NCBI RefSeq assembly: GCF_004123845.1 | Contig: NZ_NBDP01000016.1 | Span: 1 to 64,000, forward strand | DNA: 64,000 nt | Source of the DNA: Allobosea sp. Tri-44 | GTDB lineage: Bacteria > Pseudomonadota > Alphaproteobacteria > Rhizobiales > Beijerinckiaceae | Direction: 5' to 3' | Shown here: positions 1 through 64,000 of the stretch, one piece after another | Layout: each line of letters begins with the position of its first letter | Position numbering within the stretch: the first letter of the stretch is position 1 | Program-made: the position numbers and the translations under genes | Notes under the pieces: model-generated | Told to the model about the DNA's origin: nothing | Seen by the model: only the letters and a program-made list of their open reading frames with translations | Databases searched by the model: none

Positions 1-61
1 CCAGGCACTCGGGCAGGAAACTCAGCTGCGAGCGGTCGGCTCCTTCAACGAAACGACCCAT
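1..61 (-). mobile_element. 5' end of an IS1182-like transposase gene, cut by the window edge
   Basis: Reading leftward from an ATG at 61, the first 20 codons encode MGRFVEGADRSQLSFLPECL. This closely resembles the N-terminus I know from IS1182/IS5-like transposases of Rhizobiales (M-x-RFVEG-x-DR...LPECL). A G-rich Shine-Dalgarno-like stretch (GGGGGGA) lies just before the ATG. The rest of the gene, with the catalytic domain, lies outside the window, so whether the element is intact cannot be told. The sequence to the right should contain one inverted terminal repeat, but I could not identify it. Confidence 0.7.
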
Positions 62-440
62 CCGATCCCCCCGCATCGCGGCAGGAAAACACTACCTGAC
101 TCGCGCGTTTTTACACAGCCAGGGTCGCAAACGGACTCTCGGTGCATCGGGAATGTCCGCTTCTCGGCAGAACCCCAGCGCCCCCAAAATGGCGCTTCTC
201 GGCCCCGAAAGTGAGCTCTCATGATGTCGATTTTAACCATGGTGTAGCTGGTGCGTCCGCTCTCGCGTGAGACGAGCCGGGGGCAGCGCGACTGCGCTAT
301 TTGGTCGGCTGCGCCGCGCTGCCCCCTGTTCGGGGTGACGACTCTGATGATAAGATTGACTTGCCACGCGCAACTCGTCACTAACCCGCTAGAACCTGCC
401 GATGGATAACTGTTATGTTTCTATCGGGGGAACAATGGGA
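62..440. other. IS upstream flank; no gene recognised
   Basis: This stretch separates the transposase start from the tRNA-like remnant. The part nearest the transposase is probably its promoter and the left end of the element. An open frame runs through 22-381 on the minus strand, but it has no recognisable protein features and overlaps the transposase start in another frame, so I do not call it. The decamer GCTTCTCGGC occurs twice (160-169 and 193-202). Confidence 0.4.
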
Positions 441-478
441 GCAGAGGGTTCCAGATTCGAATCCTGGTGCCCCGACCA
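441..478 (+). pseudogene. tRNA-like 3' remnant (T arm, acceptor strand, CCA)
   Basis: Positions 451-467 read as a T arm: stem CCAGA/CCTGG around the loop TTCGAAT. They are followed by a 3' acceptor strand TGCCCCG, discriminator A and CCA (468-478). No D arm, anticodon arm or exact 5' acceptor partner lies within tRNA distance. The normally invariant G53:C61 pair that closes the T loop is an A-C mismatch. This fits the 3' piece of a tRNA broken by the neighbouring IS, or an attachment-site relic from integration into a tRNA gene. A permuted tmRNA acceptor piece was considered, but no coding piece follows. Confidence 0.45.
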
Positions 479-513
479 ATCTCGACGAGCTTTGCCGGAA
501 GGCGAGGGGAAGC

Positions 514-819
514 ATGACGGCACGTATCTATTCGCCGGCGCGCAACGCGATGCAGTCCGGCACGGCCAAAACCGGTCGCTGGCTGCTGGAGTATGAGCCG
601 GAGCGGCCGCGCGAGATCGAGCCGCTGATGGGCTGGACCTCGTCCGGCGACATGAAGAGCCAGCTCAGGCTCTGGTTCGACACGGCCGAGGAGGCTGTCG
701 CCTACGCAACACGCAACGGCATTGCCTATCGCGTGGAGCAGCCGCACGCAGCAAAGCGCCGCACCATGACCTACTCGGACAATTTCAAGTTCAACCGCGT
801 CGGCCAGTGGACGCATTGA
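514..819 (+). CDS. NADH dehydrogenase (complex I) NDUFS4-like accessory subunit
   Basis: This 101-residue protein belongs to the 'ETC complex I subunit conserved region' family (PF04800), the bacterial counterpart of mitochondrial NDUFS4, a peripheral-arm accessory subunit of NADH:ubiquinone oxidoreductase. The family signature PLMGWTSSGDMKSQ, the AVAYATRNGIAYRV stretch and the C-terminal SDNFKFNR...WTH are all visible and the length is usual. The frame opens upstream at 415, but the added N-terminus would be translated tRNA-like sequence. I therefore use the ATG at 514, preceded by GGCGAGGGGA. The gene stands alone between the tRNA remnant and tRNA-Arg. In alphaproteobacteria this subunit is commonly encoded away from the nuo operon. 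Confidence 0.9.
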   Translation: MTARIYSPARNAMQSGTAKTGRWLLEYEPERPREIEPLMGWTSSGDMKSQLRLWFDTAEEAVAYATRNGIAYRVEQPHAAKRRTMTYSDNFKFNRVGQWTH

Positions 820-854
820 GTTGCTGCGCTGGGTTCGCCCCGGCGTCTCTTTCA

Positions 855-931
855 GGGCCCGTAGCTCAGCTGGATAGAGCAGCAGCCTTCTAAGCTGCTG
901 GTCACAGGTTCGAATCCTGTCGGGCTCGCCA
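855..931 (+). tRNA. tRNA-Arg (anticodon TCT)
   Basis: A complete 77-nt cloverleaf with encoded CCA. The acceptor strands GGGCCCG/CGGGCTC pair with one G-T wobble. The D arm is TAGCTCAGCTGGATAGAGC, the anticodon loop CTTCTAA lies on the stem CAGC/GCTG and places TCT at the anticodon, and the T arm ACAGG-TTCGAAT-CCTGT is perfect. It reads AGA (and possibly AGG) arginine codons. Confidence 0.97.
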
Positions 932-938
932 CTTTGCC

Positions 939-1106
939 TCACTCCTGCGCCTCATCTCGGCGCAGCTCGAAGGCCAGCATCGCTTCGGCCAGCGCTTCCA
1001 GCTCGCGCTCCTTGTCGTTGCTGTCCGGTGCGGCGTTGAGTTCGGTCAGGCGCTGCTGGGCCTGTTCGTAGTCCTCGTCGGTATGAACCGCGATCGGACT
1101 CTTCAT
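939..1106 (-). CDS. Small acidic protein resembling the N-terminus of HigA-type antitoxins
   Basis: A 55-residue hypothetical protein, rich in Glu and Ala. Its opening, IAVHTDEDYEQAQQRLTELN, resembles the leader region of HigA/HTH-type antitoxins (I-x-T-E-x-DYE-A-x-x-R-I-x-x-L), but the helix-turn-helix that should follow is absent and the protein simply ends. The ATG at 1106 has a good ribosome site (AAGGAG, 7 nt upstream), which favours a real gene over the longer frame starting at 1157. No toxin gene lies beside it. It may be an antitoxin relic or an independent small protein. The function is unknown. Confidence 0.55.
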   Translation of the reverse strand: MKSPIAVHTDEDYEQAQQRLTELNAAPDSNDKERELEALAEAMLAFELRRDEAQE

Positions 1107-1204
1107 GATCGTGCTCCTTTCGGCCCGCGTTGACTCTTCACGCGACCAGTGGGTCAACCCTCAATCTGAGATGGGGTTCCGCGGGCTCTGCCGCTATGGG
1201 CGCC

Positions 1205-1486
1205 TCAGTCCTCGCGTCCCCAATTTCGCAGCTGTCGGATCGTTGGCAGGGGTGGGCGCAGGCGCCAGAGCGCCACAGCGAGGTAGCCGACGAAGCCGAT
1301 GACGTAACCGGGGATGGCCGCGCCAAGTGTCACGGTAACCAGCCCCATGGCGCAGCCGCCGGAATCGCCCGGGCCGCACTTTGGATCGAACAGCAGTGCC
1401 GCCATCACGATGGCGAAGCCGGCGAGCATCGCCAGCAGCATGCCGAGGCAACCTATCCAGATCGCCCGCAGCAATATCCTTACCAT
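1205..1486 (-). CDS. Small integral membrane protein, function unknown
   Basis: A 93-residue protein with two or three predicted membrane segments: residues about 7-32 (very hydrophobic, IWIGCLGMLLAMLAGFAIVM) and about 48-73 (GLVTVTLGAAIPGYVIGFVG). A short loop between them carries two cysteines (CGPGDSGGC). The start at 1486 is supported by GGGAG five bases upstream. An in-frame ATG eight codons earlier has no such site. I do not recognise the family. It stands alone, divergent from the glycosyltransferase operon that begins at 1721. Confidence 0.6.
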   Translation of the reverse strand: MVRILLRAIWIGCLGMLLAMLAGFAIVMAALLFDPKCGPGDSGGCAMGLVTVTLGAAIPGYVIGFVGYLAVALWRLRPPLPTIRQLRNWGRED

Positions 1487-1720
1487 GGCGTCTCCCGGTG
1501 CCGTCTGCATGGCAAACGCTGCCCCTGCGTCGTCGCAGGTCATGAGTGCATCTTGCCGCGATCGGCGTGAAGTCGTAAACGCCCGGCGGCCGGATCGGCC
1601 ATGATCACGCCCGAAAGGCGGGGCATGGCCCGGATGCATCCGGTTGGTAAAGCGTCTGGTTTCTGATCGCTGCCCGCAACCTCCAAGCTCCAGCCCCTGC
1701 CGCGGCTGCAAGGAGTCTCG

Positions 1721-3409
1721 ATGATCTCGCTCGGCTCCGGCCTGGACCGGCTCGCCAATTTCGCCTCCGCGAGTCATTGGCGCGCCTGCCTGCTTCTGGC
1801 GCTGCTCTCGCTCGGCGCTTTCCTGCCCGGCTTCGCCAGTCTGCAGCCCTTCGATCGCGACGAGCCGCGCTTCGCTCAGGCCAGCAAGCAGATGCTGGAG
1901 ACCCGCGACTTCGTCGACATCCGCTTCCAGGACGAGGCCAGGCACAAGAAGCCGGTCGGCATCTACTGGCTGCAGGCGGGAAGCGTTGCCATCGGCGAGG
2001 CGCTGGGCGTGCCCCAGGCTCGCACCACGATGTGGCTCTACCGTCTGCCGTCGCTGATCGGCGCCATCGCCACCGTGCTCCTGACCTATTGGGCGCTGCT
2101 CGCTTTCGTCGGCGCGCGCCTGGCCCTGCTAGGCGGGGCACTGATGGCGGCAGCCGTGCTGCTCGGCGTCGAGGCGCGCTTTGCCAAGACTGACGCTCTG
2201 CTCGCTGCCTGCGCGGTCGCGACCATGGGCGCGCTCGCCCGCGCCTGGCTCGACTGGACGCGCTCACTCGCCTTTGTGCCGAGCCGCCACAACTGGTTGG
2301 TGTTCTGGTCGGCAACGGCGCTCGGCCTGTTGCTCAAGGGCCCGATAGTCCCAATGGTCTGGGGCCTGGCGGTGCTTGTCCTCGCCATTCGCGAGCGCTC
2401 GCTACGCTGGCTCGCGCCGCTGCGGCCCGGGCTCGGCCTGCTCCTCTGCCTGATTGTCGTGCTGCCCTGGTTCGTTGCCATCGCGGTGAAGACCGGCGGC
2501 GATTTCTTCGCCGAGAGCGTCGGCAAGGACATGCTCGCCAAGGTCGGGGAGGGGCAGGAAAAGCATTGGGGCCCGCCCGGCCTCTATCTGCTGCTGTTCT
2601 TCGGCACCTATTGGCCCTCGGCTGCGCTGGCGGCGATGGCGATCCCGTTCGCCTGGGTGAAGCGCCGCGAGCCGCAGATCCTGTTCCTCATTGCCTGGAT
2701 CGTGCCGTCCTGGCTCGTCTTCGAGGCGGTGCCGACCAAGCTGCCGCACTATGTGCTGCCGCTTTATCCGGCGATCACGGCCCTGCTTCTGCTCGCGCTC
2801 GTCAATGGCGGCATCAACCGCTTCCGCCGCGGTTCGACTTTGACCGCCTTCCTCGTCGTCGCGGTGCCGGCGGCGCTCGTCGGCGTGCTGCTCTACGGCA
2901 CCTGGACGCTCGACCGGACCTTGCCTTGGCTGGCCCTGCCGGTCCTGGCGCTCGCGCTCTTCGTTGCCTTCCGCGGTTTCCTGGCCTTCCGCCAGGGCGC
3001 GTTCGAGGGTGCGCTCTGGCGCGGTGTGATCGCGAGCCTGCTGCTCAGCGCCGGCGTCTTCGGTCTTGCCTCGCCGAGCCTGCGCGGCCTCAAGCTGTCG
3101 CCGCGGCTGGCGGAGGCGGTGCAGGCCGTGACCTGCCCGAATCCGCAGGTCATCACCGTCGGCTACCGCGAGCCGAGTCTCGTCTTCCTGGTCGGAACCG
3201 ATCTGCGCATGGGCGCCGATGGGAGCGTCGCGGCCACCTTCCTGCGGGAGCCCGGCTGCCGGGTGGCGCTGGTCGAGGGCCGTTTCCTCGACGGCTTCCG
3301 CCAGACGCTTGCCGCGTCGGGACAGGCGCCTCGGCTCCTGACCACGATCTCCGGCTTCAACCTGAACGGCGGCAAGCGCCTCGACATCAGCGTCTTTGTC
3401 CGCGAGTGA
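1721..3409 (+). CDS. GT39-family (ArnT/PMT-like) lipid-linked-sugar glycosyltransferase
   Basis: A 562-residue polytopic membrane protein of the GT-C fold. Enzymes of this family move a sugar from a polyprenyl-phosphate carrier to lipid A, LPS core or protein on the periplasmic face of the inner membrane. The first periplasmic loop carries the acidic signature DRDEPRFAQASKQML (residues 45-59, with the D-x-E catalytic region), followed by KKPVGIYWLQ (76-85). Both are typical of ArnT and of rhizobial Rgt galacturonosyltransferases. About ten membrane segments follow, then a soluble C-terminal part. AAGGAG precedes the ATG. It heads an operon with a polyprenyl-phosphate sugar synthase-like GT2 and an LAB_N protein, so lipid A or core modification is the likely role. 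The sugar cannot be read from sequence. Confidence 0.88.
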   Translation: MISLGSGLDRLANFASASHWRACLLLALLSLGAFLPGFASLQPFDRDEPRFAQASKQMLETRDFVDIRFQDEARHKKPVGIYWLQAGSVAIGEALGVPQARTTMWLYRLPSLIGAIATVLLTYWALLAFVGARLALLGGALMAAAVLLGVEARFAKTDALLAACAVATMGALARAWLDWTRSLAFVPSRHNWLVFWSATALGLLLKGPIVPMVWGLAVLVLAIRERSLRWLAPLRPGLGLLLCLIVVLPWFVAIAVKTGGDFFAESVGKDMLAKVGEGQEKHWGPPGLYLLLFFGTYWPSAALAAMAIPFAWVKRREPQILFLIAWIVPSWLVFEAVPTKLPHYVLPLYPAITALLLLALVNGGINRFRRGSTLTAFLVVAVPAALVGVLLYGTWTLDRTLPWLALPVLALALFVAFRGFLAFRQGAFEGALWRGVIASLLLSAGVFGLASPSLRGLKLSPRLAEAVQAVTCPNPQVITVGYREPSLVFLVGTDLRMGADGSVAATFLREPGCRVALVEGRFLDGFRQTLAASGQAPRLLTTISGFNLNGGKRLDISVFVRE

Positions 3410-3455
3410 TCGACGCTTGCCCCACCGTGGCGGTTGACGCAGTTTGCGCGCCGCA

Positions 3456-4229
3456 ATGCAGAAAGACTTGGAATCCGTGACTGAACCTGTGCCTTCAACC
3501 GGCCAGCCCCGCCTCAGCATCGTCGTGCCGGTGCGCAACGAGGAGGGCAATATCGCGCCGCTCGTCCGCGACATCGAGGCCGCTTGCGCCGATCTCGGCC
3601 TCTTCGAGCTGATCTATGTCGATGACGGTTCGAGTGACGGCACGGCGGCCGCGCTCGCCGAGCTGGCCGCGACGCGCCCCTGGTTGCGAATCGTCCGTCA
3701 TGCACAGTCCTGCGGCCAGTCGGCGGCGGTGCGCAGCGGGGTGAGGGCGGCGGCCGCCCCGATCGTTGCGACCCTCGACGGCGACGGCCAGAACGATCCC
3801 TCCTTCATTCCGGCGATGCTGGCCCAGCTCGAGGCGGCAGGGGCCTCTGCCGGCCTGGTCCAGGGCCAGCGCGTCGGGCGCAAGGACACGGGCTTCAAGC
3901 GCATGCAATCGCGCATCGCCAACAAGGTGCGTGGCGCCGTCCTCAAGGACGCTACGCGCGATACTGGCTGCGGCCTGAAGTGCTTCCGGCGCGAGGCCTA
4001 TCTGGCGCTGCCCTATTTCGATGCGCTGCACCGCTTCATGCCGGCTCTCGTGGTGCGCGAAGGCCTTACGGTCCTGCATCACGACGTGCGCGACAGGCAG
4101 CGCCTGACGGGGGTCTCGAATTACGGTTTCTTCGACCGGCTCTGGGTCGGCATCCTCGACCTCGCCGGCGTCTGGTGGCTGATCCGGCGTCACAAGCGCG
4201 TGCCGCAGATCCTGACGGAGGCGCGCTGA
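3456..4229 (+). CDS. GT2 polyprenyl-phosphate sugar transferase (ArnC/DPM1/RgtE-like)
   Basis: A 257-residue GT-A enzyme. It has the N-terminal SIVVPVRNEE strand-loop (21-30), VDDGSSDGT (55-63) and the metal-binding DGDGQND (108-114). These are the nucleotide-sugar and Mn/Mg sites of dolichol- or undecaprenyl-phosphate glycosyltransferases. Unlike ArnC it shows no obvious pair of C-terminal membrane helices. It probably charges a polyprenyl phosphate with the sugar later used by the upstream GT39 enzyme, 46 bp away. The frame opens at a TTG (3444). I use the first ATG, without a convincing ribosome site, and a GTG at 3478 (before TEPVPST) is also possible. Its stop overlaps the next start (TGATG). 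Confidence 0.87.
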   Translation: MQKDLESVTEPVPSTGQPRLSIVVPVRNEEGNIAPLVRDIEAACADLGLFELIYVDDGSSDGTAAALAELAATRPWLRIVRHAQSCGQSAAVRSGVRAAAAPIVATLDGDGQNDPSFIPAMLAQLEAAGASAGLVQGQRVGRKDTGFKRMQSRIANKVRGAVLKDATRDTGCGLKCFRREAYLALPYFDALHRFMPALVVREGLTVLHHDVRDRQRLTGVSNYGFFDRLWVGILDLAGVWWLIRRHKRVPQILTEAR

Positions 4230-4573
4230 TGCTCATCGACCTGCAGAACATGATCGGGAATTATTTCCACGACGTCTTCGTCAACAAGGTCGACTGGTGG
4301 GTGCTGCTCGGCGTCGTCGCGCAAGGCCTCTTCACCATGCGCTTCGTGGTGCAGTGGCTTGCCAGTGAGAAGGCGCAGCGCTCCGTCGTGCCGATGACGT
4401 TCTGGTGGTTCTCGATCGGCGGCGGCATGCTGCTTTTGATCTACGCGCTCTATCGCCGTGATCCGGTCTTCATCATCGGCCAGGGCTTCGGCGTGTTCGT
4501 CTACCTGCGCAACCTGCAGTTCGTGCTGCGCGCGAAGGCGCGCGGCGAGGACACAAATTCCGCGCCGGGCTAG
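4229..4573 (+). CDS. Lipid-A-biosynthesis N-terminal-domain (LAB_N) membrane protein
   Basis: A 114-residue membrane protein matching the LAB_N family (PF07578): N-terminal helix then VLLGVVAQGLFTMRFVVQWLASE, MTFWWFSIGGGMLLLIYALYR and a third helix. The short spacing of conserved Arg, Gln, Trp and Ser-Glu is typical. LAB_N proteins occur beside DPM1-like GT2 and ArnT-like genes and are thought to help flip or handle the lipid-linked sugar, but the biochemical role is not settled. The start overlaps the stop of the GT2 gene by one base, implying coupled translation. Confidence 0.88.
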   Translation: MLIDLQNMIGNYFHDVFVNKVDWWVLLGVVAQGLFTMRFVVQWLASEKAQRSVVPMTFWWFSIGGGMLLLIYALYRRDPVFIIGQGFGVFVYLRNLQFVLRAKARGEDTNSAPG

Positions 4574-4758
4574 GGCTGACGGGAGCCGATACGCAGCGAC
4601 GAACAGCTTGCGTCGGCTCGCATGCCTCGCGAGATATCCGTGTTGGGCCGTTCTGGACGGGCGGCGCAGGAGTACTAGTCCGCACGCACCAGTTCCCAGT
4701 CCCGCCGCAACTGTCTTGAATTCCTCCAGACTGCAGCCTTCTGGCAGGGAGAGGGATT

Positions 4759-5724
4759 TTGACCGATAATCGTCGCATTCTGGTGACCGGCGGCAATGGC
4801 TATGTCGGCCGACAGGTTGTTCGCCGGCTGTGCGATTCATCCGATGTCTGCGTCATCGACAATCTGCGCATCGGACCGATGCGGTTCTCCGAAAGCGAGC
4901 TCCGGCGCATCCGCTTCGAACGCGCCGACATCACCAGCAGGTCGAGCGTCCAAGCCATCGTCGAGGATTTCCGACCGGACGCCATCATCCATCTCGCGGC
5001 GATCCACTACATCCCCGAATGCGAGCAGGAGCCGGCAGAGACGCTCCGGACCAACGTGCTCGGCGCGATGAACATGCTCCTTGCCGCGCCTACCGGAAGC
5101 CGCTTCGTCTATGCGAGCAGCGGTGCGGTCTACAAGCCCGACACGCATCCTCACTGCGAAGGGACCGCATTGCTCGAACCGAGTGACATCTATGGGCTGA
5201 GCAAGCTGCAAGGCGAGCAATATGTCCGCTACATCGCGAGCATGCGCGCGCTGTCGGCGGTGGTGGTGAGGCTCTTCAATGTCGTTGGCCCTGGCGAGAC
5301 CAATCCGCATCTCGTGCCGGAGATCGTCGCCCAGTTGAAATCCGGGCGCACCACCATCAAGCTGGGCAATCGCTGGCCCAAACGGGACTACATCCATGTC
5401 GAGGATGCAGCGCGCGGCTTCGCGACCGTGGCCACCGCCGAGGCGTTGGCGGCGGGCGCGACGGTGACGGTCAATCTGGGAACTTCCCAGTCCTATTCGG
5501 TTGACGAAATCCTGCATAAGCTCCGCGATATCGCGCAGATCCGCTTTTCATTGGAGGAAGACAGCGCGCGCCTTCGCCCCGTCGACAGGCCCGTTCTCAT
5601 CGCCGACACGACGCAGATCCGCCAACGCTTCGGCTGGAAGCCGTCCTTCACCATCGACGACGCCTTGCGTGATCTCTGGCGCGAGCCGGACCTCGCGGCC
5701 TCTCTGACCGCGAAATACGCATGA
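4759..5724 (+). CDS. NAD-dependent sugar-nucleotide epimerase (GalE-like extended SDR)
   Basis: A 321-residue extended short-chain dehydrogenase/reductase. The NAD-binding GGNGYVG motif sits at 11-17, the catalytic Ser in VYASSGAVY (117-125), and the Tyr145-x3-Lys149 pair in YGLSK. It most resembles UDP-glucose/UDP-GalNAc 4-epimerases, which supply galactose-type sugars, although dehydratase activity cannot be excluded. The only plausible initiator is a TTG at 4759, preceded by GGGAGAGGGA, because the next in-frame ATG lies inside the nucleotide-binding domain. It forms a two-gene unit with the GT4 glycosyltransferase that overlaps its stop by 4 bp. Confidence 0.87.
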   Translation: MTDNRRILVTGGNGYVGRQVVRRLCDSSDVCVIDNLRIGPMRFSESELRRIRFERADITSRSSVQAIVEDFRPDAIIHLAAIHYIPECEQEPAETLRTNVLGAMNMLLAAPTGSRFVYASSGAVYKPDTHPHCEGTALLEPSDIYGLSKLQGEQYVRYIASMRALSAVVVRLFNVVGPGETNPHLVPEIVAQLKSGRTTIKLGNRWPKRDYIHVEDAARGFATVATAEALAAGATVTVNLGTSQSYSVDEILHKLRDIAQIRFSLEEDSARLRPVDRPVLIADTTQIRQRFGWKPSFTIDDALRDLWREPDLAASLTAKYA

Positions 5725-6956
5725 TCCGCGTCCTGTCGGTGATCGTGGCGCCGCCCCATCTCGCCGTCAGCGGCGCCGGACGGGCCGGTGAGCAACTCAG
5801 TGTCGCTCTCACCGACCACTGCCGGGTGACCGTCGCCAGCATGATGGGGCCGCAGGTTGCGGCTGATGACGGAAAGCTGCGCAGAACGCCGGTCAAGGTG
5901 AGCTTGCCGTGGCCCCTGCGTTCCCGGCGCCTGCCGAACCGTTATCGGACGCTGTTCTACCGTTCGGATATTCCCCGGCTTGTTCGCACCGGGGATTTCG
6001 ACATCGTTCACCTGCACAATCCGATGCCGGCGCTCGAGATGGCGCGGATTGCCCGCGCCTGCCGGCGCGCGCGCATCCCCTACGTCGTCTCGACCCACGG
6101 CTTCAACGAAATCGCCAATGGCGAGCGAGTCTACGGGTTCGGATTCCTTCAGCGCTTGATCTGGAACGCGCTCGTAAAAATCCCGGTCTCGTCGACGGTT
6201 AGGGGAGCATCCGCGATCTTCACCTTGTCGGCAGCGGACGACGGCATCGTGCGCCAGATGGGGTTCGCCAGCGCGGCGATCGCGAACGTTCCGAATGGCG
6301 TGCCTGTCCCAGCGGAGGCCGACCCCGCCCGCGATACCGCCATCCATCTGCATCTCGGCATACCCGAACGCAGCCCGGGTCAGATCACATGCATGTTCTT
6401 GGCGAACCACACCCCGAACAAGGGCCTGCCCATCCTGCTGTCGGCCTTCTCGCAGCTCGAATGCCCCTATCTCCTGATCGTCGGCGGCGAGAAAAGGCCG
6501 GAGATAGATTATGGCCTCGCGACGCAGCAGCGAAGGCCGGATCAGCGGATCGTGGTTACTGGGCGGCTCGCCGACGAGGAGGTGGTCGCCTTGTTCCGAC
6601 GCTCGGATCTCTTCGTGTTTCCGACGCTCGCCGACACATTCCCGTTATCGATCCTCGAAGCGATGTCGTACGGCCTCCCGGTCCTTGCGTCGAATGTCGG
6701 CGGAATTCCCCATCAGCTCGACGAGAAATGCGGGAGGCTGGTCAAGCCCGGAGCGGCCGGGGAACTCATCGACGCGATCAACGATCTCACGCGAGCGCCG
6801 GAAATCCTCGCCGAGATGGGGCGGCACGCACGTGCCCGCGTCGCCGCGCAATTTACCTGGGAGAGCGCCGCGACGCGCGCCTGCGTCGAATATGAGCGCC
6901 TGCTGCGGTTTTCCGCCACGAGCACGCCATTGCGCGCAAGGGCGCATCCCCGGTAA
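5721..6956 (+). CDS. GT4-family glycosyltransferase
   Basis: A 411-residue GT-B enzyme. The N-terminal half has the acceptor-side Rossmann fold (GAGRAGEQLS loop, DIVHLHNP around residues 94-101). The C-terminal half has the nucleotide-sugar domain with FPTLADTFPLSILEAMSYGLPVLAS, the E-x7-E retaining-transferase signature. It probably adds a sugar to a surface glycan or LPS oligosaccharide, using a UDP-sugar perhaps made by the neighbouring epimerase. ATGA overlap with the preceding gene indicates coupling. Donor and acceptor cannot be inferred. Confidence 0.88.
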   Translation: MIRVLSVIVAPPHLAVSGAGRAGEQLSVALTDHCRVTVASMMGPQVAADDGKLRRTPVKVSLPWPLRSRRLPNRYRTLFYRSDIPRLVRTGDFDIVHLHNPMPALEMARIARACRRARIPYVVSTHGFNEIANGERVYGFGFLQRLIWNALVKIPVSSTVRGASAIFTLSAADDGIVRQMGFASAAIANVPNGVPVPAEADPARDTAIHLHLGIPERSPGQITCMFLANHTPNKGLPILLSAFSQLECPYLLIVGGEKRPEIDYGLATQQRRPDQRIVVTGRLADEEVVALFRRSDLFVFPTLADTFPLSILEAMSYGLPVLASNVGGIPHQLDEKCGRLVKPGAAGELIDAINDLTRAPEILAEMGRHARARVAAQFTWESAATRACVEYERLLRFSATSTPLRARAHPR

Positions 6957-6995
6957 GTCCATAGGCGGTTGGCGAAGGGGAACTCGGTGGTTTAG

Positions 6996-7016
6996 CTCCG
7001 ACCTAAAGTCTCGGAG
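6996..7016. terminator. Possible hairpin between convergent genes
   Basis: The repeat CTCCGA (6996-7001) and TCGGAG (7011-7016) flank a 9-nt loop in the short space between the convergent GT4 and metC genes. No T tract follows on either side, so this is a weak candidate for a shared terminator. Confidence 0.3.
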
Positions 7017-7017
7017 T

Positions 7018-8208
7018 CTATCCGCCGGCCCTGAGCCGTGCGAAGCCGGCGTCGAGATCCTCCTTGAGGTCCTCCAGGTCTTCCAGGCCGATATGGAACC
7101 GGATCGTCGGCCCCTTGAAGCCGGGCTTGGTTGCGGTGCGGTAGCGGGTGCAGTCGAACGGCAGCACGAGGCTCTCATAGCCGCCCCAGGACGCGCCCAT
7201 GCCGAACAGCGTGAGCCCGTCGAGCATGGCGGCCACCGCCTTCATCGAAACTGGCTCGAGCTCGATCGAGAACAGCGAGCAGGCGCCGGTGAAATCGCGC
7301 TTCCAGATGGCATGGCCCGGATCATCAGGCAGGGCCGGGTGCAGGACGCGGGCGACCTCGGGCCGCGCCGCCAGCCAGTTCGCCATCTCCAGCCCCGCCG
7401 GCTGCAGCTCCTTGAGCCGGATGGCGAGAGTACGGATGCCACGCAGCGTCAGATAGGCGTCCTCGGGCGCAATGATCACGCCGAGTGCGTCCCAGGTCCG
7501 CTGGAGCTGGCCGTAGAGCTCCGGTGTGCGGGCCGACACCGTGCCGATCAGCACGTCTGAATGGCCGGCATAGTACTTCGTCCCGGCCTGGACCGAGACA
7601 TCGACGCCGAAGCTGTGCGCATCGAAAAGAAGCGGCGTCGCCCAGGTGTTGTCCATCATCACCATGATGTCGCGGGCATGGGCCGCAGCGACGATCGCCG
7701 GTATGTCCTGGACCTCCAGGGTCTGGGATCCCGGCGACTCGGTCCAGACGGCCCTGGTGTTCGGCTTGAACAACTCGGCGATGCCTTCGCCGATGAGCGG
7801 GTCATAATAGGTGACCTCGACGCCATAGCGCGGCAGCATCCGCTCGCAGAAATTGCGCATCGGATGATAGACGCTGTCGGTCACGAGAAAGTGGTCGCCG
7901 GCGGTCAGGAAGGCGAGGGTGGGCAAGGTGCAGGCGAGCAGGCCAGACGAGCAGGCGAGTACGCCGGCGCCGCCCTCCATCGTGTGGGCCGCGGCGAGCA
8001 GCGCATCGATCGTCGGGCTGCCGGAGGTGCCGTAGCTGTAGCGCGCCTTGCGGACCAGGAAATCCGCGGTGTTCGGATAGATCACGGTCGACCCGCGCAC
8101 GATCGGCGGATTGACGAAACCGTAGCTGTCGGTGGAGTCGCGGCCGGCGAGGACGAGACGGGTTTTCTCGCGCAGGCGCGCGAATTCGGGCTTCGAGAGC
8201 TTTTTCAT
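7018..8208 (-). CDS. metC: Cystathionine beta-lyase (PLP-dependent)
   Basis: A 396-residue Cys/Met-metabolism PLP enzyme of fold type I. It has SYGTSGSPT (58-66), the cofactor-stacking stretch around VTDSVYHP (109-116), MMDNTWATP (184-192) and the Schiff-base Lys211 in VQAGTKYYAGHSD. The combination of VIYPNT near the N-terminus and YYAGHSD is typical of the alphaproteobacterial MetC branch, which cleaves cystathionine to homocysteine, pyruvate and ammonia. Cystathionine gamma-synthase/lyase activities belong to the same family and cannot be fully excluded. The frame runs open far upstream, but family alignment favours the ATG at 8208. It is divergent from the aap operon. Confidence 0.9.
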   Translation of the reverse strand: MKKLSKPEFARLREKTRLVLAGRDSTDSYGFVNPPIVRGSTVIYPNTADFLVRKARYSYGTSGSPTIDALLAAAHTMEGGAGVLACSSGLLACTLPTLAFLTAGDHFLVTDSVYHPMRNFCERMLPRYGVEVTYYDPLIGEGIAELFKPNTRAVWTESPGSQTLEVQDIPAIVAAAHARDIMVMMDNTWATPLLFDAHSFGVDVSVQAGTKYYAGHSDVLIGTVSARTPELYGQLQRTWDALGVIIAPEDAYLTLRGIRTLAIRLKELQPAGLEMANWLAARPEVARVLHPALPDDPGHAIWKRDFTGACSLFSIELEPVSMKAVAAMLDGLTLFGMGASWGGYESLVLPFDCTRYRTATKPGFKGPTIRFHIGLEDLEDLKEDLDAGFARLRAGG

Positions 8209-8471
8209 GGACCGGGAGCGACGCGTGCGGGAGGGGGTGGGTTGTGGCCGCACTTGACCACCTCCGGAAAGTCGCATGTGATGCCTGCTGTGAAAAGAGG
8301 CAGGCGCATGGGGAGCCCTTGCTTGACGCTCATGAGCGGCTCTGGCAATCGACCCGGGCCGTGTTTCGCTTAAATTTTCGGCATCGAAACGGGACATCAA
8401 GTCGCGACGATGCGGTGACCGGCAGGTTCCGGCCGGCAGACGCCGGCGGGGCAACAATGGGAGAGATCAGA

Positions 8472-9497
8472 ATGAAGAAATTCATGGCAGCCGCTGTCGC
8501 CGGCCTCGGCTTCGCGCTGGCGGCGGTGAGCGCTCAGGCGCAGGCGCCTCAAACGCTCAATCAGGTCAAGAGCCGCGGCATCCTGAACTGCGGCTCCAAC
8601 ACCGGCCTCGCCGGCTTCGGCGTGCCGGATGGCCAGGGCAACTGGGCCGGGCTCGACGTCGATTACTGCCGCGCCATCGCGGCCGCGATCTTCAACGACC
8701 CGACCAAGGTGAAGTTCATCCCGCTCTCGGCCAAGGACCGCTTCACGGCCCTGCAGTCGGGCGAGGTCGACGTGCTCGTGCGCAACTCGACCTGGACGAT
8801 GTCGCGCGACACCGCGCTCGGCCTGCTGTTCACCGGCGTGAACTACTATGACGGCCAGGGCTTCCTGGTCCGCAAGAAGCTCGGCGTGAATTCAGCGCTG
8901 CAGCTCAACGGCGCCTCGGTCTGCACCCAGCAGGGCACCACGACCGAACTCAACCTCGCCGACTTCTTCCGCGCCAACAACCTGAAGTACGAGGTCGTCG
9001 CTTTCGCGAGTGCGGATGAGACGGTCAAGGCCTATGATTCCGGCCGCTGCGACGCCTTCACCACCGACGCTTCGGGCCTCTATGCCGAGCGCCTGAAGCT
9101 GACCGCGCCGGACGATCACATGGTCCTGCCCGAGATCATCTCGAAGGAGCCGCTCGGCCCGTCGACCCGCAACAATGACGGGCAGTGGTTCGGCCTGATC
9201 AAGTGGGTGCACTACGCCATGCTCAACGCCGAGGAACTCGGCGTGACCAAGGCGAATGTCGACGAGATGCTGAAGTCGAGCAACCCCGAGATCAAGCGTC
9301 TGCTCGGGACCGAGGGCAAGTTCGGCGAGAGCGTCGGCCTGACCGCCGATTGGGCCTACCGGATCGTCAAGCACGTCGGCAATTACGGCGAGAGCTTCGA
9401 GAAGAATGTCGGCCAGGGCTCGCTGCTGAAGATCGCTCGCGGCCAGAACGCGCTGTGGACCAAGGGCGGCCTGCAATACGCGCCGCCGGTTCGCTAA
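8472..9497 (+). CDS. aapJ: General L-amino-acid ABC transporter substrate-binding protein, copy 1
   Basis: A 341-residue periplasmic binding protein (SBP_bac_3 family). It has a Sec signal peptide (about 1-24, MKKFMAAAV...SAQAQA) and the AapJ hallmarks VKSRGILNCGSNTGLAGFG, VKFIPLSAKDRF and CTQQGTTTELNLADFF. AapJ delivers a broad range of L-amino acids to AapQMP. The ATG at 8472 follows GGGAGAG; an ATG 15 bases earlier would lengthen the signal peptide. A GC-rich hairpin with a T-rich tail follows the stop. It is the first of three tandem aapJ paralogues. It resembles copy 3 more than copy 2 around the ligand-contact region. Confidence 0.93.
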   Translation: MKKFMAAAVAGLGFALAAVSAQAQAPQTLNQVKSRGILNCGSNTGLAGFGVPDGQGNWAGLDVDYCRAIAAAIFNDPTKVKFIPLSAKDRFTALQSGEVDVLVRNSTWTMSRDTALGLLFTGVNYYDGQGFLVRKKLGVNSALQLNGASVCTQQGTTTELNLADFFRANNLKYEVVAFASADETVKAYDSGRCDAFTTDASGLYAERLKLTAPDDHMVLPEIISKEPLGPSTRNNDGQWFGLIKWVHYAMLNAEELGVTKANVDEMLKSSNPEIKRLLGTEGKFGESVGLTADWAYRIVKHVGNYGESFEKNVGQGSLLKIARGQNALWTKGGLQYAPPVR

Positions 9498-9507
9498 GGA
9501 ACCATGC

Positions 9508-9543
9508 GGGGCGGGCGCCTCCGGCGTCCGCCCCGATTCTTTC
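9508..9543 (+). terminator. Hairpin with T-rich tail after the first aapJ
   Basis: GGGGCGGGCGCC (9508-9519) pairs with GGCGTCCGCCCC (9523-9534) across a 3-nt loop, with one G-T wobble, and is followed by GATTCTTTCT. It may act as an intrinsic terminator or as a 3' stabiliser, which would separate aapJ copy 1 from the rest of the cluster. Confidence 0.65.
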
Positions 9544-9608
9544 TAAGCTACTGGAAAAAATGGCTTGCCCGGTCGCGCTTGGTCCGGGATTTGCCAACCT
9601 ATCGAGGA

Positions 9609-9638
9609 CGGGATCAACCCGTTCCGCCGGACAGGGGA
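9609..9638 (+). repeat. Duplicated aapJ leader, copy A
   Basis: About 30 bp directly before aapJ copy 2, containing AACCCGTTCCGCC then GACAGGGGA (the ribosome site). Nearly the same sequence lies before aapJ copy 3 (10775-10803) but not before copy 1. It suggests that copies 2 and 3 arose by a duplication that included the leader, or that the leader has a conserved regulatory role. Confidence 0.7.
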
Positions 9639-9643
9639 AGTAC

Positions 9644-10663
9644 ATGATCAGAGTGATCAGCGCGGCGCTGCTCGTCGTCGCCGCTGCCTTTGGCGTCGCT
9701 AGTGCACAGGCGCAACAGACCCTTGCTCAGATCAAGAGCCGCGGGGTCCTGAACTGCGGGTCCAATACCGGCCTGATCGGCTTTGGCGCGCCTGATGCAC
9801 AGGGCAACTGGAACGGCCTCGACGTCGAATATTGCCGCGCCATCGCCGCGACGATCTTCAATGACCCCGCCAAGGTGAAGTTCATTCCGCTCTCGGCCAA
9901 TGATCGCTTCAAGGCGCTCCTAGGGGGCGAGGTCGACGTGCTCGTGCGCAATTCGAGCTGGACCATCACGAACGACACGCCGCCCGGCCTGCTCTTCACC
10001 AACGTCAACTATTATGACGGCCAGGGCCTGATGGTGCGCCGCAAGCTCGGAGTCATGTCGGCGATGCAGCTGGCCGGCGCGTCGATCTGCGTGCAGCGGG
10101 GCACGACGACCGAGCTTAATGTGGTCGACTACTTCAAGACCAACAATCTCAGGCATACGATCGTCGCCTTCGACACCGGCCCGGAAACGCTCAAGGCCTA
10201 TGATGCCGGGCGTTGCGATGCCTTCACCACGGACGCCTCGTCCCTCTATGCCGAGCGCATGAAGCTGACGGCACCGGACGACCACATGGTTCTGGTGGAG
10301 ATCATCTCGAAGGAGCCGCTCGGCCCTTTGACGCGCGACAACGACTCGCAATGGTTCAAGCTGGTGCGCTGGGTCCACTTCGCCATGCTGAACGCCGAGG
10401 AACTCGGCGTGACCAAGGCCAATGTCGACCAGATGCGGGGATCGGCCAATCCCGAAATCAGGCGTCTGCTCGGCGTCGATGGCAGGTTCGGCGAGGGCCT
10501 CGGCCTGGCGAACGACTGGGCCTACCGGATCGTCAAGCATGTCGGCAATTACGGTGAAAGCTTCGAGCGCACTGTCGGCAGTCGCTCGGTGCTGAGGATG
10601 TCGCGGGGCCAGAATGCGCTCTGGACCAAGGGAGGGTTACAGTACGCGCCGCCGATCCGGTGA
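9644..10663 (+). CDS. aapJ: General L-amino-acid ABC transporter substrate-binding protein, copy 2
   Basis: A 339-residue AapJ paralogue with a signal peptide (MIRVISAALLVVAAAFGVASAQA). It is the most divergent of the three: where copies 1 and 3 read CTQQGTTTELNLAD it has CVQRGTTTELNVVD, and DTGPETLKAYD replaces the usual ASxxETVKAY. These changes lie in the second lobe near the ligand cleft, so its amino-acid preference may differ. The ATG at 9644 follows AGGGGAAG. It shares its leader with copy 3. The frame is intact, with no sign of decay. Confidence 0.92.
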   Translation: MIRVISAALLVVAAAFGVASAQAQQTLAQIKSRGVLNCGSNTGLIGFGAPDAQGNWNGLDVEYCRAIAATIFNDPAKVKFIPLSANDRFKALLGGEVDVLVRNSSWTITNDTPPGLLFTNVNYYDGQGLMVRRKLGVMSAMQLAGASICVQRGTTTELNVVDYFKTNNLRHTIVAFDTGPETLKAYDAGRCDAFTTDASSLYAERMKLTAPDDHMVLVEIISKEPLGPLTRDNDSQWFKLVRWVHFAMLNAEELGVTKANVDQMRGSANPEIRRLLGVDGRFGEGLGLANDWAYRIVKHVGNYGESFERTVGSRSVLRMSRGQNALWTKGGLQYAPPIR

Positions 10664-10774
10664 GCTTCTGGTAGCCCCCGTGCCTTTGCGGGCGGCTCCA
10701 TCGTTTCGTTAGGGAGAGGAAGAGGAGACTGCGGCCGGCGGGGACTGGCCTGGAGCTTGCTAGCTAACCGAGAG

Positions 10775-10803
10775 CGGGAGAACCCGTTCCGCCAGACAGG
10801 GGA
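10775..10803 (+). repeat. Duplicated aapJ leader, copy B
   Basis: Second copy of the leader seen at 9609-9638, differing at about three positions and placed 10 bp before the ATG of aapJ copy 3. It includes the ribosome site ACAGGGGA. Confidence 0.7.
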
Positions 10804-10813
10804 CAGAACAATC

Positions 10814-11836
10814 ATGAAACAAGTCATTGGGGCGGCGCTCATCGCCGTCACCGCCGCCATATCTGCGAGCGGAGCACTGGCCCAGTCGGCCACTCTGGCG
10901 CAGGTCAAGAATCGCGGCATCGTGCTCTGCGGCTCCGGCACCGGTCTCGCCGGTTTCGGCATCCCTGATCAGCAGGGCAATTGGAGCGGCATGGACGTGG
11001 ACGTCTGCCGCGCCGTCGCCTCGGCGATCTTCAACGATCCGAACAAGGTCAAGTTCATTCCGCTCTCGGCCAAGGATCGCTTCACCTCGCTGCAGTCGGG
11101 TGAGGTCGATCTCCTGTCGCGCACCACGACCTGGACGATCTCGCGGGACACCGCGCTCGGGCTGAACTTCGCCGGCGTCAACTACTATGACGGCCAGGGC
11201 TTCATGGTGCGCAAGAAGCTCGGCGTCGATTCCGTGCTGAAGCTCGCCGGCGCCTCGATCTGCACCCAGCAGGGCACCACGACCGAACTCAACCTCGCCG
11301 ACTATTTCCGCGCCAACAAGATCAAGTACGAGGTCGTCGCCTTCGCCTCCAACCAGGAGACGGTCAAGGCCTATGAGGCCGGCCGCTGCGACGCCTTCAC
11401 CACCGACGCCTCGGGCCTTTACGCCGAGCGTCTGACACTCTCGAATCCGGACGATCACATGGTGTTGCCGGAGATCATCTCGAAGGAACCGCTTGGCCCG
11501 GTTGTGCGCCATGGCGACGATGTCTGGCTCGATATCGTCAAATGGTCGCTCTTCGCCATGATCAACGCCGAGGAACTGGGCGTCACCAAGGCGAATGCCG
11601 ACGAGATGCTCAAATCCGAGAATCCGGAGATCAAGCGTCTGGTCGGGACCGAAGGCAAGTTCGGCGAACCGATGGGCCTGACCAATGACTGGGCCTATCG
11701 GATCGTCAAGCATGTCGGCAATTACGGCGAGAGCTTCGAGCGCAATGTCGGCTCGGGCTCGCTGCTCAAGATCGCGCGTGGCCAGAATGCGCTCTGGACC
11801 AAGGGCGGCCTGCAATACGCGCCGCCGATCCGGTGA
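10814..11836 (+). CDS. aapJ: General L-amino-acid ABC transporter substrate-binding protein, copy 3
   Basis: A 340-residue AapJ paralogue with signal peptide MKQVIGAALIAVTAAISASGALAQ. It carries the family motifs FIPLSAKDRFTSLQSGEVD and CTQQGTTTELNLADYF. It directly precedes the permease and ATPase genes, so it is probably the binding protein co-transcribed with aapQMP. A perfect 10-bp inverted repeat lies in the 143 bp before aapQ and may set the expression ratio of binding protein to permease. The longer frame opening at 10757 lacks a ribosome site. Confidence 0.93.
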   Translation: MKQVIGAALIAVTAAISASGALAQSATLAQVKNRGIVLCGSGTGLAGFGIPDQQGNWSGMDVDVCRAVASAIFNDPNKVKFIPLSAKDRFTSLQSGEVDLLSRTTTWTISRDTALGLNFAGVNYYDGQGFMVRKKLGVDSVLKLAGASICTQQGTTTELNLADYFRANKIKYEVVAFASNQETVKAYEAGRCDAFTTDASGLYAERLTLSNPDDHMVLPEIISKEPLGPVVRHGDDVWLDIVKWSLFAMINAEELGVTKANADEMLKSENPEIKRLVGTEGKFGEPMGLTNDWAYRIVKHVGNYGESFERNVGSGSLLKIARGQNALWTKGGLQYAPPIR

Positions 11837-11842
11837 GGATTG

Positions 11843-11870
11843 CCGATGCGCGGCACGCGTCGCGCATCGG
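11843..11870 (+). promoter_or_regulatory. Intercistronic hairpin between aapJ and aapQ
   Basis: CCGATGCGCG (11843-11852) and CGCGCATCGG (11861-11870) form a perfect 10-bp stem with an 8-nt loop and no T tract. In binding-protein ABC operons such hairpins often stabilise the upstream binding-protein mRNA or attenuate read-through. That role is inferred from position. Confidence 0.6.
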
Positions 11871-11979
11871 GCATTGAAGCTGTCTTGTTCCGGCGAACCG
11901 GATAAGAATACGGGCTGGCGACGATCCGAGGGGGGCGTCGCCAGACCCTCGGTCGCCAACACTCAGAAGGGCGTCAGAC

Positions 11980-13170
11980 GTGTCGACTACTTCCGCAGAG
12001 GTCAAGCCGGGCAGAGCCTCGGTGTTCTACGACCCGAAGATTCGGGGCTATTTCTACCAGATACTGCTGCTCGCCGTGGTCGGCTTCCTGATCTGGTCTG
12101 CGGCCTCGAACGCGATCGAGAACCTGCGAGCCCAGAAGATCGCCTCCGGTTTCGGCTTCTGGCACAACGCGGCCGGCTTCGATGTCAACCAGAAGCTGAT
12201 CCCGTTCAGCGCGTCGGGCTCGACCTATGGCCAGGCCTTCTGGGTCGGCCTGCTCAACACGCTGCTGGTGGCCTCGATCGGCATCGTGCTCTCGACCTTC
12301 CTCGGCTTCTTCGTCGGCGTCGCCAGGCTTTCGAGCAACTGGATCGTGTCCAAGCTCGCGATGATCTATGTCGAGGTCATCCGCAACCTGCCGCTGCTGC
12401 TGCAGCTGTTCTTCTGGTACAATGCGGTGCTGAAGCCGCTGCCCAATCCGCGCCAGTCGATCGAGCTGCCGGCCGGCTTCCTGCTCAACAATCGCGGCCT
12501 CTATGTGCCCGATCCGCAGTTAGGCCCCGGCGGCAATCTCATCATCTGGGCGCTGCTGATCGGCCTGGTCGCGACCTTCGTCTTCCGCTCCTGGGCGCAC
12601 AAGCAGCAGGCCGCGACCGGTAAGCAGTATCCGATCGGCCTGATTGCCTTCGGCCTGATCATCGTCCTGCCGCTGCTGGTCTATTTCGCCACCGGCCGGC
12701 CGGTCACCTTCGTCTATCCGGAGCTCGCCGGCTTCAACCTGCGCGGCGGCATCCAGATTTTCCCTGAGTTTGTCGCGCTGCTGGTTGGCCTGACCACCTA
12801 CACCGCCGGCTTCATCGCCGAGGTGGTCCGCGCCGGCATCCTCGCCGTCTCGAAGGGGCAGACCGAGGCGGCCAACGCGCTCGGCCTGCGGGCGGGGCCG
12901 ACGCTGAAGCTCGTCGTCATCCCGCAGGCGATGCGGGTCATCATCCCGCCGCTGACCTCGAACTACCTCAACCTGACCAAGAACTCCTCGCTCGCCGTCG
13001 CGATCGGCTATCCTGATCTCGTCCAGGTCTTCACCGGCACGGTGCTGAACCAGACCGGCCAGGCGGTCGAGGTCGTCGCCATCACCATGGCGGTCTATCT
13101 GACCATCTCGCTGGTGACGTCGTTTTTCATGAACATCTACAACAAGCGCATGGCGCTGGTGGAACGGTGA
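11980..13170 (+). CDS. aapQ: General L-amino-acid ABC transporter permease AapQ
   Basis: A 396-residue inner-membrane permease of the HisM/GlnP type. About eight membrane segments are visible, with the long periplasmic insertion typical of AapQ and BztB. The cytoplasmic coupling loop carries EVVRAGILAVSKGQTEAANALGL (the EAA motif contacting the ATPase), followed by IPQAMRVIIPPL and a segment ending in YLNLTKNSSLAVAIGYPDL. The start is a GTG at 11980 with AGAAGG nine bases upstream. It forms a heterodimeric channel with AapM, encoded 10 bp downstream. Confidence 0.94.
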   Translation: MSTTSAEVKPGRASVFYDPKIRGYFYQILLLAVVGFLIWSAASNAIENLRAQKIASGFGFWHNAAGFDVNQKLIPFSASGSTYGQAFWVGLLNTLLVASIGIVLSTFLGFFVGVARLSSNWIVSKLAMIYVEVIRNLPLLLQLFFWYNAVLKPLPNPRQSIELPAGFLLNNRGLYVPDPQLGPGGNLIIWALLIGLVATFVFRSWAHKQQAATGKQYPIGLIAFGLIIVLPLLVYFATGRPVTFVYPELAGFNLRGGIQIFPEFVALLVGLTTYTAGFIAEVVRAGILAVSKGQTEAANALGLRAGPTLKLVVIPQAMRVIIPPLTSNYLNLTKNSSLAVAIGYPDLVQVFTGTVLNQTGQAVEVVAITMAVYLTISLVTSFFMNIYNKRMALVER

Positions 13171-13180
13171 GGGCGCCCCG

Positions 13181-14560
13181 ATGACCGACGCAACCACCGA
13201 AATGGCTCCCTACGCCTTCGTCCGCAGGGAGACGCTGGAGCAGCAACCGGCGCCGCTCTCCGTCGCCGGGCCGCTCGCCTGGGTCCGGCAGCATCTGCTC
13301 TCCAGCCCGCTCAACATCGCGCTGACGCTGGTCTGCCTCTACCTCGTCGTCGACTCGGTGCCGGGGCTGATCCGCTTCTACTTCCTTGACGCGGTCTGGA
13401 CCGGTACGAGCCGCGATGCCTGCCTTGCCGACAAGGTCGGCCGGCCGGTCGGCGCCTGCTGGGCCTATATCGCCGATCGCTTCCAGTATTTCATCTATGG
13501 CTCCTATCCGATCAGCCAGCGCTGGCGCGTGAACATCGTCTTCGTCTTGTTCGCGCTCGGCGTCGTCTGGCTGCTCTGGAACCAGGCGCCCAAGAAGAAG
13601 CTCGGCATCTTCTTCTTCTTCGTGCTGCTGCCGATCTCGGCCTATGTGCTGCTGCTCGGTGGCCCCGGTGCCGAGCGCTTCCTCGGCTTCTGCCTCTCGG
13701 TGACGCTGGCGCTCGCGGCGCTCTATGTCGTGCTCTCCTTCGTGCCGCAGCTTGTCCGCTTCTACATCGGGGAAGCCGCGGTCGGTGTGGTTCAGGAGTT
13801 GCCGATTTGGAAGCGCTTTTTCGGACCAAAGCAGCTCGTCCTGTTCGCCCTCGTCGTCTTCGGCTTCCTTAGCCTGCTGGCGAATAGCCCTGGTCTGCCC
13901 AGGGTCGACACCGGCCTCTGGGGCGGCATGACGGTGACCTTCCTGATCGCAGCGGTCGGTATCGTCTTTTCGCTGCCGCTCGGGGTCGTCCTGGCTCTGG
14001 GGCGCCGCTCCAGGTTGCCGATCATCCAGCTGCTCTCGGTGATCTTCATCGAGTTCGTCCGCGGCGTGCCGCTGATCACCGTGCTGTTCATGGCCAACAC
14101 CATGCTGCCGCTCTTTGTGCCGCAGGAGTACTCGCCGGACCGGTTGCTGCGGCCGCTGGTTGGCGTTGCGCTCTTTGCCGCCGCCTACATGGCCGAGGTG
14201 GTGCGCGGCGGCCTCCAGGCCATGCCCAAGGGCCAGTATGAGGGCGCGATGTCGCTCGGCCTCGGCTACTGGAGCATGATGCGGCTGATCATCCTGCCGC
14301 AGGCGCTGCGCATCGTGATCCCGGGCATCGTCAACACCTTCATCGGGCTGTTCAAGGATACGACGCTGGTCACCATCGTCGGCATCTTCGACTTCCTGCG
14401 TACCATCGAGGCCACCCTGGTCGATCCGACCTGGGCGACGCCGACGACCCGCGCGACGGGCTATGCTTTCGCTGCGGTTTTCTATTTCCTGTGTTGCTGG
14501 GGCATGTCGCGCTACTCGATTGCAGTCGAGAAGCGGCTTGCCGCCGGCCAGAAGCGTTGA
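13181..14560 (+). CDS. aapM: General L-amino-acid ABC transporter permease AapM
   Basis: A 459-residue permease partner of AapQ. It begins with a cytoplasmic stretch, then several membrane helices. The C-terminal permease core has the EAA loop [61 protein letters not shown] and a last helix. The extended N-terminal half compared with HisM-type permeases is usual for AapM/BztC. It is 10 bp after aapQ and 11 bp before aapP, hence one transcript. Confidence 0.94.
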
Positions 14561-14571
14561 GGGGAACAATC

Positions 14572-15366
14572 ATGGCTATGGCAGAAACCACCAGCGCGCG
14601 CCCGTCCGCGCTGAAGCAGACCGCGCTCAACACCGCGACTGCCGTCGAGATGATCGCCGTCAACAAGTGGTACGGCGAGTTCCACGTGTTGCGCGATATC
14701 AATCTCAAAGTCTCGCGCGGCGAGAAGCTGGTCATCTGCGGCCCGTCCGGCTCCGGCAAATCGACGATGATCCGCTGCATCAACCGGCTCGAGGAGCATC
14801 AGAAGGGCCAGATCATCGTCGACGGCACCGAGCTCACCAACGACCTCAAGAAGATCGACGAGATTCGCCGCGACGTCGGCATGGTGTTCCAGCACTTCAA
14901 CCTGTTCCCGCATCTGACGATCCTGGAGAACCTGACCCTGGCGCCGATCTGGGTTCGCAAGATGCCCAAGAAGGATGCCGAGGAGATCGCGATGCACTAT
15001 CTCAAGCGCGTCAAGATCCCCGAGCAGGCATTGAAGTACCCGGGCCAGCTCTCCGGCGGCCAGCAGCAGCGCGTCGCCATTGCCCGCTCGCTGTGCATGA
15101 GCCCGAAGATCATGCTGTTCGACGAGCCGACCTCGGCGCTCGACCCGGAAATGGTCAAGGAGGTGCTCGATACCATGGTCTCGCTCGCCGACGAGGGCAT
15201 GACCATGCTCTGCGTCACGCACGAGATGGGCTTTGCCCGTCAGGTCGCCGACCGAGTGATCTTCATGGACGCTGGCCAGATCGTTGAGATGAACGAGCCC
15301 AACGAGTTCTTCAAGAACCCGCAGCACGAGCGCACCAAGCTCTTCCTCAGCCAGATCCTGCACTGA
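14572..15366 (+). CDS. aapP: General L-amino-acid ABC transporter ATPase AapP
   Basis: A 264-residue ABC ATPase of the polar-amino-acid uptake class. Walker A is GPSGSGKST (57-65), the Q-loop is [13 protein letters not shown], the ABC signature LSGGQQQR (about 160-167), Walker B IMLFDEP, and the switch His is in CVTHEMGFA. It powers AapQM. The ATG at 14572 follows GAGGGGAAC; the frame opens further upstream inside aapM but without a ribosome site. A strong terminator follows. Confidence 0.95.
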
Positions 15367-15390
15367 TCAGACTGACCTCCTGCTTGCTTG

Positions 15391-15417
15391 CAACGGCGCC
15401 TTCACGGGCGCCGTTTG
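15391..15417 (+). terminator. Intrinsic terminator of the aap operon
   Basis: AACGGCGCC (15392-15400) and GGCGCCGTT (15407-15415) form a perfect 9-bp stem with a 6-nt loop, 26 bp after the aapP stop. The T tract is short (TTT). Confidence 0.75.
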
Positions 15418-15524
15418 CATGTCGGCTGCCTCGATTGACGTAGCCTTGCCAGGCCCCCGAAGCGGCCTTGTTGGAACTTTCCGGAATGGCTGCGGTTGTT
15501 TCCCTCGAAATCGGAGGAAACATC

Positions 15525-15806
15525 ATGAAACTCGTTCTCACGACTATGGTCGCTGGATTGCTGCTCGGTAGTGCCGGCGTCTATGCCCAATCGGTCGATA
15601 TCGGCCCCGGCGGTGTCAGCGTCGACACGCGCTCTCCGCGTGATCGCGCGATCGACCGTGATATCCGCCGCGAGGACCGGATGCGCGAGCGTGATCGCTG
15701 GGAGCGTCGCCGGGCCTATCGCGCCGAGCGCGATTGCCGGACCGTGACTCAGGTTCGCGAGACCCCGCGCGGAGAGGTGCGTCGCACGACGCGTGTCTGT
15801 GACTGA
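15525..15806 (+). CDS. Small secreted arginine-rich protein, function unknown
   Basis: A 93-residue protein with a clear Sec signal peptide (MKLVLTTMVAGLLLGSAGVYAQ). The mature part starts SVDIGPGGVSVDTRSPRDRA and runs into a highly charged Arg/Asp/Glu stretch (RREDRMRERDRWERRR). It ends with two cysteines (CRTVTQVRE...RVCD), which could form a disulfide. GGAGG lies 7 bp before the ATG. Proteins with this 'VDIGPGGVRV' opening are common as uncharacterised periplasmic proteins in Bosea and Bradyrhizobium relatives. No function is known to me. Confidence 0.75.
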   Translation: MKLVLTTMVAGLLLGSAGVYAQSVDIGPGGVSVDTRSPRDRAIDRDIRREDRMRERDRWERRRAYRAERDCRTVTQVRETPRGEVRRTTRVCD

Positions 15807-15830
15807 GCGTGAGTTGAGTTGCGTTAGGTA

Positions 15831-15872
15831 AGGCGAGACCGCCGCACCCAGTCGGGAGCGGCGGTCTTGCGT
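15831..15872. terminator. Bidirectional terminator between convergent genes
   Basis: AGACCGCCGC (15836-15845) and GCGGCGGTCT (15858-15867) form a perfect 10-bp stem between the convergent small secreted gene and glpQ, so it can serve both. Confidence 0.65.
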
Positions 15873-15878
15873 TGTGGA

Positions 15879-17042
15879 TTACTTGGCGTTGCGCGCCTTA
15901 ACGGCCGCATCGGGGAAGTCCGAGAACAGCCCGTCGATGCCGAGTGCCAGATAGGCCTTGTACTCGGCCGTCGGATCGCCCTTGAAGTCGGAGGCGAGGC
16001 GCTTGGGCTCGCTGCGGAAGGTCCAGGTGTGGACGAAGAGCCCGACGGCGTGGGCGTTCTTGACGACGTCGGTCGGCGGCAGCAGCACACGGTCGCGCTC
16101 GTCGATCGTCCCGTCACCGTTGAGATCGCGCGGCTTGCCGTCGTCGCCGATCACCTGCTTGGCCGGCATCAGATAGGGCTTCCAGGGACCGACGCCATCG
16201 GCATAGGTCTTGATCTCCTTCAGCCCCTCGGCCGTGACGAGGTCCTTGAAGGTGCGCTTGTCGCCGGTGACGGCGAAGTCGTAGGGCTTGTCGAACGGGG
16301 CGGCGAGCACGATGCCGCCGTCCTTGTCGACATCATCGGCGTCGACGAGCTGAATCAGGCGCAGCTGCGTCTTGCCGCGCAGATATTTGAGGTTGGCAGT
16401 CTCGAAGCTCTGGATGAACACCGGCGAGGTCTTCTCGGTCCAGCCGGCGGCCTTCAGCTGATCGAGCAGTCTGTCCTCGATCGCAAGGCCCATCGCGGAG
16501 TGATAGGTCGAGTGCTTGATCTCCGGATAGATGCCGATGGTGCGGCCGATCCGGGTGCTCTCGGCCTTGGCGAGGTCGATGACCTGCTGTAGCGTCGGAA
16601 TTTCATATTTGCCGTTATGCGACTGGTCGCGGTCGGCGAAAGCCTGCTTGGCCCGCAGCGTCTTGATCTCGGCGAGGGTGAAGTCGGAGGCGAACCAGTC
16701 GGTGGTGTCGACGCCGTCGATCTTGCGGGTCAGCTTGCGCGCGGCGAATTCCGGCCGGGTCGAGACGTCGGTGGTGCCGGACAGCATCGGCTCGTGGCGG
16801 ACGACGAGGTGGCCGTCCTTGGTCGAGACCAGGTCGGGTTCGATGAAATCGACGCCATGCTCGATCGCGAGCTTATAGGCTTCCAGCGTATGTTCCGGCA
16901 GATAGCCGCTGGCGCCACGATGGCCGACGATCAGCGCCGGCTTGCCGTCAAGTGTCGGTGCGGGGCTTTGGGCCAGGGCGGGCGCGGCCAGCGCCAAGAC
17001 AAAGGTCGCCAGCATCGTGGCCGGCTGGAACAGGGGCTTCAT
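15879..17042 (-). CDS. glpQ: Periplasmic glycerophosphodiester phosphodiesterase
   Basis: A 387-residue protein with a signal peptide ([25 protein letters not shown]). The GDPD TIM-barrel shows the signature [17 protein letters not shown] and the metal-binding [21 protein letters not shown]. The length and late motifs ([13 protein letters not shown]) fit periplasmic GlpQ, which hydrolyses glycerophosphodiesters to glycerol-3-phosphate and an alcohol for phosphate and carbon salvage. Only the ATG at 17042 gives a proper signal peptide; the frame extends upstream but into non-family sequence. It is transcribed alone. Confidence 0.92.
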
Positions 17043-17224
17043 CTCGTCCGATCCTCGTGTCCTGTGGAAGGTCGCGAAACTGCTCGGTCGATATGACAGG
17101 CCGGTGAAGGCCCGTTTGCCTCTTCGCAATGCCGGGAAGTCGTCGTTGCCGACACCGCGAAGCTGCGTTTCAGCGCTCCAGGCGCTCACTCGCCGGATGG
17201 CTGCGAGCGCCCGGAACAGGAGGC

Positions 17225-17362
17225 TCAGCGGCGGCCTTCCAGCGTGGTCTTGGCGTCGAGGCGCTTGGACGGCGGCGGCGTGGTGTCGACCGGCTGGGTG
17301 GCGCAGGCGGCCAGCGAAAGGCAGAACAGGCCGGCGAGCGCGAGGCGGGCGAAGGTGGTCAT
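17225..17362 (-). CDS. Small lipoprotein
   Basis: A 45-residue reading frame starting [20 protein letters not shown], a compact lipoprotein signal with lipobox LAAC and lipidated Cys20. A 25-residue tail follows ([16 protein letters not shown]... to LEGRR). AGGGA precedes the ATG. The mature part is short, Pro/Thr-rich and positively charged at the end, like other entericidin- or LptM-sized lipoproteins, but I recognise no family. It lies between glpQ and the RsmB-like gene, pointing the same way as glpQ. Confidence 0.7.
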
Positions 17363-17517
17363 TGCAGGATCCCTAGGCGATTGGCGTTACGGAAGGAGTT
17401 GTATCGTCTTGCGCCCTGTGGGACGAGGGCGTCAAGGGTCCTTTCGCGCTTCGGAATCGTTCCAGATCGTGTCTGGCCCAAGCGCCGTGACCAAGAGCAT
17501 CACAGGAACCGCCTGAC

Positions 17518-18816
17518 ATGACTCCTGCCGCCCGTATCAGCGCCGCCATCGAGGTCCTGGCGGACCTGATCGAGCGTCGGCGCCCGGCGGCCGATGCGTT
17601 GAAGGATTGGGGCCTGTCGCGTCGCTTTGCCGGTTCGAAGGACCGCGCCGCGGTCGCCTCGCTGGTCTATGACGCGCTGCGCCGCCGGGCTTCCTCCACC
17701 CACGCGCTCAGCGAGGAAACGCCCCGCGCGCTCGTCCTTGGCATGCTGGTCAGCCAGCGTGGAATGGCGGTCGAGGAAATCTCGGAGCTCTTCAACGGGC
17801 AAAATCACGCTCCGGCTCCGCTGACCGAGTTCGAGGTGGCTGGGCTCGTTGCCTTCGATCTCAATGCGGCGCCCGGCTGGGTGCGCGCCGATGTGCCGGA
17901 CTGGCTCTGGCCGTCCTTCGTGGCCGGCTTTGGCGACGATGCGGTCGCAGAAGGGCAGGCACTGGCGGGCAGGGCGCCGGCGGATATCCGTGCCAACCGC
18001 CTGAGGACCGATCGCGACAAGCTGCGCACAGCGCTAAGCCATCTTCAGCCGGAGCCGGGCGCCTGGTCTCCCGATGCCTTGCGCTTCCTGCCCGGGCCCG
18101 ATGGCCGCGGTCCTTCGCTGCAGAGCGAGCCGAGCTTCTTCAATGGCGAGTTCGAGATCCAGGACGAGGGCTCACAGCTTGTGACCCTGCTCGCCGGTGC
18201 ACGGCCGGGCGAGACGGTTGTCGACCTCTGCGCCGGCGCCGGAGGCAAGACGCTGGCGCTGGCCGCTGTGCTCGACGGGAAAGGGCGCATCTTCGCCACC
18301 GACCTCGACAGCCGCAGGCTTGCACCGCTGCACGACCGGGTCGCCCGCTCGGGCGCAGGCAATGTCGAGGTTCGCGTGCCCAAGAGCCGTGGCCACGATG
18401 CGCTTGCAGATCTTGCTGGCACGGTCGATCTTGTGCTCGTCGACGCGCCCTGTACTGGCTCCGGCACCTGGCGGCGCAATCCGGACGCGAAATGGCGGGT
18501 GCGGCCCGGCGCGCTGGCCGAGCGCATCAAGGAACAGGCGCAGGTGCTCGATCGTGCCGCCACGCTGGTCAAGCCGGGCGGGCGCATCGCCTACATCACC
18601 TGCTCAATGCTGCCGGAGGAGAACGACGTAGCGGTCGAAGCCTTTCTGGCGCGGCATGCTGGCTTTGCGCCGGTTGCGACACGCTCTCTGCTGAATACCG
18701 GCGAAGTCGATTTCGGCTTGCTCGCCCGCTTCGCCACGCGCGTCGGCCTGCAGCTGTCGCCGCGCCGGACGGGGACGGACGGATTTTATCTGAGCTGCCT
18801 CACGGCGCCAGTCTGA
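17518..18816 (+). CDS. RsmB/NOP-family rRNA (cytosine-5) methyltransferase
   Basis: A 432-residue protein. The N-terminal part (about 1-140) is helical and NusB-like. The SAM-binding Rossmann domain carries VVDLCAGAGGKTLALAA, and the two catalytic cysteines of m5C methyltransferases lie in VDAPCTGSGTWRRNPDAKWR and ITCSMLPEEN. It presumably methylates a cytosine of 16S rRNA; the RsmB target is C967 in E. coli. Several paralogues exist in alphaproteobacteria, so the exact target is uncertain and I leave the symbol blank. It precedes guaA by 51 bp and may be co-transcribed with it. Confidence 0.88.
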   Translation: MTPAARISAAIEVLADLIERRRPAADALKDWGLSRRFAGSKDRAAVASLVYDALRRRASSTHALSEETPRALVLGMLVSQRGMAVEEISELFNGQNHAPAPLTEFEVAGLVAFDLNAAPGWVRADVPDWLWPSFVAGFGDDAVAEGQALAGRAPADIRANRLRTDRDKLRTALSHLQPEPGAWSPDALRFLPGPDGRGPSLQSEPSFFNGEFEIQDEGSQLVTLLAGARPGETVVDLCAGAGGKTLALAAVLDGKGRIFATDLDSRRLAPLHDRVARSGAGNVEVRVPKSRGHDALADLAGTVDLVLVDAPCTGSGTWRRNPDAKWRVRPGALAERIKEQAQVLDRAATLVKPGGRIAYITCSMLPEENDVAVEAFLARHAGFAPVATRSLLNTGEVDFGLLARFATRVGLQLSPRRTGTDGFYLSCLTAPV

Positions 18817-18867
18817 TCCGCTCTCAGCGCCGTTGCGCGCTTGCGCGCGATGGCGTAACCGGGCGCG

Positions 18868-20445
18868 ATGAGCGCCCAGCCCCAAAACCCCGCCCATCAC
18901 GACTCCATCCTCATCATCGACTTCGGCAGTCAGGTGACGCAGCTGATCGCGCGCCGCGTGCGCGAGATCGGGGTCTATTGCGAGATCGCGCCGTTCCAGT
19001 CGGCCTCCGAAGCCTTTGCCCGGATGAAGCCCAAGGGCGTGATCTTCTCCGGCGGCCCGGCCTCGGTGCCGGATGAGGGTTCGCCACGGGCGCCGCAAGA
19101 GGTGTTCTCCTCCGGCCTGCCGGTGCTCGGCATCTGCTATGGCCAGCAGACCATGGCCCATCAGCTCGGCGGCAAGGTCGAGGGTGGTCATGCCGCCGAG
19201 TTCGGCCGCGCCGATGTCGAGATCGTCACCCCGTCGGCTTTGTTCGAAGGAGTCTGGGAGGAGGGCGGGCGCTATCCGGTCTGGATGAGCCATGGCGACC
19301 GCGTCACCCAGCTCCCGGCCGGCTTTTCCGTCAAGGCGACCTCCGAGAACGCGCCTTATGCGGTGGCGAGCGACGAGGGCAGGCGGTTCTATTCGACCAT
19401 GTTCCACCCGGAGGTGGTGCACACGCCCGATGGCGGCAAGCTGCTGCGCAACTTCGTCGTCGACATTTGCGGCTGCAAGCCCGACTGGAGCATGTCGGCC
19501 TATCGCGCCGAGATGCAGAAGAAGATCCGCGACCAGGTCGGCAAGGGCCGGGTGATCTGCGGCCTCTCCGGCGGCGTCGATTCGGCGGTTGCGGCCGTGC
19601 TGATCCACGAGGCGATCGGCGACCAGCTCACCTGCGTCTTCGTCGATCACGGCCTGATGCGGATGAACGAGGCGGAGGAGGTCGTCCGCCTGTTCCGCGA
19701 TCACTACAACATCCCGCTCGTCCATGTTGAAGCCGAAGAGCTTTTCCTCTCCGAGCTCGCCAAATGCGGGGCCGATCCGGAGGCCAAGCGCAAGACCATT
19801 GGGCGGCTCTTCATCGAGGTCTTCGACGCCGAGGCCGCCAAGCTCGGCGGCGCCGATTTCCTGGCGCAGGGCACGCTCTATCCCGACGTGATCGAGAGCG
19901 TCTCGTTCAGCGGTGGCCCCTCGGTGACGATCAAGAGCCACCACAATGTCGGCGGCCTGCCCGAGCGCATGAAGATGAAGCTCGTCGAGCCGCTGCGCGA
20001 GCTGTTCAAGGACGAGGTCAGGGTGCTCGGCCGCGAACTCGGCCTGCCCGAAGCCTTCGTCGGTCGCCATCCCTTCCCGGGGCCGGGCCTCGCCATCCGC
20101 TGCCCCGGCGAGATCACCAGGGAGAAGCTCGACATCCTGCGCAAGGCCGATGCGATCTATCTTGAGGAGATCCGCAAGGCCGGCCTCTACGACGTGATCT
20201 GGCAGGCCTTCGCCGTGCTGTTGCCGGTGCGCACCGTCGGCGTGATGGGCGACTACCGCACCTATGACCATGTCTGTGCGCTGCGCGCCGTGACCTCGGT
20301 CGACGGCATGACGGCCGATTTCTACCCCTACGACATGGCCTTCCTCGGCCGCACCGCGACCCGCATCATCAACGAGGTCAAGGGCATCAACCGGGTGGTC
20401 TATGACGTGACCTCGAAGCCGCCCGGCACAATCGAGTGGGAGTGA
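18868..20445 (+). CDS. guaA: GMP synthase (glutamine-hydrolysing)
   Basis: A 525-residue two-domain enzyme converting XMP, glutamine and ATP to GMP, the last step of guanine nucleotide synthesis. The class I amidotransferase domain has nucleophile Cys90 in [15 protein letters not shown] and the His-Glu pair in FHPEVVHT. The ATP-pyrophosphatase domain has the P-loop [14 protein letters not shown]. The C-terminal dimerisation domain ends in the invariant KPPGTIEWE. Length is full. It overlaps nothing and is followed by about 900 bp without a confident large gene. Confidence 0.97.
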
Positions 20446-20943
20446 GCGGGCAAACGGCGGCGATTGGCGGCTTTGGCGTAGAGTTTCGCAGAGAGTGCAA
20501 CGATCTGCGGGCAGTTTCAGACTGCTGTCCTGGGCTATGGGTCGACCATCGATCCCACCCGCCTCGGCTGTTGCGAGGCCGGCATGGGCCATGCTTTGGC
20601 GACCGTCACCCGCAGCGTCCAAAGTCTGTTCGAAACACTCCAGCAGCATTTCGGTGAGGACCCGTACCTTCCGTGCGGGATGCTGACCTGGCGGGCGGAT
20701 GACATATATGCCTGCCGGAAGTGGTGGATGGCGTGTCATAACCGGAACGAGCGCGCCGGAGGCCACATATTCATGGGTGACGCCATCCGGGATTCAGGCG
20801 ATGCCGAGTCCTGCCAATGCTGCTCCCCGCGCAGTAATCCCAATGGCTCGAAGAAATATCTCCATTTGTCATTGATGGAGATAGCCGTGGGTCTAGCGTC
20901 AGATCAGTTGATCGACTAGCGGCCAATCCGCTGGGGTGTACTG
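20446..20943. other. Intergenic stretch after guaA; no confident gene
   Basis: Short frames cross this region on both strands (for example 20584-20919, plus strand). None has a ribosome site, a recognisable motif or consistent codon use. The stretch may hold a decayed gene. I see no RNA gene or clear terminator. Confidence 0.4.
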
Positions 20944-21171
20944 ATGACCGTTGCGCTCATCATCGTCATGGCAGCGTATTTCATCGTCGCAAGCCTGACT
21001 GCGCTCAATTCAGTGTTCGAAACCGAACGTAGCGTCCTAGCCGCCAAAGACCTCGCCGTTATTGCTCTGGTCAGCATGGCCTGGGCGTTCGTTGGCTGTG
21101 CGCTGCTGTTGGCGCAGGCCTGTCGGAGAACTTCCCTAAGGAAGCGCGGGTTCCTGCCCGCGGTTCGCTGA
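20944..21171 (+). CDS. Small two-helix membrane protein, hypothetical
   Basis: A 75-residue frame with two hydrophobic segments: about 3-23 (VALIIVMAAYFIVASLTALN) and about 37-58 (DLAVIALVSMAWAFVGCALLLA). It ends in an Arg-rich cytoplasmic tail. The amphipathic loop and positive-inside tail look protein-like. GGGG lies close upstream of the ATG. I do not recognise the family and it has no obvious partners, so it remains tentative. Confidence 0.42.
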   Translation: MTVALIIVMAAYFIVASLTALNSVFETERSVLAAKDLAVIALVSMAWAFVGCALLLAQACRRTSLRKRGFLPAVR

Positions 21172-21252
21172 CGCGCTCTGGTCGCTTGGAGCCCGCTGGT
21201 CCTGGCGAACAGCTCGCCATCCGCCGATCCCCGTTTCGAAGCAATCTCGATC

Positions 21253-21356
21253 TAGAGCATTTCCGCGTTTCTCCGAATCGCAGAAATACTCTAAGTTCTT
21301 GTTTTATCGCATTTTCTTCACGCGAACCGGTACCCACTTCGCTCGAAAATGCTCTA
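21253..21356. repeat. Rhizobiales-type palindromic intergenic repeat
   Basis: A 104-bp element bounded by inverted TAGAGCATTT / AAATGCTCTA termini. Inside, read on the minus strand, it contains GAGCGAAGTGGGTACCGGTT and CGCGTGAAGAAAATGCG. Sequences of this form recur between genes throughout many Rhizobiales genomes, where they behave as non-coding dispersed repeats with transcript-hairpin potential. I find only this copy in the window. It lies between convergent features just beyond the stop of the GT2 gene. Confidence 0.75.
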
Positions 21357-21368
21357 ACGTAGCGGACC

Positions 21369-22181
21369 TCAGAAATGCGCCTTCGGCTGGAGCTTCAGTG
21401 TCGTGCGCGTCGAATCCGCCATCTTCGACAGCAACCAATCGGGGTTGCCGAGGTTGAAATAGGTTTTCAAGGCCAAACGCCAGAACAGACGCTCCGCCTG
21501 CGATGACGGCCCATGCTGGGCGTAGATCCTGGCGTATTCGGCAGCGGTGCGGCTTCCGTGAATCGCGCTGTTGTTCACGCCCGTTCTCCGGAAGCAGGCG
21601 ATCGACTGGCTGATCCGCCCATAGGGTTCCTTTTTCAGGGCTCGGCAGAACATGTCGTAATCGCCGGCGTCCTTGTAGGAGATGTCGAACCCACCCAGTT
21701 CCTCGAAGAAGGTCCGGGAGAAATAGGTCGCCATGTGCATGATCGGATTCCAGCCCAGGCAGACCAGCATCCTGGGCGTCATCCAGTTGGGAGGCGCCGC
21801 GAGCCCGCCGAGGCTGTGCCCGCCTGAATCGATCCATCGGATAGCGCCGACCACCCAGCGCCGGCGGCTCCGGCGATAGGTATCCACCACCGCGGCAGCG
21901 GCCCCTGGCAGCATGACGTCATCGGCGCCCAGGAAGCCCAGCAACTCGCCCGACGAGTTGAAGGACCCCTTGTTGATGGCGTCGAAGATGCCGCTGTCCT
22001 TCCCCTGCATGACGCGCAGCCCGTAGCTGCGCGCGAGTTCGACCGTTCCATCGCTGCTGCCGCCATCGACGATGACGTGCTCGATCTCGATGTCGCGCGT
22101 CGCGTTCCGGCGAGCGGACTCGATGCATTCCTTCAGATAGTCGACGGCGTTCAGCGTCGGGGTCACGATTGTCACGATCAT
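21369..22181 (-). CDS. GT2-family glycosyltransferase (WcaE-like)
   Basis: A 270-residue inverting GT-A enzyme. It has TIVTPTLNAVDYLKECI at the N-terminus, IVDGGSSDGTVELA, and the metal-binding acidic cluster in LGFLGADDVMLPGA, where ADD replaces DxD. This pattern, including GKDSGIFDAINKG, is typical of exopolysaccharide GT2 enzymes such as WcaE and PslC-like transferases. It presumably adds a sugar to the repeat unit of the exopolysaccharide made by the genes at 28-56 kb. It is last in a minus-strand series after the two LuxR-type regulators, 31 bp from the nearest. Confidence 0.85.
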   Translation of the reverse strand: MIVTIVTPTLNAVDYLKECIESARRNATRDIEIEHVIVDGGSSDGTVELARSYGLRVMQGKDSGIFDAINKGSFNSSGELLGFLGADDVMLPGAAAAVVDTYRRSRRRWVVGAIRWIDSGGHSLGGLAAPPNWMTPRMLVCLGWNPIMHMATYFSRTFFEELGGFDISYKDAGDYDMFCRALKKEPYGRISQSIACFRRTGVNNSAIHGSRTAAEYARIYAQHGPSSQAERLFWRLALKTYFNLGNPDWLLSKMADSTRTTLKLQPKAHF

Positions 22182-22212
22182 GGATGCAGCTCCGCGCCTG
22201 AGGCTGGTGTGT

Positions 22213-22965
22213 TCACGAGAACCGCGGCGAGTTCGCCACGTCCTGCCTCGCAGCGATCATCGGCAGGTGCTCGTCTTCAGCTGCGCCGGACTCTTCGGCT
22301 ACCGGAATCCGGGTTACCGCGTTTTGCATCGCCCACATGGCTGCCTGGGTCCGATTCCTGACGCGGACCTTCCGCAGGATCGCCTTGACGTGGACCTTCA
22401 CCGTGGCTTCGGCGATCTCGAGCTTGCGCGCGATCACCTTGTTGGATTCGCCCAGCATGAGCCCTTCGAGAATGCTCACCTCGCGGGCCGAAAGGCCCTG
22501 GAATGGCGAGCCGTCTGCCCGCCTTTGCACACCTTGGAGGAGGCGCTGCGGCTCGACCGCGATCTCGGAGAGCTGCGACAGAAGTTCGGGTGGAAAGACG
22601 GCGCCATTGGCAATGACGACTTCCAGTGACGTGATGAGATCCTGCGCCGAAATGGATTCGACGAGATAGCCCACTGCACCGAGCTGGATGGCACGACGCA
22701 TCAGTTCGCGGCTGTCGCGGAGGGCGAGCGCCACGATCTTGGCGCTCTTGAACTGCCTTTTGATATCGCCGACGATCGAGCAGGACATGTCGTCGATCAC
22801 GACGATGAAAAGATCGGGAATCTGCTGGCTGGTTTCCGGCCTGTAGAGATCACAACTCGTCGTTCTCTGGCTTACATGGAAGCGTGCGCCATCCAATAAC
22901 TTCGTTATGCCTTCCCGAAGCAGGGCGTTGTCGCTCAGGACAGTGGTTTCGATGATTTCAGGCAT
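22213..22965 (-). CDS. LuxR-type regulator with degenerate receiver domain (no phospho-Asp)
   Basis: A 250-residue two-domain regulator. The C-terminal HTH_LuxR domain is intact (LSAREVSILEGLMLGESNKVIARKLEI, then TVKVHVKAILRKVRVRNRTQA). The N-terminal domain has the receiver fold but lacks key residues. The acidic pair is Ser11-Asp12, the expected phosphoryl-acceptor position is Val56 (in LFIVVIDDMS, with Asp at 58-59 displaced by two or three residues), and the conserved Lys is Glu103 (GYLVES). Phosphorylation in the normal way is unlikely. AAGGGGAG precedes the ATG. It neighbours a GT2 gene and may control polysaccharide synthesis. Confidence 0.85.
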   Translation of the reverse strand: MPEIIETTVLSDNALLREGITKLLDGARFHVSQRTTSCDLYRPETSQQIPDLFIVVIDDMSCSIVGDIKRQFKSAKIVALALRDSRELMRRAIQLGAVGYLVESISAQDLITSLEVVIANGAVFPPELLSQLSEIAVEPQRLLQGVQRRADGSPFQGLSAREVSILEGLMLGESNKVIARKLEIAEATVKVHVKAILRKVRVRNRTQAAMWAMQNAVTRIPVAEESGAAEDEHLPMIAARQDVANSPRFS

Positions 22966-23270
22966 CGGTACTCCCCTTTTACTCGGAACAAAACTGTTCT
23001 CAGCGAGCGCAACAGCGAGCATAAACTCGCCACTGCGTCGGCAAAAATATTACATCACGTTGTTAGAGAAACCTTCAGGTATGGTACGCTCGGTCTAATC
23101 AATCATGAGTACTGGGTGACGCAACAGGATGCGTGCAACCAGAAATTCATCGTTAATAATTAGTTCATTCGGATGCATTCGTCTTGTCGGGAAAATTACT
23201 ATCCCGTCAGGATAATCCTTACAACGAAGCCTGTCCTTGGCCGCCGATTTCGATCTCGGGCGAGCGGTTT
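22966..23270. other. Upstream region of the first LuxR-type gene
   Basis: 305 bp, more AT-rich than its surroundings, lying between two minus-strand regulator genes; it should hold the promoter of the downstream one. A small inverted repeat GAACA-AAAC-TGTTC lies at 22986-22999, about 20 bp before the start codon, and could be an operator. No gene is seen. Confidence 0.4.
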
Positions 23271-23951
23271 TCAGCCTGTCGGATCGACTTTGAGAATACG
23301 AAGCAGGTCCTTCGCGAGCACAGCCGCTTCGGTGCGGTTGCGGACGTTGAGCGTGCGCATCAACGCGGAGACGTGAATTTTCGCCGTTGGCTCGGCAATG
23401 TGGAGTGCCTGGGCGATTTCCCGGTTCGAAAGCCCATCAGCCAGCAGTGCCAGGACATCCTTCTGCCGGCGCGTCAGTCCGAACGGAGCCTGCTGCAGGC
23501 CGCTGCGGCGCTGCGGTGCTTCGCGAGCGCTATGCCCCTCTACCGAGGACCCGAATGACGTTAGCCCGCGTGGGACCGCGAGGCGTCCGGCGAGAACCTC
23601 CTGGACCGCCTCAACGATCTCATCATCTCGTTGCAATTTCGAAATGAAGCCGTGAAAACCTTCCGCGATATAGTGGAGGACCTGATCGAAGGTGCCGTTA
23701 CTGGAGATGACGATATAACGCGTCGTCGTAGAGGCGCGCTTGAAGTCCCAGATGATCTGCGGTTCGGTGGAACCGGTCATGCGCAGGCTGACCAGTACGA
23801 GATGGATCGGCTGGTCTTCCATCAGGCGACGCATCAGGCCTTCGAAATCTGGAGCTTCCAGAAACTCGGCGTCCGGCAGCGCAGCCTGCAGGATCGTGCG
23901 CAGACCCGTGCGGTAAAGCGCATGTTCGTCGGCAACGAGGATCCTTGTCAT
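23271..23951 (-). CDS. LuxR-type response regulator with Ser in place of phospho-Asp
   Basis: A 226-residue NarL/FixJ-type protein. The receiver keeps the acidic pair Asp8-Glu9 and the conserved Lys (GFISKLQ), but the acceptor position is Ser55 (LVLVSLRMTG, where active relatives have LVLLDLRMPG; the codon is AGC). The C-terminal HTH_LuxR domain is complete (LTRRQKDVLALLADGLSNREIAQALHI). It is similar in build to the regulator at 22213 and probably arose by duplication. It would have to act through a fixed conformation, a ligand, or heterodimers. It lies downstream of a canonical kinase-regulator pair. Confidence 0.87.
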   Translation of the reverse strand: MTRILVADEHALYRTGLRTILQAALPDAEFLEAPDFEGLMRRLMEDQPIHLVLVSLRMTGSTEPQIIWDFKRASTTTRYIVISSNGTFDQVLHYIAEGFHGFISKLQRDDEIVEAVQEVLAGRLAVPRGLTSFGSSVEGHSAREAPQRRSGLQQAPFGLTRRQKDVLALLADGLSNREIAQALHIAEPTAKIHVSALMRTLNVRNRTEAAVLAKDLLRILKVDPTG

Positions 23952-24212
23952 GTCTGCGCCGCCGGTCTGCTCGCCTTTGCAACGAGGGACGCGACCGCGC
24001 GGATGGGCTCCGCTGGTCGCAGGCGGCCCTCAAGCGCAGGCTTCTGAGCCCCCGCGCAATGTCGTAGCGGCAACGGTTCTTCAAGTCGCTACGCTCTTCG
24101 GGAGATGTGGTTAGGTGTCGCTTGGCCATTATTGTTGCGGCCGCGCCAAGTTGAGTACTCCGCGCAGGGCCAAATGCGGCTGCTCAGCCCGCCGATGGCA
24201 TAGCGACTACTG

Positions 24213-24872
24213 TCAGACGTCGAGAATCCAGCCATGACTGGCGCCATATCTGATGATGTCGAGGCGCGAGTGCAGCATTAGTTTCTTGCAGGCTCTGTAG
24301 CGGTAGGTTTCGACCGATTTGATGCCGAGGCCGACGCGCCGGGCGATCTCCTTATTGGAGTGGCCGACGGCGGCAAGGCGCAGGACCTGCGTCTCGCGGT
24401 AGGTCAGCGTGCCGTTCGCGGATGCGGCGGTCGCACCAGAGGCGGGGCAAAGCTTGCGAATCCATTCCGAGCGGAAGTCCTCCAGATCGGAATCGATGTA
24501 GACGCCGCCGCTCAGCACCGTTCTGATCGCCTGTGCGACCTTCTCGCTTGCCGAGGCTTTGAGGACATAGCCGCGAATGCCTATCCTAAGCGCCTTCTGG
24601 ACATAGCTCGGCTCCTCGTAGTGGGTCAGCATGACGATTCGCGTGTCGGACGCTCCTTCGAGGATGCGCTCGGCCAACATCAGACCGCTCATGCCCGGCA
24701 AGCCCATGTCGAGGACGACAATGTCGGGGCTTTGGTCGCGGACGAGCGCAAGCGCCTCGGATGCGCAAGTTGCCGTTCCGACGAGTTCGAGATCGGGCAA
24801 ACCGAGCACGAGGGCCTGCAGGCCGGCGAGAACAACCGGGTGGTCGTCGACCAGGATGAGACGTGCCATCAT
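24213..24872 (-). CDS. NarL/FixJ-family response regulator (canonical)
   Basis: A 219-residue regulator with all receiver residues: Asp9-Asp10, phospho-acceptor Asp55 (IVVLDMGLPGMSG), Thr in IVMLTHYEE and Lys in GYVLKAS. The LuxR helix-turn-helix follows (LTYRETQVLRLAAVGHSNKEIARRVGLGIKSVETYRYRACKKL). The start ATG overlaps the stop of the histidine kinase gene by 4 bp (ATGA), so the two are translationally coupled and almost certainly cognate. A second ATG directly follows. The targets are unknown; the glycan genes on either side are candidates. Confidence 0.92.
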   Translation of the reverse strand: MMARLILVDDHPVVLAGLQALVLGLPDLELVGTATCASEALALVRDQSPDIVVLDMGLPGMSGLMLAERILEGASDTRIVMLTHYEEPSYVQKALRIGIRGYVLKASASEKVAQAIRTVLSGGVYIDSDLEDFRSEWIRKLCPASGATAASANGTLTYRETQVLRLAAVGHSNKEIARRVGLGIKSVETYRYRACKKLMLHSRLDIIRYGASHGWILDV

Positions 24873-26047
24873 GATGGGGCACTTCCATGCAAGCCGCACG
24901 CCAATGGAGCAGTTGCCGTGACGATCGTGCCCTTGCCGAAACGCGGGCTGATCGCCAATGTCCCGCCAATGTCGGCCAGGCGTTGGCGCATTCCGCGGAG
25001 TCCGATGCCGGCGTCACTCCCTTCCGGTTCCGTCGCTTCCGCAGAAAAGCCGATGCCATCGTCGGCTATCGTCAGCGAGACTGAGCGATCGGTAAATTCC
25101 AGGATGACATCGACCCTCCGTGCGCCGAGCGCGTGCTTGAGCACGTTCGTCAGGGCTTCCTGAGCCACTCGATACAGCGCGTTCTCGACGTCGATTGGCA
25201 ACGGGTCTGGCTCGCTTCCTTTCTTCTTGAACGAGAAGCCGAGTCTGCCATCGGCCGCGACAGATGCCACCATGGATTCGATGGCGCGATAGAAGCCGAG
25301 CTCTTCGATGATGCGAGGCCGCCCGTTGACGACGGCATGATGGATCTTGCGCCCGATCCCGGCGACGTGCTCGGCAATTTCGTCGAGACGCTTTTTTGCG
25401 GACCCTTTCGCGCCATCCTGCAGGGCTCGCAGTTCCGCAAGGACGAGGGCCATCTCCTGCCCGGCATGATCATGCAGGTCCCGGGCGATGCGTTCGCGCT
25501 CGTCACAGCGGATGTGGTTGATCTCGTCCTGCAGTTCGTGCGTTCGCGCCTCCACGACGCGCAGCGCTTCAGCGACGAAGCAATATTGCTCGACCAGCCG
25601 CAGGCGGTCGCTGCGCAATTCGTCGAACTGCTGCACGGCAACGCGTTGCTGCCGCTCCGCCGTCAGGCGCCGTATCCGCTCCGCGGCCGCGGAAAACCGT
25701 GTGTCGAGCACTGGGAACAGACGTAGCAGAAGCGTGGCCGGGCGGTTTCGGCGTCGGGGGACCAGCACGTTGCCGAAGCAGCGATAGTCGACTGCGCCAT
25801 CCGGGCCATCAAAACTGACCCGTTCGATCAATGGTTGGCGCGAGCCAGAGCAGGCGCGAAGATAGGTCTGCAAGGTCTCGGCGCCGCCCGCGCACAGATC
25901 GAGAAGCGAGGATATCGAGTTCGTGGGATGGAGAAGCTGGCTAGCGGCGCGATTGAACGCGTGGACGCTTCCATCGCTCAAGGCGATGACCGACGGCTCG
26001 AGATAGGTCTCGAGGTCTAGTTCATGCCGAAGCTGGAGATGCATCAT
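24869..26047 (-). CDS. Cytoplasmic HisKA_3 (NarX/DegS-type) sensor histidine kinase
   Basis: A 392-residue kinase without membrane segments. Residues about 10-115 form a PAS-like sensory region (VIALSDGSVHAFNRAASQLL). A coiled coil (about 118-180) leads to the HisKA_3 dimerisation/phosphoacceptor helix ERERIARDLHDHAGQEM with His192. The HATPase domain shows the N box (ALYRVAQEALTNVLKHA), G1 (DDGIGF) and G2 (GIGLRGMRQR). It should phosphorylate the coupled regulator at 24213. Its start lies inside the end of the upstream metOD1 gene (26-bp overlap), suggesting that this protein modulates it. Confidence 0.92.
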   Translation of the reverse strand: MMHLQLRHELDLETYLEPSVIALSDGSVHAFNRAASQLLHPTNSISSLLDLCAGGAETLQTYLRACSGSRQPLIERVSFDGPDGAVDYRCFGNVLVPRRRNRPATLLLRLFPVLDTRFSAAAERIRRLTAERQQRVAVQQFDELRSDRLRLVEQYCFVAEALRVVEARTHELQDEINHIRCDERERIARDLHDHAGQEMALVLAELRALQDGAKGSAKKRLDEIAEHVAGIGRKIHHAVVNGRPRIIEELGFYRAIESMVASVAADGRLGFSFKKKGSEPDPLPIDVENALYRVAQEALTNVLKHALGARRVDVILEFTDRSVSLTIADDGIGFSAEATEPEGSDAGIGLRGMRQRLADIGGTLAISPRFGKGTIVTATAPLACGLHGSAPS

Positions 26048-26579
26048 CTCGGAAGTATTCCCTCGTATCGGGGCCCAGTTCCGTTCGCTTCAGATGAAGG
26101 ACGACGCGGCAGCCAGGGGCGCCTCTGGCGATCGTTTGCTCGAGATCCACCGCAGCGTATCCGACCGTGTTGGCGGCCATCCGGCCGAAGATGTTCGAGG
26201 TCAGCATGCAGAGGGAAGGGTGGTTCGCAGCAGCCTTACCGAGAGGGCAGGCGCCATTACCAAATACGACGCGGTCCTCGTCTTGCTCGATCAAAGAAAA
26301 ATTCCCGCCTGCGCGGTTCTTCAGATCGATCAGAACCTCGATCAGCTGATTGCGGTTGAGGTTTTGGGTGCCCAGCGCAGTCTTGTATTGCTTCTCGATA
26401 TCGGCTCCCAACCGCGCGGCGATGCTGCTGACATAGACGCAGGCATCCTCGACTCCCGCTATGGTCTCCAACAGCTCCGCCATGTTGGCGACCAGCGCGT
26501 TGAAAAGACCATGGTGGTCGAATTCGATGTCAAGCGAGCCGATGCTCGGCGACGTCACGTTTGTGGCCGATGGAGTCAC
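26022..26579 (-). CDS. metOD1-domain (methanogen output domain 1) protein
   Basis: A 185-residue soluble protein. Its C-terminal half matches the metOD1 family (PF18546): VVFGNGACPLGKAAANHPSLCMLTSN followed by GYAAVDLEQTIARGAPGCRVVLHL. Three conserved cysteines (in ACPLG, LCML and GCRV) could bind a metal or sense redox state, but this is not established. The N-terminal half is helical. metOD1 domains occur in signalling proteins of methanogens and proteobacteria. Here the gene is first in an overlapping three-gene unit with a histidine kinase and response regulator, so it is a likely co-sensor. The start is a GTG at 26579 with AGGAGG upstream. Confidence 0.82.
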   Translation of the reverse strand: MTPSATNVTSPSIGSLDIEFDHHGLFNALVANMAELLETIAGVEDACVYVSSIAARLGADIEKQYKTALGTQNLNRNQLIEVLIDLKNRAGGNFSLIEQDEDRVVFGNGACPLGKAAANHPSLCMLTSNIFGRMAANTVGYAAVDLEQTIARGAPGCRVVLHLKRTELGPDTREYFRDDASPASA

Positions 26580-27688
26580 GAGGACTGGCCCTCCTGAATT
26601 GGGGGCGCCTTAGTAAAGGCGACCCGGGGTGATGTGCGTTTCGGATCGTTTACATTGGAGAGGCATCGAGCTCCTTCGTTGTCATGTTGTTCGGTTATGT
26701 CCGGCTTTCGCCTATTTCGCTGTCAGCCGCCTCAAGATTCAAAGTTTGAATTCATCTGAGGAGAAATAAAATATTTAGATTTAATAATCTATAAGAACCT
26801 ATGCTGCATCAGCATTCCATAATTAAAATAGAATAATTGATACTTAATCGGTTAGTTTTTTGATTTTCTTATCACGTTTTAGTGAAGCCTGTGGCTTCGC
26901 GACGACATCGTCGATCCTTGCCTCAATCAGGCAAGTTAAAAAGATACTTGAAGGCGATTTTAGGTGGAGCAGACGGGGTAAACTGAACGCGGTCTCCAGG
27001 CTCAGAATGCGCATCTTCAACCCGATAATAGCATCTTATTGGGCGTCTGTCTGCCGGAATCTGAACGAACCTGTATCGGTACGATTTTCTACAACGTGAA
27101 TTCTAATATAGGTTGTATCACTGGCGGCGAACCGACTGTCCCGAGGGTATGAAAAATCCAGATGGAGATAGCAACGGAGAAAATAGATTATAGATTCTAA
27201 AATATTCGAGTTTATTTCTAATTCAATTCGAAAATATTCGATAGCTTTTATTACAATTCTCCGAGCGGGGAGATGGAAATTGTACAGCCTCGATGTTGAC
27301 GGCAGCCGCCGAGGAGGGCGAAATTTCGAGATGGATTGTTCCATATTGAACTTGTGATGACAACGGTATTCGGAATGGCAGTCTTTTACGAAGACCGGGA
27401 TGATCGGCGCGACCAGGCTGCTATTTTCGCGGTTGGGCGAGTTGAGGTGCCGAATTGATCGCGATGCCGCTGCATTTTTGTGAACGGTCGTTCACGTTCG
27501 CCGTTTCATACGTCAATCATGAAGCGGGTGGGGCCCGATCGAACTCGGTGGTAAATCGGCACATCGACCAGCTTTCTAAGCTGACGCCAGGCAAACGGCA
27601 GGAAGCTTTGCTGGGAGCTGGATCGTGGTGGCGCAGTCCTCGGCCAGAGCCAGAAAGGCGAACTCCCGACGCATGGCCGACTCCTGCC
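26580..27688. other. AT-rich gene-poor stretch of about 1.1 kb
   Basis: Base composition drops sharply here, most strongly at 26740-26880 and 27160-27260, against the GC-rich surroundings. Frames at 26860-27099 (plus) and 27036-27344 (minus) exist, but they lack ribosome sites and motifs and overlap each other. The region holds the promoter of the metOD1 operon at its left end and a TetR-like palindrome at 27480. It looks like foreign or decayed DNA, or a large regulatory region. Confidence 0.5.
27480..27495. promoter_or_regulatory. Orphan TetR-type operator palindrome
   Basis: GTGAACGGTCGTTCAC: a 7-bp inverted repeat with a 2-nt centre containing GAACG-N2-CGTTC, the classic shape of TetR/AcrR-family operators. 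No TetR gene and no convincing start codon lies beside it. Confidence 0.4.
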
Positions 27689-28345
27689 TCAGAGTTCGGG
27701 ATTCCTGATGGCGATCAAGGATTTCGGCAGGAACAACACGTTCTCCGTCAGGATCTCGGCATCGGGAAAGAGCTCGGCGAGCTGCGCTCGATCGAGCATC
27801 GAGGTTCCTTCGACGATCTGCATGGCGTGGTCGAGCGAGGTCGCCTTCGCATAGAAGCCGCGTGACTTGCTCGACACCAGCCGCCGCTGCAGCGGCTGCG
27901 GCAGCCAGTGCATGATTGGTGCGTTGCTGTGCGGGTCGAGCGGAAACCAGAAGTTCGGCGTCTGGACGTAATAGTTCGGAGCCAGTCGCCTGATCTCGGC
28001 TGCGACGCGCTTCATGTCGGCCCAGCGGCCGACATGCTCGATCAACGAGTTGGAGTGGACGAAATCAAAGTTCAGATCGGCGAATTGCGCGACATCCCGC
28101 GCATCTCCCTGGACGACATGGAAGCGCGGGTCGGGTGACGGCTCCTTGGCCTCGATGTTCAGGAGCCAGATCTCGACACCCGAATCCGGAAGATCGAACT
28201 GCCAGTAGTCGGCGTCTCCGCCCATGTCGAGAATCCGGCACGAGCCCCGCTTCTTCATCACGGCATCGATGATCGGGCGGACATGAGTTCTGAACCGCTC
28301 CTCGCGGAATTGCGAGCGCCGGAACGACCGCGGGATCATGTTCAT
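27689..28345 (-). CDS. Class I SAM-dependent methyltransferase
   Basis: A 218-residue protein with a Rossmann methyltransferase fold: motif I is RILDMGGDADYWQFDL, motif II has the acidic LLNIEAKEP, then VVQGDARDVAQF, and motif IV is FDFVHSNSLIEHVGRW. The IEHVG signature is typical of methyltransferases in glycan clusters, where they often methylate sugars or carriers. An ATG at 28369 would add eight residues, and neither start has a strong ribosome site. It lies 133 bp downstream of the Wzy/beta-helix gene on the same strand, so it probably belongs to the same operon. The substrate is unknown. Confidence 0.82.
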   Translation of the reverse strand: MNMIPRSFRRSQFREERFRTHVRPIIDAVMKKRGSCRILDMGGDADYWQFDLPDSGVEIWLLNIEAKEPSPDPRFHVVQGDARDVAQFADLNFDFVHSNSLIEHVGRWADMKRVAAEIRRLAPNYYVQTPNFWFPLDPHSNAPIMHWLPQPLQRRLVSSKSRGFYAKATSLDHAMQIVEGTSMLDRAQLAELFPDAEILTENVLFLPKSLIAIRNPEL

Positions 28346-28477
28346 GAGCTCTTGGCCTCGTAATGCCATGCCGGTTCTGAGGACATGATCCTAGCGAGGA
28401 TCATTCCGCCGACAGCCCGGTCCGACGACTGAGCCGCTTGGGCTTGTGGACTAAGCCGTTCTGGGCAGAGGGCAGGC

Positions 28478-31345
28478 CTACTCGGGACGGACGAGCCGGC
28501 CGCTCGCTTCCTGGCCAAGGCTGCGGAAGGTTTCGTAAGAGATCGGCTCATGCCCCCAGATGAAGAAGGGTGCGCTTGTCGGCTGGCGCAGCACATAGGT
28601 GTTGCGGTTGAACTGGTTGCCGCCTGTTTCGATGACCCCGAAATTCGGATTCGAAGGCGTGACGTCGCTGGCCCCGCCGGACAGGCCGGTCTCGCCCTCA
28701 TAGACGATCTCGTTGTCGTGCACCGCGTTGCGGGCCGTCCGGTAGAGCAGCGGGCCCGGTCCGTTTCCCCGCTGGGATTGATCCACCCGTTCGCGACCCT
28801 GATCGACGATGACGATCCCGCTGCTGCCGTCGGCGACGGTGACAATGTTGCCATAGACGCGCACGCCCTCCGACGCTGCGATCTGGATGCCGGCGCCCCA
28901 CAGCCAGAAGCTGCCCTGCTGGCCGCCACGTCCGGTTCCGTTCAGGCGAACGATGTTGTTGCGGATGATGGCATCGAAGCTGATCTCGTAGAAGATTCCG
29001 GCATCCGAATTGCGCTCGACGAGGTTGTTCTCGAATAGCACGTTACGGCAGTCGACATCGCACCACAGTCCCGAGCCGTAATTGTCGTGCACATGGTTGC
29101 CGCGCAGCGTCAGGCGCTCGACCTTGCCTGCCTTGACGCCGCCGGCCTCCCAGGCGCCGTCGAAGCCGTGGATGTTGTTCTCGTAGATCTCGTTGTCTTC
29201 GATCAGGACGTCGGCGCCGTTCGGCGAGATGCCGAGCTGGCCGTTGTGATGAATCTTGTTGTTGCGAACGATGCTCCGATCGCCGGTCGCTATTCCAGAG
29301 CCGCTGTTGAAACGGACCTCGTTGCCTTCGATCACCCAATCGGTGGCGCGCGGATTCTCGTCGCCGAAGATCGCGCCCTGCTGGGCCGGCGTTGCATATT
29401 TTTCGACGATCAGGCCTTTGACGGTGACGCCGCGCGCCCCGCCGTTGTTGATCGCATAGAGCTGCCGCGTCCTCTCCAAGGTGCGACCGCGCGGATCATC
29501 GGCGAGATAGCTCAAGCCCGTTACGGCGTCGGAGTAGACTCGTCCGGACTGCAGATCGGCGCGCTCGGTGACCGGCTCCAGGGGGTGGCCATCGAGGAAG
29601 AAGCGCAGCGGATCGTTGCAGCGGGCTCGATGGGGCAGGCAGGTGCCGAACGGCTTGACCTGCAACTTCGACGCGGCGGTCACCCAGAAGGCTCCCTGCC
29701 TGCGAATGCCTGTGACCAGCTCGGAGCCGTTCAGAATGGCGCTGGGCTGACCGACGAAGGCTTGCCGGTCTTTGGGCACGATCTGCTGGGCTCGGTGAAC
29801 GCCGGCCGCGATGCAGAACATGGCTCCCGGCGGGGCCTTGTCGACGAGAGCCTGGATGGAGTCGCCGAGCGGAACCAGGATCGAGCCGGGCGGACAAGGG
29901 GCATTCTCGGCAGCTTCGGAGGGAGGGCTGCCCAGCAGTGCCAACGCCCCGAGGAGAGCTGCGCCGGCAATGCGCGCGCGCTTGCCACCCCCTCGCCCGA
30001 AGCGAGCAGGCGCTTCGACGACATGCCAGGCGCGATAAACCATCAGCGAACCGAAGCCGATGCCGAACAGGATCCAGAAGGGAATGCCGAGCATTGGCCC
30101 CTCGAGCGCGACGTCGAAGGAGGCGTCGATGACGATTGCGGAGAGATAGCAGACCAGGAAGATGAAATAGCGCGCCCAGTCGAGATCGCCGCGCCGCCAG
30201 GCGATGTGGGCGGCCCGCAGCAGCGCTATGATCCAGGTCCCTATCGTCAGGAGCCAGAGCGTCAGCCCGGGCACGCCACCCCTGCCGAGATAGGTCATAT
30301 GCACATTGTGCGGGCTGCGCAGGACCGGACCGCCGAGTTCGAGTCCGACCACGAAGCCGTCTGCCAGCGCCAGATTGATGCCGAATCCCTTGCCGGTCCA
30401 GAAATAGGGTCCGTGGAATGTGTAGTCGCGGATGGCCGTCCACCATCCCAGTCGCCATTTCTTGGTGCCATCGAGATTGTTCGCGTCGTTCGATGAGGCG
30501 ATGCTCGTGACGTTGTCGATCACGGCCCGGGCGCTGATCGGCCGCTCACCCCTCGGCACGTCGATCTCGAAATTGATCGCGTAGGCGACGAGCAAGGCGA
30601 GCGCGAGCGCGCAGGCGATGCCGGCGAGGCGGCTGATCTGGCCGGTCAGAAGCATGGCCAGGGTCAGCGGTAGCAGCAGCGCGAGCATGCCGCCACGGTT
30701 TTGGCTCGCGACGAGCAGGGTTGCGCTCAGGGCGATCCAGAACCAGACCCGTCCCGTCTTGCAAAGCCCGACGAGGACGAGGACGAGCGCGCCGCACAGA
30801 TGCGTTGCGAGTTCGCCCGGACGCACAGAGAGGAGGTCGACATCCTGGCCGGGGAGTCTGGGGAGCGAGTCGCCGAAGAACCGCGCGACGAGGTAAAGGA
30901 AGAATGCGGTGGGGACGAGCACGCGTGCGTGGATCCGGAAGTAGCCGACGATCTGTGCGATCCGGGCCGGACGCTCGACGATCAGGGCGGCGACGATGAA
31001 GGCGAAGCCGGCATAGAGCGCGACCGCACCGTCCCGCAGCGCATCGACCCCATAAGTTCCGATACCCTGCAAGACCCGCAGCAGAACCCAGGCCATGAGC
31101 AGTGCCGCGCAGATCGCTGGCACGGTCGTCAGCAGTACCGTCGAGCAGCCCGACGCCAAGAATGCCAGGAAGCCGAGCGCGAACAGAATCTCGCCCACGA
31201 AAAGGGGAGGCACGCCGAGATAGGCGAAGCTCTTGCCGATGACGATATAGCCGGCGAAGCCTAGCGCGAGGATCGGCAGATAGCGATCGGTCGCCCGGCG
31301 GTCGGCCGCGCCGCCAGCCGGTGTTCGTGACATCACTTTCACCAT
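28478..31345 (-). CDS. Fusion of a Wzy/O-antigen-ligase-like polymerase with a right-handed beta-helix domain
   Basis: A 955-residue protein in one uninterrupted frame. The first half (about 20-455) is polytopic, with roughly eleven membrane segments and a Wzy_C-type periplasmic loop (QNRGGMLALLLPLTLAMLL; later GKGFGINLALADGF...HNVHMTYLGRGGVPGL), as in O-antigen ligases and EPS polymerases. A further hydrophobic segment (about 470-490, ARIAGAALLGALALLGSPPSEAAE) leads into a periplasmic parallel beta-helix (about 500-950). This shows repeats such as VIEGNEVRFNSGSGIATG, IVRNNKIHHNGQLGISP and VLFENNLVERNSDAGIFYE, as in carbohydrate lyases and mannuronan epimerases. It may polymerise and then modify the glycan. 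The start is ambiguous (31345 or 31333). Confidence 0.85.
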   Translation of the reverse strand: MVKVMSRTPAGGAADRRATDRYLPILALGFAGYIVIGKSFAYLGVPPLFVGEILFALGFLAFLASGCSTVLLTTVPAICAALLMAWVLLRVLQGIGTYGVDALRDGAVALYAGFAFIVAALIVERPARIAQIVGYFRIHARVLVPTAFFLYLVARFFGDSLPRLPGQDVDLLSVRPGELATHLCGALVLVLVGLCKTGRVWFWIALSATLLVASQNRGGMLALLLPLTLAMLLTGQISRLAGIACALALALLVAYAINFEIDVPRGERPISARAVIDNVTSIASSNDANNLDGTKKWRLGWWTAIRDYTFHGPYFWTGKGFGINLALADGFVVGLELGGPVLRSPHNVHMTYLGRGGVPGLTLWLLTIGTWIIALLRAAHIAWRRGDLDWARYFIFLVCYLSAIVIDASFDVALEGPMLGIPFWILFGIGFGSLMVYRAWHVVEAPARFGRGGGKRARIAGAALLGALALLGSPPSEAAENAPCPPGSILVPLGDSIQALVDKAPPGAMFCIAAGVHRAQQIVPKDRQAFVGQPSAILNGSELVTGIRRQGAFWVTAASKLQVKPFGTCLPHRARCNDPLRFFLDGHPLEPVTERADLQSGRVYSDAVTGLSYLADDPRGRTLERTRQLYAINNGGARGVTVKGLIVEKYATPAQQGAIFGDENPRATDWVIEGNEVRFNSGSGIATGDRSIVRNNKIHHNGQLGISPNGADVLIEDNEIYENNIHGFDGAWEAGGVKAGKVERLTLRGNHVHDNYGSGLWCDVDCRNVLFENNLVERNSDAGIFYEISFDAIIRNNIVRLNGTGRGGQQGSFWLWGAGIQIAASEGVRVYGNIVTVADGSSGIVIVDQGRERVDQSQRGNGPGPLLYRTARNAVHDNEIVYEGETGLSGGASDVTPSNPNFGVIETGGNQFNRNTYVLRQPTSAPFFIWGHEPISYETFRSLGQEASGRLVRPE

Positions 31346-31560
31346 CCGCCCTCGCTCTATGCGGCATCGGCTGTCGCGAGAGGAGGGTACCGCTCGGCCA
31401 CGTCGAAGCAGGCTGGGCATTCGAGGTAGCCAAGCCGGCAAGGAGGGCGCTTCACCACCTTTTGGGCAGTCCCTATGCCCAGAGCCGCAGGCGCGATGAC
31501 GCCGCTAGACTTCGTACCGTGAAGATGCGGCCGGGCGATCGCCAGCGGAGGCTCGATGAC

Positions 31561-32934
31561 ATGCAGCGCGCGGCCAGGATCGGCTGGGTGTTCGGCCTCC
31601 GGAGGCAGGACAGGCCCGGCGGCAAGCCATGGGCGGGCATGAGAGCGCGTCTTCAAGCGATGCTCGATCCGGCGCTGTCCTTCGGCGACCAGGCGCTGTC
31701 CAGCGCCTGCAATTTCCTGACGACCATCCTGCTCGCCCGCGCGCTGGGCCTCGAGGCCTTCGGCCTTTACACGATGGTCTGGCTCGCGCTGTATCTCGCG
31801 ATGAGCCTTCAGCTCGGCCTCATCGTCAGCCCGATGATGAGCATCGGCACGAAAGAGCAGGGGGCTGAGGCCGAGGCCTACTACACCGTCGTCTTCCTCC
31901 ATCAGGCCGGCTATGTCGTCGTCGCGACCGGCGCGATCTTTGCCGCTCTGATGCTTGCAGCGGGCGCCGCCTCGCCTCTCGCCGAGGTCGCATTGCCGGG
32001 TTCGATGGCCGCAGCCTCCTATCTGACGCAGGATTTCCTCCGGCGTTATTTGTTCGCCCGCCGACGGCCTGCGGGAATTCTGCTGATCGACGCCATCAAT
32101 CAATTCCTGAAGCTCGGGGCTCTCGCAGTCCTCTGGCAGGCAGGGATGATCAGCGTCGCCAATGCCCTATGGGCCGTTGCTGGTGCAGCGGCGGTCTCGA
32201 CGCTCTGCGGCCTGACCCTATCGGGGCCTCTCCTGTGGAAGCCGCAAATCCTGGCCAGCGTCACAGGGCGGCAATGGCGGTCGGCCCGCTGGCTCGTGCT
32301 CACCGGCTCCGTGCAATGGGTGCTCAGCTACAGTGGCCTTCTGGTGACGGCCGGCCTATTCGGGCCGAAGGTACTTGGTGCGCTGAGGGCGGCGCAGAGC
32401 CTGCTCGCCGTCCTCAACGTCGTGCGCGAGGCGCTGGAGAACATCGTCCCGCCGATGGCCGGCAAAGCCTTCGCACAGGGCGGCATGCCCGGTCTTCACA
32501 GAACCCTCGGCCGCGCCATGTTGTTCGCCGGCCTGACCGGTGCCGCGGTGGTCCTCGGCCTCGGGCTGTTCGGCCCCTGGCTGCTGCACCAGCTCTACGG
32601 CGGGGAGATCCTCGAATTCGACTGGGTGATCATCTGGTATTCCTTCGCATTTCCGATGGCGCTGATGAGCCTGGTCCTTGGCTGCGCCTTCCGGGCGCTG
32701 GAGCGTACGCGGCCGGTCTTCATCGCAGCGCTCGTTGGAGGCTGCTTCAGCCTGCTGGCGGTCTATCCGGCCGCGCTCTTCTTCGGCGTGGCGGGGTTGA
32801 TCGCCGTGACGCTTCTATCGGAGCTCGCTGCTCTGCTCGTCCTGGTGATGCTCGCGCTCCGGATACCGGGTTTGCTGGCAAGCCGGCCGATCGCTTCGGC
32901 GCGCGCGCGCATGGTGACGGCGTCGTCGCCATGA
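31561..32934 (+). CDS. Polysaccharide flippase (Wzx-like, MATE/MOP superfamily)
   Basis: A polytopic protein of 457 residues with about twelve membrane helices. The opening MLDPALSFGDQALSSACNFLTTILLARALGLEAFGLYTMVW is typical of lipid-linked repeat-unit exporters in EPS loci. It should flip the undecaprenyl-linked repeat across the inner membrane for the polymerase encoded divergently at 28478. GGAGG lies 9 bp before the ATG at 31561. An internal ATG at 31639 would remove 26 basic residues and is the alternative start. The stop overlaps the PPTase start (ATGA), linking glycan export and NRPS activation on one transcript. Confidence 0.87.
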   Translation: MQRAARIGWVFGLRRQDRPGGKPWAGMRARLQAMLDPALSFGDQALSSACNFLTTILLARALGLEAFGLYTMVWLALYLAMSLQLGLIVSPMMSIGTKEQGAEAEAYYTVVFLHQAGYVVVATGAIFAALMLAAGAASPLAEVALPGSMAAASYLTQDFLRRYLFARRRPAGILLIDAINQFLKLGALAVLWQAGMISVANALWAVAGAAAVSTLCGLTLSGPLLWKPQILASVTGRQWRSARWLVLTGSVQWVLSYSGLLVTAGLFGPKVLGALRAAQSLLAVLNVVREALENIVPPMAGKAFAQGGMPGLHRTLGRAMLFAGLTGAAVVLGLGLFGPWLLHQLYGGEILEFDWVIIWYSFAFPMALMSLVLGCAFRALERTRPVFIAALVGGCFSLLAVYPAALFFGVAGLIAVTLLSELAALLVLVMLALRIPGLLASRPIASARARMVTASSP

Positions 32935-33629
32935 TGCCGCTACCGCCCTCTCAGGTGCATCTCTGGTGCTGTCGTGTCGATTGCAGCGCGGCAGAGGCGG
33001 CGGAGCGGCGCGGGATTCTCTCCGATGACGAGCGCACCCGTGCCGACCGCTTCCACGACACGAAAGCACGGGTCGCATTCGTCGTGGCGCGGAATTGGCT
33101 GCGGCGCGTCCTTGGACTCTACACGCCCATCCCGCCGCCGCAGATCCGCTTCGGTGAAACAGCGTTCGGCAAGCCGTTTCTTGCGAACGATGGGGACGGA
33201 TCGCGTCTCGCCTTCAATCTCAGCCATTCCGGAGAACTCGCGATCGTCGCGGTGGCGGACGGGATTTCGGTCGGCATTGACATAGAGCGCATCCGGCCGA
33301 TTTCGGCCGACCTGTTGGCGGGGTGCCTTGCGCCGCGGGAACTCGCAAGCCTTTCGGCTCTGGCGCCGACGCTGCGAGAGGAATCCTTCATTCGCTGCTG
33401 GACGCGCAAGGAAGCCTGCCTGAAAGCGATCGGCATCGGCCTCAACGGCTCGCCGGCAAATTTCGAGGTTTCGTTCGATCCGTTCGGGGCGCGGCTTTTG
33501 ACGGTAGGGTCCGACCCAATCGAGGCCGAACGCTGGCAGCTCGTCGATCTGGAGCCGGCACCAGGCTATTGCGGCACATTGGCTGCGCGGCAGCGCGGCT
33601 GGTCGCCCATTTGGATGGCTCGGCCGTAA
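32931..33629 (+). CDS. Sfp-type 4'-phosphopantetheinyl transferase
   Basis: A 232-residue enzyme that transfers phosphopantetheine from CoA to carrier-protein serines. The pseudo-dimeric fold shows the Mg-binding signature SVGIDIERIRP (Asp117, Glu119) and FIRCWTRKEACLKAIGIGL (W157-x2-KEA with Glu161), as in Sfp, AcpT and EntD. Immediately downstream, convergent and 26 bp away, is an NRPS-PKS line with three carrier domains (predicted Ser602 of the A-PCP protein; Ser957 and Ser2572 of the hybrid), which this enzyme presumably activates. It is translationally coupled to the flippase gene. Confidence 0.92.
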   Translation: MMPLPPSQVHLWCCRVDCSAAEAAERRGILSDDERTRADRFHDTKARVAFVVARNWLRRVLGLYTPIPPPQIRFGETAFGKPFLANDGDGSRLAFNLSHSGELAIVAVADGISVGIDIERIRPISADLLAGCLAPRELASLSALAPTLREESFIRCWTRKEACLKAIGIGLNGSPANFEVSFDPFGARLLTVGSDPIEAERWQLVDLEPAPGYCGTLAARQRGWSPIWMARP

Positions 33630-33655
33630 TCCTCGAGAGCGAGGAAGGCTTGCCG

Positions 33656-35917
33656 TCAACTCCGATCCTGGCGCGTGGCTTCGACGATCCGTTCAGCCAT
33701 AGTCCTTGAGCCGGCTTCGGAGAACGCTCCCTCGTGACCTTCGCCATCGACGGCGAAGCAGGGCGTGTCGGGGGCGAGATGGCCGACCCAGCCCAGGGTG
33801 GCGTCCGGTGGCCAGCCGGGCGGGATCGCGCCGCTCCGGAAGACCAGCACGCGGCCGCCATAGCTCGGCAGCGCATAGCGTTGGATCAGGGCCTCGAGTT
33901 CATCGGTCGTCCGCCAGAAATCGGCCTCGTCGATGGCCTCTTCTTCCGGGCGCCAGAAGAACAGCCGCTTGGCCTGCCGGATGGCTGCGGTTGATTGCAG
34001 CCAGAACGACATCCGCGTCACAAAGCTCCGCGGCCCGGCCTGCCAGAACCGCTTGGCGAAGCGGCCTGCACGTCTCAGCCTGAAGCGCAGGCGCGCGCTG
34101 TAGGGCTGTCGCCGGAAATAGCCGGGTGCCCAGCAGTCGATCAGGACCACGAGATCGACCGACTTCCCGCTCGCTATAAGTTGCTTCGCCACTTCGACGG
34201 CGATCACGCCGGATCTACAGAAGCCCGCGAGCCGGTAGCGACCCTCCGGCTTGGTCGCGATGATCGCCTCGCAATAGGCTGCTGCGAGCTGCTCGATCGA
34301 GCTCGGCGCCGCGCCGTTCACCAGCGGATCGAGCAGCTGCAGGGCGGCAAAGGGCTGATCGGGCCCCAGCTCATGCGACAACGGCCGGTACAGCCTCAGA
34401 TTATGGGCGGTATGGTTCAGTGCGAACAAGATCGGCTGCGTGCCGGCCTGCTGTAGCCAGGTCCGGCGCAGCGCCGTCGCATCGATTACAGGTGGTGCCG
34501 CCGGAGTAGCCGGCAGCCAGAGTGGAGAGGCGATCGGCAAGGAGGTTGGTGCGGGCCGCGGCAGCCGCGCGGTCGGGTTGGCGACGAGCGCCTCCGCCAG
34601 GTTTTCGAACTGCGCCGCAAGTTCGCTTGCGGTCGCTTCGTCATAGAGGTCGCGATGATACTCGCAGGTGAGGCGCCAGCCTTCCTCGCGCTCGACGAGG
34701 ATGAAGTTGAGATCGTAGAGCGCGCCGGGCAGAGGCGAGGGAATTCCCGACAATTGGAAGCTGTCATTGGCGAGTTCGCCGATGAAGGCGCGCTGGACGA
34801 TGAAATTGATCGAGATCGGCGGTCGGTCGCCGTTGCTCGGCAGCAGTGCTGCGAGCCTGCCGAACGGCCATTGATGATGATCGACCGCCTCCTCGAACGT
34901 GTCGCGGGCTGACTGACAGAGATCAAGGAAACTTTGCTCCTCGGAGACCCTGGTCCGCAGCACCAGCGTGTTGACGAAGGGACCGACGATCGCCTCCAGC
35001 TCGACATCGTCGCGGTTAGCCATCTGCGTGCTCAGCACGATGTCGGAGGCACCAGTGCGCTGCCGAATTAGGGTCAGGAGAACGGCGTAGGCCGCTGAAA
35101 AGAAGGTCGTACCCTCCCTGCGAGCCAGATCGGCCAGCCCTGAGGTCAAGGCGCGCGGAAGCAGCCGTGAGAGCGAGGCGCCGTTCGTGCTTCGCGTCGA
35201 AGGCTGCTGGCGATCGCCCCGCACTTCGACGATGGGCAGATCGGCGAGCTGGCGCTGCCAGTAAGCTTCTTCCCGCGCGAGCCCGCCGCCGGCCATGCCG
35301 TCATGGCTTCCCTCGGCGAAGTCTGAATATTGGAGAGGGAGCTCGGCGAGGACCGGTTCGCGGCCTCGGCCGAGCGCCTGATAGGCCGCGACGAAATCCT
35401 TGGCGATGAGGCCCATCGACCAGCCGTCGCTGACGATGTGGTGGGCGACGACCAGGATCACAGCCTCGGCGCGGCTCTTGCGCAGCAATGTCGCCCGCAG
35501 CAGCGGAGCTTCGCCAAGATTGAAGCGTGTGCATGCCTCACCTTGGGCGATGCGATCAGCCTCCCTGGTCCGATCCGCCTCAGGCAGGCCGGACAGGTCG
35601 ATCTCTGGCAGCTTGAAAGCAACCTGTTCGGCGATCGCCTGGACCGGGCGGCCATCCTCCAGCCGGATCGCCGTCCGCAGGGATTCGTGGCGGCTGAGGA
35701 TCGCCTGGAACGCGTCCTGCGCCAGGGACGCGTCCAGATGCCCGCGGATCCGCCATTTCACAGCGATGTTGAGCGCCGGCGTGCCCGGATCCTTGGCGTC
35801 GATCTCCCAGTAGCGCTCCTGTGCCGACGAGCACCGCGCCGTCGCGAGGATATGATCCGGTTCGTGGATATGGGGTTCGGGTTCGCGCGTGAACTGGTTT
35901 GCCATGGCCTCGTTCAC
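33656..35917 (-). CDS. NRPS termination protein: condensation domain plus thioesterase
   Basis: A 753-residue protein. Residues about 25-450 form a condensation domain with active-site HHIVSDGWSM (His159-His160, Asp164) and late DFAEG/NFIVQR motifs. After a Pro-rich linker, residues about 490-750 form an alpha/beta-hydrolase thioesterase. Its nucleophile motif GFCRSG places Cys567 where most thioesterases have Ser, with Asp594 (LIDCWAPG) and His728 (GEGHEG) completing the triad. There is no adenylation or carrier domain, so the C domain must either condense the chain with a free amine/alcohol or act within release. A GTG start overlaps the stop of the hybrid gene by 4 bp (GTGA), preceded by AGAGAAGG. 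Confidence 0.92.
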   Translation of the reverse strand: MNEAMANQFTREPEPHIHEPDHILATARCSSAQERYWEIDAKDPGTPALNIAVKWRIRGHLDASLAQDAFQAILSRHESLRTAIRLEDGRPVQAIAEQVAFKLPEIDLSGLPEADRTREADRIAQGEACTRFNLGEAPLLRATLLRKSRAEAVILVVAHHIVSDGWSMGLIAKDFVAAYQALGRGREPVLAELPLQYSDFAEGSHDGMAGGGLAREEAYWQRQLADLPIVEVRGDRQQPSTRSTNGASLSRLLPRALTSGLADLARREGTTFFSAAYAVLLTLIRQRTGASDIVLSTQMANRDDVELEAIVGPFVNTLVLRTRVSEEQSFLDLCQSARDTFEEAVDHHQWPFGRLAALLPSNGDRPPISINFIVQRAFIGELANDSFQLSGIPSPLPGALYDLNFILVEREEGWRLTCEYHRDLYDEATASELAAQFENLAEALVANPTARLPRPAPTSLPIASPLWLPATPAAPPVIDATALRRTWLQQAGTQPILFALNHTAHNLRLYRPLSHELGPDQPFAALQLLDPLVNGAAPSSIEQLAAAYCEAIIATKPEGRYRLAGFCRSGVIAVEVAKQLIASGKSVDLVVLIDCWAPGYFRRQPYSARLRFRLRRAGRFAKRFWQAGPRSFVTRMSFWLQSTAAIRQAKRLFFWRPEEEAIDEADFWRTTDELEALIQRYALPSYGGRVLVFRSGAIPPGWPPDATLGWVGHLAPDTPCFAVDGEGHEGAFSEAGSRTMAERIVEATRQDRS

Positions 35918-38900
35918 CTTCTCTCGCGCTGTGAGACGGCACTCGGCTCACCTGGCTGCGCGCCATCGCGCGGGCGCCGCCACGGCCGCTTCCAGAACGT
36001 CGCGGCAGGGGCGCTGACTTCAGAGATGGCCTCGTCGGGAAGCGCCGCCGCGACGGCAGCGATCGTCCGGTTCCGGAAGAAATCCCGGGCCGCGACCTTG
36101 AAGCCTTCGCGACGGGCGCGGCTGGTGATCTGGAAGATGCTGAGGGAATCGGCGCCGAGGTCGAACAGATCGTCGTCGACGCCGATATCCTCGCGGCGCA
36201 GCACCTCGGCCCAGATGCGGATCAGGGTCTCCTCGACGGAGGTTCGCGGCATGGCCTTGTCAGCCTTCGCCGGCGCGCTCTGGGCATCAGGCGCCGGCAG
36301 CGCGGCGCGATCGAGCTTTCCGCTCGGGTTCAGCGGCAGGGCCGGCAGGCCGACCCAGGCGGTTGGGACCATGTAGTCCGGCAATTCCTGCGCTAGCGCA
36401 GCCCGTAATTCGGCCGGCGGCGGACTGTCCGCACCGGTGACATAATAGCAGACCAGCCGTGCCTCGCCGGGCATGTCCTCGCGCAGGATCACGGCGGAGA
36501 CGATGCCGGCCTTGCGGGCGAGGACGGCCTCGATCTCGCCGGGCTCGATGCGGAAGCCGCGCAGCTTCACCTGATGGTCGAGGCGCCCGAGATGCAGGAT
36601 GCGGCCATCGGGAAGATATTTGGCACGATCGCCGGTGCGGTAGGCCTTGGCGCTCGTGGCGGGATCGACCGGATTGGCGATGAAGCTCGTCGCGGTGAGC
36701 TTCGGATTGTTGGCATAGCCGCGCGCCAGGCCTGTACCGCCGATCAGAAGTTCGCCAGGGATGCCGACGCCGACCGGCTCGTTGTTGCCGTCGACGATGT
36801 AGAACTGCGTGTTGGCGATCGGCAGGCCGATCGTGACGACCTCGTCCTCCGGCTGAATGCGGGCGACCGAGGACCAGATCGTGGTCTCGGTCGGGCCGTA
36901 CATGTTCCAGAGTTCGCCGCCACCTTCGAGCAGCTTGCGCGCAAGGTCGAGCGGCAGCGCTTCGCCGCCGCAGAGCATGCGCAGGCCCGGCCGCGAGCGG
37001 AAGCCGGCTTCGAGCAGCAGGCGCCAGGTCATTGGCGTCGCCTGCAGCACGCTGGCGCCACTCTGCTGCAGCCGTGCCAGCAACTCGGCGCCGTCCTTGG
37101 CCTCGTCCGCGGTCGCGATCGCGATCCGGCCGCCCTGGATCAGTGGCAGCAGCAGTTCCAGCGCGGCGATATCGAAGGTCACCGTCGTGACGGCGAGCAT
37201 CGTATCCGAGCTGGCAAAGCCGGGCTCGCGCGCCATCGCGAACAGCAGATTGGCCAGCCCGCCATGGGTGACTTCGACGCCCTTCGGCGCTCCGGTCGAG
37301 CCCGAGGTGTAGATCACATAGGCGAGGTGACTGGGCGCGATCGTCGTCGTCCTGATCCCGGCGAGGTTGGCCGTGGTCTGGTCGACATCGATCAGCATGA
37401 CGCTCTCGTCCGGCTCGACGATGGCCGGGTGGAGCGGGCCGGCGGTCAGGACAGCGACGGCCTCGGAGTCCCGCAGGATCCGCTGGATGCGCGCTTTCGG
37501 CATGACGGGATCGAGCGGCACATAGGGGAAGCCGGCCTTGAGGGCTCCCAGCATGCCGGCAACGAGCGCCGGCGAACGTTCGATCAGCAGGCCGATGCGG
37601 CTTTCGGGTGCATCGACACGGGCCGTCAGCTCGGCCGCGATCCGGTCGGCCCAGGCGTTCAGAGTGGCATAGGAGAGCTGCTGGTCGCCGCATGAGACGG
37701 CGATCGCCTCGGGCTGCTGATGAACCTGCCGTTCGAAGGCCTGGATCGCGCCGTCGTCGAGTTGGAGCGCAACCTGCGTGTCGTTGATCTCGGAGACGAG
37801 GCGCTGGCGCTCGTCGCCGTCGATCAGCGGCATCGCTGCGATGATCGTGTCGGGGTTGGCGACGAAGGCGGCGAGCAGCGTCCGGTAATGGCCGAGCCAG
37901 CGGTCGATGGTGGCCGCGTCGAAGAGATCGGCGCCATAGCAGCAGTCGATCCGCAGTCCCTCGTCGGATTCGCCGATGTTGAAATAGAGATCGAAGGTCG
38001 AGAACGCTTTCGGGTTAGGCTCGACACTTGCCTTGATATCGGGGCCAAAATTGAGATTGCCGGCGAGCCGCTCAAGGTTGAACTGCACCTCGACAAGCGG
38101 CAGCCGTCCGGACACCGGCGGGACACGCAGCCGCTTCAGCAGCGCGCCGAGCGTGAAGCTCTGATGGTCGTAGGCATCGAGAACGAGGCGCCCGACCTTG
38201 TCGAGATGGCTCGAGAACGGCTCGGCCGGATCGATCCCGCCGCGGATCGGCAGGAAGTTGACGCAGTGGCCGACCGGGGAGGGACCTTCGAGCAGAGATT
38301 GGCCGGCAGCGGGAACGCCGATGACGGGATCGCGCTGGCCGGAGAGCCGTAGCAGCAGCACCTGGAAGGCGGTGAAGAGCGTTGCGAAGAGCGTCCGCCG
38401 ACGTTTGGCGCCCGCCGCCTTCACCTTGCGATAGAGCTCGGCGTCGATGAGGCTCGTGCGCGTGCCGCCACGGAAGCTGCGCTGAGCTTGCCGCGGCCGA
38501 TCGGCCGGCAGTTCGAGCGGGGCCGGAAGCTCCGCAAACATACCGGTCCAGTAGGTCGCGGCTTCTGCCGTGCGCGCGTCCTGATGGGTCAAAGTCGCGT
38601 ATTCCGCAAACGGCATTGGCGCCGTCAGAGAGTCGACGCCGGAGCGGTAAGCCGTCGCGATCTCGTCGAGCAGGACGTTTGTCGACCAGCCGTCGCAGAC
38701 GATGTGATGGGCCGACAGGATCAGCACATGCTTTTGCTCGGCGAGCCGGATGATCTCGGCTTCCGCCACCGGCCCCTGCACGAGGTCGTAGGGGCGGCTC
38801 GCATAGGCTTCGATCCGGGTCTGCAAGGTGGCTTGCGGATCGGGCTCGCTGCGCAGGTCGCTGATGGCGACCGGGAAGGCCCCCGACGGAGAAATCCGCA

Positions 38901-41900
38901 TCGTCTCGCCGTCAGGCGAGAACCGCGCGTTGAGGATCGCGTGCCTCGCCGCGACCTGCCTGACCGTCTCGGCGAGGCGGAGCGCATCAATGTCGCCTTC
39001 GAGCGTCAGGCTGACGGATTCGTTGAAGGCTGCGCTGGCCTCGGGGCCGGTCTGGTCCGACAGCCAGATTTCGCTCTGGGCTTCGGTCAGAGGAAGCTCG
39101 ATCTCCGGTGGCCCGATGGGGGTATCCGACGGACGGATTTCGGTTGTCCCTCCGGGCAACATGCCGTCCCGGCGCATGAGGTCCAGGCTGTCCTCGAAGG
39201 CGGCGATGATCGCTGCGATCTCGGCATCGCCGTGTTGGGTCGTCAGGAAGCAGGGATAGTGCTCCTGGATGAAGATGCCGCGCGCCCGCAGATGGTAATG
39301 CAGCAGGCTGCCGAGCCGGTGGTCGCGCCCAGGCTTGAAATAGGCGACGCTGCCATAGCTCTCGATCGGCACGTCCCAGCCGACCCGTGCGAAGGCGCGC
39401 CGTAGCCCTTCGACGAGGCTCTGCATGCGCTGTGTCAGCGCCTCGTTTAGCGCCGGTCCCTTTTCCTTGACGTGCCTGAGAACGGCGACCGTCGCGGCCA
39501 GTGCCAGCGGATGCCTGACGAAGGTTCCGGCGAAGAAGGTGACGCCGACCTCGGGCAGGCTGTCGTCGCCGAAGCTCCAGGCACCGCCGTCGAGCGCATC
39601 CATGAAGCGCGGAGTGCCCGCCAACAGGCCGACGGGCAAGCCGCCGCCGACGACCTTGCCGTAGGTCGCGAGGTCCGGCTTGATGCCGAGCAAAGCCTGC
39701 ACGCCGGCGGGATGGACCCGGAAGCCGGTGACGACCTCGTCGAGGACCAGCGTTGTGCCGGCTTGCTCGGTAATGGCGCGCAATTCCTTGAGGAAGGCGG
39801 CGGGGAGATAGCCCGGCCGGCGGCTCTGCACCGGCTCGACCAGCACCGCGGCGAGCTCATGCGCATGCTCGCGCAGCCAGGCGAGGCTCTCATCCGTGCC
39901 ATAATCCAGGATCGTCATGCGTCCGACCGCATCCGCCGGAATACCCGGTGCCGCGGGCACCGAGCGATGCTGCTCGCCGACCCCGCGGACCAGGACTTCG
40001 TCGAACTGGCCGTGATAAGCGCCGGAAAAGGCTACGATCCGGTCGCGGCCGGTGACGGTCCGGGCGACGCGCATCGCAGCCATCACGGCCTCGGAGCCGG
40101 TGTTGCAGAATGCGACGCGGGCATGGCCGGTCAATTCGCAGAACAGTTGCGAGGCCTCATGCGCGAGCGGCGATTGCGGCCCGATAGCGAAGCCGTCCTT
40201 CAGTTGGGCCTGGACCGCCTCGACGACGAAATCCGGTGCGTGCCCGAAGGCGGTCTGGCCGTAGCCGTTGACGAGGTCGATATAGGCGTTGCCGTCGACA
40301 TCCCAGATTCGGGCGCCCTTCGCCCGCGCGGAGACGATCGGGTAAACCATTTCCTTCCAGTCGGCGGCGAAGCCGGAGACGGTGCGCGGATCGGCCAGGA
40401 CCGGGCGGTGCTGGTCCGCGAGGCGCTTCGAGGTCGCGGTCTTGTCGACATAGAATTTCGTCAGCCGGGCGATATGCGCGCGCTGGGTTTCGGTGAGCGC
40501 CTCGTTGCCCGTGCGGATCAGCGGCTTGAACCGCGCCGTCGAGCTCGCGGCGGTGCTGCTCGCTGCAGCGTGCGGAGCAGGCGCTGGCTGGGGCTGAACC
40601 GCCGGCGCGAGAGGCAGGGCAGGCGATGGCTGCGCTGCGGTTGCGATGGCCGGCGCCACAGCCTGGCCGCTTAGGGCCTGGAGCTGACGCTCCATCAGGC
40701 GCGACATCACGTCGAGCTGCTCGCGCATCAGCGCGTCCAGACCCGAGCCGGCCGGCTGCGCGCTGGCGGCTGCGGCAGCGGTCGTGACGGGAGCCGGCAT
40801 GGCAGGCGAGGGCGCAACCGGCGCCGCCGCCTGAACGATCGCAGCCGGCTTCGGCATCTCCTGCGGGCAAAGCTCGGCGATGTGGCGCGTCACCTCGTCG
40901 ACGCTCGGGAGGTCGTCGAGCAGTTGCCGGAAGCGGATCTGGATGCCGAATGTCGTCTGGAGGCCCTGCGCGGCCTGCGTCAGCAACAGGGAGTCGAAGC
41001 CGAGTTCGAGGAAGCTGGCGCCAGTCTCATCCGCGCCGAAAGACCGCCCCGACAGGTTCTCGAAGATCGCTGCGACCCGGCTGCCTAGGTCCGAACGGTC
41101 CAGGGGGATGTCGGTGTCAGTCTGGCGGTCCATGGCCGGTTCCTGCTCGGATTGAGTGGGAAGAGGTTGAACGGCGGCGACCGCAGGCAGGCTCGATGCG
41201 GCGGAGGCCGCTACGGCGGGGGCCTCGACCCAGTGCCGGCTGCGTTCGAATGGGTAGGTCGGGAGCGATACGCGCGCCGGTTTCCCGCCGGCCTGGTAGG
41301 CCGACCAATCGGGCGTGATCCCTGTGGTCCAGAGGCGTCCAAGTGCGGCAGCGAGCATGCCCTCGGCATCGCCCTGTGCATCGGGCAGACAGGAGATGGC
41401 CGCCCGCCCGGCGCCGGCACCCTGCAAGGCGAAACTCGCCAGCGCGGCGCCGGGCCCCACCTCGAGCAATACCGGAGAAATGCCGCGTGCCAGGGTAGTG
41501 ATGCCATCGGCGAAGCGGACGGGTTCGCGTGCATGCCTCGCCCAATAGGAGGGGTCGGTCGTCTGTTCGGCGCTGGCCCAGTCACCGGTCACGCCCGAGA
41601 TGTAGGGCAGCTCGGGCGCCTTGAGGTGGATTGCCGCGACCGCCTCGGTAAAGGGCGCGATCAACGGCTCGATCATGCCGGAGTGGAAGGCATGCGAGGT
41701 CTGCAGCCGGCGATGGGTTACACCGCGCCGCGCCAGCTCGGCTTCCAGAGCTTCGATCGGCTCGAACGGGCCTGAGAGCACGCTCATCCCCGGCGCGTTG
41801 ATGGCCGCCACGCAGACGCCATCGTGCGCGAGCGCAGCGACCTCGGCATCGGGCAGGCGCACGGCCAGCATCGCGCCGCCTGGCAGTTCCTGCATCATGC

Positions 41901-43860
41901 GGCCGCGCTTGGCGACGAGCGACAGGGCGTCCTCGAGCGAGAAGACGCCGGCAAGGCAGGCGGCGGCGAATTCGCCGACGCTGTGGCCGATCATGGCGGA
42001 GGGCTGCAGGCCCCAGCTCATCAGCAGCTGCGCCAGCGCGTACTCGACTGTGAAGATTGCAGGCTGGGCGAGCAGCGTCGCCGACAGCCGCTCGGGATCG
42101 CCACCATTGCTCGGATAGAGCAGCTTGCGCAGGTCGAGCCCGAGCTCGGGCTTAAGCAATTCGCAGCACAGATCGATCGTGCGGCGGAAGACCGGCTCGC
42201 CCGCATAGAGCTCCCGCGCCATCTGCGGATATTGCGAGCCCTGTCCCGGGAACATGAAGACGAGATTGCCGGCGCCGGTCGCCGCGGCGGCGCGATCTGT
42301 GTTCTGCTTGCGCAGGGCGGCAGCGGCCTCGGTGTGGTTGCCGGCGACCACGGCGAGACGGTGAGGAAAGGGCCGTCGCCCCGTCTGCAAGGTGAAGGCG
42401 ATGTCGGCTAGGTTCTGCTCGGGGCGGGCTTCGAGATGTTCCGCAAGCCTGTCCCGCGCCGCACCAAGTGCCGCCGGGCTACGCGCTGATAGTGTCAGGA
42501 GTTGATTGCGGCGGGCCGGAGCCTGCGCTTCGTTCACAGGCGGCTGTTCCAGTACGAGGTGGACATTGGTGCCGCCGACCCCGAAGGCGCTGACACCGGC
42601 GCGGCGTGGCCCGTCCTGGCCTGGCCAGTCCTGCCGATGGTCGGCGATGAAGAACGGGCTGCTCGGCAGCTCAAGCGCCGGGTTAGGTTGGGTGACGTGC
42701 AGGCTCGCCGGCAACACCCCGCTCTTCACCGCGAGCGATGCCTTGATCAGCCCGGCGACGCCTGCCGCGGCATCGAGATGGCCGATATTGGATTTGGCCG
42801 AGCCGAGCGCGCAGAAGCCACGGTCCTCCGTCGTCAGGCGGAAGGCGGCGGTGAGGCCGGCGACCTCGATCGGATCGCCCATCGGCGTGCCGGTACCGTG
42901 GCATTCGACATAGCCGATCGAGCGCGCGTCGACATCGGCGGCAGCATGGGCCATGGCGATCGCCGCGGCTTGGCCGTCGACGCTGGGGGCGGTGAAGCCG
43001 ACCTTGCCCGCTCCATCATTGTTGACGCCGACACCGCGGATGACGGCGTAGATCTGGTCGCGATCCGCAACCGCATCCTCCAGCCGCTTCAGCACGACGA
43101 GGCCGGCGCCGCTGCCGAAGATCGTGCCATTGGCGCTGCTGTCGAAGGCGCGGCAATGACCGTCGGTCGAGACCATGCCGCCATCCTGGGCGAGATAGCC
43201 GCGCTGCTGCGGAAAGGTGATCGAGACGCCGCCTGCCAGCGCCATGTCGCAGCCATGGCCGAGCAGGTTCTGCACGGCCTGGGCGACCGCCAGCAGCGAG
43301 GTCGAGCAGGCGGACTGGACGGCGACGCAGGGGCCGGTCAGGCCGAGCTTGTAGCCGATGCGGGTCGCGGTGAAATCCGCGGCGGAGCCGACCAGCATCG
43401 GCAGGTTGCCGACCTGGAAACCCGAGGTGTAGTCGGCGATGGCCGCACGGTCGTGCAACAGGTTCTGCAGCAGATAGGTGCTGGAGGTGGCGCCGGCGAA
43501 GACGCCGATGCACTGGCCTGGCAATGCGGGGTCGTAGCCGGCGTCCTCGAGCGCTTCCCAGGCGCATTCCAGCAGCAGGCGCTGCTGCGGATCGGTGAGC
43601 GCCGCCTCGCGCGGCAGCATGCCGAAGAAGGGCGCATCGAACAGATCGACGCCGTCGAGGACGGGCCGCGCCGGAACGAAGTTCGGAAGCGCGCGCGTCG
43701 CTGCGTCGAAACTGTCCTCGAGCTCGGCGGGGGCGAACCGGGTGATCGATTCCACGCCATTGAGCAGGTTCCGCCAGAACGCTCCGATCGTCTGCGCGCC
43801 GGGAAACCGGCCGGCCATGCCGATGATGGCGATGGCGCGCTCGGGAAGCGGGTCAGTCAT
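35914..43860 (-). CDS. Hybrid PKS-NRPS: KS-AT-ACP-aminotransferase-C-A-PCP
   Basis: A 2648-residue megasynthase. Ketosynthase 8-435 (Cys185 in VQSACSTS, His321, His361); acyltransferase 533-870 (FPGQGSQ, Ser627 in GHSVGE, HAFHS at 723-727, the malonyl-type signature); ACP 925-998 (Ser957 in LGFDSL); Ala/Pro-rich linker 1003-1110; class III PLP aminotransferase 1115-1570 (Asp1374 in LDEVVTGFR, Lys1402 in YGKVVGGG); condensation 1585-2035 (HHIVCDGWS); adenylation 2045-2520 with pocket residues D-I-L-Q-L-G-M-I-W-K, nine of ten matching the glycine signature; PCP 2540-2605 (Ser2572 in LGADSL). There is no KR or DH, so the beta-keto group should be converted to a beta-amine by the aminotransferase, as in mycosubtilin MycA and microcystin McyE. 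Confidence 0.94.
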   Translation of the reverse strand: MTDPLPERAIAIIGMAGRFPGAQTIGAFWRNLLNGVESITRFAPAELEDSFDAATRALPNFVPARPVLDGVDLFDAPFFGMLPREAALTDPQQRLLLECAWEALEDAGYDPALPGQCIGVFAGATSSTYLLQNLLHDRAAIADYTSGFQVGNLPMLVGSAADFTATRIGYKLGLTGPCVAVQSACSTSLLAVAQAVQNLLGHGCDMALAGGVSITFPQQRGYLAQDGGMVSTDGHCRAFDSSANGTIFGSGAGLVVLKRLEDAVADRDQIYAVIRGVGVNNDGAGKVGFTAPSVDGQAAAIAMAHAAADVDARSIGYVECHGTGTPMGDPIEVAGLTAAFRLTTEDRGFCALGSAKSNIGHLDAAAGVAGLIKASLAVKSGVLPASLHVTQPNPALELPSSPFFIADHRQDWPGQDGPRRAGVSAFGVGGTNVHLVLEQPPVNEAQAPARRNQLLTLSARSPAALGAARDRLAEHLEARPEQNLADIAFTLQTGRRPFPHRLAVVAGNHTEAAAALRKQNTDRAAAATGAGNLVFMFPGQGSQYPQMARELYAGEPVFRRTIDLCCELLKPELGLDLRKLLYPSNGGDPERLSATLLAQPAIFTVEYALAQLLMSWGLQPSAMIGHSVGEFAAACLAGVFSLEDALSLVAKRGRMMQELPGGAMLAVRLPDAEVAALAHDGVCVAAINAPGMSVLSGPFEPIEALEAELARRGVTHRRLQTSHAFHSGMIEPLIAPFTEAVAAIHLKAPELPYISGVTGDWASAEQTTDPSYWARHAREPVRFADGITTLARGISPVLLEVGPGAALASFALQGAGAGRAAISCLPDAQGDAEGMLAAALGRLWTTGITPDWSAYQAGGKPARVSLPTYPFERSRHWVEAPAVAASAASSLPAVAAVQPLPTQSEQEPAMDRQTDTDIPLDRSDLGSRVAAIFENLSGRSFGADETGASFLELGFDSLLLTQAAQGLQTTFGIQIRFRQLLDDLPSVDEVTRHIAELCPQEMPKPAAIVQAAAPVAPSPAMPAPVTTAAAAASAQPAGSGLDALMREQLDVMSRLMERQLQALSGQAVAPAIATAAQPSPALPLAPAVQPQPAPAPHAAASSTAASSTARFKPLIRTGNEALTETQRAHIARLTKFYVDKTATSKRLADQHRPVLADPRTVSGFAADWKEMVYPIVSARAKGARIWDVDGNAYIDLVNGYGQTAFGHAPDFVVEAVQAQLKDGFAIGPQSPLAHEASQLFCELTGHARVAFCNTGSEAVMAAMRVARTVTGRDRIVAFSGAYHGQFDEVLVRGVGEQHRSVPAAPGIPADAVGRMTILDYGTDESLAWLREHAHELAAVLVEPVQSRRPGYLPAAFLKELRAITEQAGTTLVLDEVVTGFRVHPAGVQALLGIKPDLATYGKVVGGGLPVGLLAGTPRFMDALDGGAWSFGDDSLPEVGVTFFAGTFVRHPLALAATVAVLRHVKEKGPALNEALTQRMQSLVEGLRRAFARVGWDVPIESYGSVAYFKPGRDHRLGSLLHYHLRARGIFIQEHYPCFLTTQHGDAEIAAIIAAFEDSLDLMRRDGMLPGGTTEIRPSDTPIGPPEIELPLTEAQSEIWLSDQTGPEASAAFNESVSLTLEGDIDALRLAETVRQVAARHAILNARFSPDGETMRISPSGAFPVAISDLRSEPDPQATLQTRIEAYASRPYDLVQGPVAEAEIIRLAEQKHVLILSAHHIVCDGWSTNVLLDEIATAYRSGVDSLTAPMPFAEYATLTHQDARTAEAATYWTGMFAELPAPLELPADRPRQAQRSFRGGTRTSLIDAELYRKVKAAGAKRRRTLFATLFTAFQVLLLRLSGQRDPVIGVPAAGQSLLEGPSPVGHCVNFLPIRGGIDPAEPFSSHLDKVGRLVLDAYDHQSFTLGALLKRLRVPPVSGRLPLVEVQFNLERLAGNLNFGPDIKASVEPNPKAFSTFDLYFNIGESDEGLRIDCCYGADLFDAATIDRWLGHYRTLLAAFVANPDTIIAAMPLIDGDERQRLVSEINDTQVALQLDDGAIQAFERQVHQQPEAIAVSCGDQQLSYATLNAWADRIAAELTARVDAPESRIGLLIERSPALVAGMLGALKAGFPYVPLDPVMPKARIQRILRDSEAVAVLTAGPLHPAIVEPDESVMLIDVDQTTANLAGIRTTTIAPSHLAYVIYTSGSTGAPKGVEVTHGGLANLLFAMAREPGFASSDTMLAVTTVTFDIAALELLLPLIQGGRIAIATADEAKDGAELLARLQQSGASVLQATPMTWRLLLEAGFRSRPGLRMLCGGEALPLDLARKLLEGGGELWNMYGPTETTIWSSVARIQPEDEVVTIGLPIANTQFYIVDGNNEPVGVGIPGELLIGGTGLARGYANNPKLTATSFIANPVDPATSAKAYRTGDRAKYLPDGRILHLGRLDHQVKLRGFRIEPGEIEAVLARKAGIVSAVILREDMPGEARLVCYYVTGADSPPPAELRAALAQELPDYMVPTAWVGLPALPLNPSGKLDRAALPAPDAQSAPAKADKAMPRTSVEETLIRIWAEVLRREDIGVDDDLFDLGADSLSIFQITSRARREGFKVAARDFFRNRTIAAVAAALPDEAISEVSAPAATFWKRPWRRPRDGAQPGEPSAVSQRERR

Positions 43861-45883
43861 GAGAGCCGCCGATCGACACGCTTTCGGGGAATGGGGTGTT
43901 CAGGCCGCGTGAGCGCAATCCGCGCTCGCGCGCCGCGGCGAGGCTGCCGAGTACACTGGGCTTCTGCGGCGCCAGATGGCCGGCCAGGGCGCGCACATTC
44001 GGAAAGCGGTACAGGTCGACCAGGGCGAACCAGGGCAGGTCCCGGACCAGGCGCCGATGGAGCTCGGCGATCAGCAGCGAGTTGCCGCCGATATCGAAGA
44101 AGTTGTCGTCGATGCCGACAAGGTCGACCTGGCAGACTGCTGCAACGGCCTCCGCGAACCGCTGTTCCATCGGGTTGCGGGGCGCAGCGTAGGGGGCGGC
44201 GCTCTCCGGTCGCGCGCGCCCCGGCGCCGGTAGCGCGGCGCGATCGAGCTTGCCGTTCACGGTCAGGGGTATGTCGGGCACGAAGACGAAGGCCGCCGGC
44301 ACCATGTGATCAGGCAGGATCTCGCCGAGATGGGCCTTCAGCGCAGCCGGCGCGGGACGCTCTGTATTGCCCGCAACGAGGTAGCCGACGAGACGCTCGT
44401 GCGCGTCATCGGACCGGAGCAGCACCGCGGCCTGCCTGATCGCGGGATGGGACATCAGCGCTGTCTCGATCTCTCCGAGCTCGACGCGAAAGCCCCGGAT
44501 CTTCACCTGCTGGTCGGCCCGTCCGAGATACTCGTAGTCGTCCTCGTCGACCTGACGAGCGAGGTCGCCGGAGCGGTAAAGCCTGGCGCCTGGCTTCTGC
44601 GGGTGCGGCACGAAGCGCGTGGCGGTCAGCTCTGGTCTGTTCAGATAACCGCGGGCGAGCCCGGCTCCCGCAACGAAGATTTCGCCGATCTCGCCGCGCG
44701 GCACCGGCAGCATGGTCTCGCCATCGAGCAGGAGGATATCGAGGTCCGGGATCGGCCGGCCGATCAGGCTCGACCGCTGTTCGGTATCGGCGGAAGACAG
44801 GGGACGATAGCTGACATGCACCGTCGTTTCCGTGATTCCGTACATGTTGACGAGATGCGCATGCTCGCCGCGGCGCTGATACCAGCCGGCGAGGCGCCGC
44901 GGGTCCAGTGCCTCGCCGCCGAAGATGACGAGCCGCAGGGAAAGCCGGTCGCGCCCGCCGCGATCGTGATCGGAGCGATCGAGCGCGGCGAAGGCAGACG
45001 GCGTCTGGTTGAGCACCGTGACGCCCTCCTCGGCGAGCAGGCGCAGGAAGCCAACGGGGTCTCGCGTCGTGCTCTCCGGCACGATCACGAGACGCCCGCC
45101 GTGCAGCAGCGCCCCCCAGATCTCCCAGACCGAGAAATCAAACGATACGGAATGGAACAAGGTCCAGACATCGGCGGGTCGAAAGCCGAACCAGGCCTGC
45201 GTCGCGCTGAACAGCCGCGTAATGGCGGCGTGTTCGATGGCAACGCCCTTCGGCTTGCCGGTCGAGCCCGAGGTATAGATCACATAGGCGAGGTCATCGG
45301 CCGCCGCCGTACATCTCGGCGCCGGCTCATGCGTCGCGTGAGCCTCTTCGGAATGCTGCGGATCGAGCCGCTGCCGGCCGGCTGGCAGCCAGTCGAGATG
45401 TTCGGATGCGATGATGATCGAGGCGTCGGTATCCTCGACCATGAAAGCGAGGCGCTCGCCCGGATAGGCCGGGTCCAGCGGCAGATAGGCGGCGCCACTC
45501 TTCAGGATAGCGAGCAGCGCCACGATCAGGTCGAGAGAACGAGGCAGGCAAAGCCCGACGATCGTGCCTGGCCTTGCGCCCATGGCGGTCAGCCGGCCGG
45601 CCAGCCGCTCGGCGCGCTCGTCGAGTTCGGCATAGGACAGGCTGGCCACACCCAAGGAGAGTGCAACGGCGCGCGGTTGAGCAGCGACTTGCGCGGCGAA
45701 GAGGTCGACCACGGTCGTCGCTGCGGGTGGAGCGACTGCGATCCCGGACTTGTCGGCTCGCGGAGCTGCCGGCTGGACGGCACGTCGGCGCGAAGGTCCG
45801 GCGGGGTCGGGAGCAACGGACGGCCGTGACCCGCGACGAGCTGAAGGCTTGCGGGTGGCTTTCCTGTCGATGGTCTGTGTCAT
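43853..45883 (-). CDS. NRPS loading module: adenylation plus carrier domain (threonine predicted)
   Basis: A 676-residue protein. After a basic, Pro-rich N-terminus (1-50), residues about 55-555 are an adenylation domain: YTSGSTGKPKG (203-213), LFHSVSFDFSVWEIWG, NMYGITETTVH, YRSGDLAR, and Lys545 in NGKLDR. Residues 568-640 are a carrier domain with Ser602 (DIGGNSLL). The pocket residues read by eye are Asp249, Phe250, Trp253, Asn292, Ile320, Gly322, Met347, Val355, His356 and Lys545, identical to the published L-threonine signature DFWNIGMVHK. With no condensation domain it should start the line. Its stop overlaps the hybrid gene start by 8 bp. No clear ribosome site precedes the ATG. Confidence 0.92.
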   Translation of the reverse strand: MTQTIDRKATRKPSARRGSRPSVAPDPAGPSRRRAVQPAAPRADKSGIAVAPPAATTVVDLFAAQVAAQPRAVALSLGVASLSYAELDERAERLAGRLTAMGARPGTIVGLCLPRSLDLIVALLAILKSGAAYLPLDPAYPGERLAFMVEDTDASIIIASEHLDWLPAGRQRLDPQHSEEAHATHEPAPRCTAAADDLAYVIYTSGSTGKPKGVAIEHAAITRLFSATQAWFGFRPADVWTLFHSVSFDFSVWEIWGALLHGGRLVIVPESTTRDPVGFLRLLAEEGVTVLNQTPSAFAALDRSDHDRGGRDRLSLRLVIFGGEALDPRRLAGWYQRRGEHAHLVNMYGITETTVHVSYRPLSSADTEQRSSLIGRPIPDLDILLLDGETMLPVPRGEIGEIFVAGAGLARGYLNRPELTATRFVPHPQKPGARLYRSGDLARQVDEDDYEYLGRADQQVKIRGFRVELGEIETALMSHPAIRQAAVLLRSDDAHERLVGYLVAGNTERPAPAALKAHLGEILPDHMVPAAFVFVPDIPLTVNGKLDRAALPAPGRARPESAAPYAAPRNPMEQRFAEAVAAVCQVDLVGIDDNFFDIGGNSLLIAELHRRLVRDLPWFALVDLYRFPNVRALAGHLAPQKPSVLGSLAAARERGLRSRGLNTPFPESVSIGGSHD

Positions 45884-46046
45884 GCTGGTAGGCTATGCGC
45901 CGAGCCTGCACGACAAAATGGTGGCAGTCGGAGTAACGCCATCTCGCCACGGAGGCGGTAAAATCCACGCAAATGGAAGACGTTGGGCAGTCCCAGCCGG
46001 GCGAGGCGCGCCAAAAAGGGGGATGTCGGTGGACCGCGAACCTGCT

Positions 46047-46904
46047 TCAGGATCTCAGCCGGAAGTAGAGCCCCGAATAGGTCTCGACATGGCATTCCGG
46101 ATGGAACGGCACGTCGAGCCTGCGTGCCTTCTCCCATGAATCCACGAGCTCATAGCCGAGCACGAGCAGGCCATCGATGAAGCGCGCACGTGCCGCGACG
46201 CTATAAGGACAGAACGAAACTTGGCCCGTTCGCGTGATGACGGACTGGATCGTGACGAAGGATTGTCGCATGTGGAGCGGCGTCCGCTGGACGATCACGT
46301 GCCGTGGACGTTTTCGCCATGCGTTCAGCCGCTCGTGTAGATAGTTTTCGGGCAGATATTGCAGCGAGCCAGCCGCGAGCAGGATGTCCATGCCGCAGCC
46401 GTCATCGACGGTGTTGGTGAAGCGCAAGCGCGGCGTGGGGTGCCGAGCCGATAGCGCCTGCCCGGCCTGGGTGATGTGGGGAAGGTCGAAGACGGTCCAG
46501 CGGAACTCGTCCGGGAAGGCGAGGTAGCGATCATACTGGCGAAAAGCGTGCCCGACATAGCCCCCCAGATCGAGCAGGGTCCGCGCGCCGTCGTCGAGCG
46601 CGCCGCGCAGCCACAACAGAACAGGGTACTCGGTCGCCGGCATCGGCTCGAAGCCGCCTGCCATGGTGGTGTAGTGGTCGATGTCGGCCATGGCGGTGTG
46701 GTCGAAGCCCGCGAGGCCGGCCGGAAGGGCGCGTTCGGCAGCCTGGAAACTGTCATATCGGCCGCTATTGCCGCAGTGATATCTGCCGGCGCGAAACCGG
46801 GCCTGGTAGAGCCGTTGGCGCAATTGGGCGATGCCGGGCCAACTGACCGAGGCCGTGCGGGCCGCCAGCCGCAGGTTTTGCTTCCAGGCGGCCATGACCG
46901 TCAT
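46047..46904 (-). CDS. Putative methyltransferase of the TIGR04325 (LIC12133) family
   Basis: A 285-residue protein with the TIGR04325 pattern: YDSFQAAERA, then LLDLGGYVGHAFRQYDRY (SAM-binding-like motif I), WTVFDLPHITQAGQ, LAAGSLQYLPENYL, VIVQRTPLH and LGYELVDSWE. The family is annotated as putative methyltransferase and is found in O-antigen and capsule clusters; no member's substrate is known to me. GAGG lies 8 bp before the ATG. It sits between the ExoF-like gene and the NRPS loading module on the same strand, 163 bp upstream of the latter, so it may act on the glycan or on the NRPS product. Confidence 0.82.
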   Translation of the reverse strand: MTVMAAWKQNLRLAARTASVSWPGIAQLRQRLYQARFRAGRYHCGNSGRYDSFQAAERALPAGLAGFDHTAMADIDHYTTMAGGFEPMPATEYPVLLWLRGALDDGARTLLDLGGYVGHAFRQYDRYLAFPDEFRWTVFDLPHITQAGQALSARHPTPRLRFTNTVDDGCGMDILLAAGSLQYLPENYLHERLNAWRKRPRHVIVQRTPLHMRQSFVTIQSVITRTGQVSFCPYSVAARARFIDGLLVLGYELVDSWEKARRLDVPFHPECHVETYSGLYFRLRS

Positions 46905-46907
46905 CGA

Positions 46908-47342
46908 TCAGGCCTCGCCCGCACGCGTCGTCCGGGGGCGGGCGCCCGGTCTGGACGGCTCCGCTTTGGCTGGTGGCAGGATCGCTGTCGCGCCGGAGGG
47001 CTCTGATCGCAGGGACAGCGCCCGCCCCAGCAGTCTCGCCGCGGGCTCTGCGAAGAGCACCGCCAGGGCAAGAAGTAGCAGGAGCACGGTCGATCTCAGG
47101 CGGCTTGGCGCGGATGTGTCTTGCGCAGTGACGGCGGGGCGAGGGGGCGGCGTCTCCTGCAGCGCAAGCCGCTGGGGGGCTCGCCTGGCCGGCGCTCCAA
47201 AGGCCGCTTTCGTGAGTTCGGCGCCTCCCTCGTCGACCGCGAGCCAATGTTTCGCGAAGGCAGCATGCCGGACCACCGGAAGCGACGGAGAGGGGCGCTC
47301 GCTGCCATGGCCTTCCCGGCTGTGCTTCTCCGAGCTCGTCAA
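46908..47342 (-). CDS. Hypothetical protein with one membrane helix
   Basis: A frame closing just 3 bp before the methyltransferase start. It encodes a polar, Pro/Arg-rich N-terminal part, one hydrophobic helix (STVLLLLLALAVLFAEPAARLLG) and a Pro/Arg-rich tail. There is no ATG in the part not overlapped by the ExoF-like gene. The best start is a TTG at 47342 with GGAGAG before it, giving 144 residues. Composition fits the genome, but no family is recognised, so it could be a fortuitous frame in an intergenic spacer. Confidence 0.35.
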   Translation of the reverse strand: MTSSEKHSREGHGSERPSPSLPVVRHAAFAKHWLAVDEGGAELTKAAFGAPARRAPQRLALQETPPPRPAVTAQDTSAPSRLRSTVLLLLLALAVLFAEPAARLLGRALSLRSEPSGATAILPPAKAEPSRPGARPRTTRAGEA

Positions 47343-47424
47343 GGATCTCTCCGTTTCAACAAGTGGAGTGTCTCCTCTGCTTCGCGGCTTTGGATCGGTC
47401 AGCCGGTCATAGAGAAGAGATCGG

Positions 47425-48759
47425 TCATTGCTGGCTGGCGAGACCGGTGAGCGACCGCATCGGTGTCTGTGCCTCTCCCCCTGGGATCCGACTTTCGATC
47501 GCGCGCGCTTTGGGAGCGACCTGGACGATGTCACCCGGTTGCAGCGAGGTTTCGAATTTCGCCTGGATCGTCACCGGTGTGAGGCCGGCCTGTCGCGTGA
47601 TCTGGATGTCCCAATCCGCCGCCGCGCTGGATCCCTGACTCGCGACCAGCCTGCGACGCCGGCTTTCGGCGATCTCGCGCGCGGCCGGGAGGCTGCGCTC
47701 GACCTCGAGGATCTTCTGCCGCGTTTCCTGAAGCTCCAGGACGACGCGGCGCATATAGGTCGTGTCGAGCTCCCGCAGTCTCAGCATCAGCTCGCCGAGC
47801 GCCGTCTCGCTCTTGGCCAGCTCCGCCCGCAGGCGCGCCGCTTCGCCCTGCGTGCGGGCATAGTCGCGCTCGCGCTCGACCTGGACGGTGCGTAAGCCAT
47901 GGCCGGTCGTCGCCAGCTTGTTGTATTCGCTCGATTGCTCGCGCGTCAGCTCGACCTGCCGCTCGACCAGTCGGGCTTGCTCGGTCAGGGCGGCCTTTTC
48001 GGACTGGAGCCGCGCGACCTGCTGGCTCAGCAATTCGCGCTCGCCCGCCTTTGCCCTACGCTGGAAGTCGAGGATTTCCTGCTCTCCGGCCAGAAGCTGG
48101 GCGTTTGCCGCAGCGCGCGCATCGGGGACGAGCTGTTTGACGTCGTCACGTTCCGCTTCGAGCCGCGCGCGCCTTGCCATCAACGTCTGGAGCGACGTGT
48201 TGAGCAGGTTCTCACGTTCGTCCGCGAGCAGAAGTTCGGATTTGAGCACGGCGAGCGACTCGTCGCCGACACGATAGCCGCCGGCAAGTGCGACGGCTCC
48301 CAGGATATTGAGCCCGTGCCGGAACGGATAGGTTCCCGGCGAGCGTACCTCGCCCATGATGTAGATCGGCTTCAGCTCGGCCACCCGCAAGCTGACGACG
48401 GCATCCTTGAGATAGCCGTCCATCAGCGCGCTGCGGATCCGCGCTTCCGCTTCCATTGCCGTGAGCCCCGCAACCCTGATGCGCCCGGCCAGGGGCATGT
48501 TGACCATGCCCGATCCATCGAGCACGAAGTCTCCGGAAAGATCCGTCTGGCCGAAGACCGAGATCGTGACCTTGTCACCGATCGAGAGGGTCTCGGCGGC
48601 TTCGCGCTCCGCGGCCGACAGCGTCGGCGCCATGAAGAGCACAAAGGCGCAGAGCACCAGAACGAAGTGCCAGAGGTAGTATGATCCCGATCGGCCGGCA
48701 CCGGCCGGCACTCTGGAGGCCGGGCGAGAAGCCCAGTGGTGAATCGCTGCGTCCGACAT
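47425..48759 (-). CDS. Polysaccharide export outer-membrane protein (ExoF/OPX-like)
   Basis: A 444-residue protein. The N-terminal region has a signal/anchor helix (WHFVLVLCAFVLFMAPTLSAAE). A poly_export domain follows (LSIGDKVTISVFGQTDLSGDFVLDGSGMVNMPLAGRIRVAGL), then an SLBB domain (IYIMGEVRSPGTYPFRHGLNILGAVALAGGY). A long coiled coil (about 210-385) and a C-terminal LQPGDIVQV segment complete it. This build matches rhizobial ExoF, which with ExoP exports succinoglycan-type polymers across the outer membrane. An in-frame TTG seven codons upstream is the alternative start; the ATG at 48759 has GGAG before it. It is first in the minus-strand series that leads into the NRPS genes. Confidence 0.88.
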   Translation of the reverse strand: MSDAAIHHWASRPASRVPAGAGRSGSYYLWHFVLVLCAFVLFMAPTLSAAEREAAETLSIGDKVTISVFGQTDLSGDFVLDGSGMVNMPLAGRIRVAGLTAMEAEARIRSALMDGYLKDAVVSLRVAELKPIYIMGEVRSPGTYPFRHGLNILGAVALAGGYRVGDESLAVLKSELLLADERENLLNTSLQTLMARRARLEAERDDVKQLVPDARAAANAQLLAGEQEILDFQRRAKAGERELLSQQVARLQSEKAALTEQARLVERQVELTREQSSEYNKLATTGHGLRTVQVERERDYARTQGEAARLRAELAKSETALGELMLRLRELDTTYMRRVVLELQETRQKILEVERSLPAAREIAESRRRRLVASQGSSAAADWDIQITRQAGLTPVTIQAKFETSLQPGDIVQVAPKARAIESRIPGGEAQTPMRSLTGLASQQ

Positions 48760-49048
48760 CAGCTCCGACCATCCTGCCAATCACATCTCGCAAGGAGACG
48801 CAGGCGAGGATGTCAGGACCGGCTCTGCTTTCCGCGTTGGCATTCAGGCCAAGGTGCGTCGCCAGGGGATTAATCCCATCGTCGAGCCCTGCGGCCACCT
48901 TGCGTCAGGACGCCAGGTCGCGTCGCAGGGGAAGTAGCCCTTCCTTGTTGCCGCCGGGAAGCTCACCTCCCAAAGCGTCCTTTGAGAATGAGGCGCTTGC
49001 AGCAAAGCTTTCTGCTCCATCCCGTGCACGATCCGGCGGAGTTCAGAT

Positions 49049-50032
49049 ATGCAGAAGCGCATTCTCGTCACAGGCGGCGCCGGCTTCCTCGGCTGCCATC
49101 TCTGCGAGCGCCTCGTCGCTCAGGGCCATCAGGTTCTCGCGGTCGACAACTATTACACCGGGCGCCGCGAGAATCTGAGCGCGCTTCTCGGCCAGCCTCA
49201 ATTCGAGGCGGTGAGGCACGATGTGACCTTCCCGCTCTATCTCGAAGTCGACGAGATCTACAATCTCGCCTGCCCGGCCTCGCCGGTGCACTATCAGCGC
49301 GATCCCGTGCAGACCACCAAGACGAGCGTGCTCGGCGCAATCAACATGCTGGGCATGGCCAAGCGGCTCGGCATCCCGATCCTGCAGGCCTCGACCAGCG
49401 AAATCTACGGCGATCCGGACGTGCACCCCCAGGTGGAGGATTATCGCGGGCTCGTCAGCATCAGCGGGCCGCGGGCCTGCTATGACGAGGGCAAGCGCTG
49501 CGCCGAAACGCTCTTCTACGACTACAAGCGGCGCCACGGCGTGGAGATCCGCATCGCGCGCATCTTCAATACCTATGGCCCCCGCATGAATCTCGAGGAT
49601 GGCCGCGTCGTTTCCAATTTCATCGTCCAGGCGCTGCGCAACGAGCCGATCACGCTCTATGGCGACGGCCGGCAGACCCGCGCCTTCTGCTTCGTCGACG
49701 ATCTGGTCGAAGGCCTGATGCGGCTGATGAACGTGACCCAGCCTTTGGACAGCGCGGTCAATCTCGGCAACCCCGTCGAGACCTCCATGGCCGAAATCGC
49801 GGACATGATCATCGCGCTCACCGGCTCGCGCTCGCAGGTCGTCTACAGGCCGCTGCCGCAGGACGACCCGCGCCAGCGCTGCCCCGACATCAGCAAGGCG
49901 CAGGAATTGCTGCACTGGGCGCCGAAGGTGCCGCTGCAGGAAGGGCTCGAGCGGACGATCGCCTATTTCGACGGCGTGCTGTCGAAGCTGCATGATCCGG
50001 TGCGACGGGTCGAGGTCGCGAGGGCGAGCTGA
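49049..50032 (+). CDS. UDP-glucuronate decarboxylase (UDP-xylose synthase)
   Basis: A 327-residue extended SDR. It has GGAGFLG (9-15), the UXS fingerprint [48 protein letters not shown] with Glu118, and catalytic Tyr145-x3-Lys149 (YDEGK). These match UDP-xylose synthases, which convert UDP-glucuronate to UDP-xylose in the cytoplasm. The product suggests that the exopolysaccharide contains xylose. It is divergent from the ExoF-like gene across a 289-bp promoter region. Its stop overlaps the GT26 start (TGATG). Confidence 0.93.
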
Positions 50033-50823
50033 TGACGGCCGAAAACCCGCTTCCACGTGCGCGCATCATGGGCGTGAATGTCAGCGCCATCACCATGGCG
50101 GATGCCCTGCGCACGGTCGAAGACTGGATCGGACGGAAAGCACACAACTACGTCTGCATCACCGGCGTGCATGGCGTGATCGAGAGCCAGTCGGATCCGA
50201 AGCTGATGGCGATCCATGAAGGCGCCGGAATGGCGACCCCCGATGGCATGCCCTTGGTCTGGATGGCCCGCAAGCTTGGCTATGGGGGCACCGAGAGAGT
50301 CTACGGTCCGGAGTTGATGCTGCGGCTCTCGGCACTATCGGCCCAAAAGGGCTACCGCCAGTACTACTTCGGCGGCGCGCCGGGCCTTGCCGAGCGCCTG
50401 CGCGAGCGCCTTACCGAACGCTTTCCCGCTCTCGCTGTCGCCGGCACCTTCTCGCCGCCGTTTCGGCCGGCCTCTGTCGATGAGGACGAAGAGACCGTAC
50501 GCATGATCAACGCGGCCCGGCCGGACATCGTCTGGGTCGGCCTCAGCACGCCCAAGCAGGAATACTGGATGGCCGGGCATCTCGGCCGGATCGATGCACC
50601 GGTCATGATCGGCGTCGGGGCCGCCTTCGATTTCCTCGCCGGCACCAAGCGCCAGGCCCCGGCCTGGATGCAGAAGCGCGGACTCGAATGGCTGTTCAGG
50701 CTGCTGTCGGAGCCGCGGCGACTCTGGCGCCGCTACGGCAGGATCGTTCCGCAGTTCATTTTTGGTGCCAGCCTGCAGCTGCTTCGGCAGAAGACCGCAC
50801 TCGCCGCTAACCCCAAGAGATAG
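50032..50823 (+). CDS. WecB/TagA/CpsF-family glycosyltransferase (GT26)
   Basis: A 263-residue GT26 enzyme. It shows the family's YVCITGVHGVIES, the catalytic Asp in GAGMATPDGMPLVW, YYFGGAPG, and the C-terminal WVGLSTPKQEYWM followed by GVGAAFDFLAGTKRQAPAWMQKRGLEWLFRL. GT26 enzymes transfer the second sugar onto undecaprenyl-PP-linked sugar, so it probably extends the product of the WbaP-type enzyme downstream. Coupled to the UDP-xylose synthase gene by a 1-bp overlap. Confidence 0.92.
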   Translation: MTAENPLPRARIMGVNVSAITMADALRTVEDWIGRKAHNYVCITGVHGVIESQSDPKLMAIHEGAGMATPDGMPLVWMARKLGYGGTERVYGPELMLRLSALSAQKGYRQYYFGGAPGLAERLRERLTERFPALAVAGTFSPPFRPASVDEDEETVRMINAARPDIVWVGLSTPKQEYWMAGHLGRIDAPVMIGVGAAFDFLAGTKRQAPAWMQKRGLEWLFRLLSEPRRLWRRYGRIVPQFIFGASLQLLRQKTALAANPKR

Positions 50824-50916
50824 GTCTTCTCAAAAGGGGTATAGTTCCGTTTAACCACCTGATTTAAAAAGATAAAACCGCTATCACTGAATTCCATTTC
50901 TCAGTGGAGCGAAGTA

Positions 50917-51927
50917 ATGTCCAGGAAATCTGTGCTGGTTACGGGTGCTGGTGGCTTTATCGGCTTCCATCTTGTCAATTATCTCAAGGATCGAGGCTAT
51001 TGGGTCCGCGGGGTCGATATCAAAGATCCGGAATACCAGGCCAGCTCGGCAGATGAATTCCGAATCCTCGACCTGCGCGAGATGGAGGATTGCCGCGAGG
51101 CCGTCCAGGGCATGGACGAGGTCTATAATCTCGCCGCCGACATGGGCGGCATCGGCTACATCTCCGGCGCACACGCCTCGATCACCTTCAACAACACGAT
51201 GATCAGCGCGCAGATGCTGAAGGCGGCATACGACGCCAAGGTCAAGCGCTTCCTGTTCTCGTCCTCGGCCTGCGTCTACCCGCAACATCTCCAGGACGTG
51301 CCGTCGGTGGTACCGCTAAAGGAGGAGGACGCGTTCCCCGCCGATCCCGAGCCGGGATACGGGCTGGAGAAGCTCTACACCGAGAAGCTGTGCGAATACT
51401 TCACGGAAGATTACGGCTTCCAGACTCGATTGGTCCGCTTCCACAATGTCTACGGGCCGCTCGGCACCTGGGACGGCGGCAAGGAGAAGGCTCCGGCCGC
51501 CATCTGTCGCAAGGTCGCGCTGGCGAAATCGGGCGATGCGATCGAGGTCTGGGGCGACGGCAAGCAGACCCGTTCCTTCATGTACATCGACGATTGCGTC
51601 GAGGGCATCTACCGCATCATGCGCTCGGATTATTCCGGGCCGCTCAATCTCGGCACGGACGAGTTGGTCGATGTCAGCGGACTCGTCGACATTATCGCCG
51701 GGATCGCAGGGAAGACGATCCACAAGCGCTTCAACACGAGCCGCCCGCAGGGCGTGCGCGGCCGCAACAGCGACAACAACCGCTTGCGCGAGGTGCTCGG
51801 CTGGGAACCGTCGATTCACCTCGGGCAGGGACTGGTCCCGACCTATGCCTGGATCGCGGGAGAGGTGAAGGCGAGGGCCGAGCGCGAAGCGATGGCCGAG
51901 TCGATCCCCACGATCGCAGCGCAATAG
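50917..51927 (+). CDS. NAD-dependent epimerase similar to GDP-mannose 3,5-epimerase
   Basis: A 336-residue extended SDR. It has GAGGFIG (10-16), NLAADMGGIGYISG (71-84), the catalytic cysteine in SSSACVYP (Cys119) and Tyr148-x3-Lys152 (YGLEK). The AADMGG and SACVYP motifs are those of GDP-mannose 3,5-epimerase, which makes GDP-L-galactose and GDP-L-gulose. In bacteria, relatives also act on other nucleotide sugars, so the substrate is a prediction. It is part of the plus-strand EPS operon, 93 bp after GT26 and 48 bp before the sugar-phosphate transferase. Confidence 0.85.
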   Translation: MSRKSVLVTGAGGFIGFHLVNYLKDRGYWVRGVDIKDPEYQASSADEFRILDLREMEDCREAVQGMDEVYNLAADMGGIGYISGAHASITFNNTMISAQMLKAAYDAKVKRFLFSSSACVYPQHLQDVPSVVPLKEEDAFPADPEPGYGLEKLYTEKLCEYFTEDYGFQTRLVRFHNVYGPLGTWDGGKEKAPAAICRKVALAKSGDAIEVWGDGKQTRSFMYIDDCVEGIYRIMRSDYSGPLNLGTDELVDVSGLVDIIAGIAGKTIHKRFNTSRPQGVRGRNSDNNRLREVLGWEPSIHLGQGLVPTYAWIAGEVKARAEREAMAESIPTIAAQ

Positions 51928-51975
51928 CGCCTTCACCTTTCTGCGTAGCTGAACGAGACCTCGCAGGAGCTTGCC

Positions 51976-53451
51976 ATGCCGGACGTTGTTACGACCGTCG
52001 TCCCTGCTTCAATCGGCTTGGCAAAGCCGGGTCGGCGGCTCGGCGTCAATATCGCTCCAGCAACGCGGCGACGACTGGTCGCCGCCGCGTTGCTGATCGG
52101 TGATCTCGTTACGCTGACGATCGTGGCCGGCGTGCTGCAGTTCGGCGCGGCCATTGCCGCGTCCGATACCGACACCAACATGGCAAGCCTGATCCTGGTC
52201 TGGGCGCTGGCTCTATGCGGTGCCCTGGCCAGTTTCGGGCTCTATGGCTCGGACCGGGCCGAACCGGTCGATCGCCTGCGCCGGCGCACGCTCGGCAATA
52301 TCGCTGCCGGGGCGGCAGTGCTCGCCTGGCTGCTCGTCGCGAAGCCGTCAAATCATCTCTGGGGCTTGGTGATCGTCGGCGCCGGCTTGACGGTCTTGCT
52401 CGGTTATTATGTCGAGGCATTGATCCGGGGCGCGCTGCTTCGGCGCGATCTGTGGACCGCTCCGACCGTGCTCTACGGCACGATGCCGGCATGTCTGGCC
52501 CTGGCCCGTGATCTGGCCTTGCGGCCGGAACTAGGCCTGAAGCCCGTCGCCATTCTCATGGATGAGGAGGCAGATGCGCTGCCCGACATGGCGGAGATCG
52601 CTGGTCTCCCGGTGATCACCCGCGGCCAGGCCAGTATCATCTCGTCGGGGATCGAGGTCGCCCTGTGCGCATCGGGCGATCTGCACGCCGAGAAGGCGGA
52701 TTGGCTGGCGCGCTTGCCATTGCGCCAGATCTTCGTCGTCCATGACGCCTCGACGCTCCAAGTCCTGAATCCCCAACTGCGGGCCATGGGCGGATTGCTC
52801 GGTCTCGAACTACGCAGCGCCATCCACATGCCGCGCAACCTGCGCCTGAAACGGGCGCTCGACCTCGTCGTCGCGATACCGCTCGCCCTGCTGGCGCTGC
52901 CGGTGGTCGCAGTGCTGGCGCTTGCGGTAAAGGGGGTCGACAATGGGCGCGCCTTCTATGCGCAGCCAAGGGTCGGTCGGAACGGCCACATCTTCAAGGT
53001 CTACAAGCTGCGCAGCATGTATGCCGACGCCGAGGCTAGGCTCGCTGCGCATCTGGAGGCTGACAGCGCCGCGCGGCAGGAATGGCAGCGCTTCTTCAAG
53101 CTGTCGAACGATCCGCGAATCCTGCCGGGGATCGGACAATTCATCCGCCGCTCCAGCCTCGACGAGCTGCCGCAGCTCTGGAACGTTCTGCGCGGCGAGA
53201 TGAGCATCGTCGGACCGCGGCCGTTTCCTGGCTATCACAATCAGTGCTTCGACACGGCCTTCCAGGCACTGCGCACCAGCGTGCCGCCTGGTCTGACGGG
53301 CCTTTGGCAGGTCACGGACCGCAGTGACGGCGACCTTGCCGTCCAGAAGCGGCAGGACAGTTTCTACATCCACAACTGGTCGGTCTGGCTGGACTTCTAC
53401 GTGCTGCTGCAGACCGTTCCGGCCGTGCTCCTGGGGCGCGGGGCGAAATAG
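51976..53451 (+). CDS. Exopolysaccharide polyprenyl glycosylphosphotransferase (WbaP-type initiator)
   Basis: A 491-residue membrane enzyme that starts repeat-unit synthesis by moving a sugar-1-phosphate to undecaprenyl phosphate. N-terminal helices (about 35-165) are followed by a soluble CoA-binding-like domain. One membrane anchor (LDLVVAIPLALLALPVVAVLALAV) and the bacterial sugar transferase domain (PF02397) follow, with KVYKLRSMYADAE, FIRRSSLDELPQLWNVLRGEMSIVGPRP and GLTGLWQV. The five-helix WbaP/PssY build is clear. The sugar (Glc, Gal or other) cannot be read. Confidence 0.93.
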   Translation: MPDVVTTVVPASIGLAKPGRRLGVNIAPATRRRLVAAALLIGDLVTLTIVAGVLQFGAAIAASDTDTNMASLILVWALALCGALASFGLYGSDRAEPVDRLRRRTLGNIAAGAAVLAWLLVAKPSNHLWGLVIVGAGLTVLLGYYVEALIRGALLRRDLWTAPTVLYGTMPACLALARDLALRPELGLKPVAILMDEEADALPDMAEIAGLPVITRGQASIISSGIEVALCASGDLHAEKADWLARLPLRQIFVVHDASTLQVLNPQLRAMGGLLGLELRSAIHMPRNLRLKRALDLVVAIPLALLALPVVAVLALAVKGVDNGRAFYAQPRVGRNGHIFKVYKLRSMYADAEARLAAHLEADSAARQEWQRFFKLSNDPRILPGIGQFIRRSSLDELPQLWNVLRGEMSIVGPRPFPGYHNQCFDTAFQALRTSVPPGLTGLWQVTDRSDGDLAVQKRQDSFYIHNWSVWLDFYVLLQTVPAVLLGRGAK

Positions 53452-53541
53452 CGCGCAGACATCTCCGCACGCGCCGGCCAGCAGGCGCCGGCCGGCCGCG
53501 ATCCGCATCTCGAGTGAATTCAGCAGGCGAGGCACGGGACC

Positions 53542-55722
53542 ATGGATCTCTTCAGCGACATGCGAGGCCACCGCGCCCCGGCGACGCTCGCCAAACACTA
53601 TGATGCGGTGACCTTCGACTTCCTCTCCATGCTCTGGAGGAAGCGGCTGCTGATCCTCGCCGTCACCTGTGCGACCATGTTGGGGGCAGGCCTTTTCCTG
53701 ATGGTGACGCCGCAGCGTTACACGGCCGATCTGGTGTTGCAGTTCGATTTCACGCGGGAGGATAGTGTCGGAGGCGGCAAGGCGAGCAGCGTTTCGCTCG
53801 ACGCTTCGACACTTGTGGAAAGCGAGGCACGCATCATCCGCTCGCTTGCGACGGCCCGTGCCGTTGCTTCGCGCCTGGGCCTCGACAGGGCGACGGCGGC
53901 TCCACCCTCGTCGCTGTCCAGTCTTTTCACCGGTGCCGCCGAGCTGATCTTTCCAGCGTCCGTCCGCAAGACGCTGCGGAATCTCGCCGGCTTCGAGGAA
54001 GGTGCGGCTGAGCCGGCGCCGCGCGATATCGCTGCCCAGAAGCTGCTCGCATCCCTCGGCGTGAGCAACGATACGAAAGCCTATCTCGTCACGCTGACCT
54101 ATCGCGATACTGACCCGGATCGCGCGGCGCTGATCGTCAATGCCTTCGGGAACGAGTATCTGCGCCGCAAGATGGAGGCCACCACCAGCGCCTCGCAACG
54201 CTCCAGCCAGTGGTATGGAGCGCAGGCGCAGGAGGCGCGCGCCAATCTCGGGAGGATCGACAAGCAGATCGAGGCCTTCCGCGTGAGGACCGGCTTCGTC
54301 GAGCTGGGCCAGGATGGCGCCGACATCCAGCAGCAGCAGCTTCGCGACATGCTGACCCAGCTCAACACGACCTCCGCCACGCGCCTCGCGGAGGAGACCC
54401 GGCTGCAGCGCGCGCAGGTCTCTCTGGCCGCAGGCAACATCCCCCAGACGAGCGATCTTGGCGGTTCTCCGGTCGTGCAGCAGCTCCTGGACGAGGAAGG
54501 CAAGGCGCGCCGGGCTCTCGACGAGATGGTCGCGGTCTCGGGCGAACGGCACCCTGCTGTGCAGCGGCTGCGGCTGTCGCTGACGGCTGTACAGGAACGG
54601 TTGCAGAAGCAGCTGGCGCAATCCGTCGCCAATATCGAAACCGATGTCGCGGCGGCCCGACGTGCCGAAGCCGCGCTGCATGAGCGCGTCGCGGCATTGC
54701 AGACCAAGTCGATCGAGGCGAGGGGGCTCGAGGGGCAGCTGCGGACCCTGCAGGCTGAGGCGACCGCCGCCCGCGACCGCCTGAAGCAGCTTTCCGATGC
54801 GCATCAGCAGGCGAGCGCGGTGAGCGAGTTGCGGCCCATCATCGCCCAGATCGTCGCTCCGGCCGATATTCCCTCGCTGCCGAGTTCGATCAAGCCGTCG
54901 CTGGTGCTGGGGCTCGCCCTGATGGGTGGGCTCACAGCGGGAGCTGCACTTTCGTACATGCTGGAGAAACGCGATCGCGGCTTCCGCAGCGAGAATGAGT
55001 TCGCTACGGAGATTCGGACCAATTGCGTCGGCCTTCTCCCCAATCTCGAGCATTATCCGGGCGGGCTGGAGAGCCTGGTCTTCGCCGAGGCGGTGCGCTC
55101 GATGGTGGCTGAGTTGTTTCCGTCCACCAATCCGCCGAAATTCGTACTGATCACCTCTTCCGCGCCGGGAGAAGGCAAATCCTTCGTCGCCTCCGCCATG
55201 GCGCGCGTGCTGGCGATGATGGGACAGCGGGTCCTTGTGGTCGACGGCTCGCCCCGGCGTCTGCTGCTGGGCCAGAACTTCCCACATGAGGCGCTGCTCG
55301 ACCAATGCCTGCCCCAGGTCGGCGATGCGGGCGGTCCGGGTGCAAGTCCGGTCGCCACGGTCCGGCGCGCCTCGGGCCTGCGTGACAGCCAGAATGTCTA
55401 TTCGAACCCGGCTTTCGAGGCGATGCTTCGGGAGGCGCGGGCGCGATATGACGTGATCCTGTTTGAAGTGGCGCCTGTGCTGCTCTCTGCCGACAGCGCC
55501 CTGTTGCGTGAGCACGCCGATACGGTGCTGCACGTCGTCAAATGGAACGACACGCTGAAGAGCACCGTGTCCGCAACGCTCGATCACCTCGCCAGGCTGG
55601 GATTGGACGTCGCCGGCGTTGTGCTCAACGGTGTCGATCTCGAGGAGCAGGGCCGCTACGAGGTGTCCGATCGCGGACGGGTCTATCGCAACTACAAGTC
55701 GTTCTATCAGGCCTCGGCATGA
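53542..55722 (+). CDS. Polysaccharide co-polymerase / BY-kinase-like protein (ExoP/Wzc)
   Basis: A 726-residue protein. The Wzz domain has membrane helices at about 33-54 and 452-471, with a long periplasmic coiled coil between (about 180-430). The C-terminal cytoplasmic domain has Walker A SSAPGEGKS (about 540-548). The other nucleotide motifs are weak: Walker A' is VVDGSPRR instead of the usual IDxDxR, and Walker B is VILFEVAPV with Glu where Asp is expected. Several tyrosines near the C-terminus (VYRNYKSFYQ) resemble an autophosphorylation tail. It controls chain length with the ExoF-like exporter; kinase activity is doubtful. Confidence 0.88.
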   Translation: MDLFSDMRGHRAPATLAKHYDAVTFDFLSMLWRKRLLILAVTCATMLGAGLFLMVTPQRYTADLVLQFDFTREDSVGGGKASSVSLDASTLVESEARIIRSLATARAVASRLGLDRATAAPPSSLSSLFTGAAELIFPASVRKTLRNLAGFEEGAAEPAPRDIAAQKLLASLGVSNDTKAYLVTLTYRDTDPDRAALIVNAFGNEYLRRKMEATTSASQRSSQWYGAQAQEARANLGRIDKQIEAFRVRTGFVELGQDGADIQQQQLRDMLTQLNTTSATRLAEETRLQRAQVSLAAGNIPQTSDLGGSPVVQQLLDEEGKARRALDEMVAVSGERHPAVQRLRLSLTAVQERLQKQLAQSVANIETDVAAARRAEAALHERVAALQTKSIEARGLEGQLRTLQAEATAARDRLKQLSDAHQQASAVSELRPIIAQIVAPADIPSLPSSIKPSLVLGLALMGGLTAGAALSYMLEKRDRGFRSENEFATEIRTNCVGLLPNLEHYPGGLESLVFAEAVRSMVAELFPSTNPPKFVLITSSAPGEGKSFVASAMARVLAMMGQRVLVVDGSPRRLLLGQNFPHEALLDQCLPQVGDAGGPGASPVATVRRASGLRDSQNVYSNPAFEAMLREARARYDVILFEVAPVLLSADSALLREHADTVLHVVKWNDTLKSTVSATLDHLARLGLDVAGVVLNGVDLEEQGRYEVSDRGRVYRNYKSFYQASA

Positions 55723-56021
55723 GCAGGCGCACGCATCGCTATGCCGCGCTGCTGACGGCCAGGGGGAGCGGCACGCCTTCGCCTTCGCAAACGGGAGACT
55801 TCAGCTGCCGGAATTGCGGATCGCCCGCTGTCCATTTGCCGAGCGATCTGTCGGCCCAGGCGCTGGTCATCTGCGATGGCTGCCAGCGCCCGGTAGCGAC
55901 GCTGGCCGCCTTCCGCGCCTATGTCGATCGCCTCGCCGCAGGTGCCCAGTTCTGCGACCACCATTTCACGGTCTGTCATTCGGACGCTGGAACCGGGCCA
56001 GACCAAACGGCGTTGACTTAA
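55719..56021 (+). CDS. Small zinc-ribbon protein coupled to the co-polymerase gene
   Basis: A 100-residue protein whose ATG overlaps the stop of the ExoP-like gene by 4 bp. It contains two Cys pairs (CRNCGS and, 23 residues on, CDGCQR) forming a probable zinc ribbon, then a short helix and a Cys/His tail (FCDHHFTVCH). No signal peptide or membrane segment. I do not recognise a named family. Tight coupling to an exopolysaccharide gene suggests an accessory or regulatory role in that pathway. Confidence 0.7.
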   Translation: MSRRTHRYAALLTARGSGTPSPSQTGDFSCRNCGSPAVHLPSDLSAQALVICDGCQRPVATLAAFRAYVDRLAAGAQFCDHHFTVCHSDAGTGPDQTALT

Positions 56022-56303
56022 GCGGCGATTTCGCCTTCTGGTTTCGAGATTAAGGCCATTCGAAGGCTCCGCGGGCCGGGTGAACAGATGCCTCGGGCCT
56101 GATTTGGCCATTCCATCAACAGGGCAGGCGCGGCGCGGTCGAGAAATAATCCATTGATATATTGTGCCAAAACAAGACGATTAATCCGAATGAACTAATC
56201 CTTCGGAGTAAGGGTTCATCGGCTCGGGTAGCGCCGAATCAGGCCTCAAGGGTATCTAGGCAGCGATCACTTAGAGTGTTCCAGCCAAAAAAGGAGCCCC
56301 TTT

Positions 56304-58760
56304 ATGGCCACAATTTACGTCTCGCCTACTGGAAACGATAGCAATACAGGACTTGATGCATCGTCATCTTTCAAGACTCTGGAGAGAGCCCTCGAGGCCA
56401 TGCGCCAGAGCGCTGGTGCCGATACCGTCTACCTCACTGGAGGTACCCACTATGTGAAGGGTCCGCTCCAGCTGACAGCGGCCGATTCAGGCTCGTCCTT
56501 CGTGGCGATGCCCGGGGAAAAGGTCGTGATCAGCGGCGGCACGCCGGTGACCGGCTGGACGAAGGGCGCCGACGGTATCTGGACGGCGCAGGTCGCCGCG
56601 GACCAGGTCGAGCAGTTCACCGTCAATGGGGTGAAGCAGACGGAAAGCCGTTTTCCCGATGTCGATCCGAATGATCCGATCCGGGGCGGCTGGCTCTGGG
56701 CGAATGAGCTGCCGAGCGGATACGATCCGCAGAAGTCGATGGCGTTCGATCCGTCGGACTTTCCCCCTGGCCATGAGCCCAAGGTCGGCCAGACGATCTC
56801 GGTCTTCGCCGAGAACGGCTATGCCAACGACAAGCTGACCATCGCCTCGGTCCAAGGCAATGTGATCACCTTCACGACGGAGGCCAATTACGACCTTGGC
56901 GCCGCGAGCCGCTATTTCGTATCGGAAAAGACGCCGGACGGTGTCGGCGAATGGTCCTACGATAGCGCGACGCAGACCATCCGGTTCAAGGCGCCCGAGG
57001 GCTTCACTGGCGAAGGAGGCGTCGTTTCCAACGACCACAGCCTGTTCGTCGTCGACGGCGCCGACAACGTCACCTTCAAGGGGCTGACGCTCACCGACAC
57101 GGCAGCGAGCACAGGCGACCCCGAGACGGCGGCGATCGAAGCGTATGACGCGAACGGGCTGGTCATCGAAGGCAATCACTTCGTCAATGTCGGGGTGGGC
57201 GTTGCCCTGCATGAGGGCAGCAGTGGAAATCTGATCTCGGGCAACAGCTTCGAGCACATCTGGTCGAGCGCCATCGCGATGACGGCTGGGACCAGCGACA
57301 ACCGCGTGACGAACAACGTCATCGATCGTTCGGGAGAGGTCTTCGTCCAGTTCGGCGCCATCGACATGCAGGAATCGGCGCGAAACCAGATCGATCACAA
57401 CACGATCACCAACGTGCCACGCTTCGGCATCTCGGAAATCAACTACGATCCCGGCAATCCGTCGGGCGGCAACATCATCGAGTACAACGATATCCGCCAT
57501 TCCGGGCAGCAGACGCCGGATACCGGCGCCATCTACCTGTTCTCGGCCGATGACCCGGGGGCGGAAGGCGACATCATCCGCTACAACCACATCGTCGACA
57601 CCGGCGGCCTGAACACGCAGGCCGGTGGCTTCGCCGAGAACTGGAGTTCCGGCATCTATCTCGACAACATGGCGAGCAACGCCCAGATCTACGGCAATTT
57701 CGTCCAGGGTACGACGTTCAGCGGTATTCTCATCCATGGCGGATCGAACAACCAGATCCACGACAATACGCTTCTGGACAACGGCAAGTACGGGATTTCG
57801 ACGATCGTCGCCGATGATCATCCGATCACGGGAAATCAGACCTATCAGAACTTCATCGAGGTCTCGGAAGACGGAAGCAACTCGATCGATACCGATCAGA
57901 CCGACCCAAGCCTGATCCACGACAACGTCTACTATAACCCCAATGGCGGCGAGCTGTGGGTCGCCGATCTCTCGCTGGCAGGTTTCCAGCAGCGCGGTGG
58001 CGATTCCGGCAGCGTCATGACGACACAGGCGGGTTTCGTGAACGCGGCAGCTGGCGACTACGGCTTTGTCGCCGGATCGGTGGCGCAGGGGCACGGTATC
58101 GAGGCGCTGCCGTTCGGCTCTGTTGGTGCGACAGGCGTCACATCACCCGATGTCGACACGCCCGTGACGCCTCCGAACGGGGGCGGCACCCCGCCGGTTA
58201 CGCCAGAGCCGCCAGCTGCGGAAATTCCGCCCGTGACGGCAGAGCCGGAGACCCCGAGCAATGGTGGCGGGTTGCCGGTAACGGATACCCCGCCGGTGAC
58301 GGCAGAGCCGGAGGCTCCGAGCAATGGTGGCGGGTTGCCGGTAACGGATACCCCGCCGGTGACGGCAGAGCCGGAGGCTCCGAGCAATGGCGGCACGTTG
58401 CCGGTGACGGATACCCCGCCGATCACCGCCGCGCCTGAATCACCGCAAGTCGAAACGCCGGTCTCAAATCCCCCGGACGTGATCACGATCCCCGAGGTGA
58501 CAGTACCGGATACCCCGTCGAATTCGGGAGGATGGTCAGGCTGGGGCGGCCTCGGCGGTGGGCGCAACTGGCTCCAAGAAATCTGGGCGCAACGTGCCGA
58601 CGATGACCATGGCGGCGGTCGCAACTGGTTCCAGGAGAGCCGGGTGAGCCGCGACGACGATGCGGGCGGGCGCCGTGGTGACTCGCAGGCCAACCTGTGG
58701 CGCCAAGATGATGGCGACAACGATCACCACGGGCTCTCGCACTCGCATTGGCACTGGTAA
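56304..58760 (+). CDS. Large parallel beta-helix protein, probable type I secretion substrate
   Basis: An 818-residue protein starting IYVSPTGNDSNTGLDASSSFKTL, the DUF1565/right-handed beta-helix opening. Beta-helix coils run to about residue 620 (LVIEGNHFVNVGVGVALHE, NLISGNSFEHIWSSAIAM, NQIHDNTLLDNGKYGIST). This fold is used by glycan lyases, epimerases and tailspike-like hydrolases. There is no signal peptide, and the next two genes encode a type I secretion ABC transporter and adaptor, so export by that route is likely. Residues 642-704 are three 21-residue Pro/Thr/Glu repeats. The C-terminus is unusual: Gly/Asp/His-rich with GGGRNWLQEIW and GGGRNWFQES, ending HSHWHW. No RTX nonapeptides seen. 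AGGAG precedes the ATG. Confidence 0.85.
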   Translation: MATIYVSPTGNDSNTGLDASSSFKTLERALEAMRQSAGADTVYLTGGTHYVKGPLQLTAADSGSSFVAMPGEKVVISGGTPVTGWTKGADGIWTAQVAADQVEQFTVNGVKQTESRFPDVDPNDPIRGGWLWANELPSGYDPQKSMAFDPSDFPPGHEPKVGQTISVFAENGYANDKLTIASVQGNVITFTTEANYDLGAASRYFVSEKTPDGVGEWSYDSATQTIRFKAPEGFTGEGGVVSNDHSLFVVDGADNVTFKGLTLTDTAASTGDPETAAIEAYDANGLVIEGNHFVNVGVGVALHEGSSGNLISGNSFEHIWSSAIAMTAGTSDNRVTNNVIDRSGEVFVQFGAIDMQESARNQIDHNTITNVPRFGISEINYDPGNPSGGNIIEYNDIRHSGQQTPDTGAIYLFSADDPGAEGDIIRYNHIVDTGGLNTQAGGFAENWSSGIYLDNMASNAQIYGNFVQGTTFSGILIHGGSNNQIHDNTLLDNGKYGISTIVADDHPITGNQTYQNFIEVSEDGSNSIDTDQTDPSLIHDNVYYNPNGGELWVADLSLAGFQQRGGDSGSVMTTQAGFVNAAAGDYGFVAGSVAQGHGIEALPFGSVGATGVTSPDVDTPVTPPNGGGTPPVTPEPPAAEIPPVTAEPETPSNGGGLPVTDTPPVTAEPEAPSNGGGLPVTDTPPVTAEPEAPSNGGTLPVTDTPPITAAPESPQVETPVSNPPDVITIPEVTVPDTPSNSGGWSGWGGLGGGRNWLQEIWAQRADDDHGGGRNWFQESRVSRDDDAGGRRGDSQANLWRQDDGDNDHHGLSHSHWHW
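58227..58415 (+). repeat. Three in-frame 63-bp tandem repeats
   Basis: Three near-identical 63-bp units within the beta-helix protein gene, each encoding PPVTAEPE(T/A)PSNGG(G/T)LPVTD plus a final T, followed by a decayed partial fourth. The second and third units are almost identical in DNA, which suggests recent expansion by slippage or recombination. The protein segment would be an extended linker between the beta-helix and the C-terminal secretion region. Confidence 0.88.
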
Positions 58761-58776
58761 GCGGCTCCTACCTGCG

Positions 58777-58807
58777 ACGACCCGGCTCCGCGACGGAGCC
58801 GGGTCGT
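58777..58807 (+). terminator. Strong hairpin between substrate and secretion genes
   Basis: ACGACCCGGCTCCG (58777-58790) and CGGAGCCGGGTCGT (58794-58807) form a perfect 14-bp stem with a 3-nt loop, 17 bp after the beta-helix stop. No T tract follows, so it may end part of the transcripts or protect the substrate mRNA, giving more substrate than transporter. Confidence 0.7.
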
Positions 58808-58915
58808 GAAGCTTCAAAAAACCTCCGGCTCGCCACGAATTGTCGCCGTCCGATCGGCGGCGGCGGGCCGGACTTACTCTTTTGCACCCCATGATCGCGC
58901 CAGGAAAACCGACGA

Positions 58916-60655
58916 ATGCTCACGCAAACGGTCCGCAAGCTGACGCCCGCATTTGCTTCGCTCTTCGGGCTTTCCTTCGTGCTCAACCTCTTCGTCTTCG
59001 TCTCTCCGCTCTATACGATGCAGATCTACGACAGGGTGCTCACGAGCCGGAATGGCACCACGCTCGTCATGCTGTCGCTGATCGTGCTCGCCCTGTTCGT
59101 TGCCTATGCTGCGCTCGAGCATTTCCGTAGCCGCGCGCTCGTCCAGCTCGGCCTGTGTGTCGATCGGGCGCTGTCCGAGCCGGCTTTCGAAGCCTCCTTT
59201 CGTGGTGCGCTCGATGCGAAGGGCTCGCCAACCCTGCCCATTCGCGACGTCGAAACCTTGCGGGCGACGCTCTCTGGCAGCCTCGTTCCGTCGCTCATGG
59301 ATGCCCCCTGGATACCAATCTATCTTGGCCTCTGTTTCATTCTCCATCCGGCGATCGGCCTCGTCGCCACGCTCGGAGCGCTCGCGATCCTGGGCGTCGC
59401 GCTGTTGAACGAGCGCATCACCAAGGGTTCCCTGATCCAGGCATCGGAGCTGGGGCACGGAGCGAGTGACCGGCTGACGGCCTCCCTTCGAAATGCCGAG
59501 GTCATCAAGGCGCTCGGCATGGGCCAGGCGATCCGCGGCGAATGGCAACGCCAGCGCGGGCAGGCGCTCGCATTTCACACGATTGCAGCCGACCGGGGCG
59601 GAACCCTGCTGGCGATAACAAAGCTGTTGCGCCTGGGGCTGCAATGCGCGGTCCTGGGCGTGGGCGCCTATCTCGCAATCAACCAGAACATGGCGGCAGG
59701 GGCGATGTTCGCCGCCTCCCTGATCATGGGCCGGGCGCTGGCTCCGATCGAGGGCGCCGTCAGCCAATGGAAAAGCTTCGTCTCGGCCCGCAGCGCTTTC
59801 CAGCGGCTGGGAACGACATTGAAGGCGCCAACCGAGGGCGCCAAGCCCATGACATTGCCTCATCCGGCCGGCTCGTTGCGGGTCGAAGGCCTGAGCGTGC
59901 GTGCCCCGAGCGGGAACGCTCTGCTGCTGCACAATGTCTCGTTCGAGGTGGAGCCGGGCGAGATTGCGGCTGTCGTCGGTCTCACCGGCTCGGGAAAATC
60001 CACGCTGGCTCGGGCTTTGGTCGGTGTCTGGCAGCCCGTTCAAGGCGTCGTCCGGCTCGACGGCAATGACATCCGTCACTTCTCCGACGAACAACGCGGC
60101 GGTGTCCTCGGCTATCTGCCGCAGGATGTGGAACTCTTCGCCGGAAGCGTGCGCGACAACATCACCCGCTTCGATCCTGCCGCCACGGACGAAGTCGCCG
60201 TCGCTGCTGCATCCGCCGCCTCCGCGCATGAACTGATCCAGGGCTTTTCCGATGGCTACGCAACCCAGATCGGGGAGGGCGGGGCCATCCTGTCCGGCGG
60301 GCAACGGCAGCGGATCGGGCTGGCTCGGGCACTCTGCGGCCAGCCGGCACTGGTGGTGCTCGACGAGCCGAACGCCAATCTGGACATGGACGGCGATGCC
60401 GCGCTTGGGCGGGCCTTGGCCGGCTTGCGTGCCGCCGGCGCGATCGTCGTCGTGATCACCCATCGCCCGCAGCTGTTGTCGCAAGTCGACAAGATCATCC
60501 TCATGCAGAAGGGCCAGGCCGTCAGGGTCGGCCTGCGCGACGAGATCCTGCCTGTGCTGCTGCAGCCAGGTAGTGGCATGCGCATCCAGCCGCCACACCC
60601 GGGTCAGACAGGGCAGGTGGAGCCGCTTTCGGCGGCGAGGTGGGCACGGCGATGA
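58916..60655 (+). CDS. Type I secretion system ABC transporter/permease (PrtD-like)
   Basis: A 579-residue half-transporter. The membrane domain (about 15-300) is followed by an ATPase domain with Walker A GLTGSGKST (about 355-363), ABC signature LSGGQRQRIG (about 460-469), Walker B LVVLDEP and the switch His in VVITHRP. The short N-terminus without a peptidase (C39) domain is typical of PrtD/AprD exporters, which secrete signal-less proteins with C-terminal signals through a MFP and TolC. Its probable cargo is the beta-helix protein 155 bp upstream. No TolC gene is in the window. Confidence 0.93.
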   Translation: MLTQTVRKLTPAFASLFGLSFVLNLFVFVSPLYTMQIYDRVLTSRNGTTLVMLSLIVLALFVAYAALEHFRSRALVQLGLCVDRALSEPAFEASFRGALDAKGSPTLPIRDVETLRATLSGSLVPSLMDAPWIPIYLGLCFILHPAIGLVATLGALAILGVALLNERITKGSLIQASELGHGASDRLTASLRNAEVIKALGMGQAIRGEWQRQRGQALAFHTIAADRGGTLLAITKLLRLGLQCAVLGVGAYLAINQNMAAGAMFAASLIMGRALAPIEGAVSQWKSFVSARSAFQRLGTTLKAPTEGAKPMTLPHPAGSLRVEGLSVRAPSGNALLLHNVSFEVEPGEIAAVVGLTGSGKSTLARALVGVWQPVQGVVRLDGNDIRHFSDEQRGGVLGYLPQDVELFAGSVRDNITRFDPAATDEVAVAAASAASAHELIQGFSDGYATQIGEGGAILSGGQRQRIGLARALCGQPALVVLDEPNANLDMDGDAALGRALAGLRAAGAIVVVITHRPQLLSQVDKIILMQKGQAVRVGLRDEILPVLLQPGSGMRIQPPHPGQTGQVEPLSAARWARR

Positions 60656-62058
60656 GATCCTTCTTCAAGCGGATGAAATCCTTCCTGAATTGGCCGGAAT
60701 GGCGCCAGCGCGGCGAGGCTGCGCTCGCGATCACCAAGCGGTGGTTTGAGCGGGCCCGTGCACCTGTCGAGGGCACCGGCGATTGGCGCAGCCCGGTCCG
60801 AAAAGGTTACGTTGTGGTCGCCATAGCGCTGGGCGCCGGCGGCCTCTGGTCGGTGATCGCGCGCCTCGACAGCGCCGTCGTGGCGCATGGCAGCATTGTC
60901 GTGGAGAGCGACCGCAAGGCAGTCCAGCATCTCGAGGGCGGCCTCGTCGAAACGATCGCCGTGCGCGATGGCGCTGAGGTCAAGGCTGGCGAGATCCTGG
61001 TGCGTCTCGATACCACGCATGTTGCCGCACAGCGCAGCGTCGCGCGGCTCAGCGTGCTGCAGACCCTGGGCGAGGAGGCACGCTTCACCGCCGAGATCGA
61101 CCGGCTCGATCGCATCACCTTCCCGAGCGAGCTGACCGACGCCTTGGAGAGCAAGGAGGCGCGCAGGATCATGCTCGACCAGGAACGCCTGTTCAAGGAA
61201 CGCCAATCCGCCCAGAAGCTGGAAGTCTCGATCCTGAAGGAGCGGTTGACACAGTCCGAGAAGCAGCACCAGTCGACCGTGGCGCAGCGCGACTCCGCCG
61301 TAGAACAAGCCGCCAGCATCAACGACGAACTCGTCAATCTGCGGCCTCTCGCCGACAAGGGTTATGTCGCCGCAACTCGCATCAACCCGCTGAAGCGCTC
61401 GTTGACCGAATTGCAGGGTCGTTTGGGCTCGCTGGAAGCGGACCTGTCACGGTTGTCGGTCGCCACCGACGAGATTCGGCTTCAGATGAACCAGATCAGC
61501 TTTCGCGCCGTGGAAGAGGCCTCGACGAAGCTTGCCGAGTGCCGGGTGAAGCTCGCCGACGCCCGCGAAAAGCTGCGCATTGCCGAGGACGTCCTGGCGC
61601 GCGCGGAAGTTCGTGCGCCGCGCGCCGGGCGGGTCGTGGCCTCGAAGATCCATACGGTGGGCGCGGTGGTCAAGCCAGGCGAGACCCTGATGGAGATCGT
61701 GCCGCAGGACGACGAGCTCATCGTCACGGCCAAGGTTTCGCCGATGGATGTGAACAATCTTCGTCCGGGCATGGCCGCGGAAGTGCGCCTGCCCTCGTTC
61801 AAGGGACGGGCGACGCCTTTCACCGTCGGCGAGGTGAAGTCGATCGCGGCCGATGCGCTGCGCGACGAGGTCCTGCAGCAGATGGTCTACGAGCTGCGCG
61901 TCAGCGTCTCGGCCTCGGGCTTTCCCCCGAAGATCAGGGCCAAGCTCAGGCCGGGCATGCCGGCCGAGGTCTATGTGCCGACCGGCGAGCGGACCGCGAT
62001 CGCCTATCTGATGCAGCCGCTGACGGATTCGATGAGGTCGAGCTTCAGGGAAGAGTGA
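60652..62058 (+). CDS. Type I secretion membrane-fusion protein (HlyD/PrtE-like)
   Basis: A 468-residue adaptor. It has an N-terminal cytoplasmic stretch, one membrane helix (about 45-65, GYVVVAIALGAGGLWSVIARL), the biotinyl-lipoyl half-motif HGSIVVESDRKAVQHLEGGLVETIAVRDGAEVKAGE, a long coiled coil (about 120-300) and the returning half LARAEVRAPRAGRV with the C-terminal beta-barrel. It joins the ABC exporter to outer-membrane TolC. The ATG at 60652 overlaps the ABC stop by 4 bp; an upstream GTG in frame is less likely. Confidence 0.93.
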   Translation: MRSFFKRMKSFLNWPEWRQRGEAALAITKRWFERARAPVEGTGDWRSPVRKGYVVVAIALGAGGLWSVIARLDSAVVAHGSIVVESDRKAVQHLEGGLVETIAVRDGAEVKAGEILVRLDTTHVAAQRSVARLSVLQTLGEEARFTAEIDRLDRITFPSELTDALESKEARRIMLDQERLFKERQSAQKLEVSILKERLTQSEKQHQSTVAQRDSAVEQAASINDELVNLRPLADKGYVAATRINPLKRSLTELQGRLGSLEADLSRLSVATDEIRLQMNQISFRAVEEASTKLAECRVKLADAREKLRIAEDVLARAEVRAPRAGRVVASKIHTVGAVVKPGETLMEIVPQDDELIVTAKVSPMDVNNLRPGMAAEVRLPSFKGRATPFTVGEVKSIAADALRDEVLQQMVYELRVSVSASGFPPKIRAKLRPGMPAEVYVPTGERTAIAYLMQPLTDSMRSSFREE

Positions 62059-62203
62059 GCTCGGAAATGGCTGGTGACCTCGGCTTCGGAGTGGCCATCG
62101 TTACCGAGGCCGGAGGCGTCGGCTGACCGCGTTGCCGCGTAATCTTCTGACGAACTGCATCAACTAAGGGACCGGCGGGGGCAGCGTGCCGCCGCCGATT
62201 TCT

Positions 62204-62251
62204 TTGACATCAACGAATTAGCATTGACTAATCAATTAGCAATCGCTAATT
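62204..62251 (+). promoter_or_regulatory. Promoter with tandem palindromic operators of the arsR-type gene
   Basis: A perfect -35 TTGACA (62204-62209) stands 17 bp before ACTAAT (62227-62232). Two copies of a TTAGCAnTnnCTAAT palindrome overlap the -10 and the start region: 62218-62232 and 62236-62250, 18 bp apart; the second is the better palindrome (AATTAGC-N4-GCTAATT). This is a layout expected for autorepression by the ArsR-family protein encoded next. Confidence 0.7.
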
Positions 62252-62259
62252 TATTTTAC

Positions 62260-62589
62260 ATGCTTGAAGCCACCTCAGTCTCCACCGTCATGCGCGCGCT
62301 CGCCGATCCGACGCGGCGAGCCGTGTTCGAACGGATTTCCGCCCGCGACGAGATTTCCGTCGCCGAATTGACCCGCGGCAGTAGCGTGACGCAGGGCGCC
62401 ATCTCCCAGCACCTCAAATCGCTGAAGCAGGCTGGCCTGGTCGCCGAGCGGCCGGAGGGTCGCAACGTCTTCTATCGCGTCGAGCCCGAGGGGCTGGCGC
62501 CGCTCGTCGACTGGATCGGCCATTACGGCGCCTTCTGGCGCGAGCGCTTCGCCAACCTCCGCACCCTTCTCAAGGAGATCGATCCATGA
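62260..62589 (+). CDS. ArsR-family transcriptional regulator
   Basis: A 109-residue winged-helix repressor: MRALADPTRRAVFERISARDEISVAELT, then the recognition helix region VTQGAISQHLKSLKQAGLVAERPEGRNVFYRV. No metal-binding cysteines are visible, which fits the non-metal subgroup that is often paired with SRPBCC/AHSA1 proteins. The frame opens at a TTG (62224), but that lies inside the promoter and operators, so the ATG at 62260 is preferred. The stop overlaps the next start (ATGA). It likely represses its own operon through the two upstream palindromes. Confidence 0.88.
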   Translation: MLEATSVSTVMRALADPTRRAVFERISARDEISVAELTRGSSVTQGAISQHLKSLKQAGLVAERPEGRNVFYRVEPEGLAPLVDWIGHYGAFWRERFANLRTLLKEIDP

Positions 62590-63050
62590 CCGCCATCGAC
62601 CTGCAGCCCGCCACGCAGGCGATCGTCGTCGACGAAATCCTGCCGCATGCGCCGGAGACGATCTGGACGGCTCTGACCTCGAGCAAGCTGATCGCGCGCT
62701 GGATTATGGAGCCTTCCGGCTTTGCTCCGATCGAAGGGACACGCTTCACCTTCAGGACGACGCCGGCCGGTGCCTGGGACGGCACGATCCACTGCCGTGT
62801 GCTCGACGTCGTCCTGAACGAGCGCCTGGCCTATTCCTGGAAGGGCGGCGACGACGGCAATGCCGGCTATGGCTCCCGGCTCGACACGGTCGTCACCTGG
62901 ACGCTGTCCCGGGAAACGAATGGCACCCGCGTGCGCCTCGTTCATTCCGGCTTCGAGCTGCCACGCAACGAGGCCGCGTTCACGAATATGGGCCGCGGCT
63001 GGAAGACCATTCTGCCACGCCTCGGCGATGTCGCTGGCGAGGGCGACTGA
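62586..63050 (+). CDS. SRPBCC/AHSA1-family (START-like) protein
   Basis: A 154-residue protein of the activator-of-Hsp90-ATPase homology 1-like family. It has EILPHAPETIWTALTSSKLIARWIMEPSGF, a beta-sheet core (GTRFTFRTTPAGAWDGTIHCRVL) and TWTLSRETNGTRVRLVHSGFEL. Members bind small hydrophobic ligands in a helix-grip cavity and in bacteria commonly pair with an ArsR regulator, as here (4-bp overlap). The ligand is unknown. Confidence 0.88.
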   Translation: MTAIDLQPATQAIVVDEILPHAPETIWTALTSSKLIARWIMEPSGFAPIEGTRFTFRTTPAGAWDGTIHCRVLDVVLNERLAYSWKGGDDGNAGYGSRLDTVVTWTLSRETNGTRVRLVHSGFELPRNEAAFTNMGRGWKTILPRLGDVAGEGD

Positions 63051-63109
63051 CCATCGCCGAACCGTCGCCACGGTCTCGGCGATTCCCAATCCCTTCCTGG
63101 AGAATGACG

Positions 63110-63523
63110 ATGAGCCACGCCTACAGGGGCGGCTGCGCCTGCCGCGCGATCCGCTATGAGATCTCGGCCGAGCCGGTCGAGAGCAATGACTGCCAATGCC
63201 GGCAATGCCAGCAGCAGAGCGGCACCGGCCACAGCTCCTATCTGAGTTTCGTCGGCGCGCCGGTCACCGTCGAGGGTGAGGCGACGACCTGGGACGTCGT
63301 CGGGGAGGGCCGCACGGTCAAGCGCTGCGCCTTCTGCCCGACCTGCGGCTCACCCGTCTATCTGACCTTCCCGGATATTCCCGACCTGTTCATCGTGCGT
63401 GCCGGCAGCCTCGACGAGCCCGGCCGCTACAAGCCGGAAATGGTCTTCTGGCATTCGGCCGCCCAGCCCTGGGACCATGTGCCACCGGGCATTCCGAGGC
63501 ACGAGAAGCTGCCGCCGCGGTGA
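63110..63523 (+). CDS. GFA-family (glutathione-dependent formaldehyde-activating enzyme-like) protein
   Basis: A 137-residue zinc protein. It shows the GFA/CENP-V cysteine pattern: GGCACRAIRYEI, NDCQCRQCQQQSG, and CAFCPTCGSPVYLTF, enough ligands for two zinc ions. True Gfa accelerates S-hydroxymethylglutathione formation, but most family members have no proven activity. The ATG at 63110 has GGAG seven bases upstream; an ATG two codons earlier is too close to it. It follows the SRPBCC gene by 59 bp and may share its transcript. Confidence 0.85.
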   Translation: MSHAYRGGCACRAIRYEISAEPVESNDCQCRQCQQQSGTGHSSYLSFVGAPVTVEGEATTWDVVGEGRTVKRCAFCPTCGSPVYLTFPDIPDLFIVRAGSLDEPGRYKPEMVFWHSAAQPWDHVPPGIPRHEKLPPR

Positions 63524-63541
63524 GGGCAGGCCTACCCGGCC

Positions 63542-64000
<459 letters not shown>

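Follow-up and report, generated by a model that had tools for sequence, protein, structure and literature searches.

Introduction

Among the closest described counterparts of the assembly line reported here are the modules of MycA and McyE, in which a class-III aminotransferase stands in cis behind KS-AT-ACP and is followed by C-A-PCP; their starters are fatty or phenyl-acyl groups. A second hybrid NRPS-PKS line of interest is that of zeamine, the product of which is a free polyamine. According to PMC3547906, the zeamine line combines the DFWNIGMVHK pocket for Thr with a PKS step that follows its NRPS modules and with a condensation (C) domain lacking a module of its own, Zmn19. Exopolysaccharide loci of the Wzx/Wzy type carry genes for an initiating sugar transferase, a Wzz-kinase, Wza, Wzy_C, epimerases and glycosyltransferases. 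Thioesterases (TEs) of NRPS with a Cys nucleophile are represented by ObiF (obafluorin) and SulM (sulfazecin), and in ObiF a PCP precedes the TE. The same is reported of SulM; the catalytic Asp of both enzymes is placed on the strand after the usual one (position II), and that of the uncharacterised Cys TE of AB3403 at position I.

The line described here lies in a window of 64,000 nucleotides from Allobosea sp. Tri-44 (contig NZ_NBDP01000016.1), the whole stretch of DNA that was analysed, and is referred to as the Bosea line. It shares the module layout of MycA and McyE, but its KS would receive Thr from an aminoacyl-PCP, and a beta,gamma-diamino unit is therefore expected; only one further residue follows, and the setting is a polysaccharide locus. 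Like ObiF and SulM it has a Cys nucleophile in its TE, whereas no PCP precedes this TE. The zeamine line is longer (six A domains), and its PKS has a KR where the Bosea line has the aminotransferase. In contrast to Wzx/Wzy loci, the Bosea block holds NRPS-PKS and 4'-phosphopantetheinyl transferase (PPTase) genes in its middle, and no sure Wzx was found in it. No such line in a polysaccharide locus is described in the titles and abstract openings of the open-licence literature that was searched, in agreement with a preliminary description of this DNA, which had stated that no described compound was known from a line of this kind.

Results

Organisation of the assembly line

Three genes on the reverse strand make up the line:

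43853..45883, minus strand: protein 1, A-PCP loading module with pocket DFWNIGMVHK (predicted Thr); A1 44249-45700, PCP1 43973-44161
35914..43860, minus strand: protein 2, KS-AT-ACP-aminotransferase-C-A-PCP; KS 42694-43839, AT 41371-42261 (malonyl-type HAFHS), ACP Ser codon 40990-40992, aminotransferase 39136-40503, C1 37798-39099, A2 36316-37737 (DILQLGMIWK), PCP2 36040-36228
33656..35917, minus strand: protein 3, C-TE without a PCP; C3 34562-35836 (HHIVSDG), then directly TE 33662-34471 with Cys567 (codon 34217-34219), Asp594 and His728

Neighbouring genes overlap, by 8 bases between proteins 1 and 2 and by 4 bases between proteins 2 and 3, and there are no stops inside the frames; a line broken within the window was rejected, all three frames being open. 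Pfam matches were A, A-C and PCP in protein 1, KS, AT, two PP-binding domains, class-III aminotransferase, C, A and A-C in protein 2, and C plus thioesterase in protein 3. The three overlapping genes of the preliminary description, with the domain order given there, were thereby confirmed.

The motif residues of KS, AT, ACP, PCP, aminotransferase and C domains, to which we assign their customary catalytic roles by assumption, are in place. KS has Cys185, His321 and His361, AT has GHSVGE and HAFHS (the malonyl motif already reported), the carrier serines are Ser957 in the ACP and Ser602 and Ser2572 in the PCPs, and both C-domain motifs are intact, HHIVCDG and, in C3, HHIVSDG. The earlier statement that every catalytic motif is present has to be modified on two counts: the nucleophile position of the TE is occupied by Cys567 (in GFCRSG) in place of Ser, and protein 3 lacks a PCP between C and TE.

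Predicted substrates and order of assembly

Read at motif-anchored positions, which we assume to correspond to the ten GrsA positions by motif and not by structure alignment, the ten-residue codes are DFWNIGMVHK for A1 and DILQLGMIWK for A2; both pockets of the preliminary description were thus reproduced, and both codes are identical in all ten other Bosea-genus genomes. PMC12283262 and PMC3547906 list the first code for Thr, and PMC12283262 lists the second for Gly. The A domains are predicted from these codes to activate Thr (A1) and Gly (A2).

The aminotransferase follows the ACP in cis (PF00202 at residues 1170-1489 of protein 2). Its solved relative is the mycosubtilin MycA domain 6kfm, matched by residues 1123-1572 with E 5e-118 in a PDB sequence search. 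Lys1402 in TYGKVVGGG, presumably the PLP lysine, is the same in all real family rows aligned (one further row was an antisense ORF). In nine of the related lines described below (L006, L007, L067, L090, L094, L099, L127, L129 and L133) an A-PCP is fused ahead of the KS, which supports a Thr-first order. The order Thr, beta-aminated malonyl unit, Gly proposed earlier is backed by the codes, the MycA-like aminotransferase and these fusions. The simple release that was proposed to follow it does not do justice to a Cys thioesterase, a terminal module like a reduced C-A-PCP-TE and a protein 3 without a carrier.

The line sits inside a conserved exopolysaccharide block

The core genes lie within a block conserved in Bosea, 21369-62058, with the following further features (loci are those of the other Bosea-genus genomes):

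21369..22181, minus strand: GT2 glycosyltransferase, one block edge; 9/10 loci
27689..28369, minus strand: SAM-dependent methyltransferase; 8/10 loci
28478..31441, minus strand: Wzy_C polymerase/ligase with C-terminal right-handed beta-helix, 987 aa; 71-83% identity, 10/10 loci
31519..32934, plus strand: hydrophobic membrane protein, candidate flippase; weak TIGR02900 only, E 6e-5
32931..33629, plus strand: Sfp/HetI-like PPTase; 10/10 loci
46047..46904, minus strand: TIGR04325-family methyltransferase; at least 75% identity in 6/10 loci
47425..48780, minus strand: Wza-type polysaccharide export protein (Poly_export, SLBB); 10/10 loci
49049..50032, plus strand: nucleotide-sugar epimerase/dehydratase; 10/10 loci
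50032..50823, plus strand: WecB/TagA/CpsF-family glycosyltransferase; 8/10 loci
50917..51927, plus strand: nucleotide-sugar epimerase/reductase; 9/10 loci
51976..53451, plus strand: initiating polyprenyl-phosphate sugar transferase, PF02397 and TIGR03025 above cut-off; 9/10 loci
53542..55722, plus strand: Wzz chain-length regulator/tyrosine autokinase; same 15/61 genomes as protein 3
56304-58760, plus strand: beta-helix protein; 7/8 extended loci
58916-60655 and 60640-62058, plus strand: PrtD/HlyD-type secretion pair, other block edge; 8/8 extended loci

The PPTase is expected to activate the carrier domains of the line. The Wzy_C protein scores above cut-off with PF04932, a family that also holds ligases. 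The candidate flippase has no Pfam match, nor did phmmer align it significantly with the flippases of the related loci L004, L005 and L007, and it was for these reasons rejected as a sure Wzx. The secretion pair (ABC/HlyD) resembles those that export proteins (TIGR01842), and response regulators and a histidine kinase are encoded within the block. The 19 larger block proteins that were scanned include no receptor, no immunity protein and no exporter dedicated to small molecules. The only Rfam match in the searched DNA was a tRNA.

Ten other Bosea-genus genomes encode proteins 1-3 with 70-91% identity, so the line is not a product of chance, and the flanking genes on both sides are kept in 8-10 of the ten, except for the TIGR04325 gene (6/10). 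Proteins 2 and 3 have open frames in all ten of these loci and protein 1 in nine; in genome G028 protein 1 changes frame immediately ahead of PCP1, possibly through a sequencing error, and its alignment therefore covers only 561 of 676 residues. Of 61 Bosea-genus genomes, 15, counting that of the window, have protein 3 (at least 75% identity), and exactly these 15 have the Wzz kinase (at least 77%); four of them came from the Wzz search, which preceded that for protein 3 in those genomes. This match shows one block and not one pathway, since linked genes are inherited together anyway.

Related lines and their polysaccharide neighbours

A tblastn search of plasmids brought out the family at about 44% identity. 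The aminotransferase of the line is present in 80 named loci (the best 80 of 239 confirmed stretches), most of them with the same line. Related three-part lines occur in Rhizobium, Sinorhizobium/Ensifer, Nitratireductor, Rhodobacterales, Labrys, Paraburkholderia, Reyranella, Novosphingobium and Solimonas. They agree with the Bosea line in domain order, a second pocket mostly for Gly, a Cys TE and frequent polysaccharide neighbours, but differ in that the first pocket varies (often DAFWLGGTFK) and the third protein often retains a PCP or a whole module. No product is named for them in the titles and abstract openings of the open-licence literature searched. When up to four candidates per genome were scored in 385 genomes drawn from the class, the aminotransferase profile exceeded 700 bits in two, the window's own included, and gave 450-516 bits in four further genomes; the family is therefore sparse.

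In 23 of 30 non-Bosea genomes the aminotransferase has a gene for an initiating sugar transferase (PF02397) or a Wza-type exporter (PF02563) no more than 35 kb away (about 1.1 and 1.2 expected for the two), a width that was fixed after the distances had been seen. The 30 loci were hand-picked from the 80, with one to four per genus and mostly on long contigs; the seven genomes with no such gene within 35 kb are G091, G092, G094, G095, G096, G098 and G101. As a control, one of 16 other condensation-domain clusters of those genomes had a PF02397 or PF02563 gene that near, a rough comparison as most of the 16 were on contigs without such genes. Three of 19 clusters with a C domain were left out of this control, two holding the Solimonas third proteins and one, in G089, being judged the same from its place next to Wza. 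Within 10-kb flanks, polysaccharide-class genes were present in only 38 of the 80 loci, nine of the 38 belonging to the Bosea clade. The neighbour class recurs in Alpha-, Beta- and Gammaproteobacteria, a C-A-PCP-TE gene adjoins Wza and Wzz in two Solimonas genomes, and the TIGR04325-family methyltransferase is a frequent neighbour across the related lines. A lone metabolite cluster was rejected on this setting, that is, the conserved exopolysaccharide block in Bosea and the tie of the wider family to such loci.

A terminal protein without a carrier domain

Neither Pfam nor alignment detected an A domain or a PCP between C3 and TE of protein 3, where a standard terminal NRPS module has both. 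A routine role of C3 in condensing a third residue was rejected, there being no A domain and no PCP; C3 keeps HHIVSDG in Bosea and may therefore still condense something. In the family the terminal module takes the forms C-A-PCP-TE, C-PCP-TE and C-TE (labels on the third-protein tree were assigned by linker length and motif), and by Pfam C-TE without a PCP is found in three other lineages, Paraburkholderia, Novosphingobium and Reyranella. The 12 third proteins labelled full comprise three with Gly codes, five with strings matching no code known to us and four without a code. The terminal module of protein 3 looks like a reduced C-A-PCP-TE.

The TE Cys is kept in all 74 readable family TEs, a count made after leaving out four of 78 third proteins without a readable TE (L075, L103, L126 and L132); no separate third protein could be reached in ten loci, one of which, L077, has it fused to protein 2. 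In the same 74, the column of Asp594 holds Asp in 70 and Asn in four, and the His column is not His in seven. The second His of the C3 motif is gone in 44 of the 74 (HQ 30, HS 7, HA 6, HP 1), which means that C3 does not generally act by condensation in the family. Asp594 is situated 27 residues past Cys567 at the end of the next strand and fits position I, like the Asp of AB3403 and unlike those of ObiF and SulM, placed at position II. Another residue, Asp705, which belongs to a later loop, is also almost unchanged in close relatives but not in the Rhizobium rows. That the TE acts for certain as ObiF or SulM was rejected, the position of the catalytic Asp being unsettled.

An AlphaFold model of protein 3 (mean pLDDT 82) was compared via Foldseek and VIA-align. 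Among the listed fold matches, ObiF (6n8e) and AB3403 (4zxh) spanned both C and TE; C domains fill the match lists, and the TE part was for this reason barely tested by the comparison. Sequence matches of protein 3 in the PDB include HtmB2-CT, CmnI, SgcC5 and, weakly, the VibH-type amide synthase 1l5a.

Discussion

What the DNA itself shows is the domain order with both codes, an AT of malonyl type and an aminotransferase in cis, a TE with Cys, Asp and His, the lack of a last carrier, and the conservation of the block. The reading that we prefer, with a probability of roughly 0.4, is a collinear line whose threonine-derived product, a 3,4-diamino-5-hydroxyhexanoyl-glycine unit, would be handed by the Cys thioesterase to the polysaccharide of the locus. 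A1 would load Thr onto PCP1, KS-AT would extend it with malonate, the aminotransferase would convert the beta-ketone to an amine, and C1 would couple the chain to Gly on PCP2. Because protein 3 lacks an A or PCP domain of its own, C3 would mainly serve as a dock for PCP2, from which the TE would take the chain onto Cys567. In the last and least certain step a sugar, either in a lipid-linked repeat unit or in the polymer, would accept the chain at a hydroxyl or amine. It is likely that the product decorates or accompanies the sugar polymer; its covalent attachment is what we infer, and no gene in the analysis places an acyl chain on a sugar.

A credible, if doubtful, alternative is a free small-molecule product, which the Cys thioesterase would release and which would act in or on the matrix, e.g. 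as a signal, co-regulated with the polymer and unattached. Such a product could be the linear acid or a ring, e.g. a 1,4-diazepane-2,5-dione, formed by the beta-amine closing onto Gly. The Cys567, Asp594 and His728 of the TE would be in keeping with this, and PMC6668435 and PMC11298585 describe the closure of strained rings by the Cys TEs of obafluorin and sulfazecin synthesis. The response regulators and histidine kinase of the block also fit, as do the seven of 30 genomes without near polysaccharide genes. On the other hand, the 19 scanned block proteins include no dedicated small-molecule exporter, receptor or immunity protein, the sole exporter pair being protein-secretion-like, and the tie to polysaccharide genes across lineages would be left unexplained beyond co-regulation. 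We regard it as unlikely that C3 is an amide or ester synthase passing the PCP2 chain to a soluble amine or hydroxyl (amino sugar, polyamine), with the TE only editing. The proposed reaction would resemble those of VibH, SgcC5 or Zmn19; HtmB2-CT, CmnI, SgcC5 and, as a weak match, the VibH-type synthase are among the sequence matches of protein 3 and act on free acceptors. The HHIVSDG motif is kept in Bosea with no PCP downstream, and Zmn19 is a stand-alone C domain adjoining the PKS of the zeamine cluster, as stated in PMC3547906; however, the family has lost the second His in 44 of 74 members and the TE Cys in none.

Hybrid NRPS-PKS lines commonly yield antibiotics or metallophores, and the same seven genomes lack the polysaccharide neighbours, but an ordinary cluster of that sort placed beside such genes by chance is quite improbable: the genes are interleaved, more than adjacent, in Bosea and Solimonas, the neighbour class is equal in three proteobacterial classes, and other NRPS clusters of those genomes are rarely found there (1/16). 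A decaying, functionless line in Bosea, which could be suspected from a protein 3 with no A or PCP, a terminal module down to C-TE and the G028 frame shift, is scarcely believable with the frames open in nearly all other loci and the codes unchanged; the C-TE forms of the three other lineages point to a repeated working state.

Extended to the relatives, the preferred reading becomes tentative, namely that a patchy, widespread family fixes beta,gamma-diamino acyl-glycine covalently to Wzy-type exopolysaccharides with the Cys TE as acyl transferase, the C-TE form having arisen repeatedly. Should the polymer carry the product, a single pathway would connect two usually separate fields, assembly-line peptides and exopolysaccharides of bacteria, and the polymer would gain from cationic diamino-acyl groups both charge and a chemistry beyond that of sugar enzymes; such a polymer would constitute an undescribed kind of peptide-bearing polysaccharide. 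The family also offers a natural series of NRPS terminal modules, from C-A-PCP-TE through C-PCP-TE to C-TE, with the TE Cys constant among those read. Some family members are carried on plasmids of nodule rhizobia, and a role in plant association could therefore be asked about.

The assembly line and its predicted product

The window is the beginning of one contig of a 6.05-Mb genome whose closest named relatives are Bosea, and the line is encoded by three overlapping genes:

43853-45883, minus strand: protein 1, A-PCP
35914-43860, minus strand: protein 2, KS-AT-ACP-aminotransferase-C-A-PCP
33656-35917, minus strand: protein 3, C-TE

The only two condensation domains found genome-wide are both in these genes. 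On recheck the preliminary description was correct in its coordinates, its domain order and the two pocket codes. Its statement that every catalytic motif is present had to be amended twice for protein 3, which uses a cysteine as TE nucleophile and has no carrier domain.

DFWNIGMVHK is listed for threonine (PMC12283262, PMC3547906) and DILQLGMIWK for glycine (PMC12283262). As predicted from the domains, threonine would be loaded and extended with malonate, its beta-carbon would then receive an amino group, and coupling to glycine would give a 3,4-diamino-5-hydroxyhexanoyl-glycine chain. The aminotransferase is related to that of MycA, and the line would work like the beta-aminating modules of MycA and McyE, from which it differs by its aminoacyl starter. 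The predicted order of assembly is supported beyond gene order, because A-PCP is fused straight in front of KS in nine relatives.

The line lies within a conserved polysaccharide block

The genes around the line encode a Wza exporter, two nucleotide-sugar epimerases, a WecB/TagA/CpsF transferase, an initiating sugar transferase, a Wzz-kinase, a Wzy_C-beta-helix protein, methyltransferases, a PPTase and regulators. Most genes in 21369-55722 are individually kept in 8 to 10 of 10 other Bosea-genus genomes.

Selected features of the block, with conservation in Bosea-genus loci
22213-26047, minus strand: histidine kinase and three LuxR-type response regulators at the block edge; 9 or 10 of 10 loci
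28478-31441, minus strand: Wzy_C polymerase/ligase domain with right-handed beta-helix, 987 aa; 71-83% identity in 10 other loci
46047-46904, minus strand: TIGR04325 methyltransferase; at least 75% identity in 6 of 10 other genomes
56304-62058, plus strand: second beta-helix protein (7/8 extended loci) and PrtD/HlyD-type (ABC/HlyD) secretion pair reaching 62058 (8/8), the beta-helix protein being possibly the substrate that the pair secretes

The TIGR04325 gene is present only as a 27-31% version in three genomes (G003, G015, G020) and was not found in the G007 locus, all four retaining the NRPS genes, and may be a site of product or polymer variation.

Of 61 genomes of the genus, 15, among them that of the window, have protein 3 at 75% identity or higher (next best 33%), and the same 15 have the Wzz-kinase at no less than 77% (next best 40%); four of these were identified with the Wzz-kinase before they were searched for protein 3. 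Since linked genes travel together, this match argues for one block, not for one pathway. In one genome alone (G028, loci L031-L032) protein 1 carries a frameshift just before PCP1, either a sequencing error or a real change.

The terminal module and the fate of the chain

The TE nucleophile of protein 3 is Cys567 in the motif GFCRSG, followed 27 residues later by Asp594 and, close to the protein end, by His728. In the AlphaFold model, strands 560-566 and 586-593 are predicted to lead directly into Cys567 and Asp594. The linker between the end of C (around residue 452) and the start of TE (around 483) holds no PCP motif, and protein 3 falls outside the definition of a standard terminal NRPS module. 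The TEs of ObiF and SulM share the cysteine (PMC6668435, PMC11298585); the window TE was kept apart from them because the location of its Asp is consistent with that in ordinary TEs.

Some family members have a C-A-PCP-TE third protein and many a C-PCP-TE one; the C-TE form occurs in Bosea, Paraburkholderia, Novosphingobium/Croceicoccus and Reyranella. The C-TE label requires seven changes on the aminotransferase tree, each forced by starred branches; Bosea groups with Labrys, whose third protein retains the PCP, with support (94/95) just below a star. Locus L055 is also placed among Bosea. The terminal module presumably went from full to reduced, the tree having no outgroup root to give the direction. 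The TE cysteine is conserved in 74/74 members, and the second His of the motif in C3, the condensation domain of protein 3, is gone in 44 of the 74 (HQ 30, HS 7, HA 6, HP 1). We infer that the module adds no further residue, C serving as docking platform and TE as the working part. In every Bosea-clade row read, the second His of C3 is present.

The polysaccharide setting and the reduced release module, together with the scanned proteins of the block, none of which is a small-molecule exporter, suggest that the Cys-TE would move the finished chain onto a polysaccharide-pathway acceptor, and hence to the polymer. The main rival is that the line makes a free acid, lactam or diazepanedione in parallel with the polymer. 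A second alternative is that C3 would use a soluble amine. Searches over the full texts of open-licence papers brought up no account of a line of this kind at a polysaccharide locus.

Related lines in other genera

A tblastn search of plasmids showed that Rhizobium, Sinorhizobium, Loktanella, Rhodobacter and Jannaschia also have this three-part line. Named genomes were scanned with the aminotransferase alignment, and among the best 80 of 239 loci the same line was present in most that were sufficiently long, in some of them with broken frames (L075, L126) or with split genes (Solimonas). The last pocket has the DILQ... pattern of glycine codes in 66 of the 82 proteins where it is readable. The first pocket differs by lineage: the threonine code in Bosea, DFWNIGMVFK in Labrys and, in many, DAFWLGGTFK, a valine code. 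In a class-wide draw the aminotransferase profile exceeded 700 bits in 2/385 genomes, the window's own included, and the family is therefore patchy.

A related line on the Variovorax sp. RA8 plasmid (L008, 8176-23649) is preceded by a gene for a 2OG-Fe(II) oxygenase and followed by two TIGR04325 genes; annotated polysaccharide genes are absent from the 33 kb shown.

Polysaccharide genes beyond Bosea

The position of the aminotransferase was compared with those of initiating sugar transferase (PF02397) and Wza-type exporter (PF02563) genes in 30 hand-picked non-Bosea family genomes. Within 35 kb, a width set after the distances had been seen, PF02397 was present in 21/30, PF02563 in 22/30 and either in 23/30, against gene-density expectations of 1.1 for PF02397 and 1.2 for PF02563; both were absent in seven. 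A TIGR04325 gene lay within this distance in 10/30, against 0.3 expected. As a rough control, 19 other condensation-domain clusters of the same genomes were taken, three being excluded as parts of the Solimonas lines (two read directly, that of G089 judged by position), and 1 of the remaining 16 was within 35 kb of such polysaccharide genes. The C-A-PCP-TE gene of Solimonas flava adjoins Wza and Wzz, and it lies about 13 kb away from the KS gene, on the opposite strand; that of S. soli adjoins Wza, and the KS gene is on another contig. When 10-kb flanks were scanned with reference proteins, 38/80 loci (best 80 of 239) had polysaccharide-class genes, a weaker result because flanks were short and references few.

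A fixed gene set beside the line is common to loci of Rhizobiaceae (L113-L116, L121, L125) and Nitratireductor (L102, L104, L105, L110, L118). It comprises GH16 hydrolase, Wzy-like, pyruvyl transferase, GINT1-like and DegT aminotransferase genes, except that no GH16 hydrolase was found in L125 and no pyruvyl transferase in L105. Locus L146 (G087, contig C14) encodes a distinct NRPS, 1789 aa long, that matches C, A and, weakly, TE domains; its gene adjoins those for a sugar transferase and a flippase-like protein, and it may represent another type of NRPS among polysaccharide genes.
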